A program made the position numbers and the translations under genes. Of a stretch of 64,000 bases of DNA, positions 1 to 64,000 are shown in pieces (positions within the stretch are counted from its first letter, which is position 1; each line of letters opens with the position of its first letter). Below the pieces are notes generated by a model. That model did not search any database and was not told the origin of the DNA. It saw nothing but the letters and a program-made list of their open reading frames with translations. The DNA comes from a virus, in the IMG/VR virus record IMGVR_UViG_3300025141_012314, positions 1 through 64,000 of that record. One strand, given 5' to 3'.

Positions 1-2
1 GT

Positions 3-176
3 GCTGGGATGTTAAGTGCGTTCCCAGAGGCGGAGGGGATTATGGCGGCTATGAAATACTTTGATAAGAGACAACATTTTGAACCGAAAGACGTACATTT
101 TAAAAATGTTATGATGAGACCGAAGGACGGCCATCTAGTTATTGTAGATCTCGGATTGTTTGTGATAAAGAGGTAA
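3..176 (+). CDS. C-terminal end of a protein-kinase-fold-like protein (5' truncated by window)
   Basis: An open frame runs from the window edge to a TAA stop at 174-176; the start lies outside the window. The visible 57 residues end in a stretch reading DVHFKNVMMRPKDGHLVIVD, which resembles the catalytic loop and metal-binding segment of protein-kinase-like folds (an H/D-x-x-x-x-N loop, a short strand, then a D-G/L-G-like turn). Phages of the T4 superfamily carry small kinase-like proteins of this kind with unknown targets. Only the C-terminus is seen, so activity cannot be judged. The next gene starts four bases after the stop. The alternative is an unrelated protein with a chance match to the loop. 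Confidence 0.5.
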   Translation, partial: AGMLSAFPEAEGIMAAMKYFDKRQHFEPKDVHFKNVMMRPKDGHLVIVDLGLFVIKR

Positions 177-180
177 ATGA

Positions 181-207
181 ATGAAACTCCTACTTGAAAA
201 TTGGCGA
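181..207 (+). repeat. 27-bp direct repeat, copy 1 (encodes capsid-targeting-like N-terminus)
   Basis: Bases 181-207 are identical to 675-701. Each copy begins exactly at the ATG of a gene and encodes MKLLLENWR. Identity at synonymous positions over 27 bp, with unrelated sequence on both sides, suggests a shared or recently recombined leader cassette. Confidence 0.85.
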
Positions 208-678
208 AAGTATTTGGCAGAAGAAGAGCCACAGACACCACAGAAATGTGTTACTGTTGGCTCTCTTATCAGCCAGATTGATAAGATGCAAAAAAAAGAA
301 ACAGCGACCAAAGTTGGAAAAACCGCTTTCAGCAATCTTGTTCAATATATACCTTTTGTTGGCGGAGCCATATCAACAGGTCAGGATATTGTAGATTATT
401 TTGAAAAAACCAAAGACTTTTTATCCAGAAAAGGAATAAACTATGACAAAATTGAAGACTTTCCAATTTTAGGACATTTAAAATTAGACCCAGAGTTGAT
501 AAAAGTTGTAGAAGATGATCTTTTAATAAAGTTAGATGAAATGTATGAAGAGGAAGTTCTAAGAAAGTTAGAGCCTACTACATGCATAGATAAGATTCCG
601 TCAATAAATGATTTTATTAGAAAAAAAATTGCTATTGAAACAAAAAATCATGTTGTTATTAAAGATGAAGCCAAATGA
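181..678 (+). CDS. Putative head-internal protein with capsid-targeting-like N-terminus, function unknown
   Basis: This 165-residue protein starts at ATG 181, directly after the preceding stop. Its N-terminus, MKLLLENWRKYLAEE, recurs in the next gene and resembles the short capsid-targeting sequences of T4 internal head proteins, which end in a Leu/Ile-x-Glu site cut by the prohead protease; here the candidate site is Y-L-A-E. The rest is not a family I recognise. A Gly/hydrophobic stretch around residues 58-70 (FVGGAISTG) could be amphipathic or membrane-active, and the C-terminal half is charged and helical. If the targeting reading is right, the mature protein is packaged in the capsid and could be injected with DNA. 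It overlaps the next gene by ATGA. Confidence 0.75.
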   Translation: MKLLLENWRKYLAEEEPQTPQKCVTVGSLISQIDKMQKKETATKVGKTAFSNLVQYIPFVGGAISTGQDIVDYFEKTKDFLSRKGINYDKIEDFPILGHLKLDPELIKVVEDDLLIKLDEMYEEEVLRKLEPTTCIDKIPSINDFIRKKIAIETKNHVVIKDEAK

Positions 679-701
679 AACTCCTACTTGAAAATTGGCG
701 A
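675..701 (+). repeat. 27-bp direct repeat, copy 2
   Basis: This is the second copy of the repeat at 181-207, again starting at the initiation codon of a gene. The two copies are 494 bp apart and flank the whole 165-residue gene, so recombination between them would delete or swap exactly that gene. Confidence 0.85.
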
Positions 702-1244
702 GAGTTCTTAAATGAGTCAAAGCTCCGTGTCTTTGATTTTGACGATACAATAGCAAAATCCGATTCGAACATTCACATCACAACCGACACTGGTGACAGG
801 ATCACAATGACACCAGCCGAATACGCAACGCACGATTTTAATCCAGACTATGATTATGACTTTTCAGAGTTTGATGAAGTGATTAACCCAAGAGAAATTA
901 AACAAATTACTAATATTGTTCGCAATGCAATCAATGCCGGCACAGAGGGGCGCGAGATTGCTATCTTGACGGCGAGGGCTCCGCATGCCGAAGGTGCAAT
1001 TCGAGATTACCTTGAGAGTATCGGGCTCGATACCTCGAAAATTACATTCGGGCTTTTAGGAGACTCAGACCCTGACGCTAAGGCAGCATGGGTAGTTGAC
1101 CGAATAGAGCAGGGAGCTACAGATGTATTGTTTTTCGATGATTCGGGGAAGAACGTGGAAGCTATCAACTCTTTATCCGCCCAATACCCAGAAATTAAGA
1201 TCAGAGCAAGAAGAGTAAAGTATGCCGAAGACGTGGCACAGTAG
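675..1244 (+). CDS. HAD-superfamily phosphatase with capsid-targeting-like N-terminus
   Basis: This 189-residue protein has the HAD motif I FDFDDT with the nucleophile/acid pair D21 and D23, a motif II region near ILTAR (about residues 96-101), and a motif IV FFDDSGKN near residue 153. The layout matches the small HAD phosphatases of T4-like phages related to the phosphatase half of polynucleotide kinase; the substrate is unknown. Residues 1-14 (MKLLLENWREFLNE) form the same leader as the upstream protein, with a plausible prohead-protease site at F-L-N-E. I infer that the enzyme is loaded into the head. The ATG overlaps the previous TGA. After the stop, 168 bp of non-coding DNA contain a GC-rich palindrome and a candidate late promoter. 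Confidence 0.85.
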   Translation: MKLLLENWREFLNESKLRVFDFDDTIAKSDSNIHITTDTGDRITMTPAEYATHDFNPDYDYDFSEFDEVINPREIKQITNIVRNAINAGTEGREIAILTARAPHAEGAIRDYLESIGLDTSKITFGLLGDSDPDAKAAWVVDRIEQGATDVLFFDDSGKNVEAINSLSAQYPEIKIRARRVKYAEDVAQ

Positions 1245-1370
1245 GTCTGTGGTGGCAAGGACATGTCGAAATAAACTATACATTTTTGATCTGATAATCG
1301 AGAAACCGGATAAAACCGGCGCCGGGTCACATCTGGAATAAATGACTTATAGCAAATGACTTGCTAACCA

Positions 1371-1378
1371 CTATTTAT
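1371..1378 (+). promoter_or_regulatory. Candidate late promoter, CTATTTAT
   Basis: The octamer CTATTTAT lies 34 bases before the 1413 start. It is one of six copies placed just upstream of genes in this window, and a T4 gp55-like sigma factor is encoded at 39.1 kb. T4 late promoters are a single AT-rich octamer without a -35 box, so this arrangement fits, but the sequence differs from the T4 consensus. Confidence 0.5.
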
Positions 1379-1412
1379 CATAGTATACCATGGTGCGGGA
1401 GGCTGTTTTATT

Positions 1413-1733
1413 ATGCAAGATGATAATGGGTGGGATCAATACTCAAAACTAGTTTTAAAACAACTAGAGACTCTTTCTCTTACTATCGAGGATTTGAGAT
1501 CAGAGCTTCAAGATATAAAAGAGAAATTGGCTGAACTGCGTGTGCGAGAAGAGAGAATCGAAGATATCCGTACGTGGAAAAACAAAGTAGACGAAGTTGT
1601 TTCACCCACTCAGCTGAGCATGTATATCAAAGAGATAGAAGAGCTTAAAATATTTAAAACCAAGGCAGTTGCTGTATTTGCTACTGTTCAATTTATAATG
1701 GCTATAGCAATTGCTTGGCCAAAACTATTCTAA
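1413..1733 (+). CDS. Small coiled-coil protein with C-terminal membrane segment (XhlA/holin-like topology)
   Basis: The 106-residue product has a long heptad-rich helix (about residues 12-75, with many Leu, Glu and Lys) followed by one hydrophobic segment near residues 83-105 that ends the protein. This topology, a soluble coiled coil anchored by a C-terminal transmembrane helix, is that of XhlA-type haemolysin or holin partners and of several T4-like phage small membrane proteins. A role in lysis is possible but not shown. The start ATG 1413 has a GGGAGG-like site in GCGGGAGGC about 13 bases upstream. It follows a candidate late promoter and is followed one base after its stop by the next gene. 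Confidence 0.75.
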   Translation: MQDDNGWDQYSKLVLKQLETLSLTIEDLRSELQDIKEKLAELRVREERIEDIRTWKNKVDEVVSPTQLSMYIKEIEELKIFKTKAVAVFATVQFIMAIAIAWPKLF

Positions 1734-1734
1734 A

Positions 1735-2025
1735 ATGGCGTGGGATAATGTTGACGCCAAGAAGTTTAAAGTCTTAGTTAAACAAATCTCTGGCACTATA
1801 AAGGACGCCGACGGTGCACTGACGCCCTTTCACATAATTAAGGGAACTGGTGAGATTTGGTGTTTTCAACCATCTACGAAACAAGTTGTGAAGCTATTTC
1901 GAGGCAAAGATATCTATATTCTAGATTTTGGAACAGAAGAAGATGAACAATGTCTGACCATGTCTTCAGATGGTATTGTTTTTGTGATCGATAAAGACGA
2001 GATAGAAGAAATAGGCTTTAACTAA
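1735..2025 (+). CDS. Hypothetical protein (96 aa)
   Basis: The chosen start is ATG 1735, which gives MAWDNVDAKKFKVLVKQ and sits one base after the previous stop; a longer reading into the upstream gene is unlikely. The protein looks like a small beta-rich soluble domain with alternating hydrophobic strands (IWCFQPS, VVKLFRGK, IYILDFG). No catalytic motif is visible and I do not recognise the family. Its stop TAA overlaps the ATG of a tiny membrane-protein gene (TAATG), which suggests coupled translation. Confidence 0.7.
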   Translation: MAWDNVDAKKFKVLVKQISGTIKDADGALTPFHIIKGTGEIWCFQPSTKQVVKLFRGKDIYILDFGTEEDEQCLTMSSDGIVFVIDKDEIEEIGFN

Positions 2026-2168
2026 TGCTGTTTACGTTTAATAACGCACCTTGGAAATATCTACTTGTGTGTTGTGGCTCTTGGGGATTATACGCCCTTT
2101 GTGGTTTTGAATTCACAGTTATCACCCTTTTATCCCTTAGTATAGTCAATGTGAATCCAAAAAGATGA
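2025..2168 (+). CDS. Tiny hydrophobic protein (47 aa), putative membrane peptide
   Basis: ATG 2025 overlaps the previous stop as TAATG, and the frame runs 47 codons to TGA 2166-2168. The product is strongly hydrophobic with two cysteines (KYLLVCCGSWGLYALCGF, then a second run around VITLLSLSIV) and ends in a basic tail NPKR. That is compatible with one or two membrane-spanning helices. The TAATG junction and the membrane-like composition support a real gene; no family is recognised. A lysis or superinfection-related role would be a guess. Confidence 0.5.
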   Translation: MLFTFNNAPWKYLLVCCGSWGLYALCGFEFTVITLLSLSIVNVNPKR

Positions 2169-2198
2169 ACTTTTTTATTTCCAATAGAAAATTGTGCG

Positions 2199-2206
2199 CT
2201 ATTTAT
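2199..2206 (+). promoter_or_regulatory. Candidate late promoter, CTATTTAT
   Basis: The octamer lies 58 bases before the ATG at 2265. It overlaps an in-frame ATG at 2205, so if it is a promoter, transcription would begin downstream of that codon and only the 2265 start would be usable. Confidence 0.45.
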
Positions 2207-2264
2207 GACACATATGAGACTTGATAAAAGAAAGACAAAAACTCTAATTCCAAATGAGCCGGCA

Positions 2265-2423
2265 ATGCGTGGAAAGACGCTTTATATACTCTACAAATAT
2301 GATCTTGAGAGCGAAGAACTGGCTTCTGATGGTCCATTTTTAAGCAAAGACGAAGCTTATGAAAAAATGAATTCTTTTCTGCAGCAAAAGGTTTGTTCGT
2401 GGGTTGTCGTCTATAATGGATGA
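2265..2423 (+). CDS. Small hypothetical protein (52 aa)
   Basis: The frame is open from ATG 2205, but I place the start at ATG 2265 (MRGKTLYILYKYDLES). The upstream codons would lie inside or before the proposed transcription start, have no ribosome site and add an unstructured basic leader. The product is a compact alpha/beta domain with the pattern LYILYKYD, FLSKDEAYEKM and WVVVYNG, as in small uncharacterised proteins of T4-like marine phages. No function is assigned. The 3' end overlaps the next gene by 8 bases. Confidence 0.65.
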   Translation: MRGKTLYILYKYDLESEELASDGPFLSKDEAYEKMNSFLQQKVCSWVVVYNG

Positions 2424-2706
2424 GAAACCGGTTTTTGGAGAGTTATCTGCCGAAAATTTAGAAGTTGGCGATATTGTAGAATGGAAAAAATGGTGTTATA
2501 AATTGCGTGAATGGCAACCTCACTATGGAGTGATTACTGGCATCAAAAATGAGATAAAAGGTAATCGAATGGTGTCGATTTCAAATGTGATGCCACTTTC
2601 TAATAGTAATCAGGTTGAGGTGGAGTTCTTTACCCCTAGCTTAAAATTAGTGTCAAAAGTGCAGAGGTCTGATCAAATAAACCCAAAGTTTGTGGAAAAG
2701 GGGTGA
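2416..2706 (+). CDS. Hypothetical protein, SH3-like beta barrel suspected (96 aa)
   Basis: The start chosen is ATG 2416, inside the end of the previous gene; a TTG at 2404 would add four residues. The sequence begins MDEKPVFGELSAENLEVG and continues with DIVEWKKWCY, YGVITGIKNE and VEVEFFTPS. These look like the short strands of an SH3-like or small beta-barrel fold (a G-D-x-V-x-W opening, then a turn with G-V-I-x-G). Such small proteins are common in T4-like phages but have no known role. It is followed by a candidate late promoter and the head-associated gene block. Confidence 0.7.
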   Translation: MDEKPVFGELSAENLEVGDIVEWKKWCYKLREWQPHYGVITGIKNEIKGNRMVSISNVMPLSNSNQVEVEFFTPSLKLVSKVQRSDQINPKFVEKG

Positions 2707-2713
2707 GTTGCAA

Positions 2714-2721
2714 CTATTTAT
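2714..2721 (+). promoter_or_regulatory. Candidate late promoter, CTATTTAT
   Basis: The octamer sits just after the 2416 gene and 47 bases before the metallopeptidase start at 2769. It would drive the run of genes to 7.2 kb, which has no other internal gap of any size. Confidence 0.55.
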
Positions 2722-2768
2722 ACTAGTAGTTTACAATACTCTATAATCTTGACTTGGTTTGTTTCTAA

Positions 2769-3560
2769 ATGATCGATATTATCAACCCTATGATTAAAAG
2801 ATTTCTTCCTTATGCACAAGAGAAGATGGGTTTTAATGAACCTCCAAAATTATTCCTTAAAGGTTCTGCGGAGAACGCAGAAGATCCTTTAGGAAAGACA
2901 GCTTTTTATGATCCCGCGGGTAAAGCAATCACAGTTTTCATAACAGGGCGCCATCCAAAAGATATCATGCGCTCTATTTCTCACGAGTTGGTACATCATG
3001 CACAAAATTGTCGTGGAGAGTTTGACAGCCCCGGTGAGATGGGTGCGGGATATGCTCAAACCAATGATCATCTGCGAAATATGGAGCGAGAAGCCTACGA
3101 AAAAGGAAACATGTGCTTCCGAGATTGGGAAGATAGCATAAAGAGTACTATTTATTTTGAACATCTACAAAAAGGAGACAGTAGAATAATGTCCACAAAA
3201 CAATGGAAGAACGGAGAACTCAAGGGTCTCCTTTCAGAAGCCTGGGGTCTAAAAATGGATCTCAACAAATTAAATGAAAACCAGGACTTTGCAGCCGCTC
3301 ACCGCGGTGCCGGAGTATCATTAGAGGAATCAGAAGAACTTGAAGAAGGTGATACTGGTGCTTCTAAGGGTGATAAGGGTAAGGATAAAAATGACCCGGG
3401 AGCCAAAGACTACACCGATGGTGGAGATCGCGAGGGCGATGAGTCTAAAACCCACGAGGGTGAGAAAGATGATACCACAAAAAACGAGGGCGTCGAAGTA
3501 CGATTGCAAGAGATTGTAAAGCGCGCCATTAAACAACTTAAGGAGAAGAAAAATGGGTAA
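2769..3560 (+). CDS. Zinc metallopeptidase-like protein, putative head-associated
   Basis: The N-terminal domain (about residues 1-130) contains SHELVHHAQN, an HExxH zinc site with H72, E73 and H76. Further on, MEREAYEKG supplies a likely third zinc ligand (Glu), as in minimal gluzincin-type peptidases. The C-terminal half (about 175-263) is low-complexity and very acidic/basic, rich in Gly, Asp, Lys and Glu, and ends with a basic helix. T4-superfamily marine phages carry similar putative metallopeptidases near head genes; the substrate is unknown and this is not the T4 gp21 prohead protease type. No clear ribosome site precedes ATG 2769, and ATG 2790 is a possible alternative. The last eight bases overlap the next gene. 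Confidence 0.75.
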   Translation: MIDIINPMIKRFLPYAQEKMGFNEPPKLFLKGSAENAEDPLGKTAFYDPAGKAITVFITGRHPKDIMRSISHELVHHAQNCRGEFDSPGEMGAGYAQTNDHLRNMEREAYEKGNMCFRDWEDSIKSTIYFEHLQKGDSRIMSTKQWKNGELKGLLSEAWGLKMDLNKLNENQDFAAAHRGAGVSLEESEELEEGDTGASKGDKGKDKNDPGAKDYTDGGDREGDESKTHEGEKDDTTKNEGVEVRLQEIVKRAIKQLKEKKNG

Positions 3561-3735
3561 AAAATGGAAAAGATTGCTTATCGCAAGAAGAAATGCAGCT
3601 AAAGCAGTTGTGGAAACTGTACAAGAAGAACAGCCTGTCGCCAAACCAGAAAAGGCGGTTGTACCGGCTGCTGATGAAGCGGTGGAGAAGAAAGCACCAA
3701 AAGTAAAAAAAGCCTCTAAGCCCAAAAAGAAGTAA
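3553..3735 (+). CDS. Small Lys/Ala-rich basic protein
   Basis: The 60-residue product has a basic N-terminus (MGKKWKRLLIARRNAAK), an acidic Ala/Pro/Glu middle and a Lys-rich tail (KKAPKVKKASKPKKK). The composition resembles histone-H1-like tails and would bind nucleic acid or neutralise DNA charge in the head. A strong AAGGAG site precedes ATG 3553 and overlaps the end of the metallopeptidase gene. DNA condensation is an inference from composition; no family is recognised. Confidence 0.65.
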   Translation: MGKKWKRLLIARRNAAKAVVETVQEEQPVAKPEKAVVPAADEAVEKKAPKVKKASKPKKK

Positions 3736-3742
3736 ATAAACG

Positions 3743-3997
3743 ATGTCGCTAGATAAAAATTGGAGTGACTTTATTTTAGGAGAAGGTTTAGATAGGAATA
3801 TATTTACTTATCTCCACGGGTTGCAGGAAATAATCACAGCAATTAAGCCTCGTTCTATAACAGAGGAGCACCGCTTAACTTTAGCTAAACAGCATATTAA
3901 AGAAGTTCGTCGTTCTGCTCGTAAGATGCAAAACGAAATGAAGTTGTTGGAAGAGAAGCTGAATATCTTAGAAGAAAGTTTAAACGAGGGAAAATAA
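3743..3997 (+). CDS. Coiled-coil protein with capsid-targeting-like N-terminus (84 aa)
   Basis: The N-terminus MSLDKNWSDFILGEG echoes the NW-x-x-F/Y-L-x-E pattern of the two leaders near 0.2 and 0.7 kb and offers a possible prohead-protease site at I-L-G-E. Residues 45-84 form a strong amphipathic helix with Leu heptads (KLLEEKLNILEESL). A small core or internal head protein, or a scaffold helper, fits this make-up. It lies between the Lys-rich protein and the large ligase-like protein, and its stop abuts the next ATG (TAAATG). Confidence 0.65.
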   Translation: MSLDKNWSDFILGEGLDRNIFTYLHGLQEIITAIKPRSITEEHRLTLAKQHIKEVRRSARKMQNEMKLLEEKLNILEESLNEGK

Positions 3998-6343
3998 ATG
4001 CCCACACTTTTAAAAGAAGGCAGTGCCAACACACACCTTACTCACCTCGAAGAGTTAGTTCTCACGCAAGGTCCAGCCGGCTATAAAATGGCCCGGGCAT
4101 TTCTGTTAGAACTTCTTGAAACCCTAAAGGGGAATTCTAAATCGCATGTGCAAACATCTGTTAAATGGGATGGTGCACCGGCGATGTTTGTTGGTATCAA
4201 CCCCGAGAATGGTAAGTTTTTTGTAGGAACTAAATCAATCTTTAATAAGGTTCCTAAAATTAACTACACTGAAGAGGATATTGTCAGAAACCACGGGCAT
4301 GCGCCCGGGCTTGTTGATAAATTATCGAAAGCATTAAAATATCTCCCTTCCCTTGGGATCAAAAATATTCTGCAGGGTGATTTCATGTTCGATGATGAAA
4401 TGCTCGATGTTGTTCAAATAGATGGAGAACCACACTACCGCTTTAAGCCAAACACGATAGTTTATGCGGTACCGGTTGATTCAGACTTAGGTAGAGAGAT
4501 TGGGCAATCGAAATTTGGTATTGTGTTTCACACTACATATGATAGTCTAGATAGCGGCGCTAGCTTTGGAGCAGATGTAAGCGCGCTGAACCGACCGCCG
4601 GGGATTTGGTTCGATGATGCTTTCTTTACAGATGACACCGGTACAGTAACTCTTACTGCTGGTGAAGAGAAGAGAATTCTTTCTTTAGTTAAAGAGGCTG
4701 ACGCGGTTAATGAAAGTATAGACTATAATAATTTGCCTTCTGCGCTTCTGAATATCTATATTAACAGCGAAATTAAAGGCGGACAGTTTTTGGAGGATCC
4801 AGAACGTTCTTTTGATGGCTTTAAGAACTGGTATTTCGAGCGTTCTGAAAAGAAAATCAGTAAGCTAAAAAGCGAGAAAGGCCGCGGCAAAGCCGAAACA
4901 AAAGCTCTGCAAGATATTCAACTGCTCGATAGCAAAAAAGAAGATATTCTTAATCTCTTTCAGGTATCTCGTCTATTGTTTGAAGCCAAAAACATTTTTA
5001 TTGAGAAATACAACAATGCTGTGTATAATACAAAGCACTTTGTAGATGATGGCTCTGGAGATCTGGTTGCGACGAATCCAGAGGGATATGTAGCAGTAGA
5101 TCATGCGGGTAATGGAGTGAAATTTGTAGATCGTCTGGAATTTAGTCGCGCTAACTTTATGGTAGATAAAACTGCCAAATTTACTGGTGAATCCGTTGAT
5201 CGCCGAAACTTTACTGTTCAAATCTCAAAAAATAAACAAATAACGAAAACTATAGCCGAGTGGTTGACAGAAATTAAGGCCGCAGGGCACAAACACCAGA
5301 AACTCCCACAAATGGTTTATAAGGACGTCTTGGCAGGTACCCCTATCGTAGACATTGTTGTTCAAGAGAACGCCGAGAGAACCATCTACAACGCAGTTAT
5401 GGACTATGCCAACAGTCTAAAGGAACAGTTCGAAGAAGAGCCTCCAGAAGACGAATGGTATAGTGATGAATATGAGACGCTAGGAGATCGCAAGTTTGCA
5501 GATCGTCCGGGTCAGACCATCGCTCTTGTCCCAGGTGCATTTAAGCCACCACACAGAGGGCATGCCGATATGGTACGTCGTTATGCTACCGGTGACGGTG
5601 TGCCAAAGGCGGACAGAACAATTATTTTGATTTCCAACCCTAAAGGCGCACTGAGGAAGCTGCCGCATGACGATTCAGAAGTTAGTGCAGAACATTCCCG
5701 ACGAATTTGGGAAACAGTCTTCTCTGATGTTACAAACCTGCCGGGTGTTGAAATACAAGTTGCAGACTCAGAGATGAGATCGCCAGTAAGCATTGCTTAT
5801 GAATATATTAGTGAAACATCTCCGCTAGATATCAAGGCGGGAGACGATATTATTTTGGGCGCTAGCAGAAAAGATCGCGACTTCATGCGCTGGAAAGGCG
5901 CCTCTGAATATAAAAAGAAGAAGAGAGGGGTTAACGTCTTAGCTGGTGAGGAATACGCTGTAGTGCCTTCTGAGCGCTCTGATAACAAACCTTTTAGCGC
6001 CAGCGACTCGCGGCAGTTGGTCAGCAATTTAGTAACCAACCCAGAAGATGTGGAATCATTACGACAGCTATCTGAGTATATTCCACAAGATAAGATCGAT
6101 GAGTTATTCAATATCCTTGGACAACCATCTCCAGTTTCTACAATAGCACAAGATCCTGTGAATGAAACATCACTTGGGGGTGGCGGACCCGGTGGGGCGC
6201 CGGGGAATGTGACCGGTTACTCAGGCCCTTTGCAATCTGGGTTGGGTAAACCCAAGAAAAAACCCAGAAAGAAAAAGAATGAAAATTTAGTTATCGTGAA
6301 CGAAGTTATGAAACTAATTATGGAAAGAGGTATACAAAGATGA
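3998..6343 (+). CDS. Fusion of ligase-type adenylyltransferase-like domain and HxGH nucleotidyltransferase domain
   Basis: The 781-residue protein has two recognisable parts. In the N-terminal part, K56-W-D-G-A-P matches motif I of the covalent nucleotidyltransferase (DNA/RNA ligase, capping enzyme) superfamily. L125-Q-G-D resembles motif III (usually G-E), N-P-E362-G-Y-V matches motif IV and G-V-K375-F motif V, in the right order. The C-terminal part (about 500-710) contains GAFKPPHRGH with H519 and H522 and FSASDSR (666-672), the two signature motifs of HIGH-type nucleotidyltransferases such as NMN adenylyltransferase. The end is Gly/Pro and Lys-rich, then a helix. A GAGGG site precedes ATG 3998. 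Substrates are unknown. Its place in the head-like block suggests that it is packaged, which is an inference. Confidence 0.8.
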   Translation: MPTLLKEGSANTHLTHLEELVLTQGPAGYKMARAFLLELLETLKGNSKSHVQTSVKWDGAPAMFVGINPENGKFFVGTKSIFNKVPKINYTEEDIVRNHGHAPGLVDKLSKALKYLPSLGIKNILQGDFMFDDEMLDVVQIDGEPHYRFKPNTIVYAVPVDSDLGREIGQSKFGIVFHTTYDSLDSGASFGADVSALNRPPGIWFDDAFFTDDTGTVTLTAGEEKRILSLVKEADAVNESIDYNNLPSALLNIYINSEIKGGQFLEDPERSFDGFKNWYFERSEKKISKLKSEKGRGKAETKALQDIQLLDSKKEDILNLFQVSRLLFEAKNIFIEKYNNAVYNTKHFVDDGSGDLVATNPEGYVAVDHAGNGVKFVDRLEFSRANFMVDKTAKFTGESVDRRNFTVQISKNKQITKTIAEWLTEIKAAGHKHQKLPQMVYKDVLAGTPIVDIVVQENAERTIYNAVMDYANSLKEQFEEEPPEDEWYSDEYETLGDRKFADRPGQTIALVPGAFKPPHRGHADMVRRYATGDGVPKADRTIILISNPKGALRKLPHDDSEVSAEHSRRIWETVFSDVTNLPGVEIQVADSEMRSPVSIAYEYISETSPLDIKAGDDIILGASRKDRDFMRWKGASEYKKKKRGVNVLAGEEYAVVPSERSDNKPFSASDSRQLVSNLVTNPEDVESLRQLSEYIPQDKIDELFNILGQPSPVSTIAQDPVNETSLGGGGPGGAPGNVTGYSGPLQSGLGKPKKKPRKKKNENLVIVNEVMKLIMERGIQR

Positions 6344-7164
6344 TCCCCAAGCAAGAGCAAAAACTCAGAGAAAATATTAGACAGTTGATTGAAGTTGTTA
6401 AGCAGAGAAGAGAATCAGCTGCAGCTAAGATCTTAGAAGAAGAAGCTAGATTACGTGGCATAGTAAGGGGTCTTTTAAATATAGAGCTTTCTAACCTGTC
6501 TGAAGGTGTTACACCCGATAATGATCCCACACCTAATAAATCTACCGGTATCAACGTGCTGGAGGATCTCCTCAAAAAGATTATTCCCGTTCTGCAGACT
6601 GACTTCAAACTTCTGACAACTGATGGCTCCCAAAGACAATCGTTTAGAGCCCACATTATTAATGCGGTCATTGGTGCTCTTACGCCCGCAGAAGTAAATA
6701 ACGAGGCTGGTGATGATATTGAAGCACTTGCCGAGATTGTTGACGTCGATCTCGGAGGACCCGCAGATGCAGACAAGTTTATCGATATCCGTACAGACGC
6801 AGAGAAGTCTGCGGATGAAGAAGAGCCCGAAGAGTCTGATCCTAGAGATGAATTTGGAATGGATGGCGCAGATGAGACCGGTCGAAACGTTGCTTTCAAC
6901 GCGTTCAAAAAGATTCAAACCTCAATTATTGATTCTTATGAACTGTTGTCTAACAATGAAGACCAAGAGTTATTCTACGATTATCTTATAGCCAATCTAA
7001 AATTGTATTTTGATAAGTTCGAAGATGAGCTGTCCCCAGAAGTTGAAGAGCCCACAAACCAAGCTTACCAAGACGCTGTGGCTGATGAGGGTGGTGAATT
7101 AGAAGCGCCCACTGAAGAGGGCGGTGAAGAGTCCGCAGAAGAGGAAATTGATCTTGAGTTTTAG
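6340..7164 (+). CDS. Acidic coiled-coil protein, possible core/scaffold or internal head protein
   Basis: The 274-residue product opens with a highly charged helix (about residues 4-50, many Gln, Glu, Arg, Lys), has a central domain (about 70-220) and ends in a Glu/Gly-rich acidic tail (about 235-274). A long N-terminal helix and acidic low-complexity tail are typical of prohead core proteins, but I see no specific similarity to T4 gp22. It is coupled to the upstream ligase-like gene by an ATGA overlap, with an AGAGG site. The function is unassigned. Confidence 0.65.
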   Translation: MIPKQEQKLRENIRQLIEVVKQRRESAAAKILEEEARLRGIVRGLLNIELSNLSEGVTPDNDPTPNKSTGINVLEDLLKKIIPVLQTDFKLLTTDGSQRQSFRAHIINAVIGALTPAEVNNEAGDDIEALAEIVDVDLGGPADADKFIDIRTDAEKSADEEEPEESDPRDEFGMDGADETGRNVAFNAFKKIQTSIIDSYELLSNNEDQELFYDYLIANLKLYFDKFEDELSPEVEEPTNQAYQDAVADEGGELEAPTEEGGEESAEEEIDLEF

Positions 7165-7171
7165 GTGAGAT

Positions 7172-7540
7172 GTGCGGAAAAAAGCAAAAAAGAATTTGAC
7201 AACTCAGAATAAGAGTGTTATTATAAAATTGAAAGCAAAAAACCTTATTAATGATAGTTTATTAGTTAGTATTAATAATTTAACATTAGAAGACTTAATC
7301 TCAATTAAATTAGAACTCTCAGCTAACCATATTAATAATAGACCATATGGATTTAGCTTGTGGTCGAAGGCTTCATATATAATGAAGGACTCTTTAATAA
7401 GGTTTGCACTCTCAACAACTAACTCGAAGAAAAGCGCAGCCAGGTTCCTAGGCATTACAGATAGTGAATTATATCAAGCTATCAAAAGGTATGAAGTGGC
7501 TGAACTATTAAAGGATAATGATAATGTGGAAGCTTTATAA
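7172..7540 (+). CDS. Fis-type helix-turn-helix DNA-binding protein
   Basis: The start is GTG 7172, preceded at short distance by AGGTGAG. The 122-residue protein has a basic N-terminus and a C-terminal helix-turn-helix: AARFLGITDSELYQAIKRY (near residues 89-107) aligns by eye with the C-terminal DNA-binding helices of Fis and NtrC-type activators, where the pattern is A-A-x-x-L-G-I-x-x-x-x-L-Y-x-x-I/L-K-x-Y. A role as a small transcription factor or nucleoid-type protein is likely. The gene is AT-rich and contains a strong sigma70-type promoter within its first 55 bases, so it may be mostly 5' context for the genes behind it. Confidence 0.7.
   Translation: MRKKAKKNLTTQNKSVIIKLKAKNLINDSLLVSINNLTLEDLISIKLELSANHINNRPYGFSLWSKASYIMKDSLIRFALSTTNSKKSAARFLGITDSELYQAIKRYEVAELLKDNDNVEAL
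7196..7224 (+). promoter_or_regulatory. Sigma70-type promoter inside the Fis-like gene
   Basis: TTGACA at 7196-7201 is separated by exactly 17 bases from TATTAT at 7219-7224. This near-consensus pair would transcribe the rest of the Fis-like gene, the small gene at 7524 and the tmRNA at 7736, letting host polymerase make tmRNA without phage factors. Confidence 0.6.
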
Positions 7541-7745
7541 ATACAACGGGCGCTATATTATGGGAGATTTAATCAGCTCTCATAAAACTGAATCTGCTGC
7601 CATGAAAAAAGCCAAGAAAGAACTCACATTTAAACATACCGAAAAAGAAAAGAAATCAACCGGACTCTATATCTGGCTAGATGATCAAAATCATGCACCA
7701 GTTGGTGTTATATTTCAAAAGAAGAAAGATAAAAAGGGGGTGTAA
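7524..7745 (+). CDS. Small basic hypothetical protein overlapping the tmRNA 5' end
   Basis: The preferred start is ATG 7524 (MWKLYKYNGRYIMGD), eight bases after an AAGGA site; ATG 7518 is in the same frame but too close to it. The 73-residue product is Lys-rich, with a WKLYKYNGRY opening, a central helix and a strand pair (LYIWLDDQNHAPVGVIFQ). It resembles other small T4-like phage proteins with this alpha/beta make-up, function unknown. Its last ten bases, including the stop, lie inside the acceptor stem of the tmRNA, so RNase processing of the tmRNA would destroy this message. Confidence 0.65.
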   Translation: MWKLYKYNGRYIMGDLISSHKTESAAMKKAKKELTFKHTEKEKKSTGLYIWLDDQNHAPVGVIFQKKKDKKGV

Positions 7746-8079
7746 GGGTTTCGACAGGGTAAAAAAGAAGAATAGTGCAAGTAGTCAAACGTACCAGTAG
7801 ACTTTAAATGCAGATACAAAACAATAATTGCTAATAATAATAACAATTTCGAATCTGTCCGCCTAGCGGCTTAATCGGGAGGTTGCTTAGAGCCTTCTTT
7901 TCAATCTAAGCAAACAACAGACAAGTTGTAAAAATCAAAACCATCTAATGCAACAGGACGGTAAGCAATAGATTATAACCGTATAGCTTTTCAGTTTGTG
8001 ACTAAAACTGAATAAACTTGTGAATGACTTGAATTGTGATTTATCTTGGACGCCAGTTCGACTCTGGCCACCTCCACCA
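7736..8079 (+). ncRNA. ssrA: Transfer-messenger RNA (tmRNA)
   Basis: The 344-nt gene has a complete tRNA-like domain. The 5' GGGGGUG (7736-7742) pairs with CACCUCC (8069-8075), followed by A and an encoded CCA at 8077-8079. The T-arm is GCCAG/CUGGC around the loop TTCGACT (8052-8068). The conserved GGTTTCGACAGG-like segment follows the 5' strand (7746-7759). An open tag frame starts about 95 nt from the 5' end, as in bacterial tmRNAs. tmRNA with SmpB rescues stalled ribosomes by trans-translation and tags the nascent chain for proteolysis. No SmpB gene is in the window, so the host protein would be used. Phage-borne tmRNAs are known but uncommon. Confidence 0.93.
7830..7874 (+). other. tmRNA tag reading frame
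   Basis: From a resume codon GCT at 7830 the frame reads ANNNNNFESVRLAA and ends with TAA at 7872-7874. The start at Ala, the length of 14 residues and the terminal L-A-A, the signal read by ClpX-type proteases, all fit a proteolysis tag. The run of five Asn is unusual. The exact resume codon is inferred from the distance to the 5' end and from the alanine. Confidence 0.75.
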
Positions 8080-8128
8080 CTTACATAACAACAAAGCAGA
8101 TTTATAACTCTGCAAAAACGAGAAAATA

Positions 8129-10027
8129 ATGACAAAAACACTTATAATCGCAGCACTGTTAACTTTGACAGGCTGTTTTAACTCTGACAATACTGATACT
8201 GTCCTCCCTGACGACCCTATTGAAACACAACCTATAGGAAGAATTGGCGGATTTGTTGAAGACCTTTCGGGACAACCTCTATCGAATGTTTTGGTGTCCA
8301 CCGAAACTGAAGTAGCATATACCGCAGACGATGGCTCATATACGCTTGAAAACGTTTCACCAGATGATAATATCGTTATCAAATTCACCAAGTCAGGCTA
8401 CGCTTCAAACTATGAGGTTGTTGAGCTGATTGGCTGGGAAACAGCAACTTCAAATACAGCACTGATGGGTATCGGTGGCGTAGCAACCTTTAATAGTACT
8501 GAAACTTCACAGATTACTCTTGATGACGTTACTGTAGACTTTCAGGCAAACAGCTTTATCGATGGCGTTTCCGGAAATCCTTATACTGGTAATGTGATGG
8601 TAGAGATTACTCATGTCGATCCCACTACCGATGAACTTGATGCTGCGCCACGAGATCTTTCTGCGATTGGCTCTGATGGCTCCTCACAGCTTGTATCTTA
8701 TGGTATGGTTGATATAACTCTTTATGGTATTGATGGAGAAGTCCTAACAGTTAATCCAGACATGCCGGCAAACATTAAAATCCCAATTACTAATGGTAGT
8801 TTAAATGAAGATTACCAGCTTTCCGTAGGCGACACCCAATCAACGTGGTCATTCAGTCCTGAGCGAGGTATCTGGGTTGAAGAATCTGTAGGAACCATCA
8901 CTGGTGATGAAGACGGACTTTTCTTTACCTTTGAAGCGCCTCATTTTTCATGGTGGAACTGCGATCAAGGATTTGTACCTTCATGTGCATCAGGGCGCGT
9001 CATTGATTTTGTCGGTTTCCCAGTTAGAAGCGCTGAGGTTACCTGCGCAGGCGGACAAACAACGTCTACAGTCACCACTGATGAGGACGGCTATTACGTT
9101 TGTTCTGTGATGGTTGGTGATTATGTTAGCTTTACTGCCAGCACTTTTGTAGGCGGCCGCGACTGGCACAAGACGAAGGGAGCAATCTTTATGGACAGCG
9201 AGGGCTCCTCTGCTGCAGATTGTGAACCTATCCCAGATATCCAAATTGATGTTTGTCGTATTGCCGGCACCGTTAATGTGGAGAATTACGAGGCTAGCCT
9301 TAATGAAGACAGTTCAGAGACAGTAGCAGCTGATGGCTTGTCCGCAGTCTTTTGGGAACCACCCGGAGACATCTCATATTGTAATAATCCGCTTGATTCA
9401 TTGCAAGTTGGCGAATGTTGGTCAGGTACTAATGATGAAATAATCTCTAACTATCCCGAAAGCTCATGGCCTGGAATTCCGGCCTCTGCTCGCTCTGCAG
9501 GACTTTGGTTTGAAGTTTCTAATGCGCACGGATCTTATCGTATGGAAAGAACTCTTCAGGGAGTACTCCCCTTCTATGCATGGCAAACTCATAGCGATGA
9601 AAATGGAGATATTGTTACGGATAGACCCGAGTTTAACCAAGGGGACCTTCTTGCTGTCTCTGCAGCCGGTGATTCCGGGGCTTATTTTGGTCCCTGGGCT
9701 GTCGCTGACATCGCAGAGATACCTAGCCAAGTATTCTTCTCTAGCAACAGTCTGACGGCAACTGGTGGCAATCTATTAGTAGATTATACCAATGCTAGCG
9801 GAGACGATGTTTTCTTTGCCGCTGCAGCAGGTGATGAACAGGTACTTTGTAGATTTGAAGACGCCGGCGCCTTTAGTGTACCGGCTCATGCGTTGTCAAG
9901 CCTGCCCGCAGGCTTCGGAGGCGCCTCGGTCTTCAATTTGTCGCTGGAGTTAGCTCCCGGACCAGATGGGCTGCCTATCTATACGCAAATATACTCTGGA
10001 CAATCTGTGCCGCTCTCGATTGAATAA
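8129..10027 (+). CDS. Secreted lipoprotein with carboxypeptidase-regulatory-like beta-sandwich domains
   Basis: The 632-residue product begins with a short type II signal peptide, MTKTLIIAALLTLTGC, with a lipobox L-T-G-C16. Residues about 35-110 form a carboxypeptidase-regulatory-like sandwich (GFVEDLSGQPLSNVLV, then DDGSYTLENV), and a second copy lies near 288-345 (GRVIDFVGFPV, DEDGYYVCSV). Between them is an extracellular beta-rich domain ending PHFSWWNCD. Such architectures are typical of bacterial envelope lipoproteins, not of phage virions. The gene starts 50 bases after the tmRNA, so it may be a host-derived passenger that alters the cell surface, for example by blocking other phages. 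It has no clear ribosome site. It is not a tail protein by any motif I can see. Confidence 0.8.
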   Translation: MTKTLIIAALLTLTGCFNSDNTDTVLPDDPIETQPIGRIGGFVEDLSGQPLSNVLVSTETEVAYTADDGSYTLENVSPDDNIVIKFTKSGYASNYEVVELIGWETATSNTALMGIGGVATFNSTETSQITLDDVTVDFQANSFIDGVSGNPYTGNVMVEITHVDPTTDELDAAPRDLSAIGSDGSSQLVSYGMVDITLYGIDGEVLTVNPDMPANIKIPITNGSLNEDYQLSVGDTQSTWSFSPERGIWVEESVGTITGDEDGLFFTFEAPHFSWWNCDQGFVPSCASGRVIDFVGFPVRSAEVTCAGGQTTSTVTTDEDGYYVCSVMVGDYVSFTASTFVGGRDWHKTKGAIFMDSEGSSAADCEPIPDIQIDVCRIAGTVNVENYEASLNEDSSETVAADGLSAVFWEPPGDISYCNNPLDSLQVGECWSGTNDEIISNYPESSWPGIPASARSAGLWFEVSNAHGSYRMERTLQGVLPFYAWQTHSDENGDIVTDRPEFNQGDLLAVSAAGDSGAYFGPWAVADIAEIPSQVFFSSNSLTATGGNLLVDYTNASGDDVFFAAAAGDEQVLCRFEDAGAFSVPAHALSSLPAGFGGASVFNLSLELAPGPDGLPIYTQIYSGQSVPLSIE

Positions 10028-10040
10028 ATATTAAAAAACA

Positions 10041-10068
10041 TTGCGCTTCCTTTATGAAACAGTATAAC
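10041..10068 (+). promoter_or_regulatory. Sigma70-like promoter before the metallophosphoesterase gene
   Basis: TTGCGC (10041-10046) and TATAAC (10063-10068) are 16 bases apart, in the short gap between the lipoprotein stop and a gene with a GGGAG ribosome site. The match is moderate. Confidence 0.4.
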
Positions 10069-10084
10069 TATTATAGGGAGCAAA

Positions 10085-10753
10085 ATGAAACGACTAATAA
10101 TATCAGATATTCATATCGGAAGTAAATATTATAAAGCTGATCAAGTAAAAGCTCTATTGCAATCGACCGAGTACGATCAATTGATCCTGAACGGAGACAT
10201 TATTGATCTTATAAAAGTGCCCATCTTCACAGATCGGGCACTTTCTCTTTTTAAGGCGATCGATCCCTCGAAAGAGATAATATATGTGGTAGGTAACCAT
10301 GACATATCATTTATGGGATTCATAGGGAGTTCTATTGGTCCCGTCAAATTTGTAAATTCATATGAGTTTGAAGAAAAGGGTAGAACGTTTAGGGTACAAC
10401 ATGGTGATATTTACGACAAAGGCTGGATTAAAGATAGTTTTTGGATAAAATTATTGTCGCTTGTGCAAGGGTCAATAGAGAACTATTTTAATATTGACAT
10501 AACATCTTGGTATATCTCTCGTAAAATAAAGAAGCGCAAATTAAAAAGAATTTGGGATCTGTTGGATGCGAATAGTGACGTTGATGTGATAATACTGGGA
10601 CATACCCATATCCCAGAGGCGGTTATATGGGTTAATGAAAGAGAAGAAATAAAAACCTATATTAATTGCGGAGATTGGATATCACACACTTCATATGTGA
10701 TGATCGACAATGGTATCGCCCGGTTAAAAGAATGGAATCCACCAAAAGACTAG
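10085..10753 (+). CDS. Calcineurin-like metallophosphoesterase (LpxH-like family)
   Basis: The 222-residue protein has all five metal-binding signatures of the family in order: D8-x-H10 (SDIHIG), G37-D38 (NGDIID), G70-N-H-D73, a lone His in VQHGDIYDKG, and G172-H-T-H175. These bind two divalent metals and hydrolyse phosphoesters. The length and the order resemble UDP-2,3-diacylglucosamine hydrolase LpxH and related phage phosphoesterases, but the substrate (lipid, nucleotide or protein phosphate) cannot be told. The start ATG 10085 follows GGGAG. The end overlaps the next small gene by 22 bases. Confidence 0.88.
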   Translation: MKRLIISDIHIGSKYYKADQVKALLQSTEYDQLILNGDIIDLIKVPIFTDRALSLFKAIDPSKEIIYVVGNHDISFMGFIGSSIGPVKFVNSYEFEEKGRTFRVQHGDIYDKGWIKDSFWIKLLSLVQGSIENYFNIDITSWYISRKIKKRKLKRIWDLLDANSDVDVIILGHTHIPEAVIWVNEREEIKTYINCGDWISHTSYVMIDNGIARLKEWNPPKD

Positions 10754-10977
10754 TTAAAGATATTTTAGTTGGTGATTTGGTGGGTTTACGTACTCGAAAG
10801 AAATCTACCAAGAGAGTCTGGGCAATTGTATTAGAGCTTATAGATCCTGATGATTTTCGTCGCAGAGAAGAAAATACAATTTGGTTAAATTACGCATATA
10901 AGGTCCACAGCGCAGGGAAGATTTTGTATATTTCAGCCGGTCAAATCGAGTGTGTCTTAAGCAGGAGCAAGAGTTGA
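10732..10977 (+). CDS. Small hypothetical protein, beta-rich (81 aa)
   Basis: I start this gene at ATG 10732 (MESTKRLVKDILVGDLVGLR) because the longer reading lies inside the phosphoesterase gene. The sequence has the look of a small SH3-like barrel: ILVGDLVGLRTRKK, RVWAIVLELIDP, then IWLNYAYKV and ILYISAGQIECV. The family was not recognised. Its TGA overlaps a TTG start of the following gene, and both appear to encode small barrel proteins, so they may act together. Confidence 0.65.
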   Translation: MESTKRLVKDILVGDLVGLRTRKKSTKRVWAIVLELIDPDDFRRREENTIWLNYAYKVHSAGKILYISAGQIECVLSRSKS

Positions 10978-11180
10978 AAGTTTATAACTTTAAAATGGAT
11001 GACTGGGCGATTTACAGACCAATGGGTAATACTTATGAACACATGCTTGAACACAGGTGTGTTATTTTAGAGGTCTTATACGATGATCCATTTTATGATT
11101 ACAAAATTTTTATCGACGTACGTGGGATTATTAGAAATGTCCGCGAAAGCGACTTGTTTCCTTACGAACAAACTAAATAA
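10974..11180 (+). CDS. Small hypothetical protein, beta-rich (68 aa), TTG start
   Basis: TTG at 10974 overlaps the previous TGA (TTGA) and lies six bases after AGGAG, which makes it a better start than GTG 10950 or ATG 10995. The product, beginning with Met read from TTG and then KVYNFKMDDWAIYRPMG, continues with strands CVILEVLYDDP and YKIFIDVRGII. Like its neighbour it looks like a compact beta domain of the kind found in many small T4-like phage proteins. No function can be given. Confidence 0.65.
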   Translation: MKVYNFKMDDWAIYRPMGNTYEHMLEHRCVILEVLYDDPFYDYKIFIDVRGIIRNVRESDLFPYEQTK

Positions 11181-11247
11181 TATAGAAGAACCCCCTTTTA
11201 GATGCCCTTGCTGTGGGTATGCTCCATGCGACTGCGATGATCACTAA
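11137..11247 (+). CDS. Tiny Cys-rich (zinc-binding-like) peptide, 36 aa
   Basis: ATG 11137 opens a 36-codon frame ending TAA 11245-11247. The C-terminal half reads FRCPCCGYAPCDCDDH, with five cysteines and a terminal His in 14 residues, as in a minimal zinc-ribbon or treble-clef knuckle. It overlaps the end of the 10974 gene and the start of the lipoprotein gene in other frames. The cysteine spacing and acidic/His tail argue for a real peptide, but there is no strong ribosome site, so it remains uncertain. Confidence 0.4.
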   Translation: MSAKATCFLTNKLNNIEEPPFRCPCCGYAPCDCDDH

Positions 11248-12151
11248 AGAAAATAAAATACTAAAAACATTGACAACATTTTTGATGATGTGCGTGGCTT
11301 TTCTTTCATGCAGTCCTGATTATGGGGTAAAATATGATATTATAGAAGAAATTCGCCCAACGACAGTGGTGATAGACTCTTTTTACCAGCAATCTCCTCC
11401 GGAGCATTTAGATGTTTTAATAATACTCGACACATCGGGCTCGATGAATGATAACTACGATAGTGTTAGCGCCGGCGTCGAGCTTTTAAGAATAGATATT
11501 GAACAGCTCACTTCTGACTATCGAATCGGATATATTAATACTAGTCTTCGCGAAACTTATTTTAATGGGCCTTATGATCAGAATAGTTCTATCCTTGACA
11601 TGCTTATGGCACCGTATACTTTAGGGGAAGATAGAACAGAAGAAGCATTCGCCGCCATGTATGAATTCACAACACAAACCCCTGAAGGCGCCGATTTCTT
11701 CCGTGATGGTGCCGATAAATTACTCATTTTTGTCTCTGATGAAGACGAACAAAGTTCAATACCGACAAACATATTTTATGATTGGCTGAGGTCAGAGTTC
11801 TCTGAAGTACAACAAGACGTTGTTACTATCGTTCTCACCGAAGAGTCTACATGTGATAGCTCTTACACCAATATGATAGGTACGAAATATATAGAACTTT
11901 CAACTCGGTTTTACAAAGAAGCGGTTGACCTATGCAGCGATTGGAGCCTATGGCTAGCCGACAGCACTTTTCTTGTTGGAATAGTGGATGAAATACCACT
12001 AACGAGAATACCGGTTATAGAAAGTCTTGTAGTTTATTTAAATGGCACAGAGATTACAGAGTGGAACTATGATGCCGCAGCAAATATGATTCTACTAGAC
12101 TTTGAGCCATCCCCCGGCGATTTAATCGAAGTGGGTTATGTTATTCTATAA
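11237..12151 (+). CDS. VWA-domain lipoprotein
   Basis: I place the start at ATG 11237 because it gives a regular type II signal peptide with a Lys-rich n-region, a hydrophobic core and lipobox F-L-S-C25; GTG 11213 or ATG 11219 would add a useless leader. Residues about 58-240 form a von Willebrand factor A domain with the metal-ion-dependent adhesion site D65-T-S-G-S and a later LLIFVSDEDEQSS segment. A small beta domain follows (about 260-305). VWA lipoproteins are envelope adhesion or assembly proteins of bacteria. Together with the lipoprotein at 8.1 kb this makes two phage-borne surface lipoproteins. No clear ribosome site is present; coupling to the overlapping Cys-rich peptide is possible. 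Confidence 0.8.
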   Translation: MITKENKILKTLTTFLMMCVAFLSCSPDYGVKYDIIEEIRPTTVVIDSFYQQSPPEHLDVLIILDTSGSMNDNYDSVSAGVELLRIDIEQLTSDYRIGYINTSLRETYFNGPYDQNSSILDMLMAPYTLGEDRTEEAFAAMYEFTTQTPEGADFFRDGADKLLIFVSDEDEQSSIPTNIFYDWLRSEFSEVQQDVVTIVLTEESTCDSSYTNMIGTKYIELSTRFYKEAVDLCSDWSLWLADSTFLVGIVDEIPLTRIPVIESLVVYLNGTEITEWNYDAAANMILLDFEPSPGDLIEVGYVIL

Positions 12152-12207
12152 AGCGCTCGCTTTGAAACAATTTAAATTACTACTAATTATATTTTAAGGA
12201 GTATAAA

Positions 12208-12702
12208 ATGGCAATCTATAGGGATATGGTTGACAAGAAAAAAGAAGAAAAACCTACTGTAATGGTTTCTGGTGGTTTTGATCCGGTACATGCCGGACAC
12301 ATAAAACTGATTCGTGCCGCAGCACGACATGGAGACGTAATTGTGATCGCCAATTCTGACGAATGGTTATTTCGCAAAAAGGGTTTTGTGTTTATGGACT
12401 TTGAGGCCCGGGCGTTGATATTGAACGCTATCAAAGGTGTTATACTGGTTGATTCTGTAAATGATAGCGATGGCACTGTTTGCGAAGCAATCCGTCGACA
12501 TAAACCAACATTTTTCGCTAATGGTGGAAACCGCGGCCGCGACAACACGCCCGAGCAGCATGTATGCGAGGAACTCGGAGTTAAACTTTTGTGGAGCATC
12601 GGCGGTGACAAAAAATTAGCAAGTTCGTCAGACTTGGTAGAAAATGTCCGACAATTTGAAACACCACCCCACAGATATACCTCCAAGGTGTCAGAAAAAT
12701 AA
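12208..12702 (+). CDS. HIGH-type nucleotidyltransferase (cytidylyltransferase / HldE C-terminal-like)
   Basis: The 164-residue protein has the signature GGFDPVH28-A-G-H31 of the HIGH nucleotidyltransferase superfamily and, near the end, the SSSDLV segment in the place of the second ISSTxxR motif, where Arg appears to be missing. Overall it resembles small adenylyl- or cytidylyltransferases such as the HldE C-terminal domain, which activate sugar 1-phosphates. A TAAGGAG site lies just before ATG 12208. A second, closer HldE-type protein is in the glycan island at 37.2 kb, so the two likely act on different substrates. Confidence 0.82.
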   Translation: MAIYRDMVDKKKEEKPTVMVSGGFDPVHAGHIKLIRAAARHGDVIVIANSDEWLFRKKGFVFMDFEARALILNAIKGVILVDSVNDSDGTVCEAIRRHKPTFFANGGNRGRDNTPEQHVCEELGVKLLWSIGGDKKLASSSDLVENVRQFETPPHRYTSKVSEK

Positions 12703-12734
12703 AAGAAAACGATAGCTGCAGCCCTAACTATAAT

Positions 12735-13253
12735 ATGGGACATTCTACTTTGACTCTAAAACTTGACGCTTCTTATCGACCCGTAGGGGTGATTGATGCG
12801 ATCGAGGCTTTTGTCTTATGCCTTGTTGGCAAAGCTACTTCCGTCGAAAACTATGGGAAAAAGATAAATACCGTAGATAAGAGTTTCGTTCTACCGGCGG
12901 TTATAGTTCTACACAGGGTTATAAAGTTTAGATTATATAACCTAACGCCAAATCGAAGAAATATTTTATTGAGAGATAATAATGAGTGCCAATATTGTCA
13001 ACATAAATTTCCTCCCCTTGAATTGACAATAGACCATGTAATACCAAAATCTCGCGGCGGCTCCAATACATGGCTAAATTTGGTGGCAGCATGCAAGTCG
13101 TGTAATCAAAAGAAAGGAGACAAGCTTTTAAGAGATAGTGCAATGAGCCTATCGCGAAAACCATATGCACCAAAGTATAGTATTCTCAGCTCTTTATTAA
13201 GTGATACACGCGCATCAGATTTGTGGGCTGATTATTTGTGGGAAAAAAGTTGA
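12735..13253 (+). CDS. HNH endonuclease
   Basis: The 172-residue protein contains a full HNH module: C85-x-x-C88, D100-H101 (TIDHVIPKSRGG), N115 (TWLNLVAAC) and C120-x-x-C123, where the four cysteines bind structural zinc and His/Asn bind the catalytic metal. The N-terminal part (TLKLDASYRPVGVIDAIEAF) is the usual opening of stand-alone HNH nucleases of phages and bacteria, which supports the start. It may be a homing-type or genome-processing nuclease. No ribosome site is visible; a TATAAT stands directly before the ATG. Confidence 0.88.
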   Translation: MGHSTLTLKLDASYRPVGVIDAIEAFVLCLVGKATSVENYGKKINTVDKSFVLPAVIVLHRVIKFRLYNLTPNRRNILLRDNNECQYCQHKFPPLELTIDHVIPKSRGGSNTWLNLVAACKSCNQKKGDKLLRDSAMSLSRKPYAPKYSILSSLLSDTRASDLWADYLWEKS

Positions 13254-13278
13254 CACAATAACCTTCTCATGTTAAAAT
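13250..13278 (+). promoter_or_regulatory. Sigma70-type promoter before the 13306 gene
   Basis: TTGACA (13250-13255), a 17-base spacer and TAAAAT (13273-13278) lie directly upstream of a gene with a strong AAGGGAG site. The -35 box overlaps the stop of the HNH gene. A second -10-like TATACT follows nine bases later. Confidence 0.65.
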
Positions 13279-13305
13279 AATATTATACTTTATAAGGGAG
13301 AACAA

Positions 13306-13794
13306 ATGAGTATTATCAACAAAATCAAAAACCTAAACCTTTCAAACGACACCAAAGTTACGATGACTTACGAGGGCGCAACCGATGTGTTTGTGCATAA
13401 CGAGACAGCGATTGATACAGCGATCGAAGATACCGACGTTATTTCTACACTCGCGGAACTAATCACAGAGCACCCAAAACTGAATGCGTCCACCAAATAC
13501 GGCGACACCTCCGATGGAATCTTAAACCATCTCCGTTCCGAAGGGTATCTCGAGGACTATGACCGCGGTGAATTCTACTTTACGGATTTCGTTGCCGAGG
13601 TTATCACCGAGAATTTCTATGATCAAGACTTTATCGACTCGTCTGTGCGCGCCTACGATCACAAGAGAGGCGAATGTACCTTATCAACAGAAGTAACCAC
13701 CACCGTCGGTAATTTACTAGCAGAAGAGAGCGTTTCGTTGTCTGCATGGACGGTGAGTGTGCCAACGGAAAACGGCACCCTGACGTTTGATTAA
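13306..13794 (+). CDS. Hypothetical acidic protein with its own strong promoter (162 aa)
   Basis: The protein is acidic and Thr-rich, starts MSIINKIKNLNLSNDTKV and shows a helical middle (DGILNHLRSEGYLEDYDRGE, FYFTDFVAEVITENFYDQ) and a beta C-terminus. Similar proteins occur in T4-like marine phages without assigned function. The gene stands alone between a near-consensus sigma70 promoter and two hairpins, which suggests strong, separate early expression; an acidic DNA-mimic or host-takeover role is possible but not shown by motif. Its codon use is more GC-rich at third positions than that of its neighbours. Confidence 0.75.
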   Translation: MSIINKIKNLNLSNDTKVTMTYEGATDVFVHNETAIDTAIEDTDVISTLAELITEHPKLNASTKYGDTSDGILNHLRSEGYLEDYDRGEFYFTDFVAEVITENFYDQDFIDSSVRAYDHKRGECTLSTEVTTTVGNLLAEESVSLSAWTVSVPTENGTLTFD

Positions 13795-13808
13795 TCCTCG
13801 CGTCCGCT

Positions 13809-13835
13809 GCACCGTCGGGTAAATAATAACGGTGC
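13809..13835 (+). other. Hairpin downstream of the 13306 gene
   Basis: GCACCGT (13809-13815) and ACGGTGC (13829-13835) form a 7-bp perfect stem with a 13-nt loop, starting 14 bases after the stop. There is no U-run, so it is more likely a stability or processing element than an intrinsic terminator. Confidence 0.45.
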
Positions 13836-13867
13836 GTGGCTGCCGAACGTCACGCAGGCAGGGGTTT

Positions 13868-13894
13868 GTGGTTTCCTGAGACGTCGAAAACCAC
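13868..13894 (+). terminator. Possible weak terminator or tRNA-processing hairpin
   Basis: GTGGTTT (13868-13874) pairs with AAACCAC (13888-13894), followed by only three U residues and then the tRNA gene four bases further on. It could end transcription of the 13306 gene in part or guide tRNA 5' processing. Confidence 0.3.
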
Positions 13895-13898
13895 TTTA

Positions 13899-13973
13899 GC
13901 CCCTATAGTTTATCTGGTAAAACAGCGGATTTGTAACCCGCAGTGCTTTGTTCGAGTCGAGGTGGGGGCACCA
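13899..13973 (+). tRNA. tRNA-Thr (anticodon TGT), CCA encoded
   Basis: Acceptor strands GCCCCTA (13899-13905) and TGGGGGC pair throughout with one G-T. The D-stem is GTTT/AAAC, the anticodon loop reads TTTGTAA with anticodon TGT, and the T-arm is CTTTG/CGAGG around TTCGAGT. The sequence ends A-CCA at 13973. The closing pair of the anticodon stem is an A-C mismatch and the T-stem has two G-T pairs, which is common in phage tRNAs. It reads ACA threonine codons and is the only tRNA found in the window. Confidence 0.9.
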
Positions 13974-14013
13974 TTTTGGCGTAATATAAAATAAGATTTG
14001 TTTAAGCAAGAGA

Positions 14014-14021
14014 CTATTTAT
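14014..14021 (+). promoter_or_regulatory. Candidate late promoter, CTATTTAT
   Basis: The octamer lies 27 bases before ATG 14049 and 41 bases after the tRNA. It is the only copy in front of a gene that is not clearly a virion gene. Confidence 0.45.
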
Positions 14022-14048
14022 CGATAGTACCATTAAATGCAGGATTAC

Positions 14049-15404
14049 ATGAGCAAAAAGAAGAATTATGTATTAGACACTAGCGTCTATTTAACTGACG
14101 CAGAAGCAATATACAAGTTTAGCAATCATGATATTTTTATACCCCTTAAGGTATTAGAAGAAATTGATAAGCATAAAAAGCGCCAAGATTCTGTCGGAGT
14201 CAATGCGCGCCGCATAATCCGTATCCTCGACGAAATCCGTCGCCGCGGCAATCTTAATACAGGGGTGAGAATTGAAAAAGGAAAAGGATTGGTAACAGTG
14301 ATGTCTTATTCCTGTGTAACTTCTTCTATCTCTTTTCCTCCGGATTTGGATCTCCGAGTGCCCGATCACGTTATAATCGCCACTGCCCAAGCGATCATAA
14401 CTAAAGAACATCTCAAAGAATCAAAAAGAGCACCCAGAGAGACAATTTTAGTCTCCCGGGACATCAACATGAGGGTTATTTGTGATTCGATTGGAATAAA
14501 GTCAGAAGAATACAATACAGATAAAGCGCTTGAAAGCTCTGCAGAGTTGTATCAGGGCTTCGCAGAACATCTTGTCGATGACGCTGTAATCGATCGGTTC
14601 TACAATGATGAAGATGTGTTTATTTCTGATAGTGAAATGGAAACCGAGTGGTATCCAAACCAATATGTTATGATGGTTTCTAATGCTAATCCCAAAAAGA
14701 CTGCTTTGGCACGTTTTAGAGATATTCACCGCCCGCTTCGGAAAGTGATCCACGGGGCTATACCAGACTGGAAAATCAAGTCTCGCAACAAAGAACAAGC
14801 TTTCGCCATCGATCTTTTATTAAATCCGGACGTAAAGGTCGTCTCTCTTGTCGGAATGGCCGGGAGTGGTAAGACCCTTCTTGCCATAGCAGCCGGACTA
14901 CAACAGACCATAGGTCTCCGGGAAAACCCATATACACGTATGATTGTCTCCCGCCCTGTCCAACCGCTGGGGAAGGACATAGGATTCCTTCCGGGCACAG
15001 TGGATGAGAAAATGCTTCCATGGCTTATGCCGATTCAAGATAATCTTAAGTTCTTGATGGGAGATAAAGCGTCGGTTGAGATGTATATGGAGAAAGGCAA
15101 GATTGAAATCGAAGCTCTTACATATATTCGTGGCCGGTCGATTGCAAATGCGTTCATGATTATTGACGAAGCTCAAAACCTTACCATGCACGAGATTAAA
15201 ACAATTATCACACGCGTCGGAGACGGGACCAAGGTGATACTTACAGGCGATATTGAACAGATTGACAATATTTATGTCAATGAAACATCAAATGGGCTCG
15301 CTCATGCAGTGGAAAAGTTTAAAGAGTTTCCAATTGCAGGGCATGTTACATTTAAAAAGGGCGAAAGAAGTGAAGTTGCAACGATGGCAGCTAAGGTTTT
15401 ATAG
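14049..15404 (+). CDS. phoH: PIN-domain plus PhoH-type ATPase
   Basis: I choose ATG 14049 because AGGA lies just before it; ATG 14037 would add four residues. The N-terminal part (about 1-150) is a PIN RNase domain (YVLDTSVYL with the first acidic residue, then VLEEIDKH). The C-terminal part (about 225-451) is the PhoH ATPase with Walker A G269-M-A-G-S-G-K-T and Walker B MIID373-E374-AQN. PIN-PhoH proteins are thought to be ATP-driven RNA-processing enzymes, and phoH genes are widespread in marine phages. The protein is 451 residues, a normal length for this two-domain form. Confidence 0.92.
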   Translation: MSKKKNYVLDTSVYLTDAEAIYKFSNHDIFIPLKVLEEIDKHKKRQDSVGVNARRIIRILDEIRRRGNLNTGVRIEKGKGLVTVMSYSCVTSSISFPPDLDLRVPDHVIIATAQAIITKEHLKESKRAPRETILVSRDINMRVICDSIGIKSEEYNTDKALESSAELYQGFAEHLVDDAVIDRFYNDEDVFISDSEMETEWYPNQYVMMVSNANPKKTALARFRDIHRPLRKVIHGAIPDWKIKSRNKEQAFAIDLLLNPDVKVVSLVGMAGSGKTLLAIAAGLQQTIGLRENPYTRMIVSRPVQPLGKDIGFLPGTVDEKMLPWLMPIQDNLKFLMGDKASVEMYMEKGKIEIEALTYIRGRSIANAFMIIDEAQNLTMHEIKTIITRVGDGTKVILTGDIEQIDNIYVNETSNGLAHAVEKFKEFPIAGHVTFKKGERSEVATMAAKVL

Positions 15405-15442
15405 ATAATTCACCCGCCGATTAATATATTTAATAAATATAC

Positions 15443-15470
15443 TTGCAAATAAGATTTAATGTGTTATACT
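15443..15470 (+). promoter_or_regulatory. Sigma70-like promoter before the 15490 gene
   Basis: TTGCAA (15443-15448) and TATACT (15465-15470) are 16 bases apart in the AT-rich 85-bp gap after phoH. A TAGGAG ribosome site and ATG 15490 follow. Confidence 0.5.
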
Positions 15471-15489
15471 ATTAATAGGAGTAAATAAC

Positions 15490-15792
15490 ATGACAACTAA
15501 AGAAACAAACGTGATTACTGAAGAAGAGGTACACACCAACCCTATGCTGGCGACAACGCCGGACAATAATTCGGAACTAAAACAATATCTCATTAATTAT
15601 ACCGGTGCAAAATTACAACCGGACAATGAGAAGGTAACAGCCCATATGATTATTGAAACTGTGGCCGCTGACTTTCCGGAATTAGTTTATGTTATCGCAG
15701 AGGAAAACTTTCTAAGAGGATATCAATTAGGACTAAATGATGCAGGAACACTTAAGACAGAAACAGATGAAACTGAACCAGCCGGGACATGA
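15490..15792 (+). CDS. Conserved hypothetical phage protein (100 aa)
   Basis: The product starts MTTKETNVITEEEVHTNPML and has a helical core with NYTGAKLQPDNEKVTAHMII and VIAEENFLRGYQLGL. I believe this pattern recurs in T4-like marine phages as a short protein of unknown role, but the function is not known to me. It is acidic and predicted soluble. Its 3' end overlaps the next gene by 26 bases. A clear TAGGAG site precedes the ATG. Confidence 0.75.
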   Translation: MTTKETNVITEEEVHTNPMLATTPDNNSELKQYLINYTGAKLQPDNEKVTAHMIIETVAADFPELVYVIAEENFLRGYQLGLNDAGTLKTETDETEPAGT

Positions 15793-16438
15793 TTTTTATA
15801 CCAGCCGCGGCACCCATGTTTACTTTAAAAATCAGATAGAAAACCCAGATATCAGCCCCGAAGCAGTTGTTGCTTCAGTTGAAGAAAAGATCCCTGATCA
15901 CCTATTATCAGAAATGGAGATGATCATAATCGGGCATTTCAAAGAATTTGAAGAAAGGTACATTAGTGCCTTTTACAAAGACGGGATCTTACATATATCA
16001 AACGTTCAAGAAAGCGAAGAAGATCTGATAGACGATATAGTGCATGAGATCGCACATTCGATCGAAACACCGTATGGTTACGAGATATATGCAGACCAAA
16101 GAATAAAATCTGAGTTCCTACAAAAAAGAGGCTCACTCTACAATAAGTTAAACGCTCTTGGCTACAAAGCTCCCAAAAACTGGTTTACCAATACAGAGTA
16201 TGACGAAGATTTCGATAACTTCTTGTTTCAAACAGTGGGAAGAGATAAGCTGAGGATGATATGCACTGGATTATTTATAAACGCTTATGCAGCCACGTCG
16301 CTAAGAGAATACTTTGCAACAGGGTTCACTGATTTTTATCTTTATGCGAATAAAACACTGCTTAAAACGATTTCCCCAGTGTTAGCACAAAAACTTTTTT
16401 TTCTTCACGACATAAAAAACCTTGACGAAAGCATTTGA
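15767..16438 (+). CDS. HExxH metallopeptidase-like protein
   Basis: The start at ATG 15767 (MKLNQPGHDFYTSRGTHVYF) is preferred to ATG 15737, which lies deeper in the upstream gene. The 223-residue protein contains DIVHEIAHSIE, with H93-E94-x-x-H97 as a zinc site, after a segment EERYISAFYKDGILHISN. Farther on, AATSLREYFATGFTDFYLYA has acidic residues suited to a third ligand (an E-x-F-A-x-G-F pattern, as in minigluzincin-like peptidases of phages and mobile elements). The substrate is unknown. It is the second metallopeptidase-like protein of the window and is not similar to the first outside the zinc site. Confidence 0.75.
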   Translation: MKLNQPGHDFYTSRGTHVYFKNQIENPDISPEAVVASVEEKIPDHLLSEMEMIIIGHFKEFEERYISAFYKDGILHISNVQESEEDLIDDIVHEIAHSIETPYGYEIYADQRIKSEFLQKRGSLYNKLNALGYKAPKNWFTNTEYDEDFDNFLFQTVGRDKLRMICTGLFINAYAATSLREYFATGFTDFYLYANKTLLKTISPVLAQKLFFLHDIKNLDESI

Positions 16439-16450
16439 TGTGGTTATAAT
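16422..16450 (+). promoter_or_regulatory. Sigma70-type promoter before the RecB/Cas4-like nuclease gene
   Basis: TTGACG (16422-16427), a 17-base spacer and a perfect TATAAT (16445-16450) overlap the 3' end of the metallopeptidase gene, 22 bases before GTG 16472. It is one of the best sigma70-like sites in the window. Confidence 0.65.
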
Positions 16451-16471
16451 AATAAGAAACATGGAGTTTGT

Positions 16472-17245
16472 GTGCCGCACATAAGTTATAGTGAGTTAAA
16501 AGATTGGGCGTTTTGCGCCTTTTACCATAAATTAACAAGAGTAGATAAGATAGATGGTTTCAAGGGAAATGCCTACACTGCTTTTGGTTCCGCTATTCAT
16601 GATGTATGTGAGAAGAAGCTTCTAAAAGAGAGTTTTAACGAAGAAGAGCACTTTGTTAAAGCGTTTGAGGAAAATATCGCCAAACTACCAGATGATGTTG
16701 AGGTGGACCCTAAGATGACCTCCGACATGCACCATCAAGGCAAAGCAATTTTGCCTGAGATTGAAGATGCTCTGAGTGATTATTTCGGCGAATACGAAGT
16801 GTTGGCAACGGAGCTTGCGCTTTATGAGTCTATAAAAGACGAAGAAAAATACAATTTTAAGGGATACATCGATGCTATCGTCGCGACACCTGATGGAAAA
16901 GTGCACATCTTTGATTGGAAGACCTGTTCTTGGGGTTGGAACTCTCGCCGTAAAAGCGAAAAAATGACAACTTATCAACTAACCCTTTATAAGCACTTCT
17001 TCGCACAAAAGACAGACACAGATCCAAAACATATTGAAACACACTTTGCTCTACTCAAAAGAACAGCTAAAAACAATAGAGTTGAATTCTTTCGAGTAAC
17101 AAGTGGTCCAAAGAAAACTGAAAACGCTTTAAAGGTTTTAAGAACCGCGCTTTGGAACATCAAGAAAGGACGAACTATCAAGAATAAGGCGTCCTGTACA
17201 TCCGGCTTCGGATGCAAATTTTATAACACAGAACACTGTAAGTGA
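16472..17245 (+). CDS. PD-(D/E)XK nuclease, Cas4/RecB type with Fe-S cysteines
   Basis: The start is GTG 16472, five bases after GGAG. The 257-residue protein has the N-terminal ISYSELKDWAFCAFYHK with C15, a conserved helix (GSAIHDVCEKKL) and the nuclease core GYIDAIVATPDGKVHIFDWK, where D and the D-x-K pair are catalytic. Three C-terminal cysteines, C242, C248 and C256, complete a C1 + C3 set like the 4Fe-4S cluster of Cas4 and AddB. Such enzymes act as exonucleases in recombination or DNA end processing. No CRISPR array is nearby, so I read it as a phage recombination nuclease. The glycan island starts 10 bases after its stop. Confidence 0.88.
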   Translation: MPHISYSELKDWAFCAFYHKLTRVDKIDGFKGNAYTAFGSAIHDVCEKKLLKESFNEEEHFVKAFEENIAKLPDDVEVDPKMTSDMHHQGKAILPEIEDALSDYFGEYEVLATELALYESIKDEEKYNFKGYIDAIVATPDGKVHIFDWKTCSWGWNSRRKSEKMTTYQLTLYKHFFAQKTDTDPKHIETHFALLKRTAKNNRVEFFRVTSGPKKTENALKVLRTALWNIKKGRTIKNKASCTSGFGCKFYNTEHCK

Positions 17246-17255
17246 GGATAATTTA

Positions 17256-18539
17256 ATGAAGAAAAAGAAAGTTTTGGTGCTCTCCGATCACCCGCTTTCG
17301 CCATCTGGGGTTGGAACCCAAACCCGGTATATGATCGAGGCGCTCCTTAAAACAGGGCGCTATCAATTTGTTTGTTTAGGCGGAGCAGTAAAACACAGAG
17401 AATACCAGATGCAAAAGGTTGATCCCTATGGGGAAGACTGGCGAATATTCCCTGTCGATGGATATGGAAACCCCGAAATCATACGCTCGATACTCCAGAA
17501 AGAAAGACCGGATGTATTGTGGTTTATGACAGATCCTCGTTTTTATACGTGGCTGTGGGAAATCGAGAACGAAGTGAGAATCAACGTCCCAATGGTTTAT
17601 TATCATGTATGGGATAACAACCCGGCACCGTTCTATAATGCAAACTACTACAAATCTAATGATAAGGTAGTTTGTATATCAAAGGTTACAAAGGGTATTC
17701 TGGATACAGTTGCTCCAGACGTAGACAGCGAGTATCTTCCACATGCGGTAGACTCGGAGTCTTTCTATAAGTTCAAAACAGATGAAGATCTTGCAAGAAC
17801 CGCTGTTATTCGTGAACGCGTCGTTGGAGCCTCAACAGAGTTCGCCAACCCGGAGAAGAAAATCTTTTTCTGGAATAATAGAAATGCACGTAGAAAACAG
17901 TCTGGAACACTTATTTGGTGGTTTAAAGAGTTCTTAGATGAAGTGGGTCATGACAAAGCTACTCTGCTTATGCATACTGATGCGCGAGATCCTCACGGAC
18001 AAGACTTGCCTCATATCTTGAACCACCTTAATATAACAGACGGACAGGTTTTGCTTTCAACTGATAAGGTTTCTCCACAAGATCTCGCAGCAATGTACAA
18101 CGCTGCGCATTTTACCATTAATATCTCAGATGCAGAAGGATTTGGACTAGGAACGTTAGAGTCTTTAGCATGCGGAACTCCTATTATTGTTAATATGACA
18201 GGAGGCTTGCAAGAGCAGGTTACCGATGGAAAGAACTGGTTTGGCTACGGTTTAGAACCTTCCTCGAAGGCGATTATTGGTTCCCTACAAGTGCCATATA
18301 TCTACGAGGATCGTATCACCCAGAAAGCTTTCACCAACACCCTCAAAAAGGCTCTGAACATCGCACCAAAGACTTACAAGAAGATGTCGATACAAGGTAG
18401 AGAACATGTTCGTGCAAACTATAACTTTGACGATTATGAGAAAAACTGGGTTAAGATTATGGATGATGTTGTTGAAACATACGGATCATGGGAAGAGAGA
18501 AAACAATATAAACGCTGGCATTTATTGGAGGTAGCGTAA
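17256..18539 (+). CDS. Glycosyltransferase, GT4 (group 1) family
   Basis: The 427-residue protein has the N-terminal GT-B donor-loop opening SDHPLSPSGVGTQTRYM and the C-terminal E-x7-E motif, E294-GFGLGTL-E302, followed by ACGTPII. These define a retaining GT4-type transferase that uses a nucleotide-sugar donor. It is the first gene of the glycan island, has a GAGGA site, and ends in a TAATG overlap with a second GT4. The acceptor and sugar are unknown. Confidence 0.9.
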   Translation: MKKKKVLVLSDHPLSPSGVGTQTRYMIEALLKTGRYQFVCLGGAVKHREYQMQKVDPYGEDWRIFPVDGYGNPEIIRSILQKERPDVLWFMTDPRFYTWLWEIENEVRINVPMVYYHVWDNNPAPFYNANYYKSNDKVVCISKVTKGILDTVAPDVDSEYLPHAVDSESFYKFKTDEDLARTAVIRERVVGASTEFANPEKKIFFWNNRNARRKQSGTLIWWFKEFLDEVGHDKATLLMHTDARDPHGQDLPHILNHLNITDGQVLLSTDKVSPQDLAAMYNAAHFTINISDAEGFGLGTLESLACGTPIIVNMTGGLQEQVTDGKNWFGYGLEPSSKAIIGSLQVPYIYEDRITQKAFTNTLKKALNIAPKTYKKMSIQGREHVRANYNFDDYEKNWVKIMDDVVETYGSWEERKQYKRWHLLEVA

Positions 18540-19801
18540 TGAAAAAGAAAGTATTCTTTAGAGGACCCCTTCTAACAAGATCGGGATACGGAGAACAGGC
18601 TAGATTCGCAATGCGGGCATTAGCTTCCCGACCAGATCTTTTCGATATTTATATTCAGCCTTTAGAATGGGGGAAAACCTCGTGGACCAATGAGGATACC
18701 CCTGAGAGGGCTTGGATTGATAGAACCATAGAAAAGACCCTGCAATACATCCAGCAAAACGGACAGTTTGATATATCGTTCCAAGTTACAATTCCAAATG
18801 AATGGGACAAGCCAGCACCGATTAATATTGGATACACAGCCGGGATTGAGACTACGAAAACATCACATCAATGGATCCAAAAGGGCAATGAGATGACTGG
18901 TATTATTGTAGTTTCCAACCATGCGAAAAATACTTTTTTAGCTACGGACTACCAACTGTCCAATCAACAAACAAACCAAACAATGATTCTCAAGTTAGAA
19001 ACTCCAATTGAGACAGTTAACTACCCAGCAAAGAAGTTCCAGGAACTTCCAGATGTTGATTTAGACTTAGAATACGAACACAATTTCCTAGTAGCAGCCC
19101 AATTGGGCCCTCGCAAAAACGTGCCAAACACTATTAAATGGTTTGTTGAAGAGTTTCGAGACGAAGAAATAGGGCTTGTTGTAAAGTGTTACGCTGCAAA
19201 GAACTGTCTGCTCGACCGCGAGATGACAATGCAAAATCTTAGACAGCTAGTCTCCCAATTGGGAGAAAAGAAGTGTAAAGTATATCTTCTGCACGGTGAC
19301 ATGTCCGACGAAGAAATGCATTCCCTCCAAACACATCCTAAGATTTCCGCATTCTTATCCCTAGCTCATGGCGAGGGCTTTGGTTTACCGATTTTTGAAG
19401 CAGCCTATTCTGGTACCCCTGTCATTGCAACCGGTTGGTCTGGTCAGCTGGACTTTCTTGTTGACGAAGAGGGCAAATCAAACTTTTACAACGTAAATTT
19501 CGATCTCAACCAAGTACAGCCAGCAGTTGTTTGGGATGGTGTCTTAATCGCCGACTCAATGTGGGCTTATCCTCGCGAACAGTCTGCAAAGAAGTGTATG
19601 CGCGACTGTTATAATGATATTATAAATCAAACAGAAGGAAGTGTTGCAACATCTGCCGACACCTTTGCTGAGTCCGTGCAGGAGAGATTTTCGCAGGAAA
19701 AACAATATAAAGCCATGGTGGACGCCGTTCTCAAGTTCTCTGGGAGCCCAGAAGAAGAACAATGGAGAGATGTGTTGGACCAAGTGGTAGAGTATGATTA
19801 G
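18539..19801 (+). CDS. Glycosyltransferase, GT4 (group 1) family
   Basis: This 420-residue GT-B protein opens FRGPLLTRSGYGEQARFAMR, the same type of glycine-rich loop as in the preceding gene, and has the C-terminal E279-GFGLPIF-E287 motif with GTPVIAT. It is related to but clearly diverged from its neighbour. The tandem pair and a GGAGG site before the coupled ATG suggest sequential addition of two sugars to one glycan. Confidence 0.9.
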   Translation: MKKKVFFRGPLLTRSGYGEQARFAMRALASRPDLFDIYIQPLEWGKTSWTNEDTPERAWIDRTIEKTLQYIQQNGQFDISFQVTIPNEWDKPAPINIGYTAGIETTKTSHQWIQKGNEMTGIIVVSNHAKNTFLATDYQLSNQQTNQTMILKLETPIETVNYPAKKFQELPDVDLDLEYEHNFLVAAQLGPRKNVPNTIKWFVEEFRDEEIGLVVKCYAAKNCLLDREMTMQNLRQLVSQLGEKKCKVYLLHGDMSDEEMHSLQTHPKISAFLSLAHGEGFGLPIFEAAYSGTPVIATGWSGQLDFLVDEEGKSNFYNVNFDLNQVQPAVVWDGVLIADSMWAYPREQSAKKCMRDCYNDIINQTEGSVATSADTFAESVQERFSQEKQYKAMVDAVLKFSGSPEEEQWRDVLDQVVEYD

Positions 19802-21461
19802 CAAAGAAGTAATCTTTATATCCGACTTCTTTATCAATGAGGTAATGGGTGGCGCTGAGTTTTGTAATGATGCTCTGATGAAACTTTTAAGTCCGGATGT
19901 AAAGATTGATAGTTTAAAGTCTGACCGTGCAACTGTTCAACTTGTTGAGAATAATCTTGATAAGTTCTTCATTGTCGCGAACTTCTTTCAACTTGCTGAG
20001 AATGTAAAAGTAGCTTTAGCAAAAACAACATATGTTATTTTAGAGCACGATCACAAATATGTCCGCTCAAATAATCCTTCCTTATACAAAGATTTTCTTG
20101 CGCCAGAAAGACAAATACAAAATAAGGCATTTTATAAGAATGCGTTAGCGGTACTGTGCCAGTCTAGGAAGCATGCCGGAGTCGTCCAACGCAACCTCCT
20201 AATAAACAATATTGTAAATTTAGGCGGCAACATATGGAATGAGGAACAACTCGCCACTTTAGAGAATAATATGGGCGCGAAGAAAATAATTAAGTATGGA
20301 GTTCTCCAGTCCAATAACCGCAACAAAGGCATGCCCGCAGCGATCGCATATTGTCAGAGAAAAGGATTAGACTTTAAGCTAATTCAAGGCAAGCCATTTC
20401 CTGAGTTTATTAGAGATATCTCCCAAGTGGAAACATTAGTATTCTTTCCGCAATGGTTAGAGACATATAATCGTTTTTCTATTGAATCAAGGATCCTGGG
20501 CTGTAAACTTATAACAAACAGCCTGATAGGCGCCACCAGCGAAGACTACTTTAAGCTGAAGGGCAACGAACTTTTAGATTTTATAAGACAAAACAATCAG
20601 AATCTTCGTCAGCGCTGGATTAAACTAATCAACAATAGTGAAATAAAATACTTCCCGCCCTTAGACCTGCCAAAGATTACGGTATTCTGTCCCCTATATG
20701 CCGGCGAACAATATATTGAAGGCTTTCTGAAGTCTATGCAAGAACAGACAATCTTTGATCAGTGCGAACTGATCATTATTGATGCCAACTCTCCCGAAAA
20801 CGAGAGTCAATACATCGAAGAGTTTATGAAAGAGCATGAAAATGTAATTTACAAGCGATTAGATCATAGGGCGTCAGTAATGGAAACTGAAAATATGGCA
20901 ATCCACATGGCAACGGGTGAGTTCTTTGCTCAAGCATGCGTTGATGACAGACATCATAGAGAATATCTTGAGATTATGGCAAAACATCTCCACTATCACG
21001 AGGATATAGATCTTGTTTATACAGACTGTCTACAGACTACAAAGCCAAATGAGACCGTAGAGACAAACTCTTCGTCTGGAGCCTATTACGAGCATTCGCG
21101 TAATGAGTTTTCTCCGGAGAACATGATCAAGTGTTTGCCGGGACCAATGCCTATGTGGAAGCTGAGTGTGCACGAAAAATGTGGATATTTTGATGAAGGT
21201 TTATCGTATGCTGGAGATTGGGACATTTTTCTAAGAATGGTAGCGTCAGGTTCTAAATTTAAGAAAATTGATATTCCGTTAGGGTTATATTACTTTAATT
21301 CTGAGGGATTATCAACCTCAACAGAAAATCAAATCCCTAGGGGAAAAGAAGAGGCGGAAGTCTTCTTTAAGCATAAAAACGTATTCGGTGAAGCGAACTA
21401 CAATAAATATAAAAATTACTTCTCACAATTTATAAGGAATGAAAATGAGTCAACAACGTAA
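19794..21461 (+). CDS. Two-part glycosyltransferase: N-terminal GT-like domain plus C-terminal GT2 domain
   Basis: The 555-residue protein has an N-terminal region (about 1-285) with FINEVMGGAEFCNDALM, an opening typical of GT-B glycosyltransferases, but without an obvious E-x7-E motif. A C-terminal GT-A domain of family 2 begins near residue 293 (ITVFCPLYAGEQYIEGFL) with the metal-binding CVDDR near residue 383. The GT2 part looks complete and the first part possibly reduced. A bifunctional enzyme or a scaffold plus one active domain are both possible. It overlaps its neighbours on both sides. Confidence 0.85.
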   Translation: MISKEVIFISDFFINEVMGGAEFCNDALMKLLSPDVKIDSLKSDRATVQLVENNLDKFFIVANFFQLAENVKVALAKTTYVILEHDHKYVRSNNPSLYKDFLAPERQIQNKAFYKNALAVLCQSRKHAGVVQRNLLINNIVNLGGNIWNEEQLATLENNMGAKKIIKYGVLQSNNRNKGMPAAIAYCQRKGLDFKLIQGKPFPEFIRDISQVETLVFFPQWLETYNRFSIESRILGCKLITNSLIGATSEDYFKLKGNELLDFIRQNNQNLRQRWIKLINNSEIKYFPPLDLPKITVFCPLYAGEQYIEGFLKSMQEQTIFDQCELIIIDANSPENESQYIEEFMKEHENVIYKRLDHRASVMETENMAIHMATGEFFAQACVDDRHHREYLEIMAKHLHYHEDIDLVYTDCLQTTKPNETVETNSSSGAYYEHSRNEFSPENMIKCLPGPMPMWKLSVHEKCGYFDEGLSYAGDWDIFLRMVASGSKFKKIDIPLGLYYFNSEGLSTSTENQIPRGKEEAEVFFKHKNVFGEANYNKYKNYFSQFIRNENESTT

Positions 21462-21858
21462 ATACCTTCCTACACTCTCCGAATTGATCGATCGCCTGTC
21501 GATTGCACAACTCAAAGAAGTGTTTATCCCCGAACACAAAGCTGAATATGCCCAGGAAATCTCAGATATCTGCCATGATATCCAGTTGATTCTCGATTCT
21601 AGTTCCGGCAAAATGAACGCGGAAACTGTAAGAGCGATAATTGTCCTCTCTCAGATGAACTTGCACATTTGGCACAATGAGTCTCAAGTTAGAGCCGGCT
21701 CAGGTTCTGGCAATCTAGCGCTAACTCACGGACTCAACGGTCTTCGGAATGTGGCAAAAAACAGGATTCAAGAGATTAACGGCGGCAGAAAAGATTATAA
21801 GATTGATTGTTTAGCAGCCGACTTTAAAGATTGGGAAATCAGCTGGGATAATGACTGA
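21445..21858 (+). CDS. Hypothetical protein in glycan island (137 aa)
   Basis: I start at ATG 21445, seven bases after AAGGA; ATG 21439 is too close to that site. The product is largely helical (LPTLSELIDRLSIAQLKEVF, then EISDICHDIQLIL and RAIIVLSQMNLHIWHNESQV). Short helical proteins with a TVSELIDRLSI-like opening accompany sugar-modification genes in phages and bacteria, but no activity is known to me. Genes overlap on both sides. Confidence 0.7.
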   Translation: MSQQRKYLPTLSELIDRLSIAQLKEVFIPEHKAEYAQEISDICHDIQLILDSSSGKMNAETVRAIIVLSQMNLHIWHNESQVRAGSGSGNLALTHGLNGLRNVAKNRIQEINGGRKDYKIDCLAADFKDWEISWDND

Positions 21859-22942
21859 GGTTTATGACTTTGATGTTGTCATTATTGGAGCCGGACTTGT
21901 AGGATTAGCTGTAGCTAGAGAATTATCCTCGGTATATGATAATATCATATTAGTTGAAAAAGAGTCAAGTTTCGGACAGCACGTTTCGAGTCATAATAGC
22001 GAAGTTATCCACTCCGGCATATATTATCCCAAGGGCGCCCTTAAAACTAAACTATGTGTTGAGGGCAATAAACTGCTTTATAAATTTGCACAAAAATATG
22101 ATATACCGCATAAGAAATGTGGAAAATTGATTGTGGCTACCTGCCCAGAAGAAGAACCTATTCTTGATCAACTTTATGAGCAGGGGAAGAAAAACGCGGT
22201 AGTAGGTATGTCAATGATTGGCAAATCAGAGATCGCCAAAATAGAGCCAGCCGTTAAAGCAACAAAGGCACTCCACGTAGAATCTACAGGAATAATAGAC
22301 AGCCATTCAGTTATGCAGCAGCTTGAGGCGTCAGCCTTAAATGCGGGGGTGGTCACTCTGTATAATACTGAAATAACATCGATTGATAAAAAAAATAACA
22401 TTTATAAGTTGACAACTGATACAAATAATGATATTATACAAACAAGAATAGTAATTAACGCTGCAGGGCTCTGGAGCGACACTATTGCGGCAATGGTGGG
22501 AATAAATGATTATAAGATCCATTGGTGTAAAGGCGAGTATTATAAAACCAATAAACACAGGAATATGAAAAAGCTGATTTATCCGGTACCGGATCCTCAA
22601 GGCAAGTATTTGGGAATTCATACGGTACTAGATTTAAATGGCGGACTTCTTTTCGGACCAAATGCATATTATGTAGACAATCTCTCTTATGATATGAAAG
22701 AGAATAACAAGCCCCAGTTTTATGAGGCGATTAATCGATATTTAGATATCGGTTGGTGCGAGATAGAACCAGCGTTAACTGGCATAAGACCAAAACTTCA
22801 AGCTCCCGGCGAGAAATTTAGAGATTTTGTAATAGAAAATAACCAAAAACATGAGAATTTTATCAACATAGTAGGAATAGAATCACCGGGCTTGACAGCC
22901 TGTCTTGCTATTGCTAAACATACAAGGGGAATTATTAGATGA
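21851..22942 (+). CDS. FAD-dependent oxidoreductase, L-2-hydroxyglutarate oxidase (LhgO)-like
   Basis: The N-terminal Rossmann motif G13-A-G15-L-V-G18 and the stretch SSHNSEVIHSGIYYPKGALK are characteristic of the DAO/LhgO family, which oxidises 2-hydroxy acids with FAD. The C-terminus has GIESPGLTACLAIAK, the usual second FAD-contact segment. At 363 residues it is a little shorter than bacterial LhgO. In this island it more likely oxidises a hydroxy-acid or sugar-acid precursor than 2-hydroxyglutarate, but that is inference. Overlaps with both neighbours indicate one operon. Confidence 0.82.
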   Translation: MTEVYDFDVVIIGAGLVGLAVARELSSVYDNIILVEKESSFGQHVSSHNSEVIHSGIYYPKGALKTKLCVEGNKLLYKFAQKYDIPHKKCGKLIVATCPEEEPILDQLYEQGKKNAVVGMSMIGKSEIAKIEPAVKATKALHVESTGIIDSHSVMQQLEASALNAGVVTLYNTEITSIDKKNNIYKLTTDTNNDIIQTRIVINAAGLWSDTIAAMVGINDYKIHWCKGEYYKTNKHRNMKKLIYPVPDPQGKYLGIHTVLDLNGGLLFGPNAYYVDNLSYDMKENNKPQFYEAINRYLDIGWCEIEPALTGIRPKLQAPGEKFRDFVIENNQKHENFINIVGIESPGLTACLAIAKHTRGIIR

Positions 22943-23877
22943 AAAAAGAACACGTATTAGTCACAGGAGGCGCCGGCTATATAGGCTCTGAACTGATCGA
23001 TTACTTACTCCACGCAGGATATACTGTAACAGCGCTCGATAACTTAATGTATGATCCGACGTCGTTGCTGCGCTATACCAACAATCCAGATTTTAGCTTC
23101 ATCAAGGGGGACGTTAGAAACGTTCTATTGATGGAACGCCTTATGGCAGAAGCAGACATTATTATACCTTTGGCGGCATTGGTTGGCTTTCCTTTGTGCG
23201 ATGAGGACCCCCGTGCTGCCCAAGAGATTAACCATGACGTTAATACTTGGATAGCAAAAAACAAAAAGCCAAATCAAAAGGTTATCTACCCCTGCACTAA
23301 CTCTGGCTACGGCGTTAGTGTCGATGGTTCTGTCTGTACAGAAGAATCACCCCTTAATCCTATTTCGCTTTACGGGCGAACTAAAGTGGCTGCAGAGAAG
23401 GAATATCAGGATGTTGATAACTGCGTAACATTTAGACTGGCTACTGTTTTTGGCCCGGGCTCACGCATGCGCTCTGACCTCCTTGTAAACAACTTTGTTC
23501 TTAAGACATTGCGCGAGAGAGTTTTGGTGTTGTATGAATGTGAGTTCATGCGCAACTATGTGCATCTTCATGATGTATGTCGCGGCTTTATGTTTGTGCT
23601 CCGTAACTGGGAAGATTGTAAAAATGAAACATATAATCTTGGAAATGACGAACTGAATATGAACAAGCTCCAGCTAGCCGAAAAGATTCAAGAGCATCTT
23701 CCTCTAGAGATAATCCGCGCAGAGATTAACAGCGATCCTGATACCCGCGACTACATTGTTAGTAGCGATAAGATTTATAATAAAGGCTACAAGTGCGCAT
23801 ATGATCTCGATGATGGAATCAGACAACTCATAACTGCATATGCTATTATAGAAAGCCCTTGGTACGCAAACTATTAA
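22939..23877 (+). CDS. NAD-dependent epimerase/dehydratase (extended SDR)
   Basis: The 312-residue enzyme has the Rossmann motif TGGAGYIGSE near residues 9-18 and the catalytic Y145-x-x-x-K149 (YGRTKVAAEKEY). These define extended short-chain dehydrogenases that act on nucleotide-sugars (4-epimerases, 4,6-dehydratases, decarboxylases). The C-terminal substrate-binding part is normal in length. The exact reaction cannot be told; dehydratase or epimerase on an NDP-sugar fits the cluster. It is coupled by ATGA to the oxidoreductase gene. Confidence 0.9.
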   Translation: MKKEHVLVTGGAGYIGSELIDYLLHAGYTVTALDNLMYDPTSLLRYTNNPDFSFIKGDVRNVLLMERLMAEADIIIPLAALVGFPLCDEDPRAAQEINHDVNTWIAKNKKPNQKVIYPCTNSGYGVSVDGSVCTEESPLNPISLYGRTKVAAEKEYQDVDNCVTFRLATVFGPGSRMRSDLLVNNFVLKTLRERVLVLYECEFMRNYVHLHDVCRGFMFVLRNWEDCKNETYNLGNDELNMNKLQLAEKIQEHLPLEIIRAEINSDPDTRDYIVSSDKIYNKGYKCAYDLDDGIRQLITAYAIIESPWYANY

Positions 23878-23878
23878 T

Positions 23879-25387
23879 ATGAAACAGATAGATGTATTAT
23901 TCGTCCATCCCAATGGCGCCCAGATAATTTATCAAGAGCTGAGTAAAAACTATTCAGCGATTGAACCGCCTATATGGGCAGCCCTGCTGGCAAAAAATGC
24001 CCTCACAAAAGGATTTACTACAAACATTCTTGATTGTGAAGCAGAAAGAATAGACGCATCAGAATCAGCAACCCGGGTAAAAGAGCAGAATCCTCGTTTG
24101 GTGGCGATAGTGGTATATGGTCAACAGCCTTCAGCATCAACTCAGAATATGATTGGCGCACGAATGTTGATAGAACAACTGAACGCAATCGCTCCAGAAC
24201 TTAAGACGATCCTCATCGGATTACACCCCTCAGCCGTCGCTCGACACACGCTGGAAACCGAAGGCTCTGATTTTGTTTGCCAAGGTGAAGGTCCTTACAC
24301 TGTTCAAAAGCTCTTAGAAATCGATATGGACGATGCTGGCGCTCTAAGCACCGTCCCTGGGCTTTGGTACCGAGTTGATGGTAAGGCCCTTTGCACACGC
24401 CCTGCGCCGATTATACCGCAAGAGAAGCTCTCTACGGAGCTACCCGGGATGGCATGGGACTTGCTTCCGATGGATAAGTACCGCACATCTAACTGGCATG
24501 CAATGACAAATGGAGACGACCGTCAGCCGTTCGCTTCTTTGTATACAAGCTTAGGTTGTCCGTTCCGCTGTAGTTTTTGTTGTATTAACGCGCCATTCGG
24601 CAACAATAACTTGGAAAATTGGGACTACGGACGTAATAAGTTTAGATATTGGGAACCAGAATTTATGATTGAAGAGTTTGAAACTCTCCATAAAATGGGA
24701 ATCCGGAATATTAAACTAGCTGATGAAATGTTTGTCTTAAATCAAGACCATTTCATGAAGCTATGCAACTTGATTATTGAGAGAGGTTATGACTTTAACT
24801 TTTGGGCGTACGCTCGTGTAGATACAGTTAAAGAAGAATATCTTGAAACATTAAAGAAAGCCGGCGTTAACTGGCTAGCCTTGGGAATCGAATCGGGAAA
24901 CACTGAAGTTCGAAAGGATGTAACAAAGGGTAAGTTCACAGATGTAAAGATTCAGGATTTAGTAAAGAAGATCCAAGACGCTGGCATCGACGTCATCGGT
25001 AACTATATCTTTGGGCTCCCCGAGGATACTATCGAGACCATGCAAGATACACTGGACATGGCAATGGAACTCAACTGTGAGTTTGCAAACTTCTATTCAA
25101 CCATGGCTTACCCCGGCTCGAAGTTATATCTCGATGCATTGAGAGAAGGCTGGGAGCTTCCAGAAACATATGTGGGATTCTCACAACATTCATACGAGAC
25201 GCACCCGCTGTCAACTAAACATATATCAGCAGCCGAAGTGTTAGGCTTCAGAGACGAAGCGTTTACAAAATACTACACCAGCGATAGATATTTGGACATG
25301 ATTGAGGAAAAGCGAGGAAAAGCCACGCGCCAGTCTATTGAAGATATGACAAAAATAAAACTTAAAAGAAAACTATTGGGAGATTGA
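23879..25387 (+). CDS. B12-binding-type radical SAM enzyme
   Basis: The 502-residue protein has an N-terminal cobalamin-binding-like Rossmann domain (about 1-150; VVYGQQPSAS, LIGLHPSAV) and a radical SAM core with C227-x3-C231-x2-C234 (CPFRCSFC), which binds a 4Fe-4S cluster and S-adenosylmethionine. Further conserved parts are GIESGNTEVRKDV and GLPEDTIETMQ, typical of class B radical SAM proteins. Such enzymes methylate or rearrange unreactive carbons in sugars, lipids and natural products. In this place it may methylate or rearrange a glycan or its precursor. Confidence 0.88.
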   Translation: MKQIDVLFVHPNGAQIIYQELSKNYSAIEPPIWAALLAKNALTKGFTTNILDCEAERIDASESATRVKEQNPRLVAIVVYGQQPSASTQNMIGARMLIEQLNAIAPELKTILIGLHPSAVARHTLETEGSDFVCQGEGPYTVQKLLEIDMDDAGALSTVPGLWYRVDGKALCTRPAPIIPQEKLSTELPGMAWDLLPMDKYRTSNWHAMTNGDDRQPFASLYTSLGCPFRCSFCCINAPFGNNNLENWDYGRNKFRYWEPEFMIEEFETLHKMGIRNIKLADEMFVLNQDHFMKLCNLIIERGYDFNFWAYARVDTVKEEYLETLKKAGVNWLALGIESGNTEVRKDVTKGKFTDVKIQDLVKKIQDAGIDVIGNYIFGLPEDTIETMQDTLDMAMELNCEFANFYSTMAYPGSKLYLDALREGWELPETYVGFSQHSYETHPLSTKHISAAEVLGFRDEAFTKYYTSDRYLDMIEEKRGKATRQSIEDMTKIKLKRKLLGD

Positions 25388-25388
25388 T

Positions 25389-26000
25389 ATGTTAACGAAA
25401 GAAGATTTGATTGATTTTGAGAACGACATTGCAGCCTGTTTTGATGACGCACAAATCCGCGCACCCGTTCACTTATATAACGGTAATGAAGAGCAAATGT
25501 TGGAGATATTTCGAAAGCATGATATTGGCGATGATGATTGGGTCTTCGGATCTTGGCGAAGCCATTATCAGTGTCTTCTCAAAGGTGTTCCTCCCGAAAA
25601 GCTCAAAGCAGCTATTCTTAAGGGGCGCTCTATTTCATTGTGCTTTGCTGAGCAAAAGGTTCTATGCTCGGGGATCGTAACTGGTGTTCTTCCGATTGCA
25701 GTAGGGGCAGCGCTAGACATTAAAAGGAGAAACCTCCCGGGAAAAGTATATTGTTTTATGGGAGATATGACATCCGAGACTGCGATCGCGCATGTAAGTA
25801 TAAAATATGCCAGAAATCACAAACTCCCTATTCACTTTATCGTTGAAGATAATGGCAAATCAGTTTGTACTGATACTAAATCCACGTGGGGAACTGAGAA
25901 GTTAACCTATGAAGATGTCAACGACGAGTACATAACATATTATAGCTACGACGCAAGTAAGTGGCCACACGCTGGAGCCGGCAAGAGAGTGCAGTTTTGA
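25389..26000 (+). CDS. Transketolase-like N-terminal half (TPP pyrophosphate-binding domain)
   Basis: This 203-residue protein is the PP domain of a thiamine-diphosphate enzyme. It contains GDMTSETAIAHVSIKYARN followed by a VEDNG segment, the counterpart of the GDG-x25-N metal/TPP site, with Met in the place of the last Gly. The partner Pyr domain is encoded by a separate gene 598 bp further on (26598). The two halves together would be about 382 residues and lack the third transketolase domain, as in split transketolase-like or E1-type enzymes of sugar-biosynthesis clusters. The stop TGA overlaps the TTG start of a sulfotransferase gene. Confidence 0.85.
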   Translation: MLTKEDLIDFENDIAACFDDAQIRAPVHLYNGNEEQMLEIFRKHDIGDDDWVFGSWRSHYQCLLKGVPPEKLKAAILKGRSISLCFAEQKVLCSGIVTGVLPIAVGAALDIKRRNLPGKVYCFMGDMTSETAIAHVSIKYARNHKLPIHFIVEDNGKSVCTDTKSTWGTEKLTYEDVNDEYITYYSYDASKWPHAGAGKRVQF

Positions 26001-26605
26001 TCAAAGATGACGTAATCATTTATTCACACCCTAGGAGTGGGTTACATCTACTTTCATTAGGGTTGTATATAATGGGTGAACATTTTAATGATAAGCATAC
26101 ATATGCGGAAATATGGGGTAGCGATAAGCTACCTTCATATAGGCACTGGTTTGAACTTCTTGATCCCGGAAAAGCCGATTTACAGTTTAAGAAGCATATT
26201 TTATTACTAAGAGATTATAAGGTACTTTTTGGAACTACCAACGCAAAAGGAGATACCAGTCCAACAACGGGACTCAACCTTGACGGCTATGCGCAACAAA
26301 TACATAAGTTTGAGCAACTAAAGTCTCCAAAAATGGTTGTATACTACGAAGATTTAATATCTGACAACAATACTTTTATAAAAGTAGCAGATTTTTTAGA
26401 TATTAAATATGATTTAAAGAAAATCGATTTTGAGCATTTAAAGAAATATGCTCATGATTTATATTTGGACTCGGGACACAAGCCATCGGTCAAACAAGAA
26501 GTTCCAGCACCCCGAAAATTGTATCACGTAATGCAATTTTTGCTAAAAAACCAACAAGAACACGATTTGTTTGACAAATATCTAAGGAGATATAACAATG
26601 GGTAA
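25997..26605 (+). CDS. Sulfotransferase-like protein, inserted between transketolase halves
   Basis: TTG 25997 overlaps the previous TGA and follows an AGAGAG stretch at seven bases; GTG 25961 lies well inside the upstream gene. The product opens with DVIIYSHPRSGLHLLSLGLY, which contains the 5'-phosphosulfate-binding loop of PAPS-dependent sulfotransferases (P-R-S-G-x-H/T). Later, VVYYEDLISD matches the usual Y-E-D-L segment, and a helical C-terminus follows. At 203 residues it is short, and the 3'-phosphate-binding R-x8-S is not obvious. It would move sulfate to a sugar or lipid. Its DNA looks more AT-rich than the flanking genes, which suggests later insertion. Confidence 0.75.
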   Translation: MIKDDVIIYSHPRSGLHLLSLGLYIMGEHFNDKHTYAEIWGSDKLPSYRHWFELLDPGKADLQFKKHILLLRDYKVLFGTTNAKGDTSPTTGLNLDGYAQQIHKFEQLKSPKMVVYYEDLISDNNTFIKVADFLDIKYDLKKIDFEHLKKYAHDLYLDSGHKPSVKQEVPAPRKLYHVMQFLLKNQQEHDLFDKYLRRYNNG

Positions 26606-27137
26606 ATATTTTGATGAACTGCAACGAGCAATGACTTATCTCGGAGAGCAAGAAGATACGGTATTTCTAGGACAAGCAGTAGCTTATGCCGGCACTGCAA
26701 TGACAAATACTCTTAAGGGTGTAGACAGAGATAAACTAATTGAAATGCCAGTCGATGAAGAAATGCAGATGGGAATCACCAATGGACTCGCAGTCAACGG
26801 TTCAGTCCCAGTTAGCATCTATCCGCGCTGGAACTTTCTTCTCTGCGCCATGAATCAACTGGTTAATCACTTGGATCGCATGCCAGCTTTTTCACACGGC
26901 GAATATACGCCCAAGGCGATTATAAGGGTGGGCATCGGATCAGAAAGGCCGCTAAACCCTCAAGTACAACATACAGGTGACTTTACACAGTCGATTCGAG
27001 GTATGTTAAGAAACATTGAAGTTATCCGCTGCGAAGAACCAGAAGATGTGTTCCCAGCGTATTATAAGGCATATCACAGAACTGATGGCAAATGCACGAT
27101 TGTGGTAGAATATGGTGATTATTATGGCGAAAAGTGA
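26598..27137 (+). CDS. Transketolase-like C-terminal half (TPP pyrimidine-binding domain)
   Basis: The 179-residue product resembles the Pyr domain of transketolase/E1-beta enzymes. VDEEMQMGITNGLAVNGSVP carries the Glu that activates the TPP aminopyrimidine, and FLLCAMNQLVNHLDRM is the following helix. The partner PP domain is the gene at 25389. Together they could form the active site across a heterodimer. Transketolases make sedoheptulose-7-phosphate, the precursor of heptoses, which fits heptose-type genes at 36.5-38 kb, though an acyloin-forming or decarboxylating reaction is equally possible. Confidence 0.8.
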   Translation: MGKYFDELQRAMTYLGEQEDTVFLGQAVAYAGTAMTNTLKGVDRDKLIEMPVDEEMQMGITNGLAVNGSVPVSIYPRWNFLLCAMNQLVNHLDRMPAFSHGEYTPKAIIRVGIGSERPLNPQVQHTGDFTQSIRGMLRNIEVIRCEEPEDVFPAYYKAYHRTDGKCTIVVEYGDYYGEK

Positions 27138-28095
27138 TAAAAACGTACTTTTTATTACCGAGAAGTGGTGTGATGCAGATCCCAAAAAAGGTCTAACCAA
27201 CAATTACCATAATCTCTTTAAGACATTTAAAGCAGTATACCCAGATACAAAGTTTAATATTGTGCACTTAGATGAATATTCAATGCTGAAAAAGAAGCAT
27301 ATTGATACGTTCATACCAAAACTTATAGATAATTTGTCCCCGGATATTGTAGTTTTCTCTCTTTTGGGGAAATCTCACCTCAACCCAACAGATGACAGCT
27401 ATAAATGTATTAAATCTTCAGGCGCTAAAACAGTCTTTATGTGGCCCGACGTATTCGATGAGTGGGGATTACCAGAGATTCAAGAGTTAAATGATAAAGA
27501 GTTCGCGGATTTACATGTTTGTTGGGGTTCTGAGAGGAACGCCAAAGTCCAACATGATAATTTAGTCTGGCTATGGGCTCCCCAAGACGAGACTCTGTAT
27601 CACCCACTACATGAAAAGATAGAACAAAGAATCCCGGTTAGCTTCTTAGGCAGCGTCAGATACCCTGAAAGACAAAAATATCTACAACACTTGATAGATA
27701 ACAAGTCGCCTATCTATATTGACGGTGGACAAAGAGAAAAGGGACTCTCTGCTGCACGATATGCAGAGTTAATGAGAAATAGTAAAATAAGCTTGAACTT
27801 CCCGCAAGGTCCACAAGGATACGACCAGTGTAAAGGTCGCGTTTGGGAGATTCTAGCTAGTAAATCGTTGCTTTTTGAGCGCAAAAACGAAGCAACCCAG
27901 AACTTTTTAAAGCCCGGTGTACACTATGTTGAGTTTAATGATGAACAAGATTTAGTAGATAAAATACAATACTATCTTGACAACGAGAACGAAAGGGATT
28001 ATATTATAAATAAAGGTTATAAGATTTTTAAGAAGAAGTTTAATGCGACAGTATTCTGGGAATCGATAATGAAGGAGATTGATTGTGAGCTATAA
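27124..28095 (+). CDS. Glycosyltransferase-like protein, CgeB/GT4 type
   Basis: I start at ATG 27124 (MAKSDKNVLFITEKW), inside the end of the preceding gene. The 323-residue protein follows the pattern of CgeB-type glycosyltransferases. It has an N-terminal Rossmann-like half with DIVVFSLLG and KTVFMWPDVFDEW, a linker YHPLHEK, and a C-terminal half with FLGSVRYPERQ, SKISLNFPQ, GRVWEILASKSLLFERKN and GVHYVEF. These proteins are thought to transfer sugars to surface or spore glycans; the donor is unknown. Confidence 0.82.
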   Translation: MAKSDKNVLFITEKWCDADPKKGLTNNYHNLFKTFKAVYPDTKFNIVHLDEYSMLKKKHIDTFIPKLIDNLSPDIVVFSLLGKSHLNPTDDSYKCIKSSGAKTVFMWPDVFDEWGLPEIQELNDKEFADLHVCWGSERNAKVQHDNLVWLWAPQDETLYHPLHEKIEQRIPVSFLGSVRYPERQKYLQHLIDNKSPIYIDGGQREKGLSAARYAELMRNSKISLNFPQGPQGYDQCKGRVWEILASKSLLFERKNEATQNFLKPGVHYVEFNDEQDLVDKIQYYLDNENERDYIINKGYKIFKKKFNATVFWESIMKEIDCEL

Positions 28096-28915
28096 ATACG
28101 ATGTCTCAATAATGATGCCGGCGATTAGAACAAGTCAGTGGCTAATGATGTATGGAAGCATTCTGAACTCATGCAAGAAATATAGTTGGGAGTTGGTGCT
28201 TGTTAGCCCCTTTGATTTGCCCGACAACATGAAGCATCTTGAAAACATTAAAATGATTAAAGATTACAGCGCCCCAAGCCGTTGTGCACAAGTCGGTGCA
28301 ATCGCTTGCGAAGGCGAATTCTTGTATCACTGTGTTGACGATGCTATCTTTCTTCCCGATGCAATTGACAATGCTGTGGAATTCCACAGAAATAACTGCA
28401 CAAATAAAGATGTCGTCAATATGCGATACCGAGAAGGTGCTTTGTTTGGTGGTCCAACTTGGCCTCAACAATTCTGGCTCGCATGGTATCATGACGAACT
28501 ACGTTTGCCGGGTATTCCGCAACATTATAAGATTTCCTGCCATCATTTTATGAAGCTTGATTACTTTAGAGAACTCGGTGGATGGGACTGTCGCTATGAA
28601 TACGTAAATCACTCACTGCATGACCTGATGTTTAGGGTGCAGGCTGATGGTGGCAGACTCTATGACTCCCAGACGGATGCAACGACATGCAATCACTATG
28701 TTGATAAAACAGGGGACCATGCGCCCATCTACGACGCGCAAACATTCTTTGATAAACCACAGTTTGATGAGATTTACTCTGTCCCAAACGCAGCTAATAA
28801 AAGAATCAAGATTCCGCTCGACAACTGGAAGCAACAACCCGATGTATGGGAAAGAAGATTTAAGAAAAATGAAGAAGGCGAACTGCCTGAAAGTTATGAG
28901 GAGCTAGGATACTAA
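28085..28915 (+). CDS. GT2/GT-A glycosyltransferase, paralogue 1 of 3
   Basis: GTG 28085 lies seven bases after AAGGAG and is preferred to TTG 28079. The 276-residue protein has the GT-A opening VSIMMPAIRTSQWLMMYGSI, a DYSAPSRCAQVG segment, and the acidic HCVDDAIFL metal site. The C-terminus ends DNWKQQPDVWERRF. Two further genes (31603 and 32984) share all of these, including the C-terminal D-N-W-x5-V-W-x-R-R-F signature, so the three are paralogues. They likely add similar sugars in sequence. Confidence 0.88.
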   Translation: MSYKYDVSIMMPAIRTSQWLMMYGSILNSCKKYSWELVLVSPFDLPDNMKHLENIKMIKDYSAPSRCAQVGAIACEGEFLYHCVDDAIFLPDAIDNAVEFHRNNCTNKDVVNMRYREGALFGGPTWPQQFWLAWYHDELRLPGIPQHYKISCHHFMKLDYFRELGGWDCRYEYVNHSLHDLMFRVQADGGRLYDSQTDATTCNHYVDKTGDHAPIYDAQTFFDKPQFDEIYSVPNAANKRIKIPLDNWKQQPDVWERRFKKNEEGELPESYEELGY

Positions 28916-29700
28916 TGGATGTAGGAGTAATTGGCGTTGGTGTCGTTGGAGGCGCCTGTAAATTTGGATTTGAGTTAGCTGGACATAATGTGTTGGTGCA
29001 CGACATCGCGCTTGAAACCACGATCGATGATGTATTACCATCAGAGGTCGTCTATATCTGTGTGCCAACCCCACGTGATGACGACGGTTCATGTGATATA
29101 TCAATCGTCCGGCAGGTAATATTTGATCTCAAGGATCGAGGATATGAGGGAGTCATCGCGATCAAATCAACTGTTGTCCCGGGCACAACAGAGATACTGA
29201 GAATGCAAACAGGCATGAATATCATTTTTGTTCCAGAGTTCCTTCGCGAACGATGCGCGATTACAGACTTTACCGAAAATCACGATGTGTGTATTATTGG
29301 CTGTTCAGATGATGAAACTTTCGAAATAGTGAAAGACTGCCACGGACCATTCCCAGAAAAGTTTGTTAGACTATCCCATGCCGAAGCGGAGTTCTGTAAA
29401 TATTTTAACAATGTGTATAATGCAATGTTGATTATCTTTGCAAATAGTTTTTATGAAGCATGTAAGGATCAGGGAGTTAATTATACCAAGGTAAAGAATG
29501 CGGTAGTGAATCGCCGGCATATTCATGGCAACTACCTCGAATGTAATGATAACTTCAGAGGTTTTGGAGGCATGTGTCTGCCAAAGGACGTATCTGCCAT
29601 GGCAAAGTTAATGGAAAATACCAATGTAAACTTTTTCCAAAATCTTTTAGACGAGAATAGCAATTATGAAGTTACGGTTTTCGAAGGCATGCGAAAGTGA
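28915..29700 (+). CDS. UDP-glucose/GDP-mannose dehydrogenase family, short form
   Basis: The protein begins with a dinucleotide fold G7-V-G9-V-V-G12, has VYICVPTPRD and AIKSTVVPGTTE, and the catalytic-Cys segment FRGFGGMC221-LPKD. These identify a nucleotide-sugar 6-dehydrogenase that oxidises the C6 alcohol to a carboxylate. At 261 residues it stops soon after the central domain, whereas family members usually have a third UDP-binding domain and 390-450 residues. It may be a reduced enzyme that acts on an unusual substrate, or a partly degraded one. TAATG and GTGA junctions couple it to its neighbours. Confidence 0.82.
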   Translation: MDVGVIGVGVVGGACKFGFELAGHNVLVHDIALETTIDDVLPSEVVYICVPTPRDDDGSCDISIVRQVIFDLKDRGYEGVIAIKSTVVPGTTEILRMQTGMNIIFVPEFLRERCAITDFTENHDVCIIGCSDDETFEIVKDCHGPFPEKFVRLSHAEAEFCKYFNNVYNAMLIIFANSFYEACKDQGVNYTKVKNAVVNRRHIHGNYLECNDNFRGFGGMCLPKDVSAMAKLMENTNVNFFQNLLDENSNYEVTVFEGMRK

Positions 29701-30599
29701 TTTCAAATAAATATGGATTTATATTTGTTCACACTCCCAAAACGGGAGGAACTAGTATTGTTGACACTTTAAATAAAGACACAGATCAAGAGTGTAAAAT
29801 ATTATATGATGCGGAAGGTGGCATATCCGCCATTTACCCCTCCCCAGAGGATTTCCCTTGGTGGGGCTCTTGGATCCAACACGCAGTGCAACGCCACACC
29901 GCGATGCTAAAAGGGCTCCAACAACAACGTATCGAAACGAACACACCAGATCTGGCATTTGATATTCCCCAAACCGGCGCCGATGCTATTTTCTCCACCT
30001 GTTCGTTAAACTCCGTTGGTAACGGCAACCTTAAGCACGTGCCATTGCGAATTTGGAGCGCGCTCATAAGGGACTCCCGCATACAATTTTATAATTCTTT
30101 TGCAAAGAAATATTCTTCAATTGGGACATGCAGAAACCCCTATAAAAGAGAGTTTTCATATTTTTTGTATCAAATAAAGTCCGGACTGCAAAAAGAGATA
30201 GAAAAAGCTCATTTTAAGGATCACAACGAAGTTAGCGAATATATTAGAAATGCATGGCAAAGGTGGTTTCTCGGAGAAAGCCTTCCAACTATTTTAGGGG
30301 AGTCTTCATTTTTACATTGGGATTCTCAAATATCTTATTTATATGATCCCTTTACTAACCAAAGGGTTACACATTTAATTAGGTCAGAACATTTAGAGCA
30401 AGATTACAACAAAATCTGTCGTGAACTTTCAATACCTCGAAAAAATGAAATTCCCTGGCTTAATACATCACCCTTTAAACAAGAATATACACCCAAAAAC
30501 ATATTAGAATGGTATACTGATGAAATGATGGACTTAATACACTCTCATCGGAAGGGCGATTTTGATTTCTTGGGATATAAAAAAGGTAGCTTACGATGA
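29697..30599 (+). CDS. Sulfotransferase family protein (HNK-1/family-2 type)
   Basis: GTG 29697 overlaps the previous TGA. The 300-residue protein starts ISNKYGFIFVHTPKTGGTSI, the 5'-phosphosulfate loop (P-K-T-G-G-T-S). Near residue 142 it has TCRNPYKREFSYF, the 3'-phosphate-binding R-N-P-x-x-R-x-x-S, so the PAPS site is complete. Residues about 40-125 are an extra region not usual in the family, and the DNA there is distinctly more GC-rich than the flanks. The enzyme would sulfate a surface glycan. It is the second sulfotransferase in the island. Confidence 0.85.
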   Translation: MISNKYGFIFVHTPKTGGTSIVDTLNKDTDQECKILYDAEGGISAIYPSPEDFPWWGSWIQHAVQRHTAMLKGLQQQRIETNTPDLAFDIPQTGADAIFSTCSLNSVGNGNLKHVPLRIWSALIRDSRIQFYNSFAKKYSSIGTCRNPYKREFSYFLYQIKSGLQKEIEKAHFKDHNEVSEYIRNAWQRWFLGESLPTILGESSFLHWDSQISYLYDPFTNQRVTHLIRSEHLEQDYNKICRELSIPRKNEIPWLNTSPFKQEYTPKNILEWYTDEMMDLIHSHRKGDFDFLGYKKGSLR

Positions 30600-31606
30600 A
30601 AAAGATCCTCATTACCGGCAGCCAAGGTTTTATCGGCTCATACCTCTGCGCAGAGTTCCTATCAAGAGGATACAGTGTCATCGGCATCGACAACTTCTCA
30701 AAGTATGGGCCAATAACTCGCCCCCACGATAATCATCCCAATTTCAAGCTTATTGAAATGGATGTAATAGATCTCCCAAATGATAAGATCCTTCCCGAAC
30801 TAGAGGAAGTAGAATATATTATTTCTGGCGCTGCAATGATCGGGGGCATTACTTATTTCCACAAATATGCGTATGATCTGTTGGCGACAAATGAAAGAAT
30901 TATGGCATCGACATTCGATTTAGCTATTAAGCTTCACGAGAAAGGTATTCTTAAAAGAATTGTTGCTATCTCAAGCAGCATGGTTTTTGAAAATACAACC
31001 ATATATCCGACACCTGAGACAAATGTTAAGACATGCGCCCCGCCACTAAGCACCTACGGCTTTCAAAAGCTGGCAGTCGAATACTTCTGCAAAGGTGCTA
31101 GTGAGCAATATGGCGTACCGTATACGATTATCCGACCGTTTAACTGCGTAGGAGTCGGAGAAGAGGATGCGATTGGAGAGCATGAAGTAAAATCAGGAAA
31201 CATTAAGCTCATGATGAGTCATGTACTTCCGGATATTATTAATAAGATTTTGAAAGGGCAAGACCCCTTGCATATCCTCGGCACTGGCGAACAAGTCAGA
31301 TGCTATACCAATGGCAAAGATATCGCCCGCGGCATCCGAATGGCTCTCGAAAGCGACTGCGCCCTGAACGAGGACTTTAATATATCAACCCCAGTAGCTA
31401 CGTCAGTAAAAGAGTTATCAAAGGTAGTATGGAATATTCTCAATCCCGGAAAAGAGTTTAGCACAGTATCTGACGAAGCCTACGAATACGATGTTCAAAA
31501 ACGCATACCTAATACATCTAAAGCACTAGCTTTGTTAGGGTTTCAAGCAGAGATCGGTCTCGAAGAATCGGTTAGAGAAGTTATAGAATATATGAGGAAC
31601 AAATGA
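30596..31606 (+). CDS. NAD-dependent epimerase/dehydratase (extended SDR)
   Basis: The 336-residue enzyme has TGSQGFIGSYL near residues 7-17, an SSSMVF segment and the catalytic Y154-x3-K158 (YGFQKLAVEYF). It matches extended SDR enzymes acting on UDP- or GDP-sugars, such as 4-epimerases, 4,6-dehydratases and UDP-glucuronate-type enzymes. The neighbouring nucleotide-sugar dehydrogenase raises the possibility of a uronic-acid epimerase or decarboxylase, which is an inference. Both junctions are ATGA overlaps. Confidence 0.9.
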   Translation: MKKILITGSQGFIGSYLCAEFLSRGYSVIGIDNFSKYGPITRPHDNHPNFKLIEMDVIDLPNDKILPELEEVEYIISGAAMIGGITYFHKYAYDLLATNERIMASTFDLAIKLHEKGILKRIVAISSSMVFENTTIYPTPETNVKTCAPPLSTYGFQKLAVEYFCKGASEQYGVPYTIIRPFNCVGVGEEDAIGEHEVKSGNIKLMMSHVLPDIINKILKGQDPLHILGTGEQVRCYTNGKDIARGIRMALESDCALNEDFNISTPVATSVKELSKVVWNILNPGKEFSTVSDEAYEYDVQKRIPNTSKALALLGFQAEIGLEESVREVIEYMRNK

Positions 31607-32388
31607 GACCAGAGTTATCAATAATACTCCCCAGCATCCGCCCGGATCGCTTAGAGAAACTGTACGATTCAATACTCACATCGACAGAACGCACATTCGA
31701 GCTAATCATAGTTGGTCCATATCCACTACCAGAGAAACTCTCCGAACTTAAGAATGTAAAATACGTTAAGGATTTTGGATCTCCCGTCCGAGCCTCGAAC
31801 ATTGCAGCTTCTTTGTGCGAGGGAGAAGTCTATACATGGTTTGCTGACGACTGCATTCTATTTGAAAACAGCTTAGACAAGTGCCTAGACGAATATCGCG
31901 CCATGGGAACTGACAACAAAAATGTCCTTGTGGCGAAGTATTATGAAGGACAAGAAGGTTCTACAGAGCGAGAGACGCTCCAGCCCGATAGCTACTTTAG
32001 AGTTAACGGCACACCTGCAGGTTCGCCACATCTTCCAGACGATTGGTGGCTTTTTAATATCGCCTTTCTTTCAGCCGAGTTCTTCCATACTCTAGGAGGC
32101 TGGGACTGCTCTTACGAGGGAACATGGGCATCACATGCAGATATGGCTATCCGAGCCCAATACCTTGGTGCCAATGTAAAAATGGCACAGATTCCCCTCT
32201 TTACTTGCGATCATATGCCCGGAGGAACCGGGGATCACAAGCCGATATTCGAGTGCCAGCATCAACATGATGAACCACTACTACAACGTAAGTTCAGAGA
32301 TCCAAATTGGACTACAAACGTAAACCCAAGACTAAAAATAGATAATTGGAAAACAGCCCCAGCAGTCTGGGGAAGGAGATTTAAATGA
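31603..32388 (+). CDS. GT2/GT-A glycosyltransferase, paralogue 2 of 3
   Basis: This 261-residue protein opens LSIILPSIRPDRLEKLYDSI and carries DFGSPVRASNIA, a WFADDCIL metal site and an end reading DNWKTAPAVWGRRFK. It aligns along its length with the proteins at 28085 and 32984. It is coupled by ATGA on both sides. The acceptor and sugar are not known. Confidence 0.88.
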   Translation: MRPELSIILPSIRPDRLEKLYDSILTSTERTFELIIVGPYPLPEKLSELKNVKYVKDFGSPVRASNIAASLCEGEVYTWFADDCILFENSLDKCLDEYRAMGTDNKNVLVAKYYEGQEGSTERETLQPDSYFRVNGTPAGSPHLPDDWWLFNIAFLSAEFFHTLGGWDCSYEGTWASHADMAIRAQYLGANVKMAQIPLFTCDHMPGGTGDHKPIFECQHQHDEPLLQRKFRDPNWTTNVNPRLKIDNWKTAPAVWGRRFK

Positions 32389-32987
32389 GCGATAAGAAAA
32401 TAGGAACGAACACTAATATGGCTGATCCCATAAAACAGACACAAGGGGTCAAACTTAATTTAGGTTGTTCTAGCCGTAAATTTCACGGCTGGATTAATAT
32501 TGACGCAAGACAAGAAGTTTTTCCAGATGTTATAGATAATGTTTTTACTCTGGAAAGTATCGAAGATTCGTCTGTAGACTTAATTTATGCTTCTCATTTA
32601 CTTGAGCATATCAAAAGGAAGGAAGTCAAAAGTGTTTTATCACGATGGAAAGCGCTTCTTCGGACAAATGGTGTTTTAAGATTATCTGTACCTGACTTTG
32701 AAAAAGTAATAAAATATTATTTACTCACTGCAGACTTAGAAAAATTACACGGACTTTTGCATGGAGGACAAAGAAATGAATATGATATTCATTACATTAC
32801 TTTTGATTTTAAGTTATTAAAAAGACTTCTGGTAGAAGTAGGATTTGCAGAAGAAGACATTCGAATCTATTCTTATAAGGAAACAGAACATTTCTTTATT
32901 GATGATGGTAGTCAAGCTCACTTGCCACATATGGATAAGGTCAATGGGATGCTAATGAGTTTAAATGTGGAGGCGATCAAAAGATGA
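32385..32987 (+). CDS. SAM-dependent methyltransferase (class I)
   Basis: The 200-residue protein has the SAM-binding motif I KLNLGCSSRKFHGWINIDA (about residues 25-43), ASHLLEHIKRKEV as the motif II/III-type helix and VLRLSVPDFEKV as the usual post-motif strand. The family methylates sugars, lipids or small molecules; in this place O-methylation of a glycan is likely. A good AAGGAG site lies upstream of ATG 32385. From this gene on to about 34.7 kb the DNA is visibly more AT-rich than before. Confidence 0.85.
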   Translation: MSDKKIGTNTNMADPIKQTQGVKLNLGCSSRKFHGWINIDARQEVFPDVIDNVFTLESIEDSSVDLIYASHLLEHIKRKEVKSVLSRWKALLRTNGVLRLSVPDFEKVIKYYLLTADLEKLHGLLHGGQRNEYDIHYITFDFKLLKRLLVEVGFAEEDIRIYSYKETEHFFIDDGSQAHLPHMDKVNGMLMSLNVEAIKR

Positions 32988-33826
32988 TCAATCAAAGTAC
33001 ATGTGACTTATCAATTATTGTCCCGGGAATTCAACCGGAAAATTGGGAATCTCTTTATGAGAGAACCAAATTAGCAGTTAAAAACCATACATTTGAAATT
33101 ATTTTCTGTGGGCCCCGCGGCTTGCCTTCTTATTTTGATGATATTATAAATGTAAAATTTATAAGAGATTATGGAACCCCATCTAGGTGTTTTCAATTAG
33201 CGGGGTATATTGCTGAGGGGACCTATTTAACATGGCTAACTGATGATGGGGAAATTGAAGAAGACTCAATTGATTTAGCGCTCGATCTCATAAAAGAAAA
33301 AGAATCTATTGATATTGTTACTATGAGATATACAGAAAGCGACACTGAAGAAGGCCGCCAAACAGAATTTCCTCTAGAATATTATAATGTTTCATATCAT
33401 CCCGATACAAACCACCCGGGTGTCGAGTCACACTGGAAGATTCCGTGTGTTATGTTGCTTAATACAAACTATTATAGGCAACTTGGTGGTTTAGATTGTA
33501 GATACGAACACATGAATATGAATGTTCATGATCTTGGTTTCCGTGCACAACGCAACGGTTCTGTGGTCTATTATTCACCAACAGTTATAATGAGATGTGT
33601 GTGGGATCCTCATAGAAACGCACAAAATAGCCCTATTATTGCTGCTTTCGTCTACAACGATAAACCGCTTTTTCAATATGATTATGCGGCACCACAGGTC
33701 GCGAAGTTAAAACCAATATGTATCGATTATGACAATTGGAGAAACAACCATTCAGTTTGGCCAAGACGTTTTGGAACTATAGATAAAGGACAATATTTAC
33801 TTAATAAAGATAAGGTGAAAAAATGA
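32984..33826 (+). CDS. GT2/GT-A glycosyltransferase-like, paralogue 3 of 3
   Basis: The 280-residue protein shares the opening LSIIVPGIQPENWESLYER, the DYGTPSRCFQLAG segment and the C-terminal DNWRNNHSVWPRRF with the proteins at 28085 and 31603. Its metal site is WLTDDGEIE, so both Asp are kept. It is more diverged and AT-rich than the other two. It is likely an active transferase with a different sugar. Confidence 0.82.
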   Translation: MINQSTCDLSIIVPGIQPENWESLYERTKLAVKNHTFEIIFCGPRGLPSYFDDIINVKFIRDYGTPSRCFQLAGYIAEGTYLTWLTDDGEIEEDSIDLALDLIKEKESIDIVTMRYTESDTEEGRQTEFPLEYYNVSYHPDTNHPGVESHWKIPCVMLLNTNYYRQLGGLDCRYEHMNMNVHDLGFRAQRNGSVVYYSPTVIMRCVWDPHRNAQNSPIIAAFVYNDKPLFQYDYAAPQVAKLKPICIDYDNWRNNHSVWPRRFGTIDKGQYLLNKDKVKK

Positions 33827-34758
33827 AAATTTTAGTTACGGGAGCAAATGGTTTAATTGGCTATGCTATTCGCGAAATAGCTGTCAAATACTCCCAACAC
33901 GAATTTTTCTTTAGTACTAGAGAAGATACTAATTTGATAAAGCCCGATGAGGTCGCGCGATTATTCGACCGTGTTAACCCAGATTGGGTTATACACGCTG
34001 CCGGACAGGTAGGGGGTATCGGCGGTAATCTATCCCATCAAGAGGATTATTTCTATAATAATATTTTAATGAACTCTAATGTTATTCACTATGCGTGCCT
34101 CTCAGATGTAAAGAAATTGATAGCGTTTTCTTCTACTTGTGTTTTTTCACGAGAACAAGAGACATTTGTAGAAGACGATATACAAAAAGGAGAGCCTTTT
34201 CATATTCACTTTGCTTATGCTTACGCTAAAAGAATGGTGGACATTCATATTAAGGCAGCTAAAAGACAACACGACGTCGATTTTTGCTCAGTAATACCGG
34301 GAAATATATTTGGTAAACATGATAATTTTAATTTAGAGGAAGGTCACGTGACTCCTTCATTAATTTATAAGTGCCAATTGGCAAAAAAAGACGATGACCC
34401 GTTTAAAATATGGGGAAATGGTAATGCAAAAAGAGAGTTGATATATTCTTTAGATATAGCTGAGATTTTAATACGCATATTAGAGATGGAACAGTTGCTG
34501 CCAAATAGATTATTAGTGGGGAGTGACGATGAACTTTCTATTAAAGAATTAGCAGAAAAAATAGCGGACCTTTCTGGGTTTGATGGCGAGATAATGTTCG
34601 ATAAAAACAAGCCCGATGGACAATTGAGAAAGAAATCTAACATATCTAGACTTAGAACACTCCTTCCAGATTTCAAATTTACAAACTTAGATGTTTCTTT
34701 AAAAGAAACAATTGAATGGTTTACTCAAAATTATCCCAATATTCGTGGTATAAAATAA
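33823..34758 (+). CDS. GDP-L-fucose synthase-like reductase/epimerase (extended SDR)
   Basis: The 311-residue enzyme has TGANGLIGYAI with G7, G10 and G13 and the catalytic Y132-x3-K136 (YAYAKRMVDIH). The sequence HAAGQVGGIGGN near residues 57-69 and SSTCVFS are hallmarks of the WcaG/GDP-fucose synthase type, which epimerises at C3/C5 and reduces C4 of a 4-keto sugar. With the 3,5-epimerase-like gene next to it and heptose-type genes downstream, it could be a C4 reductase in an NDP-heptose or deoxy-sugar pathway, as in Campylobacter heptose modification. TAATG links it to the next gene. Confidence 0.87.
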   Translation: MKILVTGANGLIGYAIREIAVKYSQHEFFFSTREDTNLIKPDEVARLFDRVNPDWVIHAAGQVGGIGGNLSHQEDYFYNNILMNSNVIHYACLSDVKKLIAFSSTCVFSREQETFVEDDIQKGEPFHIHFAYAYAKRMVDIHIKAAKRQHDVDFCSVIPGNIFGKHDNFNLEEGHVTPSLIYKCQLAKKDDDPFKIWGNGNAKRELIYSLDIAEILIRILEMEQLLPNRLLVGSDDELSIKELAEKIADLSGFDGEIMFDKNKPDGQLRKKSNISRLRTLLPDFKFTNLDVSLKETIEWFTQNYPNIRGIK

Positions 34759-35288
34759 TGTATTATGTTGATAATATAAAATATAGCTCAGAGATTGAAG
34801 GAGCGGTGATAATTTCTCTGGACACATTTGATGATGTAAGGGGAAAGATTTGGACGCTATATGGCGAAAACAGCTTTCTTCCGGAATTTGTAGAAGATAA
34901 AATAACTATTTCTTATAAAAATGTTTTAAGGGGGCTCCACGGAGACGCGCGCACCGGGAAGCTTATTACATGTATTGGGGGAAGCTTTCAATTAGCGATC
35001 GCAGACATGAGGCCCGAATCGCCTACCTACACAAATACTTATATGATTACATTAAGCGATGAAAATCCCACATCCGTTTATATACCCCCGGGCTGCATAA
35101 ACGGACATCTATGTTTAAGCGATAGATGTACGTTTCATTATAAATGGACACGACCTTATGAAGGTCCCCAAGACCAAGTAACCATATTGTGGAACGATCC
35201 GGATTTAGCTTTCGAGTGGTCAATCCATAATCCCATTTTATCTGAAAGAGATCAAAATGGAACATCATTTAAAAGGAGTTGTATATGA
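34758..35288 (+). CDS. rfbC: dTDP-4-dehydrorhamnose 3,5-epimerase (RmlC)-like
   Basis: ATG 34758 overlaps the preceding TAA. The 176-residue cupin-fold protein has FDDVRGKIWTLY, NVLRGLHGD with the catalytic-type His, and SVYIPPGCINGHLCL, the ordered motifs of the RmlC family. These epimerise C3 and/or C5 of 4-keto-6-deoxy nucleotide sugars. The usual LRGLHYQ reads LRGLHGD here, so substrate preference may differ. The upstream reductase is the natural next step in such a pathway. Confidence 0.87.
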   Translation: MYYVDNIKYSSEIEGAVIISLDTFDDVRGKIWTLYGENSFLPEFVEDKITISYKNVLRGLHGDARTGKLITCIGGSFQLAIADMRPESPTYTNTYMITLSDENPTSVYIPPGCINGHLCLSDRCTFHYKWTRPYEGPQDQVTILWNDPDLAFEWSIHNPILSERDQNGTSFKRSCI

Positions 35289-36487
35289 AATATCAAAACT
35301 ATAAAAAATCCAGACAAGAGACAATTAAATATCCCTTAGCAAAAGAAACTATTAACGACGAAGATGTCAATGCATTATGCGACTGGCTCAAGAGCTATCC
35401 GCGCCTGACAAAGGGTGCGTTGACTTGGCAAGTCGAAGAAGACTGGGCAAAGTACATCGGAACCAGATACTCAGTTTTTAATAACTCAGGATCCTCAGCA
35501 AACCTCTTAATGGTCGCTGCTGCAGTCCAAGCCGGACGCATCCCAAACAAGAAGATCGCAGTACCATCCGTAGGTTGGGTTACCACTATCTCTCCAGCAA
35601 TGCAGCTTGGACTAGAACCAATCATGGTCGGCTCTGACCCAGAAACATACGGCATGGATTTAGACCAGCTGGAGGCAGTTTGCGAACGCGACCGACCTGA
35701 CGCTGTTATCTTTGTCCAAGTATTGGGCGTACCGCACTACAAAGAGCGTCTGCTGGCGTTAAAGGAGAAATACGGGTTCATACTCCTTGAAGATGCTTGC
35801 GCGGCTCTAGGAGCCTCCTACGCCGACGGAAGCATGGTTGGGACAGTCGGAGACATGTCTTCATTCTCGTTCTACTTTGGGCACCAGTTGTCAACTATCG
35901 AGGGCGGAATGGTTAACGTAAACGACCCAGAACTATATGAAATGCTACTAATGCTTCGCTCTCACGGCTGGGCTAAGGATTTGCCGAAAGATTCATATGA
36001 CGAACTGATGTCTGAGCACGGCGTTGATGATTTTCATAGCCCGTTTACATTTTTTATCCCGGGATACAACCTAAGATCGACAGACCTGCAGGCATTCTTG
36101 GGCATTCGCCAGATTAAAAAGGCTGACTGGGCTGCAAAAAGGCGATATGAGAACCACTGTTTATATGCTGAAAAGCTCGAAGGATATGTAGAGTTTCAGA
36201 AGTGGGGAGACAATACTCCTGTGTCGATTTCATTTGGAGCCTTGGCTAGCAGCACCGAACATCGCCGAGAAATAGTCGAAAGACTTGTCGCAAACGGCGT
36301 CGAAACTAGGATATATAGCGCTGGTAATCTTGGCCGGCATCCTTTCTGGACAGCCAAATACGAAGAGTTTGTTGATGAGCACAGCGATAAGATTCACTCT
36401 CAAGGCTTTTTCATCCCAAACTATCCCGAGTTGACAGCAGACGAGATTGACTTTATCTGCAACGTAGTCAAAGGCGAAGTCGAATGA
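35285..36487 (+). CDS. DegT/DnrJ/EryC1-family PLP enzyme with His at the lysine position
   Basis: ATG 35285 lies six bases after AGGAG. The 400-residue protein has the family's FNNSGSSANLLMVAA and LLEDACAALGA segments. The usual S-F-x5-K site, where Lys binds PLP, instead reads SFSFYFGH200-QLSTIEGGM. His at this position is known in the dehydratase branch (ColD, which makes 3-deoxy sugars), whereas aminotransferases need Lys. I therefore read it as a probable 3-dehydratase making a deoxy-sugar. It overlaps the kinase gene by ATGA. Confidence 0.88.
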   Translation: MKYQNYKKSRQETIKYPLAKETINDEDVNALCDWLKSYPRLTKGALTWQVEEDWAKYIGTRYSVFNNSGSSANLLMVAAAVQAGRIPNKKIAVPSVGWVTTISPAMQLGLEPIMVGSDPETYGMDLDQLEAVCERDRPDAVIFVQVLGVPHYKERLLALKEKYGFILLEDACAALGASYADGSMVGTVGDMSSFSFYFGHQLSTIEGGMVNVNDPELYEMLLMLRSHGWAKDLPKDSYDELMSEHGVDDFHSPFTFFIPGYNLRSTDLQAFLGIRQIKKADWAAKRRYENHCLYAEKLEGYVEFQKWGDNTPVSISFGALASSTEHRREIVERLVANGVETRIYSAGNLGRHPFWTAKYEEFVDEHSDKIHSQGFFIPNYPELTADEIDFICNVVKGEVE

Positions 36488-37221
36488 GGATTCTCGTAAT
36501 AGGAGAAAGTTGCAAAGATGTTTATCAGTACGGCGATTGTGTCAGGCTCTGTCCTGAAGCGCCCGTGCCGGTCTTCCAAAGTAATCGACACCAAACGATT
36601 AATGGTGGAATGGCGATGAACGTTTACAACAATGTGTCCTCTTTATGCGAGTACCCTGTTGATCTGATTACGAACGAGAATTGGACAGAGATCTTAAAAA
36701 CAAGACTAGTCGATTTCCGTACAAATTATATAGTTTTGCGTGTAGATCAAAATGACGCCGATTATGAAAAGAGTGATATAACAAAGATCGAGTTTGAAAA
36801 ATATGACGCAGTTATAATCTCGGACTATAATAAAGGATATTTGTCCGAGGATGACATTGAATATATTGCAACGCAGCATCCAATAACATTTCTTGATACA
36901 AAAAAGATTTTAGGAAACTGGTGTCGCAATATTATGTTTATTAAGATAAATGAATTTGAATATGAGCGCACTCGACATCGTTTGGAAGAGGATATGATTG
37001 ATAAGATGATTATTACTCTTGGTCCAAACGGCGCCAAATATAAAGACGAGCTTTATAAGGTGCCCAAAGTAGAGATAAAAGATACTTCTGGTGCCGGCGA
37101 TACATTTATTTCCGGGCTTGTTGTAAAATATGTAGAAACTGGTGAGATTGACACCGCGATTAAATATGCGAATGAGTGTGCTACTGCTGTTGTGCAAAAA
37201 AAGGGCGTAACCATAGTATAA
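36484..37221 (+). CDS. PfkB-type sugar kinase, HldE N-terminal-like
   Basis: The 245-residue kinase begins MRILVIGESCKDVYQYGDC and has CPEAPVPVF and GGMAMNVYNN, hallmarks of the heptose-7-phosphate kinase domain of HldE/RfaE. DTSGAGDTF (D200 to about 208) provides the anion hole and catalytic Asp206. It is shorter than typical kinase domains (about 310 residues), mainly in the middle. It likely phosphorylates C1 of a heptose or related sugar phosphate. The next gene is the matching nucleotidyltransferase, so the two halves of HldE are separate here. Confidence 0.88.
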   Translation: MRILVIGESCKDVYQYGDCVRLCPEAPVPVFQSNRHQTINGGMAMNVYNNVSSLCEYPVDLITNENWTEILKTRLVDFRTNYIVLRVDQNDADYEKSDITKIEFEKYDAVIISDYNKGYLSEDDIEYIATQHPITFLDTKKILGNWCRNIMFIKINEFEYERTRHRLEEDMIDKMIITLGPNGAKYKDELYKVPKVEIKDTSGAGDTFISGLVVKYVETGEIDTAIKYANECATAVVQKKGVTIV

Positions 37222-37619
37222 TGCAAAACAAAACCACCATATGGACGAACGGCTGTTTTGACGTGCTCCACCGCGGACACTTTGAGATGCTTAAGTATGC
37301 GAAGTCTTTAGGAGACTATTTAATTGTGGGCATAGACACTGATGAGAAAGTTAAGAAGGATAAGGGACAGAACAGACCTTACAACCATCAGAATGATCGA
37401 AAGTTTGCGCTTGAATCAATAAGATATGTTGACGAGGTAATACTTTTTAATTCATCAAATGAATTAAAAAACTTGATAAAAGTGTTGAAACCGGATATAA
37501 TGGTTATAGGTTCTGATTGGAAAGGAAAAACAGTTGTGGGACAAGAGTTTTCAACTGTAAAGTTTTTTGATAGGATTGGTGATTATTCAACCACAAACAT
37601 TTTGGAGAACAAGGGATGA
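37221..37619 (+). CDS. HldE C-terminal-like sugar-phosphate nucleotidyltransferase
   Basis: ATG 37221 overlaps the preceding TAA (TAATG). The 132-residue protein has TNGCFDVLH17-R-G-H20, GDYLIVGIDTDEKVKK, RKFALESIRYVDEV and IMVIGSDWKGK, which match the heptose-1-phosphate adenylyltransferase domain of HldE nearly end to end. It ends DYSTTNIL, the ISSTxIL-type second motif with Ser/Thr kept. It activates a sugar 1-phosphate with a nucleotide. It follows the kinase and precedes a HAD phosphatase, as in an ADP- or GDP-heptose route. Confidence 0.9.
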   Translation: MQNKTTIWTNGCFDVLHRGHFEMLKYAKSLGDYLIVGIDTDEKVKKDKGQNRPYNHQNDRKFALESIRYVDEVILFNSSNELKNLIKVLKPDIMVIGSDWKGKTVVGQEFSTVKFFDRIGDYSTTNILENKG

Positions 37620-37957
37620 CATATGTATTTGATATCGATGGAACAATTTGTACGAAAGCAGCTGACTATGACTACGAGAGTTCAGAACCAATACAAGAAA
37701 GGATAGATTATATTAATAGATTATTCGACTCTGGGCACGTTATAATTTTTCAAACAGCCAGAGGTATGGGAAGAAGTAGAAACTCTGCTGCGTACGCCAA
37801 CGCAGCATTTTATATTATGACCCAAGAACAGCTTAAGAGTTGGGGTGTGAGATATCACGATTTATTTTTAGGCAAACCCGCCGGCGATATTTATATCGAC
37901 GATAAAGGTGTTAGAGATACGGATTTTTTTGATAATTTAGGAGCAGAGGCTAAATGA
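37616..37957 (+). CDS. Small HAD phosphatase of capsule/LPS-cluster type
   Basis: The 113-residue protein begins MTYVFD6-I-D8-GTIC, the HAD nucleophile motif, and has IIFQTARGMGRSR (motif II) and GDIYIDDKG (motif IV). Tiny HAD proteins of this kind sit in many capsule and LPS clusters. Here it could remove the 7-phosphate of a heptose bisphosphate, the GmhB step between the kinase and nucleotidyltransferase, but it does not show the GmhB zinc loop. It overlaps both neighbours by ATGA. Confidence 0.85.
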   Translation: MTYVFDIDGTICTKAADYDYESSEPIQERIDYINRLFDSGHVIIFQTARGMGRSRNSAAYANAAFYIMTQEQLKSWGVRYHDLFLGKPAGDIYIDDKGVRDTDFFDNLGAEAK

Positions 37958-38322
37958 GTAAACCCACACATGAATTATCAATGTTCCACGTCGATAAAGG
38001 CTGGGGCTGGGAACGTTGGATCGTAAACACCGAAGAATATTGCGGCAAACTATTGTTTTTCAACAAGTCCAAGCGCTGTTCATGGCACTACCACAAGCTA
38101 AAAGATGAGGTTTTTTATCTACAGTCCGGAAAAATGATGATTTATTTTTCTGACAGCGATGAACTTGAAAACGCCAGCCAACTCATCTTAAACCCCGGCG
38201 ATAACTTTCATGTTTATCGAGGGCTGCGCCACCAAATGGTAGCGCTGGAGGACTCGGAGCTATTCGAGTTTTCAACACAACATTTTGACTCTGATTCCTA
38301 CAGAGTAATCAAAGGAGATTAA
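37954..38322 (+). CDS. Cupin-domain protein
   Basis: The 122-residue protein has the first cupin motif in WHYHKLKDEVFYLQSGK (H-x-H-x4-E-x6-G) and a second motif in NPGDNFHVYRGLRHQ, so the metal site looks intact. The opening GWGWERWIVNTEEYCGKLL is like that of small cupins in phage and bacterial sugar clusters, such as mannose-6-phosphate isomerase type II-like proteins. It may isomerise or bind a sugar. It is the last gene of the glycan island and overlaps the HAD gene. Confidence 0.85.
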   Translation: MSKPTHELSMFHVDKGWGWERWIVNTEEYCGKLLFFNKSKRCSWHYHKLKDEVFYLQSGKMMIYFSDSDELENASQLILNPGDNFHVYRGLRHQMVALEDSELFEFSTQHFDSDSYRVIKGD

Positions 38323-38327
38323 TTATT

Positions 38328-38546
38328 ATGGAAACCAAAAAACTGCAGCTATCTAACCAAGCCCTAGGGGCTATCATGATGGCATTACAAGAATCGCTTC
38401 TCAATGAGTTAGATATTGTGCCTATCCTCCGCGGATTTGAATTAACAGATACCAATGAAGGACTTGTTGTTGAAAATCCACCAACCGTTCGCGTAACGAA
38501 CAATGAGGCGATCACTAACGAAACTCTTGAAGGGCTTGTTAAATAA
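38328..38546 (+). CDS. Small hypothetical protein (72 aa)
   Basis: The protein opens METKKLQLSNQALGAIMMAL and continues with a helical LLNELDIVPILRGFEL, then a Thr/Glu/Pro-rich beta-like tail. The AAGGAG site upstream supports ATG 38328. I recall similar small proteins just before zinc-ribbon and sigma-factor genes in marine T4-like phages, with no known role. TAATG joins it to the next gene. Confidence 0.7.
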   Translation: METKKLQLSNQALGAIMMALQESLLNELDIVPILRGFELTDTNEGLVVENPPTVRVTNNEAITNETLEGLVK

Positions 38547-38815
38547 TGCCTCGCTACCGATATAAATGTCGGGAATGTGAACAAGAGCAAATTATCTTTC
38601 ATAAGATAGAAGAAGCCCCCACTGAGTGTACTAAGTGTGCTAAAGTGGGTGCTCTAGATAAAATGCTTACCACACCATTTGTTAAGTCGCGATGTTTGGG
38701 AGAAGAGCAGGATCCCAATGTTGGTACCCTGACTCACGAATATATCGAAGCAAACCGAGATATATTAAAGAAACAACAAGAAGAACTAAAGAAGAAATCA
38801 CATGAGCCGTCTTGA
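38546..38815 (+). CDS. FmdB-like zinc-ribbon protein
   Basis: The N-terminus MPRYRYKCRECEQEQIIFHK with C8-x2-C11 and a second C-x-x-C (PTECTKCAKVG) forms the zinc ribbon of the FmdB/CxxC family. The C-terminal half is a charged helix with Lys and Glu. These proteins are small regulators or nucleic-acid binders of unknown detail. It lies just before the late sigma factor, so a role in transcription is possible. Confidence 0.8.
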   Translation: MPRYRYKCRECEQEQIIFHKIEEAPTECTKCAKVGALDKMLTTPFVKSRCLGEEQDPNVGTLTHEYIEANRDILKKQQEELKKKSHEPS

Positions 38816-39152
38816 AATAACACTATCAGTAATACTGACTTTATCTGTATTAATTAATATAGGCATTGGGCTCTATACACGTCTTTTAATCATCAATCTT
38901 CTGTCTGTATCAGAAGAGTTGGATGATCTGCAGATTATGGCTAAGGGTTTCTCATCTCATCTTAAATCCGTATATGAGTTAGAGACCTTTTATGGCGACG
39001 ATACTCTTAAGAGATTATTAGATCACGCAATTTCCTTCGACGAACAGATGAAAACATTTGAATTTATTATAAACCTTACGGAAGAAGACCAAGAAACAGA
39101 TGACGACTACACCGACGAATCAGAAGACCAGACGTACGCGGAAACCGAGTAA
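38802..39152 (+). CDS. Membrane-anchored acidic protein (116 aa)
   Basis: A single N-terminal transmembrane helix spans about residues 6-30 (ITLSVILTLSVLINIGIGLY), followed by a helical domain and a very acidic tail (about 98-116, many Asp, Glu and Thr). The topology is N-terminal anchor, cytoplasmic or periplasmic helix. Function is unknown. The last 53 bases overlap the sigma-factor gene in another frame. Confidence 0.7.
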   Translation: MSRLEITLSVILTLSVLINIGIGLYTRLLIINLLSVSEELDDLQIMAKGFSSHLKSVYELETFYGDDTLKRLLDHAISFDEQMKTFEFIINLTEEDQETDDDYTDESEDQTYAETE

Positions 39153-39834
39153 GAGCAAAAAGTCCCGTAAAAACTACTATTTTACATCTGTGCACGAAGA
39201 CGCGATTATCGAATATGTCCAAACAGATTCAGCGCGCCGTAAAACAGAACTGTACATAAACTTTATACAACCAGCTTTTGACGAGATGGTTGATAAAATA
39301 GTCTTTACTTATAAGTTTACTAACTTGCCCAATATCGACAGTTTAAGAGAAGAGTGCAAGATTTGGCTTATAACAATATTAGATAAATATGACTCTTCGA
39401 AAGGCACAAAAGCTTTTTCATATTTTTCTGTGATTACAAAAAATTGGTTTATCCACAAAGTAAAACAACAGCAAAAAAGACAAAGAAGAGAAATAAATTA
39501 TAGTTCTATCCCAAAACACTATGAAGAGCAATTCTTATCAACCAATGAATCATATCTTTCAAAGCGCGTAGAGAGAGAATTTTGGACATCGTTCCATTGT
39601 GAAATGCAATCATGGGATGTAAATCTTATGAAAGAAAACGATCTTAAAGTTTATAAAGCTATCAACATCCTTTTTGAGTCGAAAGAGGACATCGATATCT
39701 TTAATAAAAAGGCTATTTATTTATATTTGCGAGAGATAACCGGGCTGAATACAAAACAAATTGTCAATTCGCTTAAGAAATTCAGGAAACGATATCATAA
39801 TTTTAAAGATGATTGGAACCACGGTAACCTGTAA
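39100..39834 (+). CDS. 55: Late-transcription sigma factor, T4 gp55-like
   Basis: The 244-residue protein has a basic N-terminus and then the region-2-type core. YDSSKGTKAFSYFSVITKNW resembles the T4 gp55 and sigma70 region 2 helices that bind the RNA polymerase clamp helices and melt the -10 box. C-terminal helices carry ITGLNTKQIVNSLKKFRKRY. gp55 replaces host sigma70 to read late promoters. The usual C-terminal clamp-binding motif (S-L-x-D-F-L) is not obvious. ATG 39100 is used because no better start is seen, and the N-terminal 25 residues overlap the upstream gene. Confidence 0.82.
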   Translation: MTTTPTNQKTRRTRKPSKSKKSRKNYYFTSVHEDAIIEYVQTDSARRKTELYINFIQPAFDEMVDKIVFTYKFTNLPNIDSLREECKIWLITILDKYDSSKGTKAFSYFSVITKNWFIHKVKQQQKRQRREINYSSIPKHYEEQFLSTNESYLSKRVEREFWTSFHCEMQSWDVNLMKENDLKVYKAINILFESKEDIDIFNKKAIYLYLREITGLNTKQIVNSLKKFRKRYHNFKDDWNHGNL

Positions 39835-39848
39835 AATTGGTTATATTT

Positions 39849-39856
39849 CTATTTAA
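39849..39856 (+). promoter_or_regulatory. Weak late-promoter-like site, CTATTTAA
   Basis: CTATTTAA differs by one base from the octamer seen upstream of other late genes and lies 23 bases before ATG 39880, followed by TTGGAGGG. A perfect copy at 39713-39720 inside the sigma gene is an alternative. Confidence 0.3.
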
Positions 39857-39879
39857 AGTATTGGAGGGAAAATATAATT

Positions 39880-40182
39880 ATGAGTAAGAAAGATTTAGAT
39901 ACGCTGATTGATGAAGCACTTGATAACATACGCTCCGATCGCCAAAGCGCCAAAGAGTTTCTTAACGAGATAGCGAACCACATTGCGAAGGACCCAGAAC
40001 AGAACAAGTATCTAAGCCCTGTCGCCGCGAAACATGTAGAAACAATGCAGCGTTCAAACGAGCAGTTGGTAAAGATTATAGGTATCCGACAGAAAGGACA
40101 GGCTAGTAAAATGTCCTTAAGCGATGAGGACAAAGATAGTATATTCGATTTGATTCAGGATAGCCCCACAGATGTCAACTAA
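39880..40182 (+). CDS. Small acidic-tailed protein next to gp55, candidate transcription co-factor
   Basis: The 100-residue helical protein begins MSKKDLDTLIDEALDNIRSD and ends with an acidic-hydrophobic tail, SIFDLIQDSPTDVN. In T4 the late coactivator gp33 is a similarly small protein whose C-terminus binds the sliding clamp through a short acidic-hydrophobic motif. The gene's place right after gp55 makes that role a possibility, but there is no clear sequence match. Small terminase or another DNA-binding function is equally open. Confidence 0.65.
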   Translation: MSKKDLDTLIDEALDNIRSDRQSAKEFLNEIANHIAKDPEQNKYLSPVAAKHVETMQRSNEQLVKIIGIRQKGQASKMSLSDEDKDSIFDLIQDSPTDVN

Positions 40183-41524
40183 TGTATATGACTGGACTAC
40201 TGTAACTTCGCCATCTGAGGCTTTAGACTGGTTTAATAACTCAATCCGCAAGGCTGCAGAATACAACGTATTTGGAAACAAGACAGTTTTTGAAGCGATT
40301 GTTCTGGCAGACGCATACCCTTTGTCTGTGAGTGCTGCCGGTACCCCCGGGTACCCCCCACCCGCAGACGGTGATACGGGACCAACATGGGGAGTTAACA
40401 CGCGCTTTGCGTTTAAAGCTAGAATAGTTGGTAACCCATCACCACATGCGTTCCTTCCCGATCCTTGTGATCCACAGTATGAGACACAATCTTCATTTCT
40501 CAATACAAGCATTATTGATTCACATACAACGTTTATATCACAAGTGGGGTATTCTACTGATGCTGCCAAGCGTCCCAAAACAGGAGATATCGTGGAAGTT
40601 CGGCTAAGACCGGGCCAGAACGGATATGATCTGCAATATGGTAATTTTATAAAAGTACTAGACTCTTACCGCCATGGCGCAGAAGAAAACGTACGCCCAC
40701 AGTGCATGAGTATGGAGACTCTTTTTCGAAACTCTCCCGGCGGCGCCCCACCAGCAACCCCACCCGCAACTTCTACCCCGCGCTTCATAACTTGGGAGTC
40801 ACTCACGTGGCAAGTCGCGCCTTTACGCAATTTGCTGGCTTTTATCGCTTCCGGCGAAGGGGGATATACCTCTGTCAACCGCGGACAAGCCGGCGACTCC
40901 CCCGGGGTTTGGAGCGATTATACCGACGCCGCAGCAGTCCAAACTTTTAACGAAATCGTCGTTGACAGCCCCACCCACAACCCGGGTGGCGCCCGCTATT
41001 CTACTCTTCGCCAGTCCATGGCTCTCACCGCACTCCCGCTCCTATTTATCCAGGGGATCCAAAGAAACGGCGCATTCGCCTCGCTTGTTTCCAACGCGAA
41101 TGTGCCGGGATCCCCAAATACCGTTCAAAACAAACAAGGCTTTCTAGCAGTCGGACAATACCAGATAATACCAGACACACTGTCTATGATTCTTGGGTGG
41201 GTTGACATTCCCATGTATGAATTATACAGCACTACCAATCAAGATAAACTTGCCGCTGCTCTGCTTCTAAAAAATCACCCCTCATTGGGAAGTTATTTGA
41301 TGGGGACTTACGAGCATGTTGAACATGCTGCACAAGATTTAGCAAAAATCTGGGCTTCAGTACCTCTTCAGTGGGCCGAATCATATAACGGCGCTCGGTG
41401 CGAGCGCGGACAAAGTAAGTATTGTTCAGTGGGAGGAAATAGATCATTTCATACTCCGGAACAAACAATTGCAAAACTAGAAGAGGCAAGACGCCTCATG
41501 GCTGCAGCAATTCAGAATACCTAG
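40172..41524 (+). CDS. Baseplate hub-like protein with lysozyme domain (gp5-like)
   Basis: The 450-residue protein has an N-terminal OB-fold-like part (about 1-165, ending with GDIVEVRLRPG), a Pro/Gly linker (about 188-210) and a muramidase-type domain beginning LLAFIASGEGGY, with catalytic-type Glu229. GFLAVGQYQIIPDTL is the second active-site segment. The order OB fold plus lysozyme is that of T4 gp5, the tail lysozyme that cuts peptidoglycan during injection. A C-terminal helix follows, in place of the triple-beta-helix. The next gene, a beta-repeat protein, may supply the spike. Confidence 0.82.
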   Translation: MSTNVYDWTTVTSPSEALDWFNNSIRKAAEYNVFGNKTVFEAIVLADAYPLSVSAAGTPGYPPPADGDTGPTWGVNTRFAFKARIVGNPSPHAFLPDPCDPQYETQSSFLNTSIIDSHTTFISQVGYSTDAAKRPKTGDIVEVRLRPGQNGYDLQYGNFIKVLDSYRHGAEENVRPQCMSMETLFRNSPGGAPPATPPATSTPRFITWESLTWQVAPLRNLLAFIASGEGGYTSVNRGQAGDSPGVWSDYTDAAAVQTFNEIVVDSPTHNPGGARYSTLRQSMALTALPLLFIQGIQRNGAFASLVSNANVPGSPNTVQNKQGFLAVGQYQIIPDTLSMILGWVDIPMYELYSTTNQDKLAAALLLKNHPSLGSYLMGTYEHVEHAAQDLAKIWASVPLQWAESYNGARCERGQSKYCSVGGNRSFHTPEQTIAKLEEARRLMAAAIQNT

Positions 41525-41536
41525 GAGAATTAAAAT

Positions 41537-42472
41537 ATGTCAATTGACGCCGAAGCATGGCTTAGAAAACTCGAAAACAATAAACCAACAAGCACCCCTT
41601 CTAACAGCCCCTTCTTTCATTCAGATGTTAATCCCGCAGGTCCAATTTTCATTCCTTCGAAAGCGGAGAAAATTGTTGGACAAGGAAACTCACAAATTGT
41701 ATTTGGTAGAGATCGTTCGGGAAATCTTGCGTCCGGACAGGGGGCATTCTTAGAATCACCCACGATTGACATTGTGGTTGGTAGAGGTGCCTCATCTCCG
41801 GATGGCGCCACCGGAACATTAGTGCACAATAACTTCTTCGCAGACGCAGCGAGAATATATGTTAGCGAGAACACCCGCGCAGATAGGAATTTTGATTTAG
41901 CTCTAGGGAGCATCGGGCATATGTCCCCCACAGGCTGCTCTGCTATAGTCTTGAAAGCTGATAACACGCGCATTATTGGACGCGGCGGAGTAAAAATAAT
42001 CACAGGTAAAGCCCCTCGCGTTGCTGGCTTTGGTAACACTGGCGAGACCTTATCAACAGGAGAATCAATACTCCCAGCCCCTCCGATTGATTTAATCGCT
42101 GGCAACTATACCGGCATCCAAACAGTTAAAGGTCCACTAGGGATCGGAACACAAGAGATTCCAGCACTACAACCCGTTATAAGAGGAAAGAATCTAGAAC
42201 ATGGATTGAAGGAGTTGATTGGGATCGTGGGAGAACTCTGGAGCGCCGTGTTTAACTTGAGTCTGATTCAGACAGGGTTCAACGGAGTTATTGGAGTCGA
42301 CCCTTGGCGTCCATGGGTCGCCGCAGCAGCAGCCCCTGTGACAACACAGCAATTAACAAGTGTTATAAACAGTTTATATCATACTAAGGCTAATGCAATA
42401 GTTTGGGAAACAAACTATTTATCTCGCGCAGGGTACAAATATATTTGCAGTCCCAACGTTAACGCGACATAG
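41537..42472 (+). CDS. Baseplate/spike-type structural protein (311 aa)
   Basis: The protein is Gly- and Ser-rich with short strand repeats (VGQGNSQIVFGRD, DIVVGRGASSPDG, IIGRGGVKIITGKAP), as in beta-helical spikes. AIVLKADNTRIIGRGGVKI is a pattern I know from T4-like marine phage structural proteins. Its place between the hub lysozyme and the giant baseplate protein fits a spike tip or hub component. AGGAG precedes ATG 41537. The end carries a candidate late promoter for the next gene. Confidence 0.7.
   Translation: MSIDAEAWLRKLENNKPTSTPSNSPFFHSDVNPAGPIFIPSKAEKIVGQGNSQIVFGRDRSGNLASGQGAFLESPTIDIVVGRGASSPDGATGTLVHNNFFADAARIYVSENTRADRNFDLALGSIGHMSPTGCSAIVLKADNTRIIGRGGVKIITGKAPRVAGFGNTGETLSTGESILPAPPIDLIAGNYTGIQTVKGPLGIGTQEIPALQPVIRGKNLEHGLKELIGIVGELWSAVFNLSLIQTGFNGVIGVDPWRPWVAAAAAPVTTQQLTSVINSLYHTKANAIVWETNYLSRAGYKYICSPNVNAT
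42415..42422 (+). promoter_or_regulatory. Candidate late promoter, CTATTTAT
   Basis: The octamer lies within the end of the 41537 gene, 57 bases before ATG 42480, in the same orientation as the other copies. It would give the 2131-residue protein its own late transcript. Confidence 0.45.
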
Positions 42473-42479
42473 GAGAGTC

Positions 42480-45400
42480 ATGTCTGAATCAAAGTTTATT
42501 AAATGGCAAGATAGAGACAACGATGGGTTAATTGACGTTTGCGAAGATGTTATAGTAGATGTCCAAGAGTCCTGTTCGGTTTGCAAGCCAGATCCATCAG
42601 CAAGCATCCCTAATTGGAAAGATCTCACAATAGATGAACCTTTCTTAAACGGACAAAACTGCACATACCAGATTACGGTAAAGACTTCCCTTACAACTAC
42701 GGGTGCCCCAGAAGGATCTTCTGATCAAGAGCATACTGACGCCCTCACTGCAACTTATGAGCTATACGCAACAGATGCGATTAAATCATTACTGGCAGTT
42801 TACGAGAAAGAGAACTCTGCGGAAACACGAGATTTTGCTAGCAAAGGATTATATGCATCTAACTTTGATCTAGCCCCTTATCCCGGCTCAAGACTCAAAC
42901 TACAATATTCAATTCCAACGATCGTTTTAGATTCGATTGCCGCGAGAACAGATACATCTGATGACGAGGAAGAGGAAGAAACAGAAAACACCGGTGGTGG
43001 CTCAGTAACATATAATACCACAGAAATATATAATAAAGTAATGACCGTCAGAAAGTCCCTATGGTTATATAACAATTATCTTAAGATTTATAGGTTTGTT
43101 GAAAACGGAAACCTATTCTTTGTCGATTCAAATAGATTATTTGAATTGGGCAGCTATGGAGATTCGGGCTTCGGCGATTCTCTTATGGCAGATATCCTGC
43201 CTCAATTAGAGTCCTTCCTTAATACGAAAGATTTTAAGATACCGGGCATCGGCTGGCCTGGCTTTCAAAATGTGGTTGAGAAGTTATCATTCGTATTTGA
43301 TGGTGAAAACAAGTTGACTAAACTTGAGGTTTTCACAGCCGGCTGCGGTGACAATGCTAGAGTTTTTGAAGGCACTCGATTGCGTTCCCTAAATAGCAAA
43401 TCATCTTTTAAAGATCCGACTGCTATGGGTTATTTCATGAATATGGATAAAATGGAACAAGATCTTAAAGCAAGAGTTCCAAAGTACTGGTTAGACTTCA
43501 TCTTAGAATACACATACCCAGTAGTATATTCCCCAATAGAATCAACAAGCACTCTCCCGGGACAAGTAGAGTCTAGATATGAAACATCACAAACCATCAC
43601 AAGCTGTGTCAAAGACGCATTAATATCCGAAGGAAAAGAACTAGGACAAGATCTTCTTGACGAGACTTTCGGAATTGCTGATGCAATAATGTATAAGTTT
43701 CATCGAAACCTATGTTACAAAGACTCGGAGAAATTAGACGAAGAGCTACAAAAACTTGGATTATTTGAGTATGCTGATCCAAACAACCCAGATACTGAAG
43801 AGTTTAGAGAAAATCTATTCGCAGTCGCTCAAGCACGTGCCTATGGGTCTCTAGAGAAAAACGGCGATGGCAGCATATGCGCCATTTTCTCCTCCCGAGA
43901 CAGTAACAAACCAGAGGGTACATCTGCCGACACGCTTGACGATATGTACAACAAGCTCGACAGGATAAAAGCATGCGGTCTATCTTCGATGCTGATGTCT
44001 GCAATTCAATGCCTCTTTAAGGGGATGACGTTAGAGCAGGCACTGTCAAAAGTCACACTAGCCGCCTTAGAAGCAATGGACCCCACAGACCTATCGTCGT
44101 TGTTCATTCTGCTGCCCCCGGACAAACAAGCTCAAATTGAACAGCTTGTAAGAAAAAGACTAGCATCAGGCGATCTATTTTCTGATAATGGTGCCTCTCA
44201 ACAGTTTAGCGATGTCATGGCCGGCAAAGAAGACGCATATATTACTGATTCAAGCCAGCCTGAAGAGTTTGGAGAAGAGGATACTTTTCAAACCCCCGTC
44301 CTTGCCACTGATGATGTAAGCCTCGCTGTAGCTACCGAAAATCTATCAGCTGAAGCCTCTGGAAGAGGGCAAAGCCAGCGACAAGTTCGAACATTAGCAC
44401 AAAAGTTCTCTCTATCCGGACAACTCTCCGGAGGCTTTGGTAATAAATCGGTTGTAGGAGCATATGTACACGCCATAATAGAAGTATATCAGGATAATTA
44501 TCTGGCACTAATCGACTACCTAAACAAGTTCCCGGGCGCCGATATTATCGCGAAAGTTATAGCAACACTAGATTGCCCCGTTCCGCCTTTCTTGGGCGCA
44601 GAAGGCGGACTTGAAATAATCAAAGAAGAAGACCTTCCCTCGTGTTTAAGCATCGACGGGATAACCCTACCAAAACTAAAGAATCCATTTGGATGGTTGC
44701 CAAAACGCCACGATCTACTCGCTGCATTGCAAGCTGCAGCCATTGAGGCGATTAACGAAGCAATTCTGAGAATGATTCAGAACGTTCTCCTTAGAGCTTG
44801 CAAGACTTTGAGCAGCGCTGCATGTAAAACTGTTGAGATAGCAACAGACGTTGCGCAAGCTGCATTCACCGAAGCTACTTTTGGAGACCTTCTTCAAGAA
44901 ACAATTTGCGGTGGTGATGGGGGTGCCCATAGTGATGAAGTTTCAAGTTCGGATCAGGCAGTGATTGACGTTCTCGGCGCCTTGGGTCCCGGCGCAGTAG
45001 CATTAGCGGATGAGCAGCAAGCCTTGAACTTTAGCCACGACCTGTCGATGTCGACCACCCGCACAGAGTTGAGCGAGGCTACGTTGGGCAACCCGTCGGA
45101 CACCCTTTTAGAAATTGTGTTAAACTTAGTCAAATATGAATATCCCGAGTATGACCCGGCCTTTAACAACAAGCAATCGATAGCTGCTTTCTTTAAAAAT
45201 GTTGGAAGTTTGATGCCCATGTCTGCGCGCAAACAGCTAAGAGATCATCTGAACACATTACCAGAGGATGATCAGGTTCCCGCAAACCCTTGCGCATGCG
45301 CAACTCCTGAGCAATTTGAAGATTTTTGTAATCGTCGAACCGCGATTCTCAACGGCAGAGCCAGTCAAGTTCAGATCTCACACATGTGTGAAGTAGAGGA

Positions 45401-48400
45401 CGAACTAGGTCCTCTTGCACAAGCTCTACAATCGGGACCTTTTTCAGATATACCACTTATGGGTTCTCCCGGTTGCGAAGATGGGTTGCTCCCATTCGAG
45501 CCTAAAGAAGCAGTAGCGGTGTCTACTGCGGTCCTCGATACTCATCTTAAACAGATAAAGACAGACTTCACACAAGATATGTTGGGTTCGGGTCCCTTCT
45601 TTGAATCAGATTGGGGATTGCTAAATATGGTTCTCTCTGATACTCTGGGGAACCCTTTAAGTACCCACAATAGGAAGAAGAAGTGGGACATCGGAAGAAA
45701 ACAATACGTTGATTATTATGTAGAATCCCCGGGTTGGTTTTGGAATACCTATGATGACGCTAGCGATCAAAAAGGCGGATACCCAGTTAAGGTAGCCGAA
45801 CGTCTTCAAGAACAGATGGCTGGTTCTGCGGTTGTCTACAACTCTAATAACGAAATCGCACCGGAAACAACTTTTACGAGATCATTTGATTCGCTGAATA
45901 TTGGACAAGGCCGCAACTGGTTCGACACAGACATAAATCTCACAGAACTGCCAGACTTTGGTTATGACATCGACATAGAGGTTGATTGGTCGAATGAAGA
46001 TATTAAGTTAATAAAGAGTGCAAGAAAGAAGAGCCCGGACGTGGTTCTGAAATATTATAATCACTTGGAAGGATACGGCTCCCTTATGGACCAAGATTCC
46101 TCTGTTGATTGGGCAGCTTCCCCAGAAAATCGATGGAACTTCGCATTTGACTTAGAGGTATATACAGCCGAAATGACTGATTCAGATGTTCAAGTATCTG
46201 CCCGAGCCCGTCTTGGTCCGTTTGGTCGAGTTTTTGAATCGGGGTTGTCCGGGCCAAGAAACAGACCCGGAGATATCACAAGAATTAAACTAGTAGAATA
46301 TAACAAAGTTACCGATGAGTCCGCTGCAGCAAACGCTCAGTATAGTGAATCTGGAGGTAGCGAAACAGAAGCTGGTGATACACTCCCTCCAAACATGATC
46401 ACGGATGAAAGCGCCGTTAGTGAAACAGTCGCGTTTGAGTTTGCTGCATCCGACGACTCTTTTAAGGGCGTTAGCTTGCTTAAATACCCCAAACTAGTAG
46501 GAGCTTTCACACACGAAAGTGCTTACGCACCACAGGTAGTTTTGCTGCATGAAATGATGGAGAAAAATGGGCAAGAGATTTCAATCGATGACGTAAAATC
46601 ATTTTATGATAAGAGCACTTCAGAGATGTATAACTCGTTATTGCAAACGGTTTCTGATGACAAAAACAGCGCATGGAAATATGGTGCTGAGTGGGATAAT
46701 ATAACTTCCGCTGATTTGGAATATGTTCTCGATGAGTCGACTGGCTCACCTAAATCTTATTACGATTCTGACTATAAGGAAGAAGACGGAGTATTGGGAA
46801 TAAGTGGGTATCAGTGGCAAATGAAATACAACGGAAGACCGGGACCAAACCGGGTTTATTACCTTCCTCCTGCTAAATTTGGTGGCTCTTATATGAGCCC
46901 TCCCATCTATATCGCGCCGGTACAAAATAAAGGCTGGCTTGGGTTCCTCGATGTATTATTTCCGGAACCTAGTTCATGTAAACCATCCAAGCAGGAGTTG
47001 GTGGACTTTGTTGATATCCAAGAAAACATGTCGAAGACATACCCCTACATCCCAGAAGATGAGAGGCTGAGAGGAAACACAGATTGTGCGCTTGAGCTTC
47101 CATATAATCGAATAATGGAACGCCCAGCAATTTCTGGTATGGAAGCACTTATAACTGCGACAATCAGGATCTATGCGACTACTCACTTTATAAAGACCCT
47201 AGCAACGTTTGCAACTATTAAGCCAGACTTTGATCAGAACTATAGCAATATTTTCGCTGCTTATGTTGTTGAAGATATGGAATATTCATTAAAAGATGCA
47301 CAGACTGCTTTTTGGGAGTTCTTTACTTTATTTAAAGATGAAGAATTCTGGTTTGCCTTCTTGGAACAAAGTGTGCAAGCATATTCCAGAAGGATCGATA
47401 GCGACGAAACTACAGAACCTGCGCCGGCGGTACTAGCTGCCTTTGAGAGGATTAACGATTACCAAGCGAATTACAAATACCCCACACAAAAAGATTTAGA
47501 CAACGCCCCTGATGGCGAAACAGGTTGGACAACTACCCTAAGCAGCTATCGCGAAGAGAAAAACTTTGAGGCTATCCGCGACACAGAAGAGGATGCCAAG
47601 ATTATTCTTGCCGAGATGGTAAAAGAGCAGTTAAATATAATTGGCGAGAGCTTGGTGAATAACTTTGATATCATTGGGGTTGAGCCAGAGATAAACGACT
47701 TGGCACTCTATATGATTGAGCAGTTTGCTGATGGCGGCATAGATCTTAATGTAGATCAAAAAGAAATTGTGGAACAAATGCCCTCCTTCCCAACAGAGGG
47801 TGATGGGCACTACACTAATGGTGGCGAGTTTGTAACAGAAAATGCAGAAGATTATCAAGGTTATTATCACGTTGAAACTGATGCTGACAATAAAATAATT
47901 TATGTGGAAGGAGAATATCCCTCCTCGGAAACAAACAAAGTCTTAAAGCCTATGGCTGACAGAATGGTTGTAGAGATAGGGGATATACAAGATTATGATT
48001 TCACTGCCACCGGCACCAAACCGTTTGTAATAGAAAAGTATACCAGCATTAACGGAGAAAAGTATTCGACGCGCGCCGCCATGGAAATTATAAAGACAAA
48101 CGTTAGTACGTTAAACGTCTCTGATGTTTATCCTGGCACGCTAGATTTGGTAACTGATGATAGCGGAGAAGTTGTGGGACTGCAGGGGGAACTTGGTGTT
48201 CGCCACGGACTCCAGTTTTCAGTATTTATGTCGGGCAAGAAATATCCGGTAGCTGCCACCGAAGTTGATATGTTAGACACCACAATTGAGAACGCGCAAT
48301 CTTTAGACGGCGATACTAAGCTTCTTCTGTGCCTTCTCCGACAGCTGAAATCTGAGGAAGAGTTCAAGCTCCTATATCAATATATCTACGGAGTGCCGAA

Positions 48401-48875
48401 GATGGCATCCACTATCGCCGTATATAACGATGTGGCATTTTTAAATGCCATAGGCGAGAAAATGGTGACATTAGGTGATGCCACTGCTGGAAACAGCAAT
48501 ATGGAACTCAAACCCGGCCATTATGTAGACATAGATGAAAATGGTAATCCAATTCTTAAAGAAGGACAAGAAGGTTGGGACCCCCGAAGCCTCAAGGCTG
48601 GCGAATGGCTCTCGGTTGAATGGCGCAAGTGGGATAAAATCTTGCTCCGGAATTCCAAAGCTAGAATTAAAAGAACGTTTAAAACATACTATTATTCTTC
48701 CCGAAAATTCGATTTCAGCTTTGACCTTGGGTTTGATTTTGGTTGGTCTTGGACGAAGAACCTTCGTTCTAAGTTATCCTTTCCTATGGGTGCTCAAATG
48801 CTTCCTTGGTGGAAAAAGGTGAAACTTCGTTCCAATCCGTTTGATGCTAATGGGAAAATGTGTGAAAAGAAATAA
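42480..48875 (+). CDS. Giant baseplate/tail structural protein, 2131 aa
   Basis: The protein lies between the hub gene and the gp25-like gene, so a baseplate role is likely. It opens MSESKFIKWQDRDNDGLID; D11-x-D13-x-D15-G-x-x-D19 is an EF-hand or dockerin-like calcium loop. Other visible parts are an acidic stretch near residues 158-168 and a domain around 1050-1200 with Trp and Asp. I see no tape-measure helices and no hydrolase motif. It is much longer than any T4 baseplate protein and I do not recognise a family. AGGAGAG precedes the ATG. Confidence 0.8.
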   Translation: MSESKFIKWQDRDNDGLIDVCEDVIVDVQESCSVCKPDPSASIPNWKDLTIDEPFLNGQNCTYQITVKTSLTTTGAPEGSSDQEHTDALTATYELYATDAIKSLLAVYEKENSAETRDFASKGLYASNFDLAPYPGSRLKLQYSIPTIVLDSIAARTDTSDDEEEEETENTGGGSVTYNTTEIYNKVMTVRKSLWLYNNYLKIYRFVENGNLFFVDSNRLFELGSYGDSGFGDSLMADILPQLESFLNTKDFKIPGIGWPGFQNVVEKLSFVFDGENKLTKLEVFTAGCGDNARVFEGTRLRSLNSKSSFKDPTAMGYFMNMDKMEQDLKARVPKYWLDFILEYTYPVVYSPIESTSTLPGQVESRYETSQTITSCVKDALISEGKELGQDLLDETFGIADAIMYKFHRNLCYKDSEKLDEELQKLGLFEYADPNNPDTEEFRENLFAVAQARAYGSLEKNGDGSICAIFSSRDSNKPEGTSADTLDDMYNKLDRIKACGLSSMLMSAIQCLFKGMTLEQALSKVTLAALEAMDPTDLSSLFILLPPDKQAQIEQLVRKRLASGDLFSDNGASQQFSDVMAGKEDAYITDSSQPEEFGEEDTFQTPVLATDDVSLAVATENLSAEASGRGQSQRQVRTLAQKFSLSGQLSGGFGNKSVVGAYVHAIIEVYQDNYLALIDYLNKFPGADIIAKVIATLDCPVPPFLGAEGGLEIIKEEDLPSCLSIDGITLPKLKNPFGWLPKRHDLLAALQAAAIEAINEAILRMIQNVLLRACKTLSSAACKTVEIATDVAQAAFTEATFGDLLQETICGGDGGAHSDEVSSSDQAVIDVLGALGPGAVALADEQQALNFSHDLSMSTTRTELSEATLGNPSDTLLEIVLNLVKYEYPEYDPAFNNKQSIAAFFKNVGSLMPMSARKQLRDHLNTLPEDDQVPANPCACATPEQFEDFCNRRTAILNGRASQVQISHMCEVEDELGPLAQALQSGPFSDIPLMGSPGCEDGLLPFEPKEAVAVSTAVLDTHLKQIKTDFTQDMLGSGPFFESDWGLLNMVLSDTLGNPLSTHNRKKKWDIGRKQYVDYYVESPGWFWNTYDDASDQKGGYPVKVAERLQEQMAGSAVVYNSNNEIAPETTFTRSFDSLNIGQGRNWFDTDINLTELPDFGYDIDIEVDWSNEDIKLIKSARKKSPDVVLKYYNHLEGYGSLMDQDSSVDWAASPENRWNFAFDLEVYTAEMTDSDVQVSARARLGPFGRVFESGLSGPRNRPGDITRIKLVEYNKVTDESAAANAQYSESGGSETEAGDTLPPNMITDESAVSETVAFEFAASDDSFKGVSLLKYPKLVGAFTHESAYAPQVVLLHEMMEKNGQEISIDDVKSFYDKSTSEMYNSLLQTVSDDKNSAWKYGAEWDNITSADLEYVLDESTGSPKSYYDSDYKEEDGVLGISGYQWQMKYNGRPGPNRVYYLPPAKFGGSYMSPPIYIAPVQNKGWLGFLDVLFPEPSSCKPSKQELVDFVDIQENMSKTYPYIPEDERLRGNTDCALELPYNRIMERPAISGMEALITATIRIYATTHFIKTLATFATIKPDFDQNYSNIFAAYVVEDMEYSLKDAQTAFWEFFTLFKDEEFWFAFLEQSVQAYSRRIDSDETTEPAPAVLAAFERINDYQANYKYPTQKDLDNAPDGETGWTTTLSSYREEKNFEAIRDTEEDAKIILAEMVKEQLNIIGESLVNNFDIIGVEPEINDLALYMIEQFADGGIDLNVDQKEIVEQMPSFPTEGDGHYTNGGEFVTENAEDYQGYYHVETDADNKIIYVEGEYPSSETNKVLKPMADRMVVEIGDIQDYDFTATGTKPFVIEKYTSINGEKYSTRAAMEIIKTNVSTLNVSDVYPGTLDLVTDDSGEVVGLQGELGVRHGLQFSVFMSGKKYPVAATEVDMLDTTIENAQSLDGDTKLLLCLLRQLKSEEEFKLLYQYIYGVPKMASTIAVYNDVAFLNAIGEKMVTLGDATAGNSNMELKPGHYVDIDENGNPILKEGQEGWDPRSLKAGEWLSVEWRKWDKILLRNSKARIKRTFKTYYYSSRKFDFSFDLGFDFGWSWTKNLRSKLSFPMGAQMLPWWKKVKLRSNPFDANGKMCEKK

Positions 48876-48883
48876 TTATAATT

Positions 48884-48891
48884 CTATTTAT
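48884..48891 (+). promoter_or_regulatory. Candidate late promoter, CTATTTAT
   Basis: The octamer is in the 30-bp gap before the gp25-like gene, 14 bases ahead of its ATG. In T4 the start site lies a few bases after the octamer, which leaves a very short leader here. Confidence 0.5.
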
Positions 48892-48905
48892 AAAAAGAGC
48901 AAGTT

Positions 48906-49274
48906 ATGTCATCAATAGCAGTAAAATTACCATTAATGTATGATTCGGACGGGGGATATCAAATGTTGAGAACCCTTGCGTCAACAGCGCACCAAAATCT
49001 TAAAATGCTAATTCTGACAGAACCGGGCGAAAGAATCATGATTCCAGAGTATGGAGTAGGACTAAAGAGATACCTATTTGAAAATTCACACAGCGGAATT
49101 GAATCCGACATTTCCTCAAAAATACACCAACAAGTACGCAGGTATATGCCGTATATAAAAATTAGACATATAGCCTTTGATCAGCAGGAAATTGACAGAG
49201 GAATACTACAGATGAGAATACACTATAGTGTCCCTAAACTGAACCACAATTCTCAGCTTGATATATCAACATAA
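48906..49274 (+). CDS. 25: Baseplate wedge protein, gp25/GPW lysozyme-like family
   Basis: The 122-residue protein contains LKMLILTEPGERIMIPEYGV and GLKRYLFEN, the hallmark core of the gp25/GPW family, in which a conserved Glu lies in E-P-G-E-R. gp25 sits at the joint of the wedge and the sheath and starts sheath assembly. The length is right for the family. The stop is followed by a TAAGGAG site for the gp6-like gene. Confidence 0.93.
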   Translation: MSSIAVKLPLMYDSDGGYQMLRTLASTAHQNLKMLILTEPGERIMIPEYGVGLKRYLFENSHSGIESDISSKIHQQVRRYMPYIKIRHIAFDQQEIDRGILQMRIHYSVPKLNHNSQLDIST

Positions 49275-49290
49275 GGAGTTACCCAAATAA

Positions 49291-51087
49291 ATGGCGGACG
49301 AACAGAAAAAGATTTTACCAATAGATTACACTCACCGTGAATATGAAAGTATTCGTAATGATTTGATGGGAATTGTAGAAAGGTTCTACCCTGATACTCT
49401 TCAAGATTTCTCTGAGGGTTCGTTTGGTTCAATGATGCTTGATGCGGTGGCATATGTCGGAGATCAGCTATCATTTTATTTAGATTACAATGTAAATGAG
49501 TGTTTCCTCGACACGGCATATCAATATGATAATGTTGTTCGTCATGGCCGCATCTTAGGATACAAGGCACAAGGTCGTCCATCAACCTATGGAGAGGTGT
49601 CGCTATTCGTAATGGTCCCAGCATCTAGCACAGGTATTGGACCAGATACTGCTTATGTTCCAATTCTCTCAAAAGGAACGACGTTTACGTCAGGAAACGG
49701 ACTGGCATACATATTGACAGAAAATGTTGACTTTTCGCTCCCCACAAACACGACGATCGTTGCACAAGTGAACAAAGATACTGGTGCTCCAACTTGGTAT
49801 GCGATAAAAGCACCGGGCACAGTCGTATCGGGAAGGCTCGGAAAACAGTCGATAAAAGTAAACAACTACCAAAGATTTTTAAAACTACAACTGTCTGCAG
49901 GAAATATCTCTGAGATCATCTCGGTAACTGACACTGAGGGCAATGAATACTATGAGGTTGATTATTTGGCTCAAGACATGGTGTTCAAAGAGATCGCAAA
50001 CAAGAACTTTAAGAATGATAATGTTCCTTCAATCTTAAAACCCTATTTGGTCTCGCGCAAGTTCACTGTAGAGAGAAACAGATACGGAGTATACCTGCAG
50101 TTCGGCAGTGGTAAGTCAGGAGAAACTGACGTTATCGCCGACCCAAGCTCAGTTGCGATGGATATTTTCGGCAAGGATTATGTAAGCAGTACAACGTTTG
50201 ATCCTACACGCTTATCAAAAAACTATAGCCTAGGCTACGTTCCTTCCAACACAATATTAACAATCACATACCGAACAACTAATCCATCGAATTCTAACAT
50301 CGGCGCCTCACAACTCAACAAAGTATCGAGTGCCAGACTTAAGTTTGCTGACGAACTTTCTCTTAACTCCGGAGTTATGACAACAATCATGAACTCTGTA
50401 GAAGTGACCAACGACAAACCTATCATTGGCGCAGTGTCATACCCCACCTCAACAGAGGTAAAGCGCCGAATCTACGACACTTTTCCCACACAAAACCGCG
50501 CTGTTACCCAGGCTGATTACGAGAATCTAGCTTACAGGATGCCGGCTAAATATGGCTCTATCGCCAGATGCAGTACACAGAAAGATCCCGACTCTCTGAA
50601 AAGAAACTTGAATATGTATATTATTTCATCGGACAACAGAGGATATTTGACCGAGACTAACTCAACAATCAAGAACAATCTTAAGATGTGGCTCAACCAC
50701 TACAGGATGATAAATGATACCGTCGACATCTTAGATCCTTACATTGTTAATATCGGAATCAACTTTATAATCAAACCACAGCTTGGTGCTGACAAGTTTG
50801 TCGTATTAAATGCTGCAACCCAAGCACTCAAAAAGAAGTACAAAACCAAATTTTATATTGGCGAACCGCTATACATCAGCGACATTTACCAAACCCTCAA
50901 GGGTGCAAAAGGTGTCCTCGATGTTACTAAAGTTACGATCACAAACCCGCAAGGAACTAATTACTCTGGAACACAGATTAATATCAACAATAACCTTTCC
51001 CCTGATGGAAGTTATTTAGTCACCCCGAAAAATGCGATATTAGAATTGAAATATCCAGAAGTTGATGTCAAAGGGAAGGTACAATAA
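49291..51087 (+). CDS. 6: Baseplate wedge protein, gp6/J-like
   Basis: The 598-residue protein begins with the typical DYTHREYESIRNDLMGI and DFSEGSFGSMMLDAVAYVGD, matching T4 gp6 and the N-terminal helical bundle of baseplate J proteins. The middle and end carry LAYRMPAKYGSIARC and the GAKGVLDVTKVTI segment of the C-terminal baseplate domain. gp6 forms the inner ring of the wedge with gp25 and gp53. It is in the same order as in T4 (25, 6). Confidence 0.92.
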   Translation: MADEQKKILPIDYTHREYESIRNDLMGIVERFYPDTLQDFSEGSFGSMMLDAVAYVGDQLSFYLDYNVNECFLDTAYQYDNVVRHGRILGYKAQGRPSTYGEVSLFVMVPASSTGIGPDTAYVPILSKGTTFTSGNGLAYILTENVDFSLPTNTTIVAQVNKDTGAPTWYAIKAPGTVVSGRLGKQSIKVNNYQRFLKLQLSAGNISEIISVTDTEGNEYYEVDYLAQDMVFKEIANKNFKNDNVPSILKPYLVSRKFTVERNRYGVYLQFGSGKSGETDVIADPSSVAMDIFGKDYVSSTTFDPTRLSKNYSLGYVPSNTILTITYRTTNPSNSNIGASQLNKVSSARLKFADELSLNSGVMTTIMNSVEVTNDKPIIGAVSYPTSTEVKRRIYDTFPTQNRAVTQADYENLAYRMPAKYGSIARCSTQKDPDSLKRNLNMYIISSDNRGYLTETNSTIKNNLKMWLNHYRMINDTVDILDPYIVNIGINFIIKPQLGADKFVVLNAATQALKKKYKTKFYIGEPLYISDIYQTLKGAKGVLDVTKVTITNPQGTNYSGTQININNNLSPDGSYLVTPKNAILELKYPEVDVKGKVQ

Positions 51088-52712
51088 TGGCTATAAAAAA
51101 ATACGTAGCTAATGCTGATACAACAATCGTTAACGCATATAAGACTGATATGGAAACCCGCGGCACAGGCTCTAATATGGGAGCAGCCGATATAGTCGAA
51201 ATCTTTTCAGTCTACGGTAGGCAATCAACTAGTTCTGCTGAACTTTCTCGCGCTCTGGTAAAATTCCCTATTCCTACAATCTCGTCGGATAGAACCGCCG
51301 GCACAATCCCGGCCTCGGGCAGTGTTAGCTTTTATTTGAAAATGCACTCGGCTCCCACCTCACGCACGGCACCCTCTGGCGCATACTCAATGGTTATCGA
51401 GCCTCTTTCTCGCGATTGGCAAGAAGGCTTTGGGCTTGACATGGCTGGATATACCGACGTTACCAAGGGCAATGTCGGCGCCAACTGGATGAGTGCTAGC
51501 AATACCACAGCGTGGACCAAGATCGGTGGTGATTATATTACTGATTCCAACGCAGCCTACCCCTTTGAGTGGTATTCCGCAGACATGACGACCGGATTAG
51601 AAGATATTGAAGTAGATATCACAGGCTTGGTTGAACTGTGGATGGCTGGCACTTTAAACAACTACGGCGTTGGCGTCCACCTTTCGGGCGCATATGAAGC
51701 CAATACTTCAATGGATTATGTCATCAACAGTTCTGGAACACCGTCCGGATACACAGCCCTGTTCAATCCCACTGGCTCGACTACCTCTTATTACACGCGC
51801 CGTTTCTTTGCGCGAGGATCACAATATTGGTTTAAGAGACCAACTATTGAAGCGCGCTGGAATTCATCGCGAAAAGATAACAGAGGAGAAGTATTTTACA
51901 GTAGCTCTTTAGCGGGGGTTAATGATAATCAGAACACCCTCTTTCTTTACAACTATGTCAGAGGAAGGCTGAAGAATATACCATCGGTAGGAGTTAACGC
52001 GATTTACGTTAGTCTTTACTCAGGCTCTGCGACCAATACTGCACCCAGTGGTTCGGCAATCAGCCTCCCTAGAACACTGCCATACACTCATGTGAGCGCA
52101 ATCAACCCATATGTAATAACAGGCGCTTGGGTTGCAACCGGAATCTACTCTGCGCAATTTGCACTGACGAGTGGGCAAGAACCCGGTAACCGGGCTCCCC
52201 TTACCCGTGTGTTTGATGTCTGGCACGATGGAACCGGCTATAACACCCCCGGCGCCGGGGTAGAGTTTGTAACGTCCTCGTTCGAACCACAACACTTTAG
52301 CGCATCAAGTTATGTACCAAATCCGAAATACTATATGAATATTACGAATCTAAAAGACAGCTACAGGACTGATGAGACTGCACGCCTGAACTTGTTTGTT
52401 AGACATAAGAACTGGAGCCCAACTATTTATACTGTAGCAAACGCTGAAGTAGAGAATACGACCATTCAGAGCGCCTCCTATAGGGTGTATAGAGTATTAG
52501 ACGACTACGAGGCTCTTCCATACCGAACTGGCAGTCAGAAGGCTTCTGAGCTTTCTTATGACATATCTGGCAATTACTTTGATTTAGATATGAATCTTCT
52601 TGAGGGAGGTTATGCATATGGAATCAAGTTTGCTTTCTATGACGATGATATTAAATCATGGTCCGAACAGCCATACGTATTTAAATTCCGAGTAGAAGAC
52701 TATGAGTATTAA
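51087..52712 (+). CDS. DNRLRE-like beta-sandwich structural protein (541 aa)
   Basis: TAATG couples it to the gp6-like gene. The N-terminal half (about 1-265) begins KKYVANADTTIVNAYKTD and runs ALVKFPIPTISSD, SVSFYLKMHSAP and MVIEPLSRDWQEGFG, the pattern of the DNRLRE beta-sandwich seen in secreted and surface proteins. The C-terminal half is a further beta-rich region with many aromatic residues. It holds the place of T4 gp7/gp8, but no direct similarity is visible. A wedge or fibre-adaptor role with carbohydrate binding is an inference. Confidence 0.8.
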   Translation: MAIKKYVANADTTIVNAYKTDMETRGTGSNMGAADIVEIFSVYGRQSTSSAELSRALVKFPIPTISSDRTAGTIPASGSVSFYLKMHSAPTSRTAPSGAYSMVIEPLSRDWQEGFGLDMAGYTDVTKGNVGANWMSASNTTAWTKIGGDYITDSNAAYPFEWYSADMTTGLEDIEVDITGLVELWMAGTLNNYGVGVHLSGAYEANTSMDYVINSSGTPSGYTALFNPTGSTTSYYTRRFFARGSQYWFKRPTIEARWNSSRKDNRGEVFYSSSLAGVNDNQNTLFLYNYVRGRLKNIPSVGVNAIYVSLYSGSATNTAPSGSAISLPRTLPYTHVSAINPYVITGAWVATGIYSAQFALTSGQEPGNRAPLTRVFDVWHDGTGYNTPGAGVEFVTSSFEPQHFSASSYVPNPKYYMNITNLKDSYRTDETARLNLFVRHKNWSPTIYTVANAEVENTTIQSASYRVYRVLDDYEALPYRTGSQKASELSYDISGNYFDLDMNLLEGGYAYGIKFAFYDDDIKSWSEQPYVFKFRVEDYEY

Positions 52713-55700
52713 GAAGTTATTTCACGCCACAGACGAGTCTAGAAATTATCTTTCAGAAGCCGAACAAAAAGATATATACAAAGCTGTTGAATCTGAAAAA
52801 AACTTAGAAGAACTTAACGAGCTTAAAGAAGCTTTTGTTCCCCAAGTAGACTATTCTAACCCTGCGCAGTTCGCTAGGTTTGGTTCTGCATATCTATACT
52901 ATAAATCAGCTATTAGCAATATACTGGATTTCTATCCTTATGATGGTTCTGACGCAGAAAAGAACCGATTCCACAATAAAACATACCCGATAGACAAATA
53001 CATCTTAGACAATAACTATCCTAAATCTACAGGGTATGGTATTATTTCCGCGGATGGCTGGGGAACTCAGTCTTCTATCTCTGGCGGTTATGGTGTGCCG
53101 GCCACTCAAGAACACATAACCTTCTTTGCTGGTCCCGGTACCGGCTCGTTTCTATCAGGCACAGCTGCCACAAGCATGATGCCGGAGCCCCACAATAGCA
53201 AGTTCCAATATTCTAATGTTTATGAAGAAAACCCCTATCTTAATGCCGGACTTACTTCTGATTATGGATCTGGCTCCCGGGACTCAAACTTAAAAGCTGA
53301 CTTTGATCGCGGCGTAACAGTGGAGTTTTGGCTCCAGACGGGATCTCTGGGCGGAACAGCCGACACCCAAAAACTAGTCGTTTTTGACATGTGGAATAAC
53401 GAGCACTCATCAAGTGCTGACTACGGACGCATCACTATTGAGTTAACAGGTGGTTTGCGCGGAACAAGCACTCTTGGATGGACTGATTCTCCATTCCTGT
53501 TAACAGTCCAATCAGGAAACCTCTTCTATAATCCAGACTCCCCCGGAACATTTCAGCAAAAGATTGGTTTAGGGATCACTACAGCATCTTTGGGAGAATG
53601 GCACCATTATGCAATTGCTATTTATAATTCCGGATCGGATCTAAGAACCGACTTTTATGTCGATGGAAGGATGAATGATGCAGGAACCCCGACATACGCC
53701 ACCGCAGTAGATGCAATCGATACCGCCGGCGTAAAAGCTGCGAACGTCGATAGTGCGTTTTCATTTACTATTCCAACTTCCGCTGGTGGCGAAGGTCCCG
53801 CAACAACGATTCGTCTGTCTGCTGCACAATCCACTGCCCCACCAGTGGCCGGCGCAGGTAGTTCGATTGGCATTGGTTTTTCCGACAAGACTGATGCTGA
53901 GATCGCAGCGCTTATTATTAATGCTATTAATGCAGTTGCTACAACAAATATCGTTTTTGCAGTATCCAATAATGGACAGGCCGGCTATGATGCTGGTATT
54001 ACAGCCACACAGGGTTCAAGCGATACTCAAATTACACTTACAATGGACAACCCCGGCATCGCTGGTAATCTTAATATCGCCCTTGTAGACACCCTCGGTA
54101 CGTCCCTGGTTGATACTGCAGACTTTACTGGCGCGACCGGATTCCAAGCCTCATCTCTTGGAGAATTAACTTCCAAGAATATGATGGGGCGCCTAGGAGC
54201 CTTACAATATGCTCCATCTGGTACCATGGCAAAATCGACGTGCACCGACTTAGACGGAGCCGGCAAGCTTTCTGGCTCCATTGACGAATTCCGTTATTGG
54301 AAAACCAAACGAACCGGTCATGATATTGGCAGAAACTGGATTAACCAAGTAGGTGGCGGCGTCAACACTGACATAGCGAACACCGAGCTTGGAGTTTACT
54401 ACAAGTTTAACGAGGGAATCACAGGAAATTCAACCGTTGACGGCACAGTGCTAGATTACGGCGGAAGAATTTGTAATGGTCGCTGGCAAGGTTATGCTGC
54501 TAACTCTAGAAATACTGGCTCCGCTATCGTATCGGCATCGGCTGCTCCATATGAGCGCCTAGATCCGGTTATTCGCCCTGAGCATCCCGACATTATTTCG
54601 CTTCGAAGTAATCTGCTTTCAACTGGCTCAACTCATGATCGCCAGAACAACAATCTATTCATTAATTACATGCCAAGTTGGATACAAGATGAATACGAAC
54701 CTGACGACGCATATAACGGCGATCTAAGCCTGATGTCACATGTTATCGGATCGTATTTCGATACCATGTATCAACAAGTAAGGGCTCTCCCTAGCTTTGT
54801 GAAGGCATCATACACCAGTGGTTCTCACAAGCCTGTGCCATTTGCACAGCACTTACCGCAATCATTGGGGCTCGATACGCCTGAACTGTTTGTAGACTCT
54901 AGTATTATTGAGCAGTTCCTTAACCGCGACGACAAGACTCTGTTTGAGGGAGACCTCACCGAGACCAAAAACTTAATATATCTCAATCTTTACAACAACT
55001 TGGCTCACATCTTTAAGAGCAAAGGTACTGAAAGAGCGATCAGAAACACTCTAAGATGCTTCAATATAAATGATAATGTATTTAAACTTAACGTTTACAA
55101 TAGAAATCATACATTTGAGCTAAAAAACAACCTTCGACAGACCCTCTCAAAAGAAACAAGAGTAAATTTCGGTCACCCCGACAACCTGGAAGCAGTTGTT
55201 TACCAAGCAATGAGTTCTTCGAACCCTAACAGCTTGGGCTATATTTCGGGAAGTGGCTGGAAAGCCGCCGGGCAAAGAGTGGGTTATGAGCAACAATATG
55301 GGTTTACACTGGAATCTGATGTAATCTTTCCGCATTATGTGGCAGAAGTAGATCCTATTCAGAGGAACTACACGACTTCCTCTCTTTTCGGTATGTACAC
55401 CGTACCTACCGGCTCAATTATTGATAACAGCAATCCGGAAGGAGTACCGTCGGGACTTGATCCTAGAGTGGACTTTTTGGATGGCACTAATACTGCCTTT
55501 GCAACTAGCTCTACCGACACCATTAGCGATCCAGCCAACTTGCAGGTCTACGCAATTCGAACTGCTGCTGATTCTAAAGATGTTTATTTCCAGCTGGGAT
55601 CTCGTAACGATCCAAGGCCACTATTATTTCACACAGCTTCGTCCCTCACGAGTAGTGTTTTCTATAACGTTTATGACAATGAGCGCTGGAACCTCTCAGT

Positions 55701-58700
55701 TAGAATGAAGCCAAGCAAGCCGTTTGCCAACATCGTGACCGGCGCCTTGAGTGATACAGGGCAGCAGTTCACCTACGATGTGGTATTCCGCGGCATAAAC
55801 ACCTTTCTAGGCGATGTAAAAAACAGTTTCGAACTAACGGGCACGTTGAATTATGTCTCGGGCTCAAACCTTTTGGCTGCCTCCAAGCGCGTATATTGCG
55901 GCGCCGAAAGAACAAACATTACAGGAACCCTCTTAAATAAATCCGATGCCCAAATCAATAGTGTAAAATATTGGACCAAACATATTGATAATCATAGTCT
56001 TGACCAACATTTATATGATATGACAAATCAAGGTATCTCCGGCTCTTATCAAAATGTAGCCTTTTGGGATCCCAATAATGGTCCATTAGATGTACTTAAT
56101 CTTAACACTTTAGCACTGAGCTGGAACTTTAATAATATAACCGGCGGCTCTGATGTTAACGGAAACTTTTATGTAGAAGATGCGAGTTCTGGCTCCACGG
56201 AGCTTCGAACAGAGAACTACGGCTGGCTCGGTAATAAGACAGGTTGGCAGCATACTGGATATGGTTATGGATTTGCAACATCTTCGACAGCTGTATATGT
56301 TAAAGACCCAATCAACTCCTTTAAGTTTGTAAATCCTGAAAGAGCAGTTTCTAATGATATGATTCAGATTCTATCGGACGATGATGAAGTATTGGGCATC
56401 GTAGAAACAGTGCCATCTTATTATTATACACTAGAAAAAAGTTTATATGGTGCTCTCTCGGAAGAGATGTTGGACTTCCTTGCAGGTGTCGTAGATTTCA
56501 ATAACGTCATCGGTGCACCAGTTAACCGATATCGCAGCCGATACAAGAATTTAGAGAAGCTTAGAGAAAGCTTCTTCCGACGCGTTAATAAAGTTTCAAG
56601 CGTCGAGAAATACATTAACTATTATAAATGGTTTGATGGCAGCATCTCAACAATTATAGAGCAAATGCTACCAGCATCTGCAGACTTTGAAGCAGAAGTC
56701 TTCAACACGATTGAAAGTCATGTGCTTGAGAGGAATAAATACCAAACCCCTTTCCCGACATACGAGTTTATTGAACCCGATCTTGATTCAACAATGGAAG
56801 GGCTACAATCTAATACATGGGACTGGCAATCAGGACACTCCATGGAGCCGTCCTCTCCGCGCCGGACTGATGTTAATAAGCCCTTTGTTAAACAAAGGAT
56901 GCTTAGAACTTCTATAGAATTAACATCCGGTGATCCAGAAATCGATGGACAGAGAGAGAATATTCGAAAGATCGCATTTTCTCAACCAACACTAAGCTCA
57001 AGCGCAAATGTCAGATACACCCCAGCCGGCGTAGGATATTCAGCACAGCAATTCCGCCGCAGAGCCCTATCGGCTCCGTACGAGATGACAATAGAACTCT
57101 CAGACAATAAGAGTAATATTCACGGTGGAGTAAACTTCCCTCCGAACAAAAACATTCAGTTTACATACGATGCTTTATATCCATTTGGACCTCTTGGTAC
57201 TGATCCTGTTGTTCCGCTTAATGTTCTGTTCACTCAAGAAAGCGATATTGTAGAACTCGCGGAACTATATCTAGCAGACTTTAATCCGAAAGGAAAAATA
57301 ATAGAGAGGTCATTCAAGGTTCATTTCGGTCGTGAATGGGAAGACGGACTGGGTGGAAAAAACCTTAAGTCCTCCATGGCATATCCTTTTAGTATTGTCA
57401 GTTCGTCTGTTACAACAGGATATAATAAAGATGTTGTCAATGGCTTAACCGGCGGAATCCAGATTACAAACCTGCACAACGATGTGTACGGCTCTGACAT
57501 GGAAAAACCCATGCAGGGTCCTTTCACCGAATATGCTGTTGGTGGACACCAGCATCGACACACACGTATTAATAAGGGAGCAGACAATTATAAGACCCGC
57601 GCAGAGGCTTGGAAGCTTCTCGTTGGGGAATGTGGTGGCGCCCCATCGGGCTCAATGGGGCTTGTCGCACCAGACTATCCATGGCCCGACATAGGACAAG
57701 ATCCTGCAGCAGCCGAAGGAACTGTATCGCTTGCAGTCGGGAATGTAACTACTGGTGATTCGGTAACGATTGGTGATGGAGACACCACCAAAACATTTGA
57801 GGTACCGTTCGAAAATGAGAAATCGGTGTTATTCACTAACTCTGCCAACTCATGGATTGCTGTCTCTGGAGATAAGAGTTCAAGTTATGGACTCCCCTCT
57901 GATCATCCTTTGGACTTTTACTACTTAGAAAAGGCTACAATTAGTGCGTGGGTATCCGCTAGCGCCACAGACAAAAACGCGTATATTTTCCAAGCCGGCG
58001 CACCAAATGGAGCAATAGACGTCGCAATACGCACGGACAACACTGTGCGCCTCACACAAGCATGGTACAGACCAGCTGGAGGTCCATATAATGTCAATGC
58101 ACACTGGGAAACAGATGCTGCGGTAATTACTACCGGGAAATGGCATCATATTGCCGTAACATATGATGCCACGCTATCAGCCAGTCAAGACCCGAAATTC
58201 TTCATTGATGGTGTGCTGGTTGACTCCTCAGCAGGCATGGCCGTGCCGGCGGATGCGGACACAAAACTACAACTAAAAAGAATCGTCGATCGCGAAAGCA
58301 CGACGAAGGTTATAACAACAATCGGTGGATATAACGTTAACGTCCCTTTCAGCGGCGCAATCGACGAAATGTCAATTTGGCAGCTTAGTATGAGCGCCGA
58401 ACAGATAACAGAGGTTTATGCTACCGGTTCGGTGCAAAATCTATTTAAAGTTTCTGCTTACGTCTCTGATAATACCAACCTATATTCATGGTGGCGCATG
58501 GGAGACGACGCTAACGATGCTGTAGATGGCGGCGGATCATACTCACTAGGAGTTAACTCGATAGTTGATCAAACTGGCCGAGCAAATGGTAACCCGGGTT
58601 CAGAGCAGTCAATATCTACCAATGTTGTAACAGCCTCAACGGCAGGACCCAACGTCTCTTGGACAAAGGGATCTAACTACTTTAACTCCATACAAAATCT

Positions 58701-61700
58701 TAAAGATGCGATAAACGAGCAGTATGTTTCGGGCAATCTATCGATCACAGCATCTGCTGGCTCCGGATCCACAGTTGTAAATCTGAATAACTCTCTTTAC
58801 GGAGACGCAGATTCTACAAAGATTTATATTAATGGTGCATTTGGTAATGTATCGAGTAGCAAATCTGGTGCTAGCATCTCTGTTTCTGGCATGGCCGGCG
58901 GACGAAACCCGACAATTCTCAATTACAACGCACCTCGCGCAACGTATTATAGAGATCAGGTCGCAAAACGTCCAGTTAACATCAGAAATATTGAGCTAAA
59001 AACAGGCTCAACGATTATTGGAAACTATCGACATAGGTATGAATTCGTACAAACTGTCGGTGCTTGGGAGAATCCACGCGCGTTTGTTGATCACCAGCCA
59101 ACATTGCCTTCGATTATTAACGACAACAATAACCTAACCGGCTCAGGAATCGCAGGAAACTTCTTGCTGATTAATAGGACATCGGCTAGCCACTTTGACT
59201 ATGGGCTTACTTACGCTCCAACGCAGCTCACTGGCTCGAAGAACAAAACAGTGATGACTTCACGCTTTAGCGCCCCAGGCTCAAGAGAGACCTTCCAGCG
59301 CGGACTAAAGGATGTTAGGTCAGCCGAGTTCTCGCCATACAATACGATCCCTTATAAAAATCAAACGGTGATTAAGAACTCCCAGGGCGCTAGCGGTACG
59401 ATATCACAAACTTCCGGATACAGGGTATCAGATATCCACGGAAAGGACTTCGGACTTCGGGCCCTTCTCTCACGACCGTCTGCTCGCTTCGGACGCGACT
59501 CGCTATTTTGTGATGATCCGGGAGCCTCATATGAACAAGCTCCAAGCTTCCAGAAGAACAATAGAAATACGAAGATTAGTGTTAAGGCTGCAGAACAAGG
59601 TTTTGCTGAAGATAAACAATACGATAACTTCTTTGTGACTCACCAGATTCCTCGAATGGATCGCCAGTATGCTTGGGTAACTAACTCTTTGTCAGTACAC
59701 ACCCCTCTTCTACACGGTGGCGCCAGATATTATGGAATGGCTCCCGTACATGGTGATCATGCTGGCTATTATGTTGATAAGACCAATTCTTCATATACAT
59801 ACGAACCTTATTTCTCATATGTTTCTGAAAGTGATGTTCGACCGCTGACAACTAGACATCCCGCTCGTACATTTGCAGAAGGTGGATTGGTACAGGTGCA
59901 TTCAAATCTGAATATCTATACTTTAGATGCAGTCACTGCTTCTCAAAACTATTTAGGATTCCCGCTAGATCAGCCATCTCTAAGTGCCGCCAGAGTCGGA
60001 GCCTATGGATTCCAGCGAAATGGCAATTATTTCAATAGAAAAGGTAATAAAGCGGCATATCTCCTAAAGACCGAAGATCTCGATGCCGCGACTGTCACTG
60101 CCTCAGCAAACTACCTTAACTTGGTTCTCACAAGAAGAGGCGCCAACTATGGATGGAACTGGACAGCAACACACCAGCAAGACCACCCGATTCTTCGCGC
60201 CGAGAAAAACACAAACAAGATCTCGGTGATAACCGGATCAGATAACGGCATCAATCGATACCGCTTATCCCCTGTTTCTATGAGAGGGCGCCCTGTATAT
60301 ATCAACTATAGCAATGGTGATGAAGACATTACCCTTAAGGCAACTCATAATAATGAGGAGATCTTCTTTAACGATGCAGAATTCAATAACCTTCTTGGTG
60401 TTTCGCCTGAGAATATTACAACACCATACGAGCAAATCGTCCGCGCAATACAACCTAGTTTAAATTGGGTACAATATAGTGAAAACATTTTCCCATCTCT
60501 TCGAAATGAGTTCGCGACAAAGAGTTTAGACAAGCCAACTTACGATAATAAGTATTGGCGCAACAGTCGTACTGAAAGAACCACTGTCGGAACATCATTT
60601 AATAACTCCTGGAATGTGCCCCGTAGAGGAGACATTGCTGGCAACGCTACTACTCTTAAAGAGGGAGTTATCATTAATCAAAGTTCTTGGCCATTAGACG
60701 CTCAAGAAAGCTTTCTAACTCGCTCAACACTGCCCTATTACTCGTCATCTGCCAACGATGACCAAACATTTAGACAACAACGTGTTGGCGAACTACAAAA
60801 TAACTACGGACCCTACAAGCCCGGGAACGATTTCGATGCCGATCATGAACGACGCATGCTGGTCTCTCCAAGTGCCAAATATAGTCGTAAACACTTGCTT
60901 CAGGGCGCCAAAACCGTAACTGGTCCCAACGGAACACATATTAATGAGACCGGTTCGGCTGTGGGAATGAGCTTTGCAAACTTCCAAGTCGGCGCCGGCG
61001 AAGCGCTTTGGGAAACTGGTGATCAAGCGGGAATCCTCGTGAAGAACGACGAAGGAGGCTTCACGTTCGAGGCTTCGGCATCACAGCCATGGTATAACTC
61101 ATATGAAGACTATAGACAAGATCTTAAAGTATTAGCAAAAGACTTTTCGGTAATCCCTGAGTTTAGAATTAGTGAACACATTGAGGACTATGTTAAATAC
61201 GGAATATTCACACCAAACAAGACCGACACTTTCGAACTCCCAGAAACAGGGATCAATAGTTCCACTTCATCTTTCTATAAAGATTACTCAAACTCAGATT
61301 TCATGTCGGGCTTCCTTAAGGTATCAAAAGACACGCTTCTCGACGCAAAAGAAATAAGTCTGGTCTGCAGCGCCGCAATTAAGTTTAATCCCTACAAAGG
61401 ATTCTACCCAGTGCAGAGAACGATGGATCTATCATCTCAATTCTCAAGCTCATACGCCGATGGTTTTACTGGATTTTTGACTGCCTCACAAACGCCAATA
61501 CCTTTTTTAAACACGAAGCCATGGAAAAAACTACTGACAGGCTCCACAGCTGTTAATGGTATCACTCCATTCATTGCTCCCGGCATTTTATTCAACTCGA
61601 TTAAAGCCGGCATGGCTGTTGACTATCCAATAGTAACAGATGGTTCCAAACTGCGATCGGTAGACATCGGCGGAGTAATTGATACAGAGAATCCAGCATT

Positions 61701-63978
61701 CGATGTGGCTGCCGGTGATTGGCACACCTACGTTTTATATGGATCTGCCAGTGATGATAGTTCCCCCTCAGTAGAATACCAATCCCGCGGGTGGAACGGT
61801 TCTGGTTCGATCTGGGATAAGCGACTGCCCTTCGAGGCAATTATAGAGCCGGAAGTATATCTGCAAGGCGCCTCATTTGTTAGCCAAGAGGCCCACCCAT
61901 CAGCCTCCAACTCAATAGTAACTAGCTGGGGCGGTAAACTCGGTGGCGAAACGACTTATACCCGAATGGCACGCAACTTTTTTGGCGAAGTCGGATCGTT
62001 TTTCCTCAAAGATAAGGGCTTTACGAGATTAGAGTCGCAAACAATTTCTGATGACCTTAGATTCCCCTCTGGCAGTGTTTACGGCGCCAGAATTAAGCTT
62101 CATCGTTCGACTCGTGGACCAAGAACATACAACGCAGAGGATTACCCACAAATAGCATCCGGCTCTTGGCCAGATGCCAGCAGCAGCATTCACAGCCCGT
62201 GGGCAGCATACGGCGGCAGAAAGTGGGATCCGTCAAGCTCATTGGGCTTGTCCTCTGGTGCCCCAACATATGGACTCTGGGCGTCGGGTTCCTTCCCGGT
62301 ACCACAAGACCCGATACATAATCCAAACTTCGAAGAGTCTTTCACCTTGTATAGTAGACCCAGCGCTTTCTTCCCTCCGTGCGGAGGAAGACCCCCTATG
62401 TATTTGCAGAATGATAATCCCCCAACCCCGGGGCCAATGATACCAGAAGACTCACTAGTATTCCATCAGGGTGCCATGGGCTCAACAATAGGTATGAATC
62501 CTGCCGGCACACCACCATATTATGATGGCGAGGCGTGGGTTGATCTTATCTTTAGACCATCGCACACTAAGAGTTATGATTTGGAACAGATTTTAGCGGA
62601 AACGGAGATGGTATATTGGAGATTTGATGCGGGATATGCCGGCACGAATTTAAATTGGGATAACAGTTGTACAGAGAGATTGTCTGGATACCTTAATCAA
62701 GGTCCAACCACTTTAATACCGACGTATAACAACAATTTCTTCTGTGCGAAAGGCGCGGCCGCCGCCGCGGGAAATTATGCCGGAATCCCAATTTACGATG
62801 GCATGCACATTAACGCCAACTCAATGCAAGCTAGCGCAAGCTTAAACTTGTTAGGAGTGGAGAAGGTGAAGTTCGAAGAAATCGACAAGTTCGGAAATCT
62901 AGGAAGTACCAGAAACATCACCGAAGGTAAAAAGTGGGTTATCCAACCTAAGTTTGAGACCCCGCACATGAACTTTAACTATAAGGGTGATCGCGGCATT
63001 AACAGCGGTTCATCAACGATTACAGTTCCGCAGAACTTCTCAGCGTCAGTACCACGCGGCATGTGGCATCAGTTCGGAACAATCCCGACAGACCCATCAA
63101 CTGGTATCTTTATGGAGATCGGAGACATCCCAGAAGAGTGGCTCAAGAATCACTATATGGTTATTAATCAACCTAGTCCATATAATGATCACAACATCTC
63201 AAAAGGAATTTTCTTAAGCCATAACATGAAATCGCTTGCAACTTTAGCCGGCTTCGATCAAACTAAGTCCCGTGCACGTTTGGGTGAGCTAGCGGAAAGC
63301 AGGACAATACGAGAAGCTGTAGTTGCTGTTCCGTATATTGTAGACTATCAAAAGGATGCAACCGGAGAAACCGGAAAACAAAGAAAGCGTTTTATATCGA
63401 TTCCTCCGGAAAGATATTCGGCTGCGACTAATGAGCAAGTTGGTTCTAAATCCGGCGATTCTTTAGATGCATCTGGCGAATCCATCCGGAAGCTAGTTCA
63501 AAAAATGCCTCGATACGTAATGCCACCACAGTTCGACTTTATTAGTAATGATAATATCGACCCTCTCGTAATGTATATCTTTGAGTTTGAATACAGCTTC
63601 GACAAAGATGACCTTTCATATATGTGGCAGAACATTGCACCGCGCGATTATCGAAAAGTAGACATGCAATTCCAATCGGTCGCACACGAACTAATGGATA
63701 CTGAACTGCTATCAGAAAGAAACTTGACAGAGAGTGAAAATCTGCGCTGGATGGTATTTAAGGTGAAACAGAAAGCTCAAACTGGTTATTACGATCAAGT
63801 TGTTAGACAGGCTGGGCAAGCATCTGATCAGTTCGAAAACAAAAAGCTCACTGACAAAGACGACGTGGGCTATCAGCTAAATTACAACTGGCCTTATGAT
63901 TACTTATCTTTCGTAGAGCTAGTTAAGATAGATGCAGAAGTCTTATATAAAAAGCCCGACAAGAAGGATGAGAGCTAA
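52702..63978 (+). CDS. Giant baseplate/fibre protein with LamG domains, 3758 aa
   Basis: The protein occupies 11.3 kb. A helical N-terminus (about 1-80) is followed by a concanavalin-like LamG domain (about 187-530; VTVEFWLQTG, WHHYAIAIYNSGSD, GSIDEFRYWK). The LamG domain is interrupted by a phage-fibre domain (about 333-483; ALIINAINAVAT, ITLTMDNPGIAGN). A second LamG (about 1706-1900; ATISAWVSA, WHHIAVTYD, GAIDEMSIW) is itself nested between two parts of another such fibre domain (about 1671-1705 and 1991-2066). The rest is Ser/Gly/Tyr-rich beta structure, ending with a charged helix. It sits where T4 gp7 would be. Sugar recognition through the LamG domains is likely but unproven. Confidence 0.85.
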   Translation: MSIKKLFHATDESRNYLSEAEQKDIYKAVESEKNLEELNELKEAFVPQVDYSNPAQFARFGSAYLYYKSAISNILDFYPYDGSDAEKNRFHNKTYPIDKYILDNNYPKSTGYGIISADGWGTQSSISGGYGVPATQEHITFFAGPGTGSFLSGTAATSMMPEPHNSKFQYSNVYEENPYLNAGLTSDYGSGSRDSNLKADFDRGVTVEFWLQTGSLGGTADTQKLVVFDMWNNEHSSSADYGRITIELTGGLRGTSTLGWTDSPFLLTVQSGNLFYNPDSPGTFQQKIGLGITTASLGEWHHYAIAIYNSGSDLRTDFYVDGRMNDAGTPTYATAVDAIDTAGVKAANVDSAFSFTIPTSAGGEGPATTIRLSAAQSTAPPVAGAGSSIGIGFSDKTDAEIAALIINAINAVATTNIVFAVSNNGQAGYDAGITATQGSSDTQITLTMDNPGIAGNLNIALVDTLGTSLVDTADFTGATGFQASSLGELTSKNMMGRLGALQYAPSGTMAKSTCTDLDGAGKLSGSIDEFRYWKTKRTGHDIGRNWINQVGGGVNTDIANTELGVYYKFNEGITGNSTVDGTVLDYGGRICNGRWQGYAANSRNTGSAIVSASAAPYERLDPVIRPEHPDIISLRSNLLSTGSTHDRQNNNLFINYMPSWIQDEYEPDDAYNGDLSLMSHVIGSYFDTMYQQVRALPSFVKASYTSGSHKPVPFAQHLPQSLGLDTPELFVDSSIIEQFLNRDDKTLFEGDLTETKNLIYLNLYNNLAHIFKSKGTERAIRNTLRCFNINDNVFKLNVYNRNHTFELKNNLRQTLSKETRVNFGHPDNLEAVVYQAMSSSNPNSLGYISGSGWKAAGQRVGYEQQYGFTLESDVIFPHYVAEVDPIQRNYTTSSLFGMYTVPTGSIIDNSNPEGVPSGLDPRVDFLDGTNTAFATSSTDTISDPANLQVYAIRTAADSKDVYFQLGSRNDPRPLLFHTASSLTSSVFYNVYDNERWNLSVRMKPSKPFANIVTGALSDTGQQFTYDVVFRGINTFLGDVKNSFELTGTLNYVSGSNLLAASKRVYCGAERTNITGTLLNKSDAQINSVKYWTKHIDNHSLDQHLYDMTNQGISGSYQNVAFWDPNNGPLDVLNLNTLALSWNFNNITGGSDVNGNFYVEDASSGSTELRTENYGWLGNKTGWQHTGYGYGFATSSTAVYVKDPINSFKFVNPERAVSNDMIQILSDDDEVLGIVETVPSYYYTLEKSLYGALSEEMLDFLAGVVDFNNVIGAPVNRYRSRYKNLEKLRESFFRRVNKVSSVEKYINYYKWFDGSISTIIEQMLPASADFEAEVFNTIESHVLERNKYQTPFPTYEFIEPDLDSTMEGLQSNTWDWQSGHSMEPSSPRRTDVNKPFVKQRMLRTSIELTSGDPEIDGQRENIRKIAFSQPTLSSSANVRYTPAGVGYSAQQFRRRALSAPYEMTIELSDNKSNIHGGVNFPPNKNIQFTYDALYPFGPLGTDPVVPLNVLFTQESDIVELAELYLADFNPKGKIIERSFKVHFGREWEDGLGGKNLKSSMAYPFSIVSSSVTTGYNKDVVNGLTGGIQITNLHNDVYGSDMEKPMQGPFTEYAVGGHQHRHTRINKGADNYKTRAEAWKLLVGECGGAPSGSMGLVAPDYPWPDIGQDPAAAEGTVSLAVGNVTTGDSVTIGDGDTTKTFEVPFENEKSVLFTNSANSWIAVSGDKSSSYGLPSDHPLDFYYLEKATISAWVSASATDKNAYIFQAGAPNGAIDVAIRTDNTVRLTQAWYRPAGGPYNVNAHWETDAAVITTGKWHHIAVTYDATLSASQDPKFFIDGVLVDSSAGMAVPADADTKLQLKRIVDRESTTKVITTIGGYNVNVPFSGAIDEMSIWQLSMSAEQITEVYATGSVQNLFKVSAYVSDNTNLYSWWRMGDDANDAVDGGGSYSLGVNSIVDQTGRANGNPGSEQSISTNVVTASTAGPNVSWTKGSNYFNSIQNLKDAINEQYVSGNLSITASAGSGSTVVNLNNSLYGDADSTKIYINGAFGNVSSSKSGASISVSGMAGGRNPTILNYNAPRATYYRDQVAKRPVNIRNIELKTGSTIIGNYRHRYEFVQTVGAWENPRAFVDHQPTLPSIINDNNNLTGSGIAGNFLLINRTSASHFDYGLTYAPTQLTGSKNKTVMTSRFSAPGSRETFQRGLKDVRSAEFSPYNTIPYKNQTVIKNSQGASGTISQTSGYRVSDIHGKDFGLRALLSRPSARFGRDSLFCDDPGASYEQAPSFQKNNRNTKISVKAAEQGFAEDKQYDNFFVTHQIPRMDRQYAWVTNSLSVHTPLLHGGARYYGMAPVHGDHAGYYVDKTNSSYTYEPYFSYVSESDVRPLTTRHPARTFAEGGLVQVHSNLNIYTLDAVTASQNYLGFPLDQPSLSAARVGAYGFQRNGNYFNRKGNKAAYLLKTEDLDAATVTASANYLNLVLTRRGANYGWNWTATHQQDHPILRAEKNTNKISVITGSDNGINRYRLSPVSMRGRPVYINYSNGDEDITLKATHNNEEIFFNDAEFNNLLGVSPENITTPYEQIVRAIQPSLNWVQYSENIFPSLRNEFATKSLDKPTYDNKYWRNSRTERTTVGTSFNNSWNVPRRGDIAGNATTLKEGVIINQSSWPLDAQESFLTRSTLPYYSSSANDDQTFRQQRVGELQNNYGPYKPGNDFDADHERRMLVSPSAKYSRKHLLQGAKTVTGPNGTHINETGSAVGMSFANFQVGAGEALWETGDQAGILVKNDEGGFTFEASASQPWYNSYEDYRQDLKVLAKDFSVIPEFRISEHIEDYVKYGIFTPNKTDTFELPETGINSSTSSFYKDYSNSDFMSGFLKVSKDTLLDAKEISLVCSAAIKFNPYKGFYPVQRTMDLSSQFSSSYADGFTGFLTASQTPIPFLNTKPWKKLLTGSTAVNGITPFIAPGILFNSIKAGMAVDYPIVTDGSKLRSVDIGGVIDTENPAFDVAAGDWHTYVLYGSASDDSSPSVEYQSRGWNGSGSIWDKRLPFEAIIEPEVYLQGASFVSQEAHPSASNSIVTSWGGKLGGETTYTRMARNFFGEVGSFFLKDKGFTRLESQTISDDLRFPSGSVYGARIKLHRSTRGPRTYNAEDYPQIASGSWPDASSSIHSPWAAYGGRKWDPSSSLGLSSGAPTYGLWASGSFPVPQDPIHNPNFEESFTLYSRPSAFFPPCGGRPPMYLQNDNPPTPGPMIPEDSLVFHQGAMGSTIGMNPAGTPPYYDGEAWVDLIFRPSHTKSYDLEQILAETEMVYWRFDAGYAGTNLNWDNSCTERLSGYLNQGPTTLIPTYNNNFFCAKGAAAAAGNYAGIPIYDGMHINANSMQASASLNLLGVEKVKFEEIDKFGNLGSTRNITEGKKWVIQPKFETPHMNFNYKGDRGINSGSSTITVPQNFSASVPRGMWHQFGTIPTDPSTGIFMEIGDIPEEWLKNHYMVINQPSPYNDHNISKGIFLSHNMKSLATLAGFDQTKSRARLGELAESRTIREAVVAVPYIVDYQKDATGETGKQRKRFISIPPERYSAATNEQVGSKSGDSLDASGESIRKLVQKMPRYVMPPQFDFISNDNIDPLVMYIFEFEYSFDKDDLSYMWQNIAPRDYRKVDMQFQSVAHELMDTELLSERNLTESENLRWMVFKVKQKAQTGYYDQVVRQAGQASDQFENKKLTDKDDVGYQLNYNWPYDYLSFVELVKIDAEVLYKKPDKKDES

Positions 63979-63983
63979 CAAAA

Positions 63984-64000
63984 ATGCCTAAATTTCTAGA
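63984..64000 (+). CDS. Start of next tail-module gene (3' truncated by window)
   Basis: ATG 63984 begins MPKFL and continues past the window end. It lies five bases after the giant gene's stop in the same strand, as expected for the next structural gene. Nothing more can be said from five codons. Confidence 0.45.

Follow-up and report, generated by a model that had tools for sequence, protein, structure and literature searches.

A one-piece tmRNA gene with its own tag class in a clade of uncultured marine T4-like phages

Results

The tmRNA locus and its phage context

A tmRNA frees ribosomes that have become stuck and marks their unfinished proteins for destruction; such an RNA is encoded at positions 7736-8079 (plus strand) of the DNA analysed here (hereafter the window: 64,000 nucleotides, bases 1-64000 of an 80,341-base IMG/VR virus record). 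Also encoded in the record are baseplate-wedge proteins (gp6-like and gp25-like), a DNA primase, a PIN-PhoH protein and a DUF6267/phrog_455 protein; the baseplate-wedge, primase and PhoH genes assign it to a contractile-tailed T4-like phage. The features of the locus are listed below with the evidence for each.

3998..6343, plus: DUF6267 / phrog_455 protein, upstream syntenic anchor in relatives (homology, synteny)
7518..7745, plus: 75-aa ORF directly upstream of the tmRNA (homologue at the same place in L285)
7736..8079, plus: one-piece tmRNA (ssrA) gene (ARAGORN; full-length Rfam RF00023, 115.4 bits)
7736..7742, plus: acceptor stem, 5' strand, including G3-U70; pairs with 8069-8075 (sequence; covariation)
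7756..7781, plus: helix 2, 5' strands (29-relative alignment)
7783..7817, plus: PK1 region, H3 7783-7786/7800-7803 and H4 7791-7795/7813-7817 (pairing in the window)
7830..7874, plus: tag frame, resume codon GCT at 7830, ANNNNNFESVRLAA, stop TAA 7872-7874 (ARAGORN; purifying selection)
7878..7911, plus: PK2, 7878-7882/7893-7897 and 7885-7891/7905-7911 (covariation)
7915..7928, plus: small hairpin CAAC/GTTG between PK2 and PK3 (29-relative alignment)
7943..7982, plus: PK3, 7943-7951/7965-7973 and 7958-7962/7978-7982 (29-relative alignment)
7991..8011, plus: PK4 hairpin helix, 7991-7996/8006-8011 (29-relative alignment)
8052..8079, plus: T-arm, 3' acceptor strand and encoded ACCA (sequence; T-stem covariation)
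13899..13973, plus: tRNA-Thr(TGT), just upstream of phoH (ARAGORN, Rfam)
14037..15404, plus: PIN-PhoH protein, downstream syntenic anchor (homology, synteny)

An earlier note on this DNA had claimed a complete tmRNA gene in a phage genome, and both searches bear it out. ARAGORN, run on the window, calls a tmRNA with the tag ANNNNNFESVRLAA at exactly 7736-8079, its coding part being positions 95-139 of the RNA; the covariance model RF00023 matches the same interval over its full length (model 1-374) with 115.4 bits (E = 2.2e-44), above the gathering cut-off of 47 bits, and the two sets of boundaries are identical to the base. The 75-aa ORF upstream is without a Pfam or PHROG match, and its stop overlaps the 5' end of the tmRNA by 10 nt, which suggests that the RNA would be cut from a longer transcript. 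Promoter and terminator scans gave 20 promoter-like sites versus 6.3 in shuffles, and neither scan singled out the tmRNA.

The DUF6267 protein is found elsewhere mainly in cyanophages, and its closest relatives are those of Pelagibacter phage HTVC008M and of Melnitz. The record itself was typed by its gp6/gp25-like proteins and primase; the terminase comparison used a 195-kb relative, whose terminase comes nearest to that of Flavobacterium phage immuto, at 47%, followed by that of Microcystis phage Mel-JY01, at 44%. A covariance search found no full tmRNA in these two isolates, and a DNA-level search of phage isolates gave no match of useful length. Elsewhere in the window, glycosyltransferase genes follow one another at 17256-25387, accompanied by genes for a nucleotide-sugar epimerase, an FAD-dependent oxidoreductase and a B12-binding radical SAM protein; this is probably an island for sugar modification. 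Two giant ORFs lie near the baseplate genes (42480-48875, 2131 aa, with no Pfam match above cut-off; 52702-63978, 3758 aa).

The RNA keeps the tmRNA architecture, with a short and imperfect PK1

The tRNA-like parts, encoded CCA, conserved 5' segment and tag frame, which the earlier note had described as intact, are all seen in the sequence. The window tmRNA has the acceptor stem GGGGGTG/CACCTCC, the TTCGAC segment, a T-arm and an encoded ACCA end, and its tRNA-like domain is of the alanine type (G3-U70, T-arm, CCA); 60 of 64 unique relatives have the G3-U70 pair that typifies alanine acceptance. In helix 2, 7756-7762 pairs with 8041-8047, and 7777-7781 with 8017-8021.

Covariation was scored in an alignment of 29 clade members against a hand-written structure that includes the pseudoknots. 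Two-sided changes occur at 33 of 59 tested pairs (0/500 shuffles); counted by cells they number 157, with shuffles giving 41 (0/500). With this structure 93.9% of cells are paired, against 34-46% in slid controls; the window sequence served as the template for the structure, which favours the percentage paired but would not by itself yield two-sided changes. The T-stem is 100% paired, with compensatory changes.

The pseudoknots, on which the earlier note had made its reading depend, stood this comparison in large part. PK2 is the cleanest (both helices 100% paired, compensatory changes in each, six pairs two-sided); PK3 covaries and is mostly 88-97% paired, with lower values at misaligned outer pairs; and PK4, for which the scoring covered the hairpin helix, is 87% paired there and covarying. 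In the window the weakest pseudoknot is PK1, with four pairs in H3 and one C-A mismatch in H4 (GUACC/GAUAC); at the same place it is uninterrupted in the relatives L117 and L347 (GGTCT/AGACC and GAAAC/GTTTC) and L248 (GTATT/GATAC). Judged by its sequence, the window RNA is a complete tmRNA carried by a phage, and it very probably functions.

The tag frame is under purifying selection

The resume codon is followed by a short, stop-terminated frame that evolves under coding constraint. There are 23 distinct tags among 64 unique anchored tmRNAs, and in-frame single-base codon differences are predominantly synonymous, both in 13-codon tags (263 synonymous versus 62 non-synonymous) and in 14-codon tags (581 versus 175); in the other two frames of the region the balance is reversed and non-synonymous differences prevail. 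The median dN/dS of the tag frame, calculated on protein-anchored loci that replaced an earlier set partly chosen by tag pattern, is 0.23 (13-codon) and 0.17 (14-codon), which indicates purifying selection; the compared sequences are related and their pairs hence not independent, so these statistics give a direction and not an exact probability. That the reading frame is conserved argues for a role of tagging in addition to ribosome release.

The same constraint bears on a reading in which the RNA is mainly a decoy or inhibitor that would block or replace host trans-translation, by binding the host's SmpB or by occupying ribosomes that have stalled, with the tag of minor importance. Such a role has been discussed for an RNA of mycobacteriophage DS6A that consists of the tRNA-like domain only (TLD-only; PMC4131195). 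A resembling 112-nt tmRNA-scoring RNA with little beyond that domain (L440 1501-1612; LR756508.1 414804-414915) occurs in LR756508, a distantly related 484-kb uncultured phage that has a full-length tmRNA match as well (L435), and this short RNA could be a trans-translation inhibitor. The window copy, however, keeps the whole mRNA-like part, with its tag frame under coding constraint; because a decoy has no need of a conserved peptide, we consider this explanation improbable.

Across the clade the tags fall into one class, ANNNx[HNY]F[ED]...[RA]LAA. Between tmRNA and phoH, loci L201-L279 frequently hold tRNA-Asn(GTT), often as two genes, and these phages have three to five Asn codons in the tag; in the window, tRNA-Thr is the only tRNA gene of this interval.

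The gene is the rule within the clade

Loci were gathered through their proteins, a route that does not favour the RNA (DUF6267 brought in 78 and PhoH 80), and the protein anchors flanking the gene yielded about 89 tmRNA-bearing viral loci, counts that are not all independent because the same contig may occur in both sets. In tens of contigs the gene shares its position between the DUF6267 and PhoH genes, usually 1-4 kb downstream of DUF6267. ARAGORN reports a one-piece tmRNA in 53 of the 79 PhoH-anchored loci scanned, and 49 of the 59 with a full 10-kb upstream flank carry one. Within this phage clade a tmRNA is the rule; the roughly 10 of 59 well-covered loci that have no detected tmRNA indicate that the gene is dispensable in some relatives.

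This distribution speaks against a captured host gene, acquired by integration or transduction at a bacterial ssrA and passively kept, an origin that might be considered since ssrA is a common integration site (PMC9004378). Phage genes lie on either side of the tmRNA, synteny holds across contigs whose PhoH anchors are down to about 66% identical, and cellular genomes hardly ever carry this tag class (see below), all of which makes passive capture very unlikely. An integration-site remnant was likewise rejected, both flanks being phage and the synteny clade-wide.

The earlier remark that phage tmRNAs are rare fails as stated: ARAGORN finds them in 402 of 18,146 phage genomes (2.3%; PMC9004378), two scans for tmRNA in viral contigs each returned at least 120 contigs, and in the present clade the gene is standard. 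Rarity applies to cultured phages only. Most of the viral-contig tmRNAs found from the 5' pattern are permuted (two-piece) according to ARAGORN, and the permuted tags ANDAQFALAA and ANTSDSAANNIVAFSRSTVAA recur, identical, in many viral contigs. A 217-kb viral contig (G005) has a one-piece tmRNA adjoining a tRNA cluster (L444 1501-1934); its predicted tag, AEDNTSDLLAEAEYIFNNADEFLAGVEEYELAA, runs to 33 residues, which is unusually long.

Among one-piece genes the tag class is mostly viral

The tag class was sought with the pattern TTCGAC-N60-90-GCN AAY AAY AAY NNN NAY TTY GA, which matches only one-piece genes with this spacing and is hence blind to permuted host genes. It matches at least 120 viral contigs, and ARAGORN confirms a tmRNA in 93 of the 111 pattern-bearing viral loci scanned; about 85,000 cellular genomes in GTDB gave 10 matches, only four of them tmRNAs. 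Two of these four sit on phage-like contigs within MAGs (one Marinimicrobia and one Flavobacteriales MAG have such contigs), and one of the two, L285, has the 75-aa upstream phage ORF too. On a WOR-3 chromosome, a tag-class tmRNA (ANNNANFDVALAA; L423 10380-10756) is the second besides another full-length match elsewhere, and is possibly of prophage origin. Host assignment by MAG co-binning was tried and rejected: a close phage-type PhoH occurs in only 1 of 245 Marinimicrobia genomes, the others being distant (about 36-43%), and with a close PhoH limited to that one MAG no host is claimed.

Discussion

The window RNA resembles the bacterial one-piece tmRNA (RF00023) in its full-length match, tRNA-like domain, helix 2, pseudoknots, GCT resume codon and LAA end, and differs from it in lying on a phage genome and in its Asn-rich tag class and reduced PK1. 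Phage-borne tmRNAs have been catalogued in mycobacteriophages (Bxz1, Cali, Wildcat and others) and in Bacillus phage G (PMC4131195); those are unrelated phages from isolate surveys, whereas here the gene is clade-wide in uncultured marine myoviruses. Methylophage Melnitz (PMC9004378) and HTVC008M are, like the window phage, marine T4-like phages with the DUF6267 protein, but they have a permuted two-piece tmRNA gene of alphaproteobacterial type, in contrast to the one-piece gene of the window; the permuted tmRNA that we found in HTVC008M has the tag ANFNEYALAA. Phage tmRNAs as such being already documented, what is new here is a clade-wide one-piece tmRNA with its own conserved tag class, of which no description was found in a literature search that left most subscription journals outside its range.

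The RNA is intact, conserved and covarying, its tag is selected as coding sequence, and the gene order around it is conserved; together these make it probable that the phage tmRNA works in trans-translation during infection, which would place rescue capacity under phage control. The tmRNA would probably be transcribed with the neighbouring phage genes, the transcript would be trimmed by host enzymes, and the G3-U70 pair and encoded CCA suggest that the RNA would be charged with alanine. An SmpB profile that matches in 10 of 14 cellular genomes found no SmpB in 13 phage records (some possibly fragments), so the expected partner of the RNA is the SmpB of the host, which would bind it. During infection it would then enter ribosomes stalled on broken mRNAs, add alanine plus ANNNNNFESVRLAA to the unfinished product and release the ribosome. 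The LAA end is a classical ClpXP/ClpAP signal, by which the fragment would be marked for a host protease and the tagged products probably degraded. The gene may be kept in the clade because infection damages mRNA and the phage thereby supplies rescue capacity under its own control. The two benefits that the earlier note had suggested, ribosome recycling during host mRNA decay and redirected proteolysis, are each compatible with the data.

As an extension of trans-translation by the phage RNA, and not an alternative to it, the clade-specific tag may have been selected to give stalled products a fate unlike that conferred by the host tag—through adaptor use, protease or speed—and hence a phage-controlled form of quality-control proteolysis. 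The clade tags do differ from the cellular tags sampled (for example ADYGYAAAA or GESNYALAA in the Marinimicrobia phylum), which may not be those of the host; the clade tags also retain the C-terminal LAA of ordinary degradation tags, and we put forward an altered fate only as a tentative and rather doubtful addition.

These findings indicate that a marine phage lineage can keep a tmRNA as a stable and nearly universal gene, one that is no accident of capture. The roughly 50 natural phage tags offer a pattern of constraint that can be tested against host proteases and adaptors, and the reason for which lytic phages come with ribosome rescue of their own is now open to direct test.
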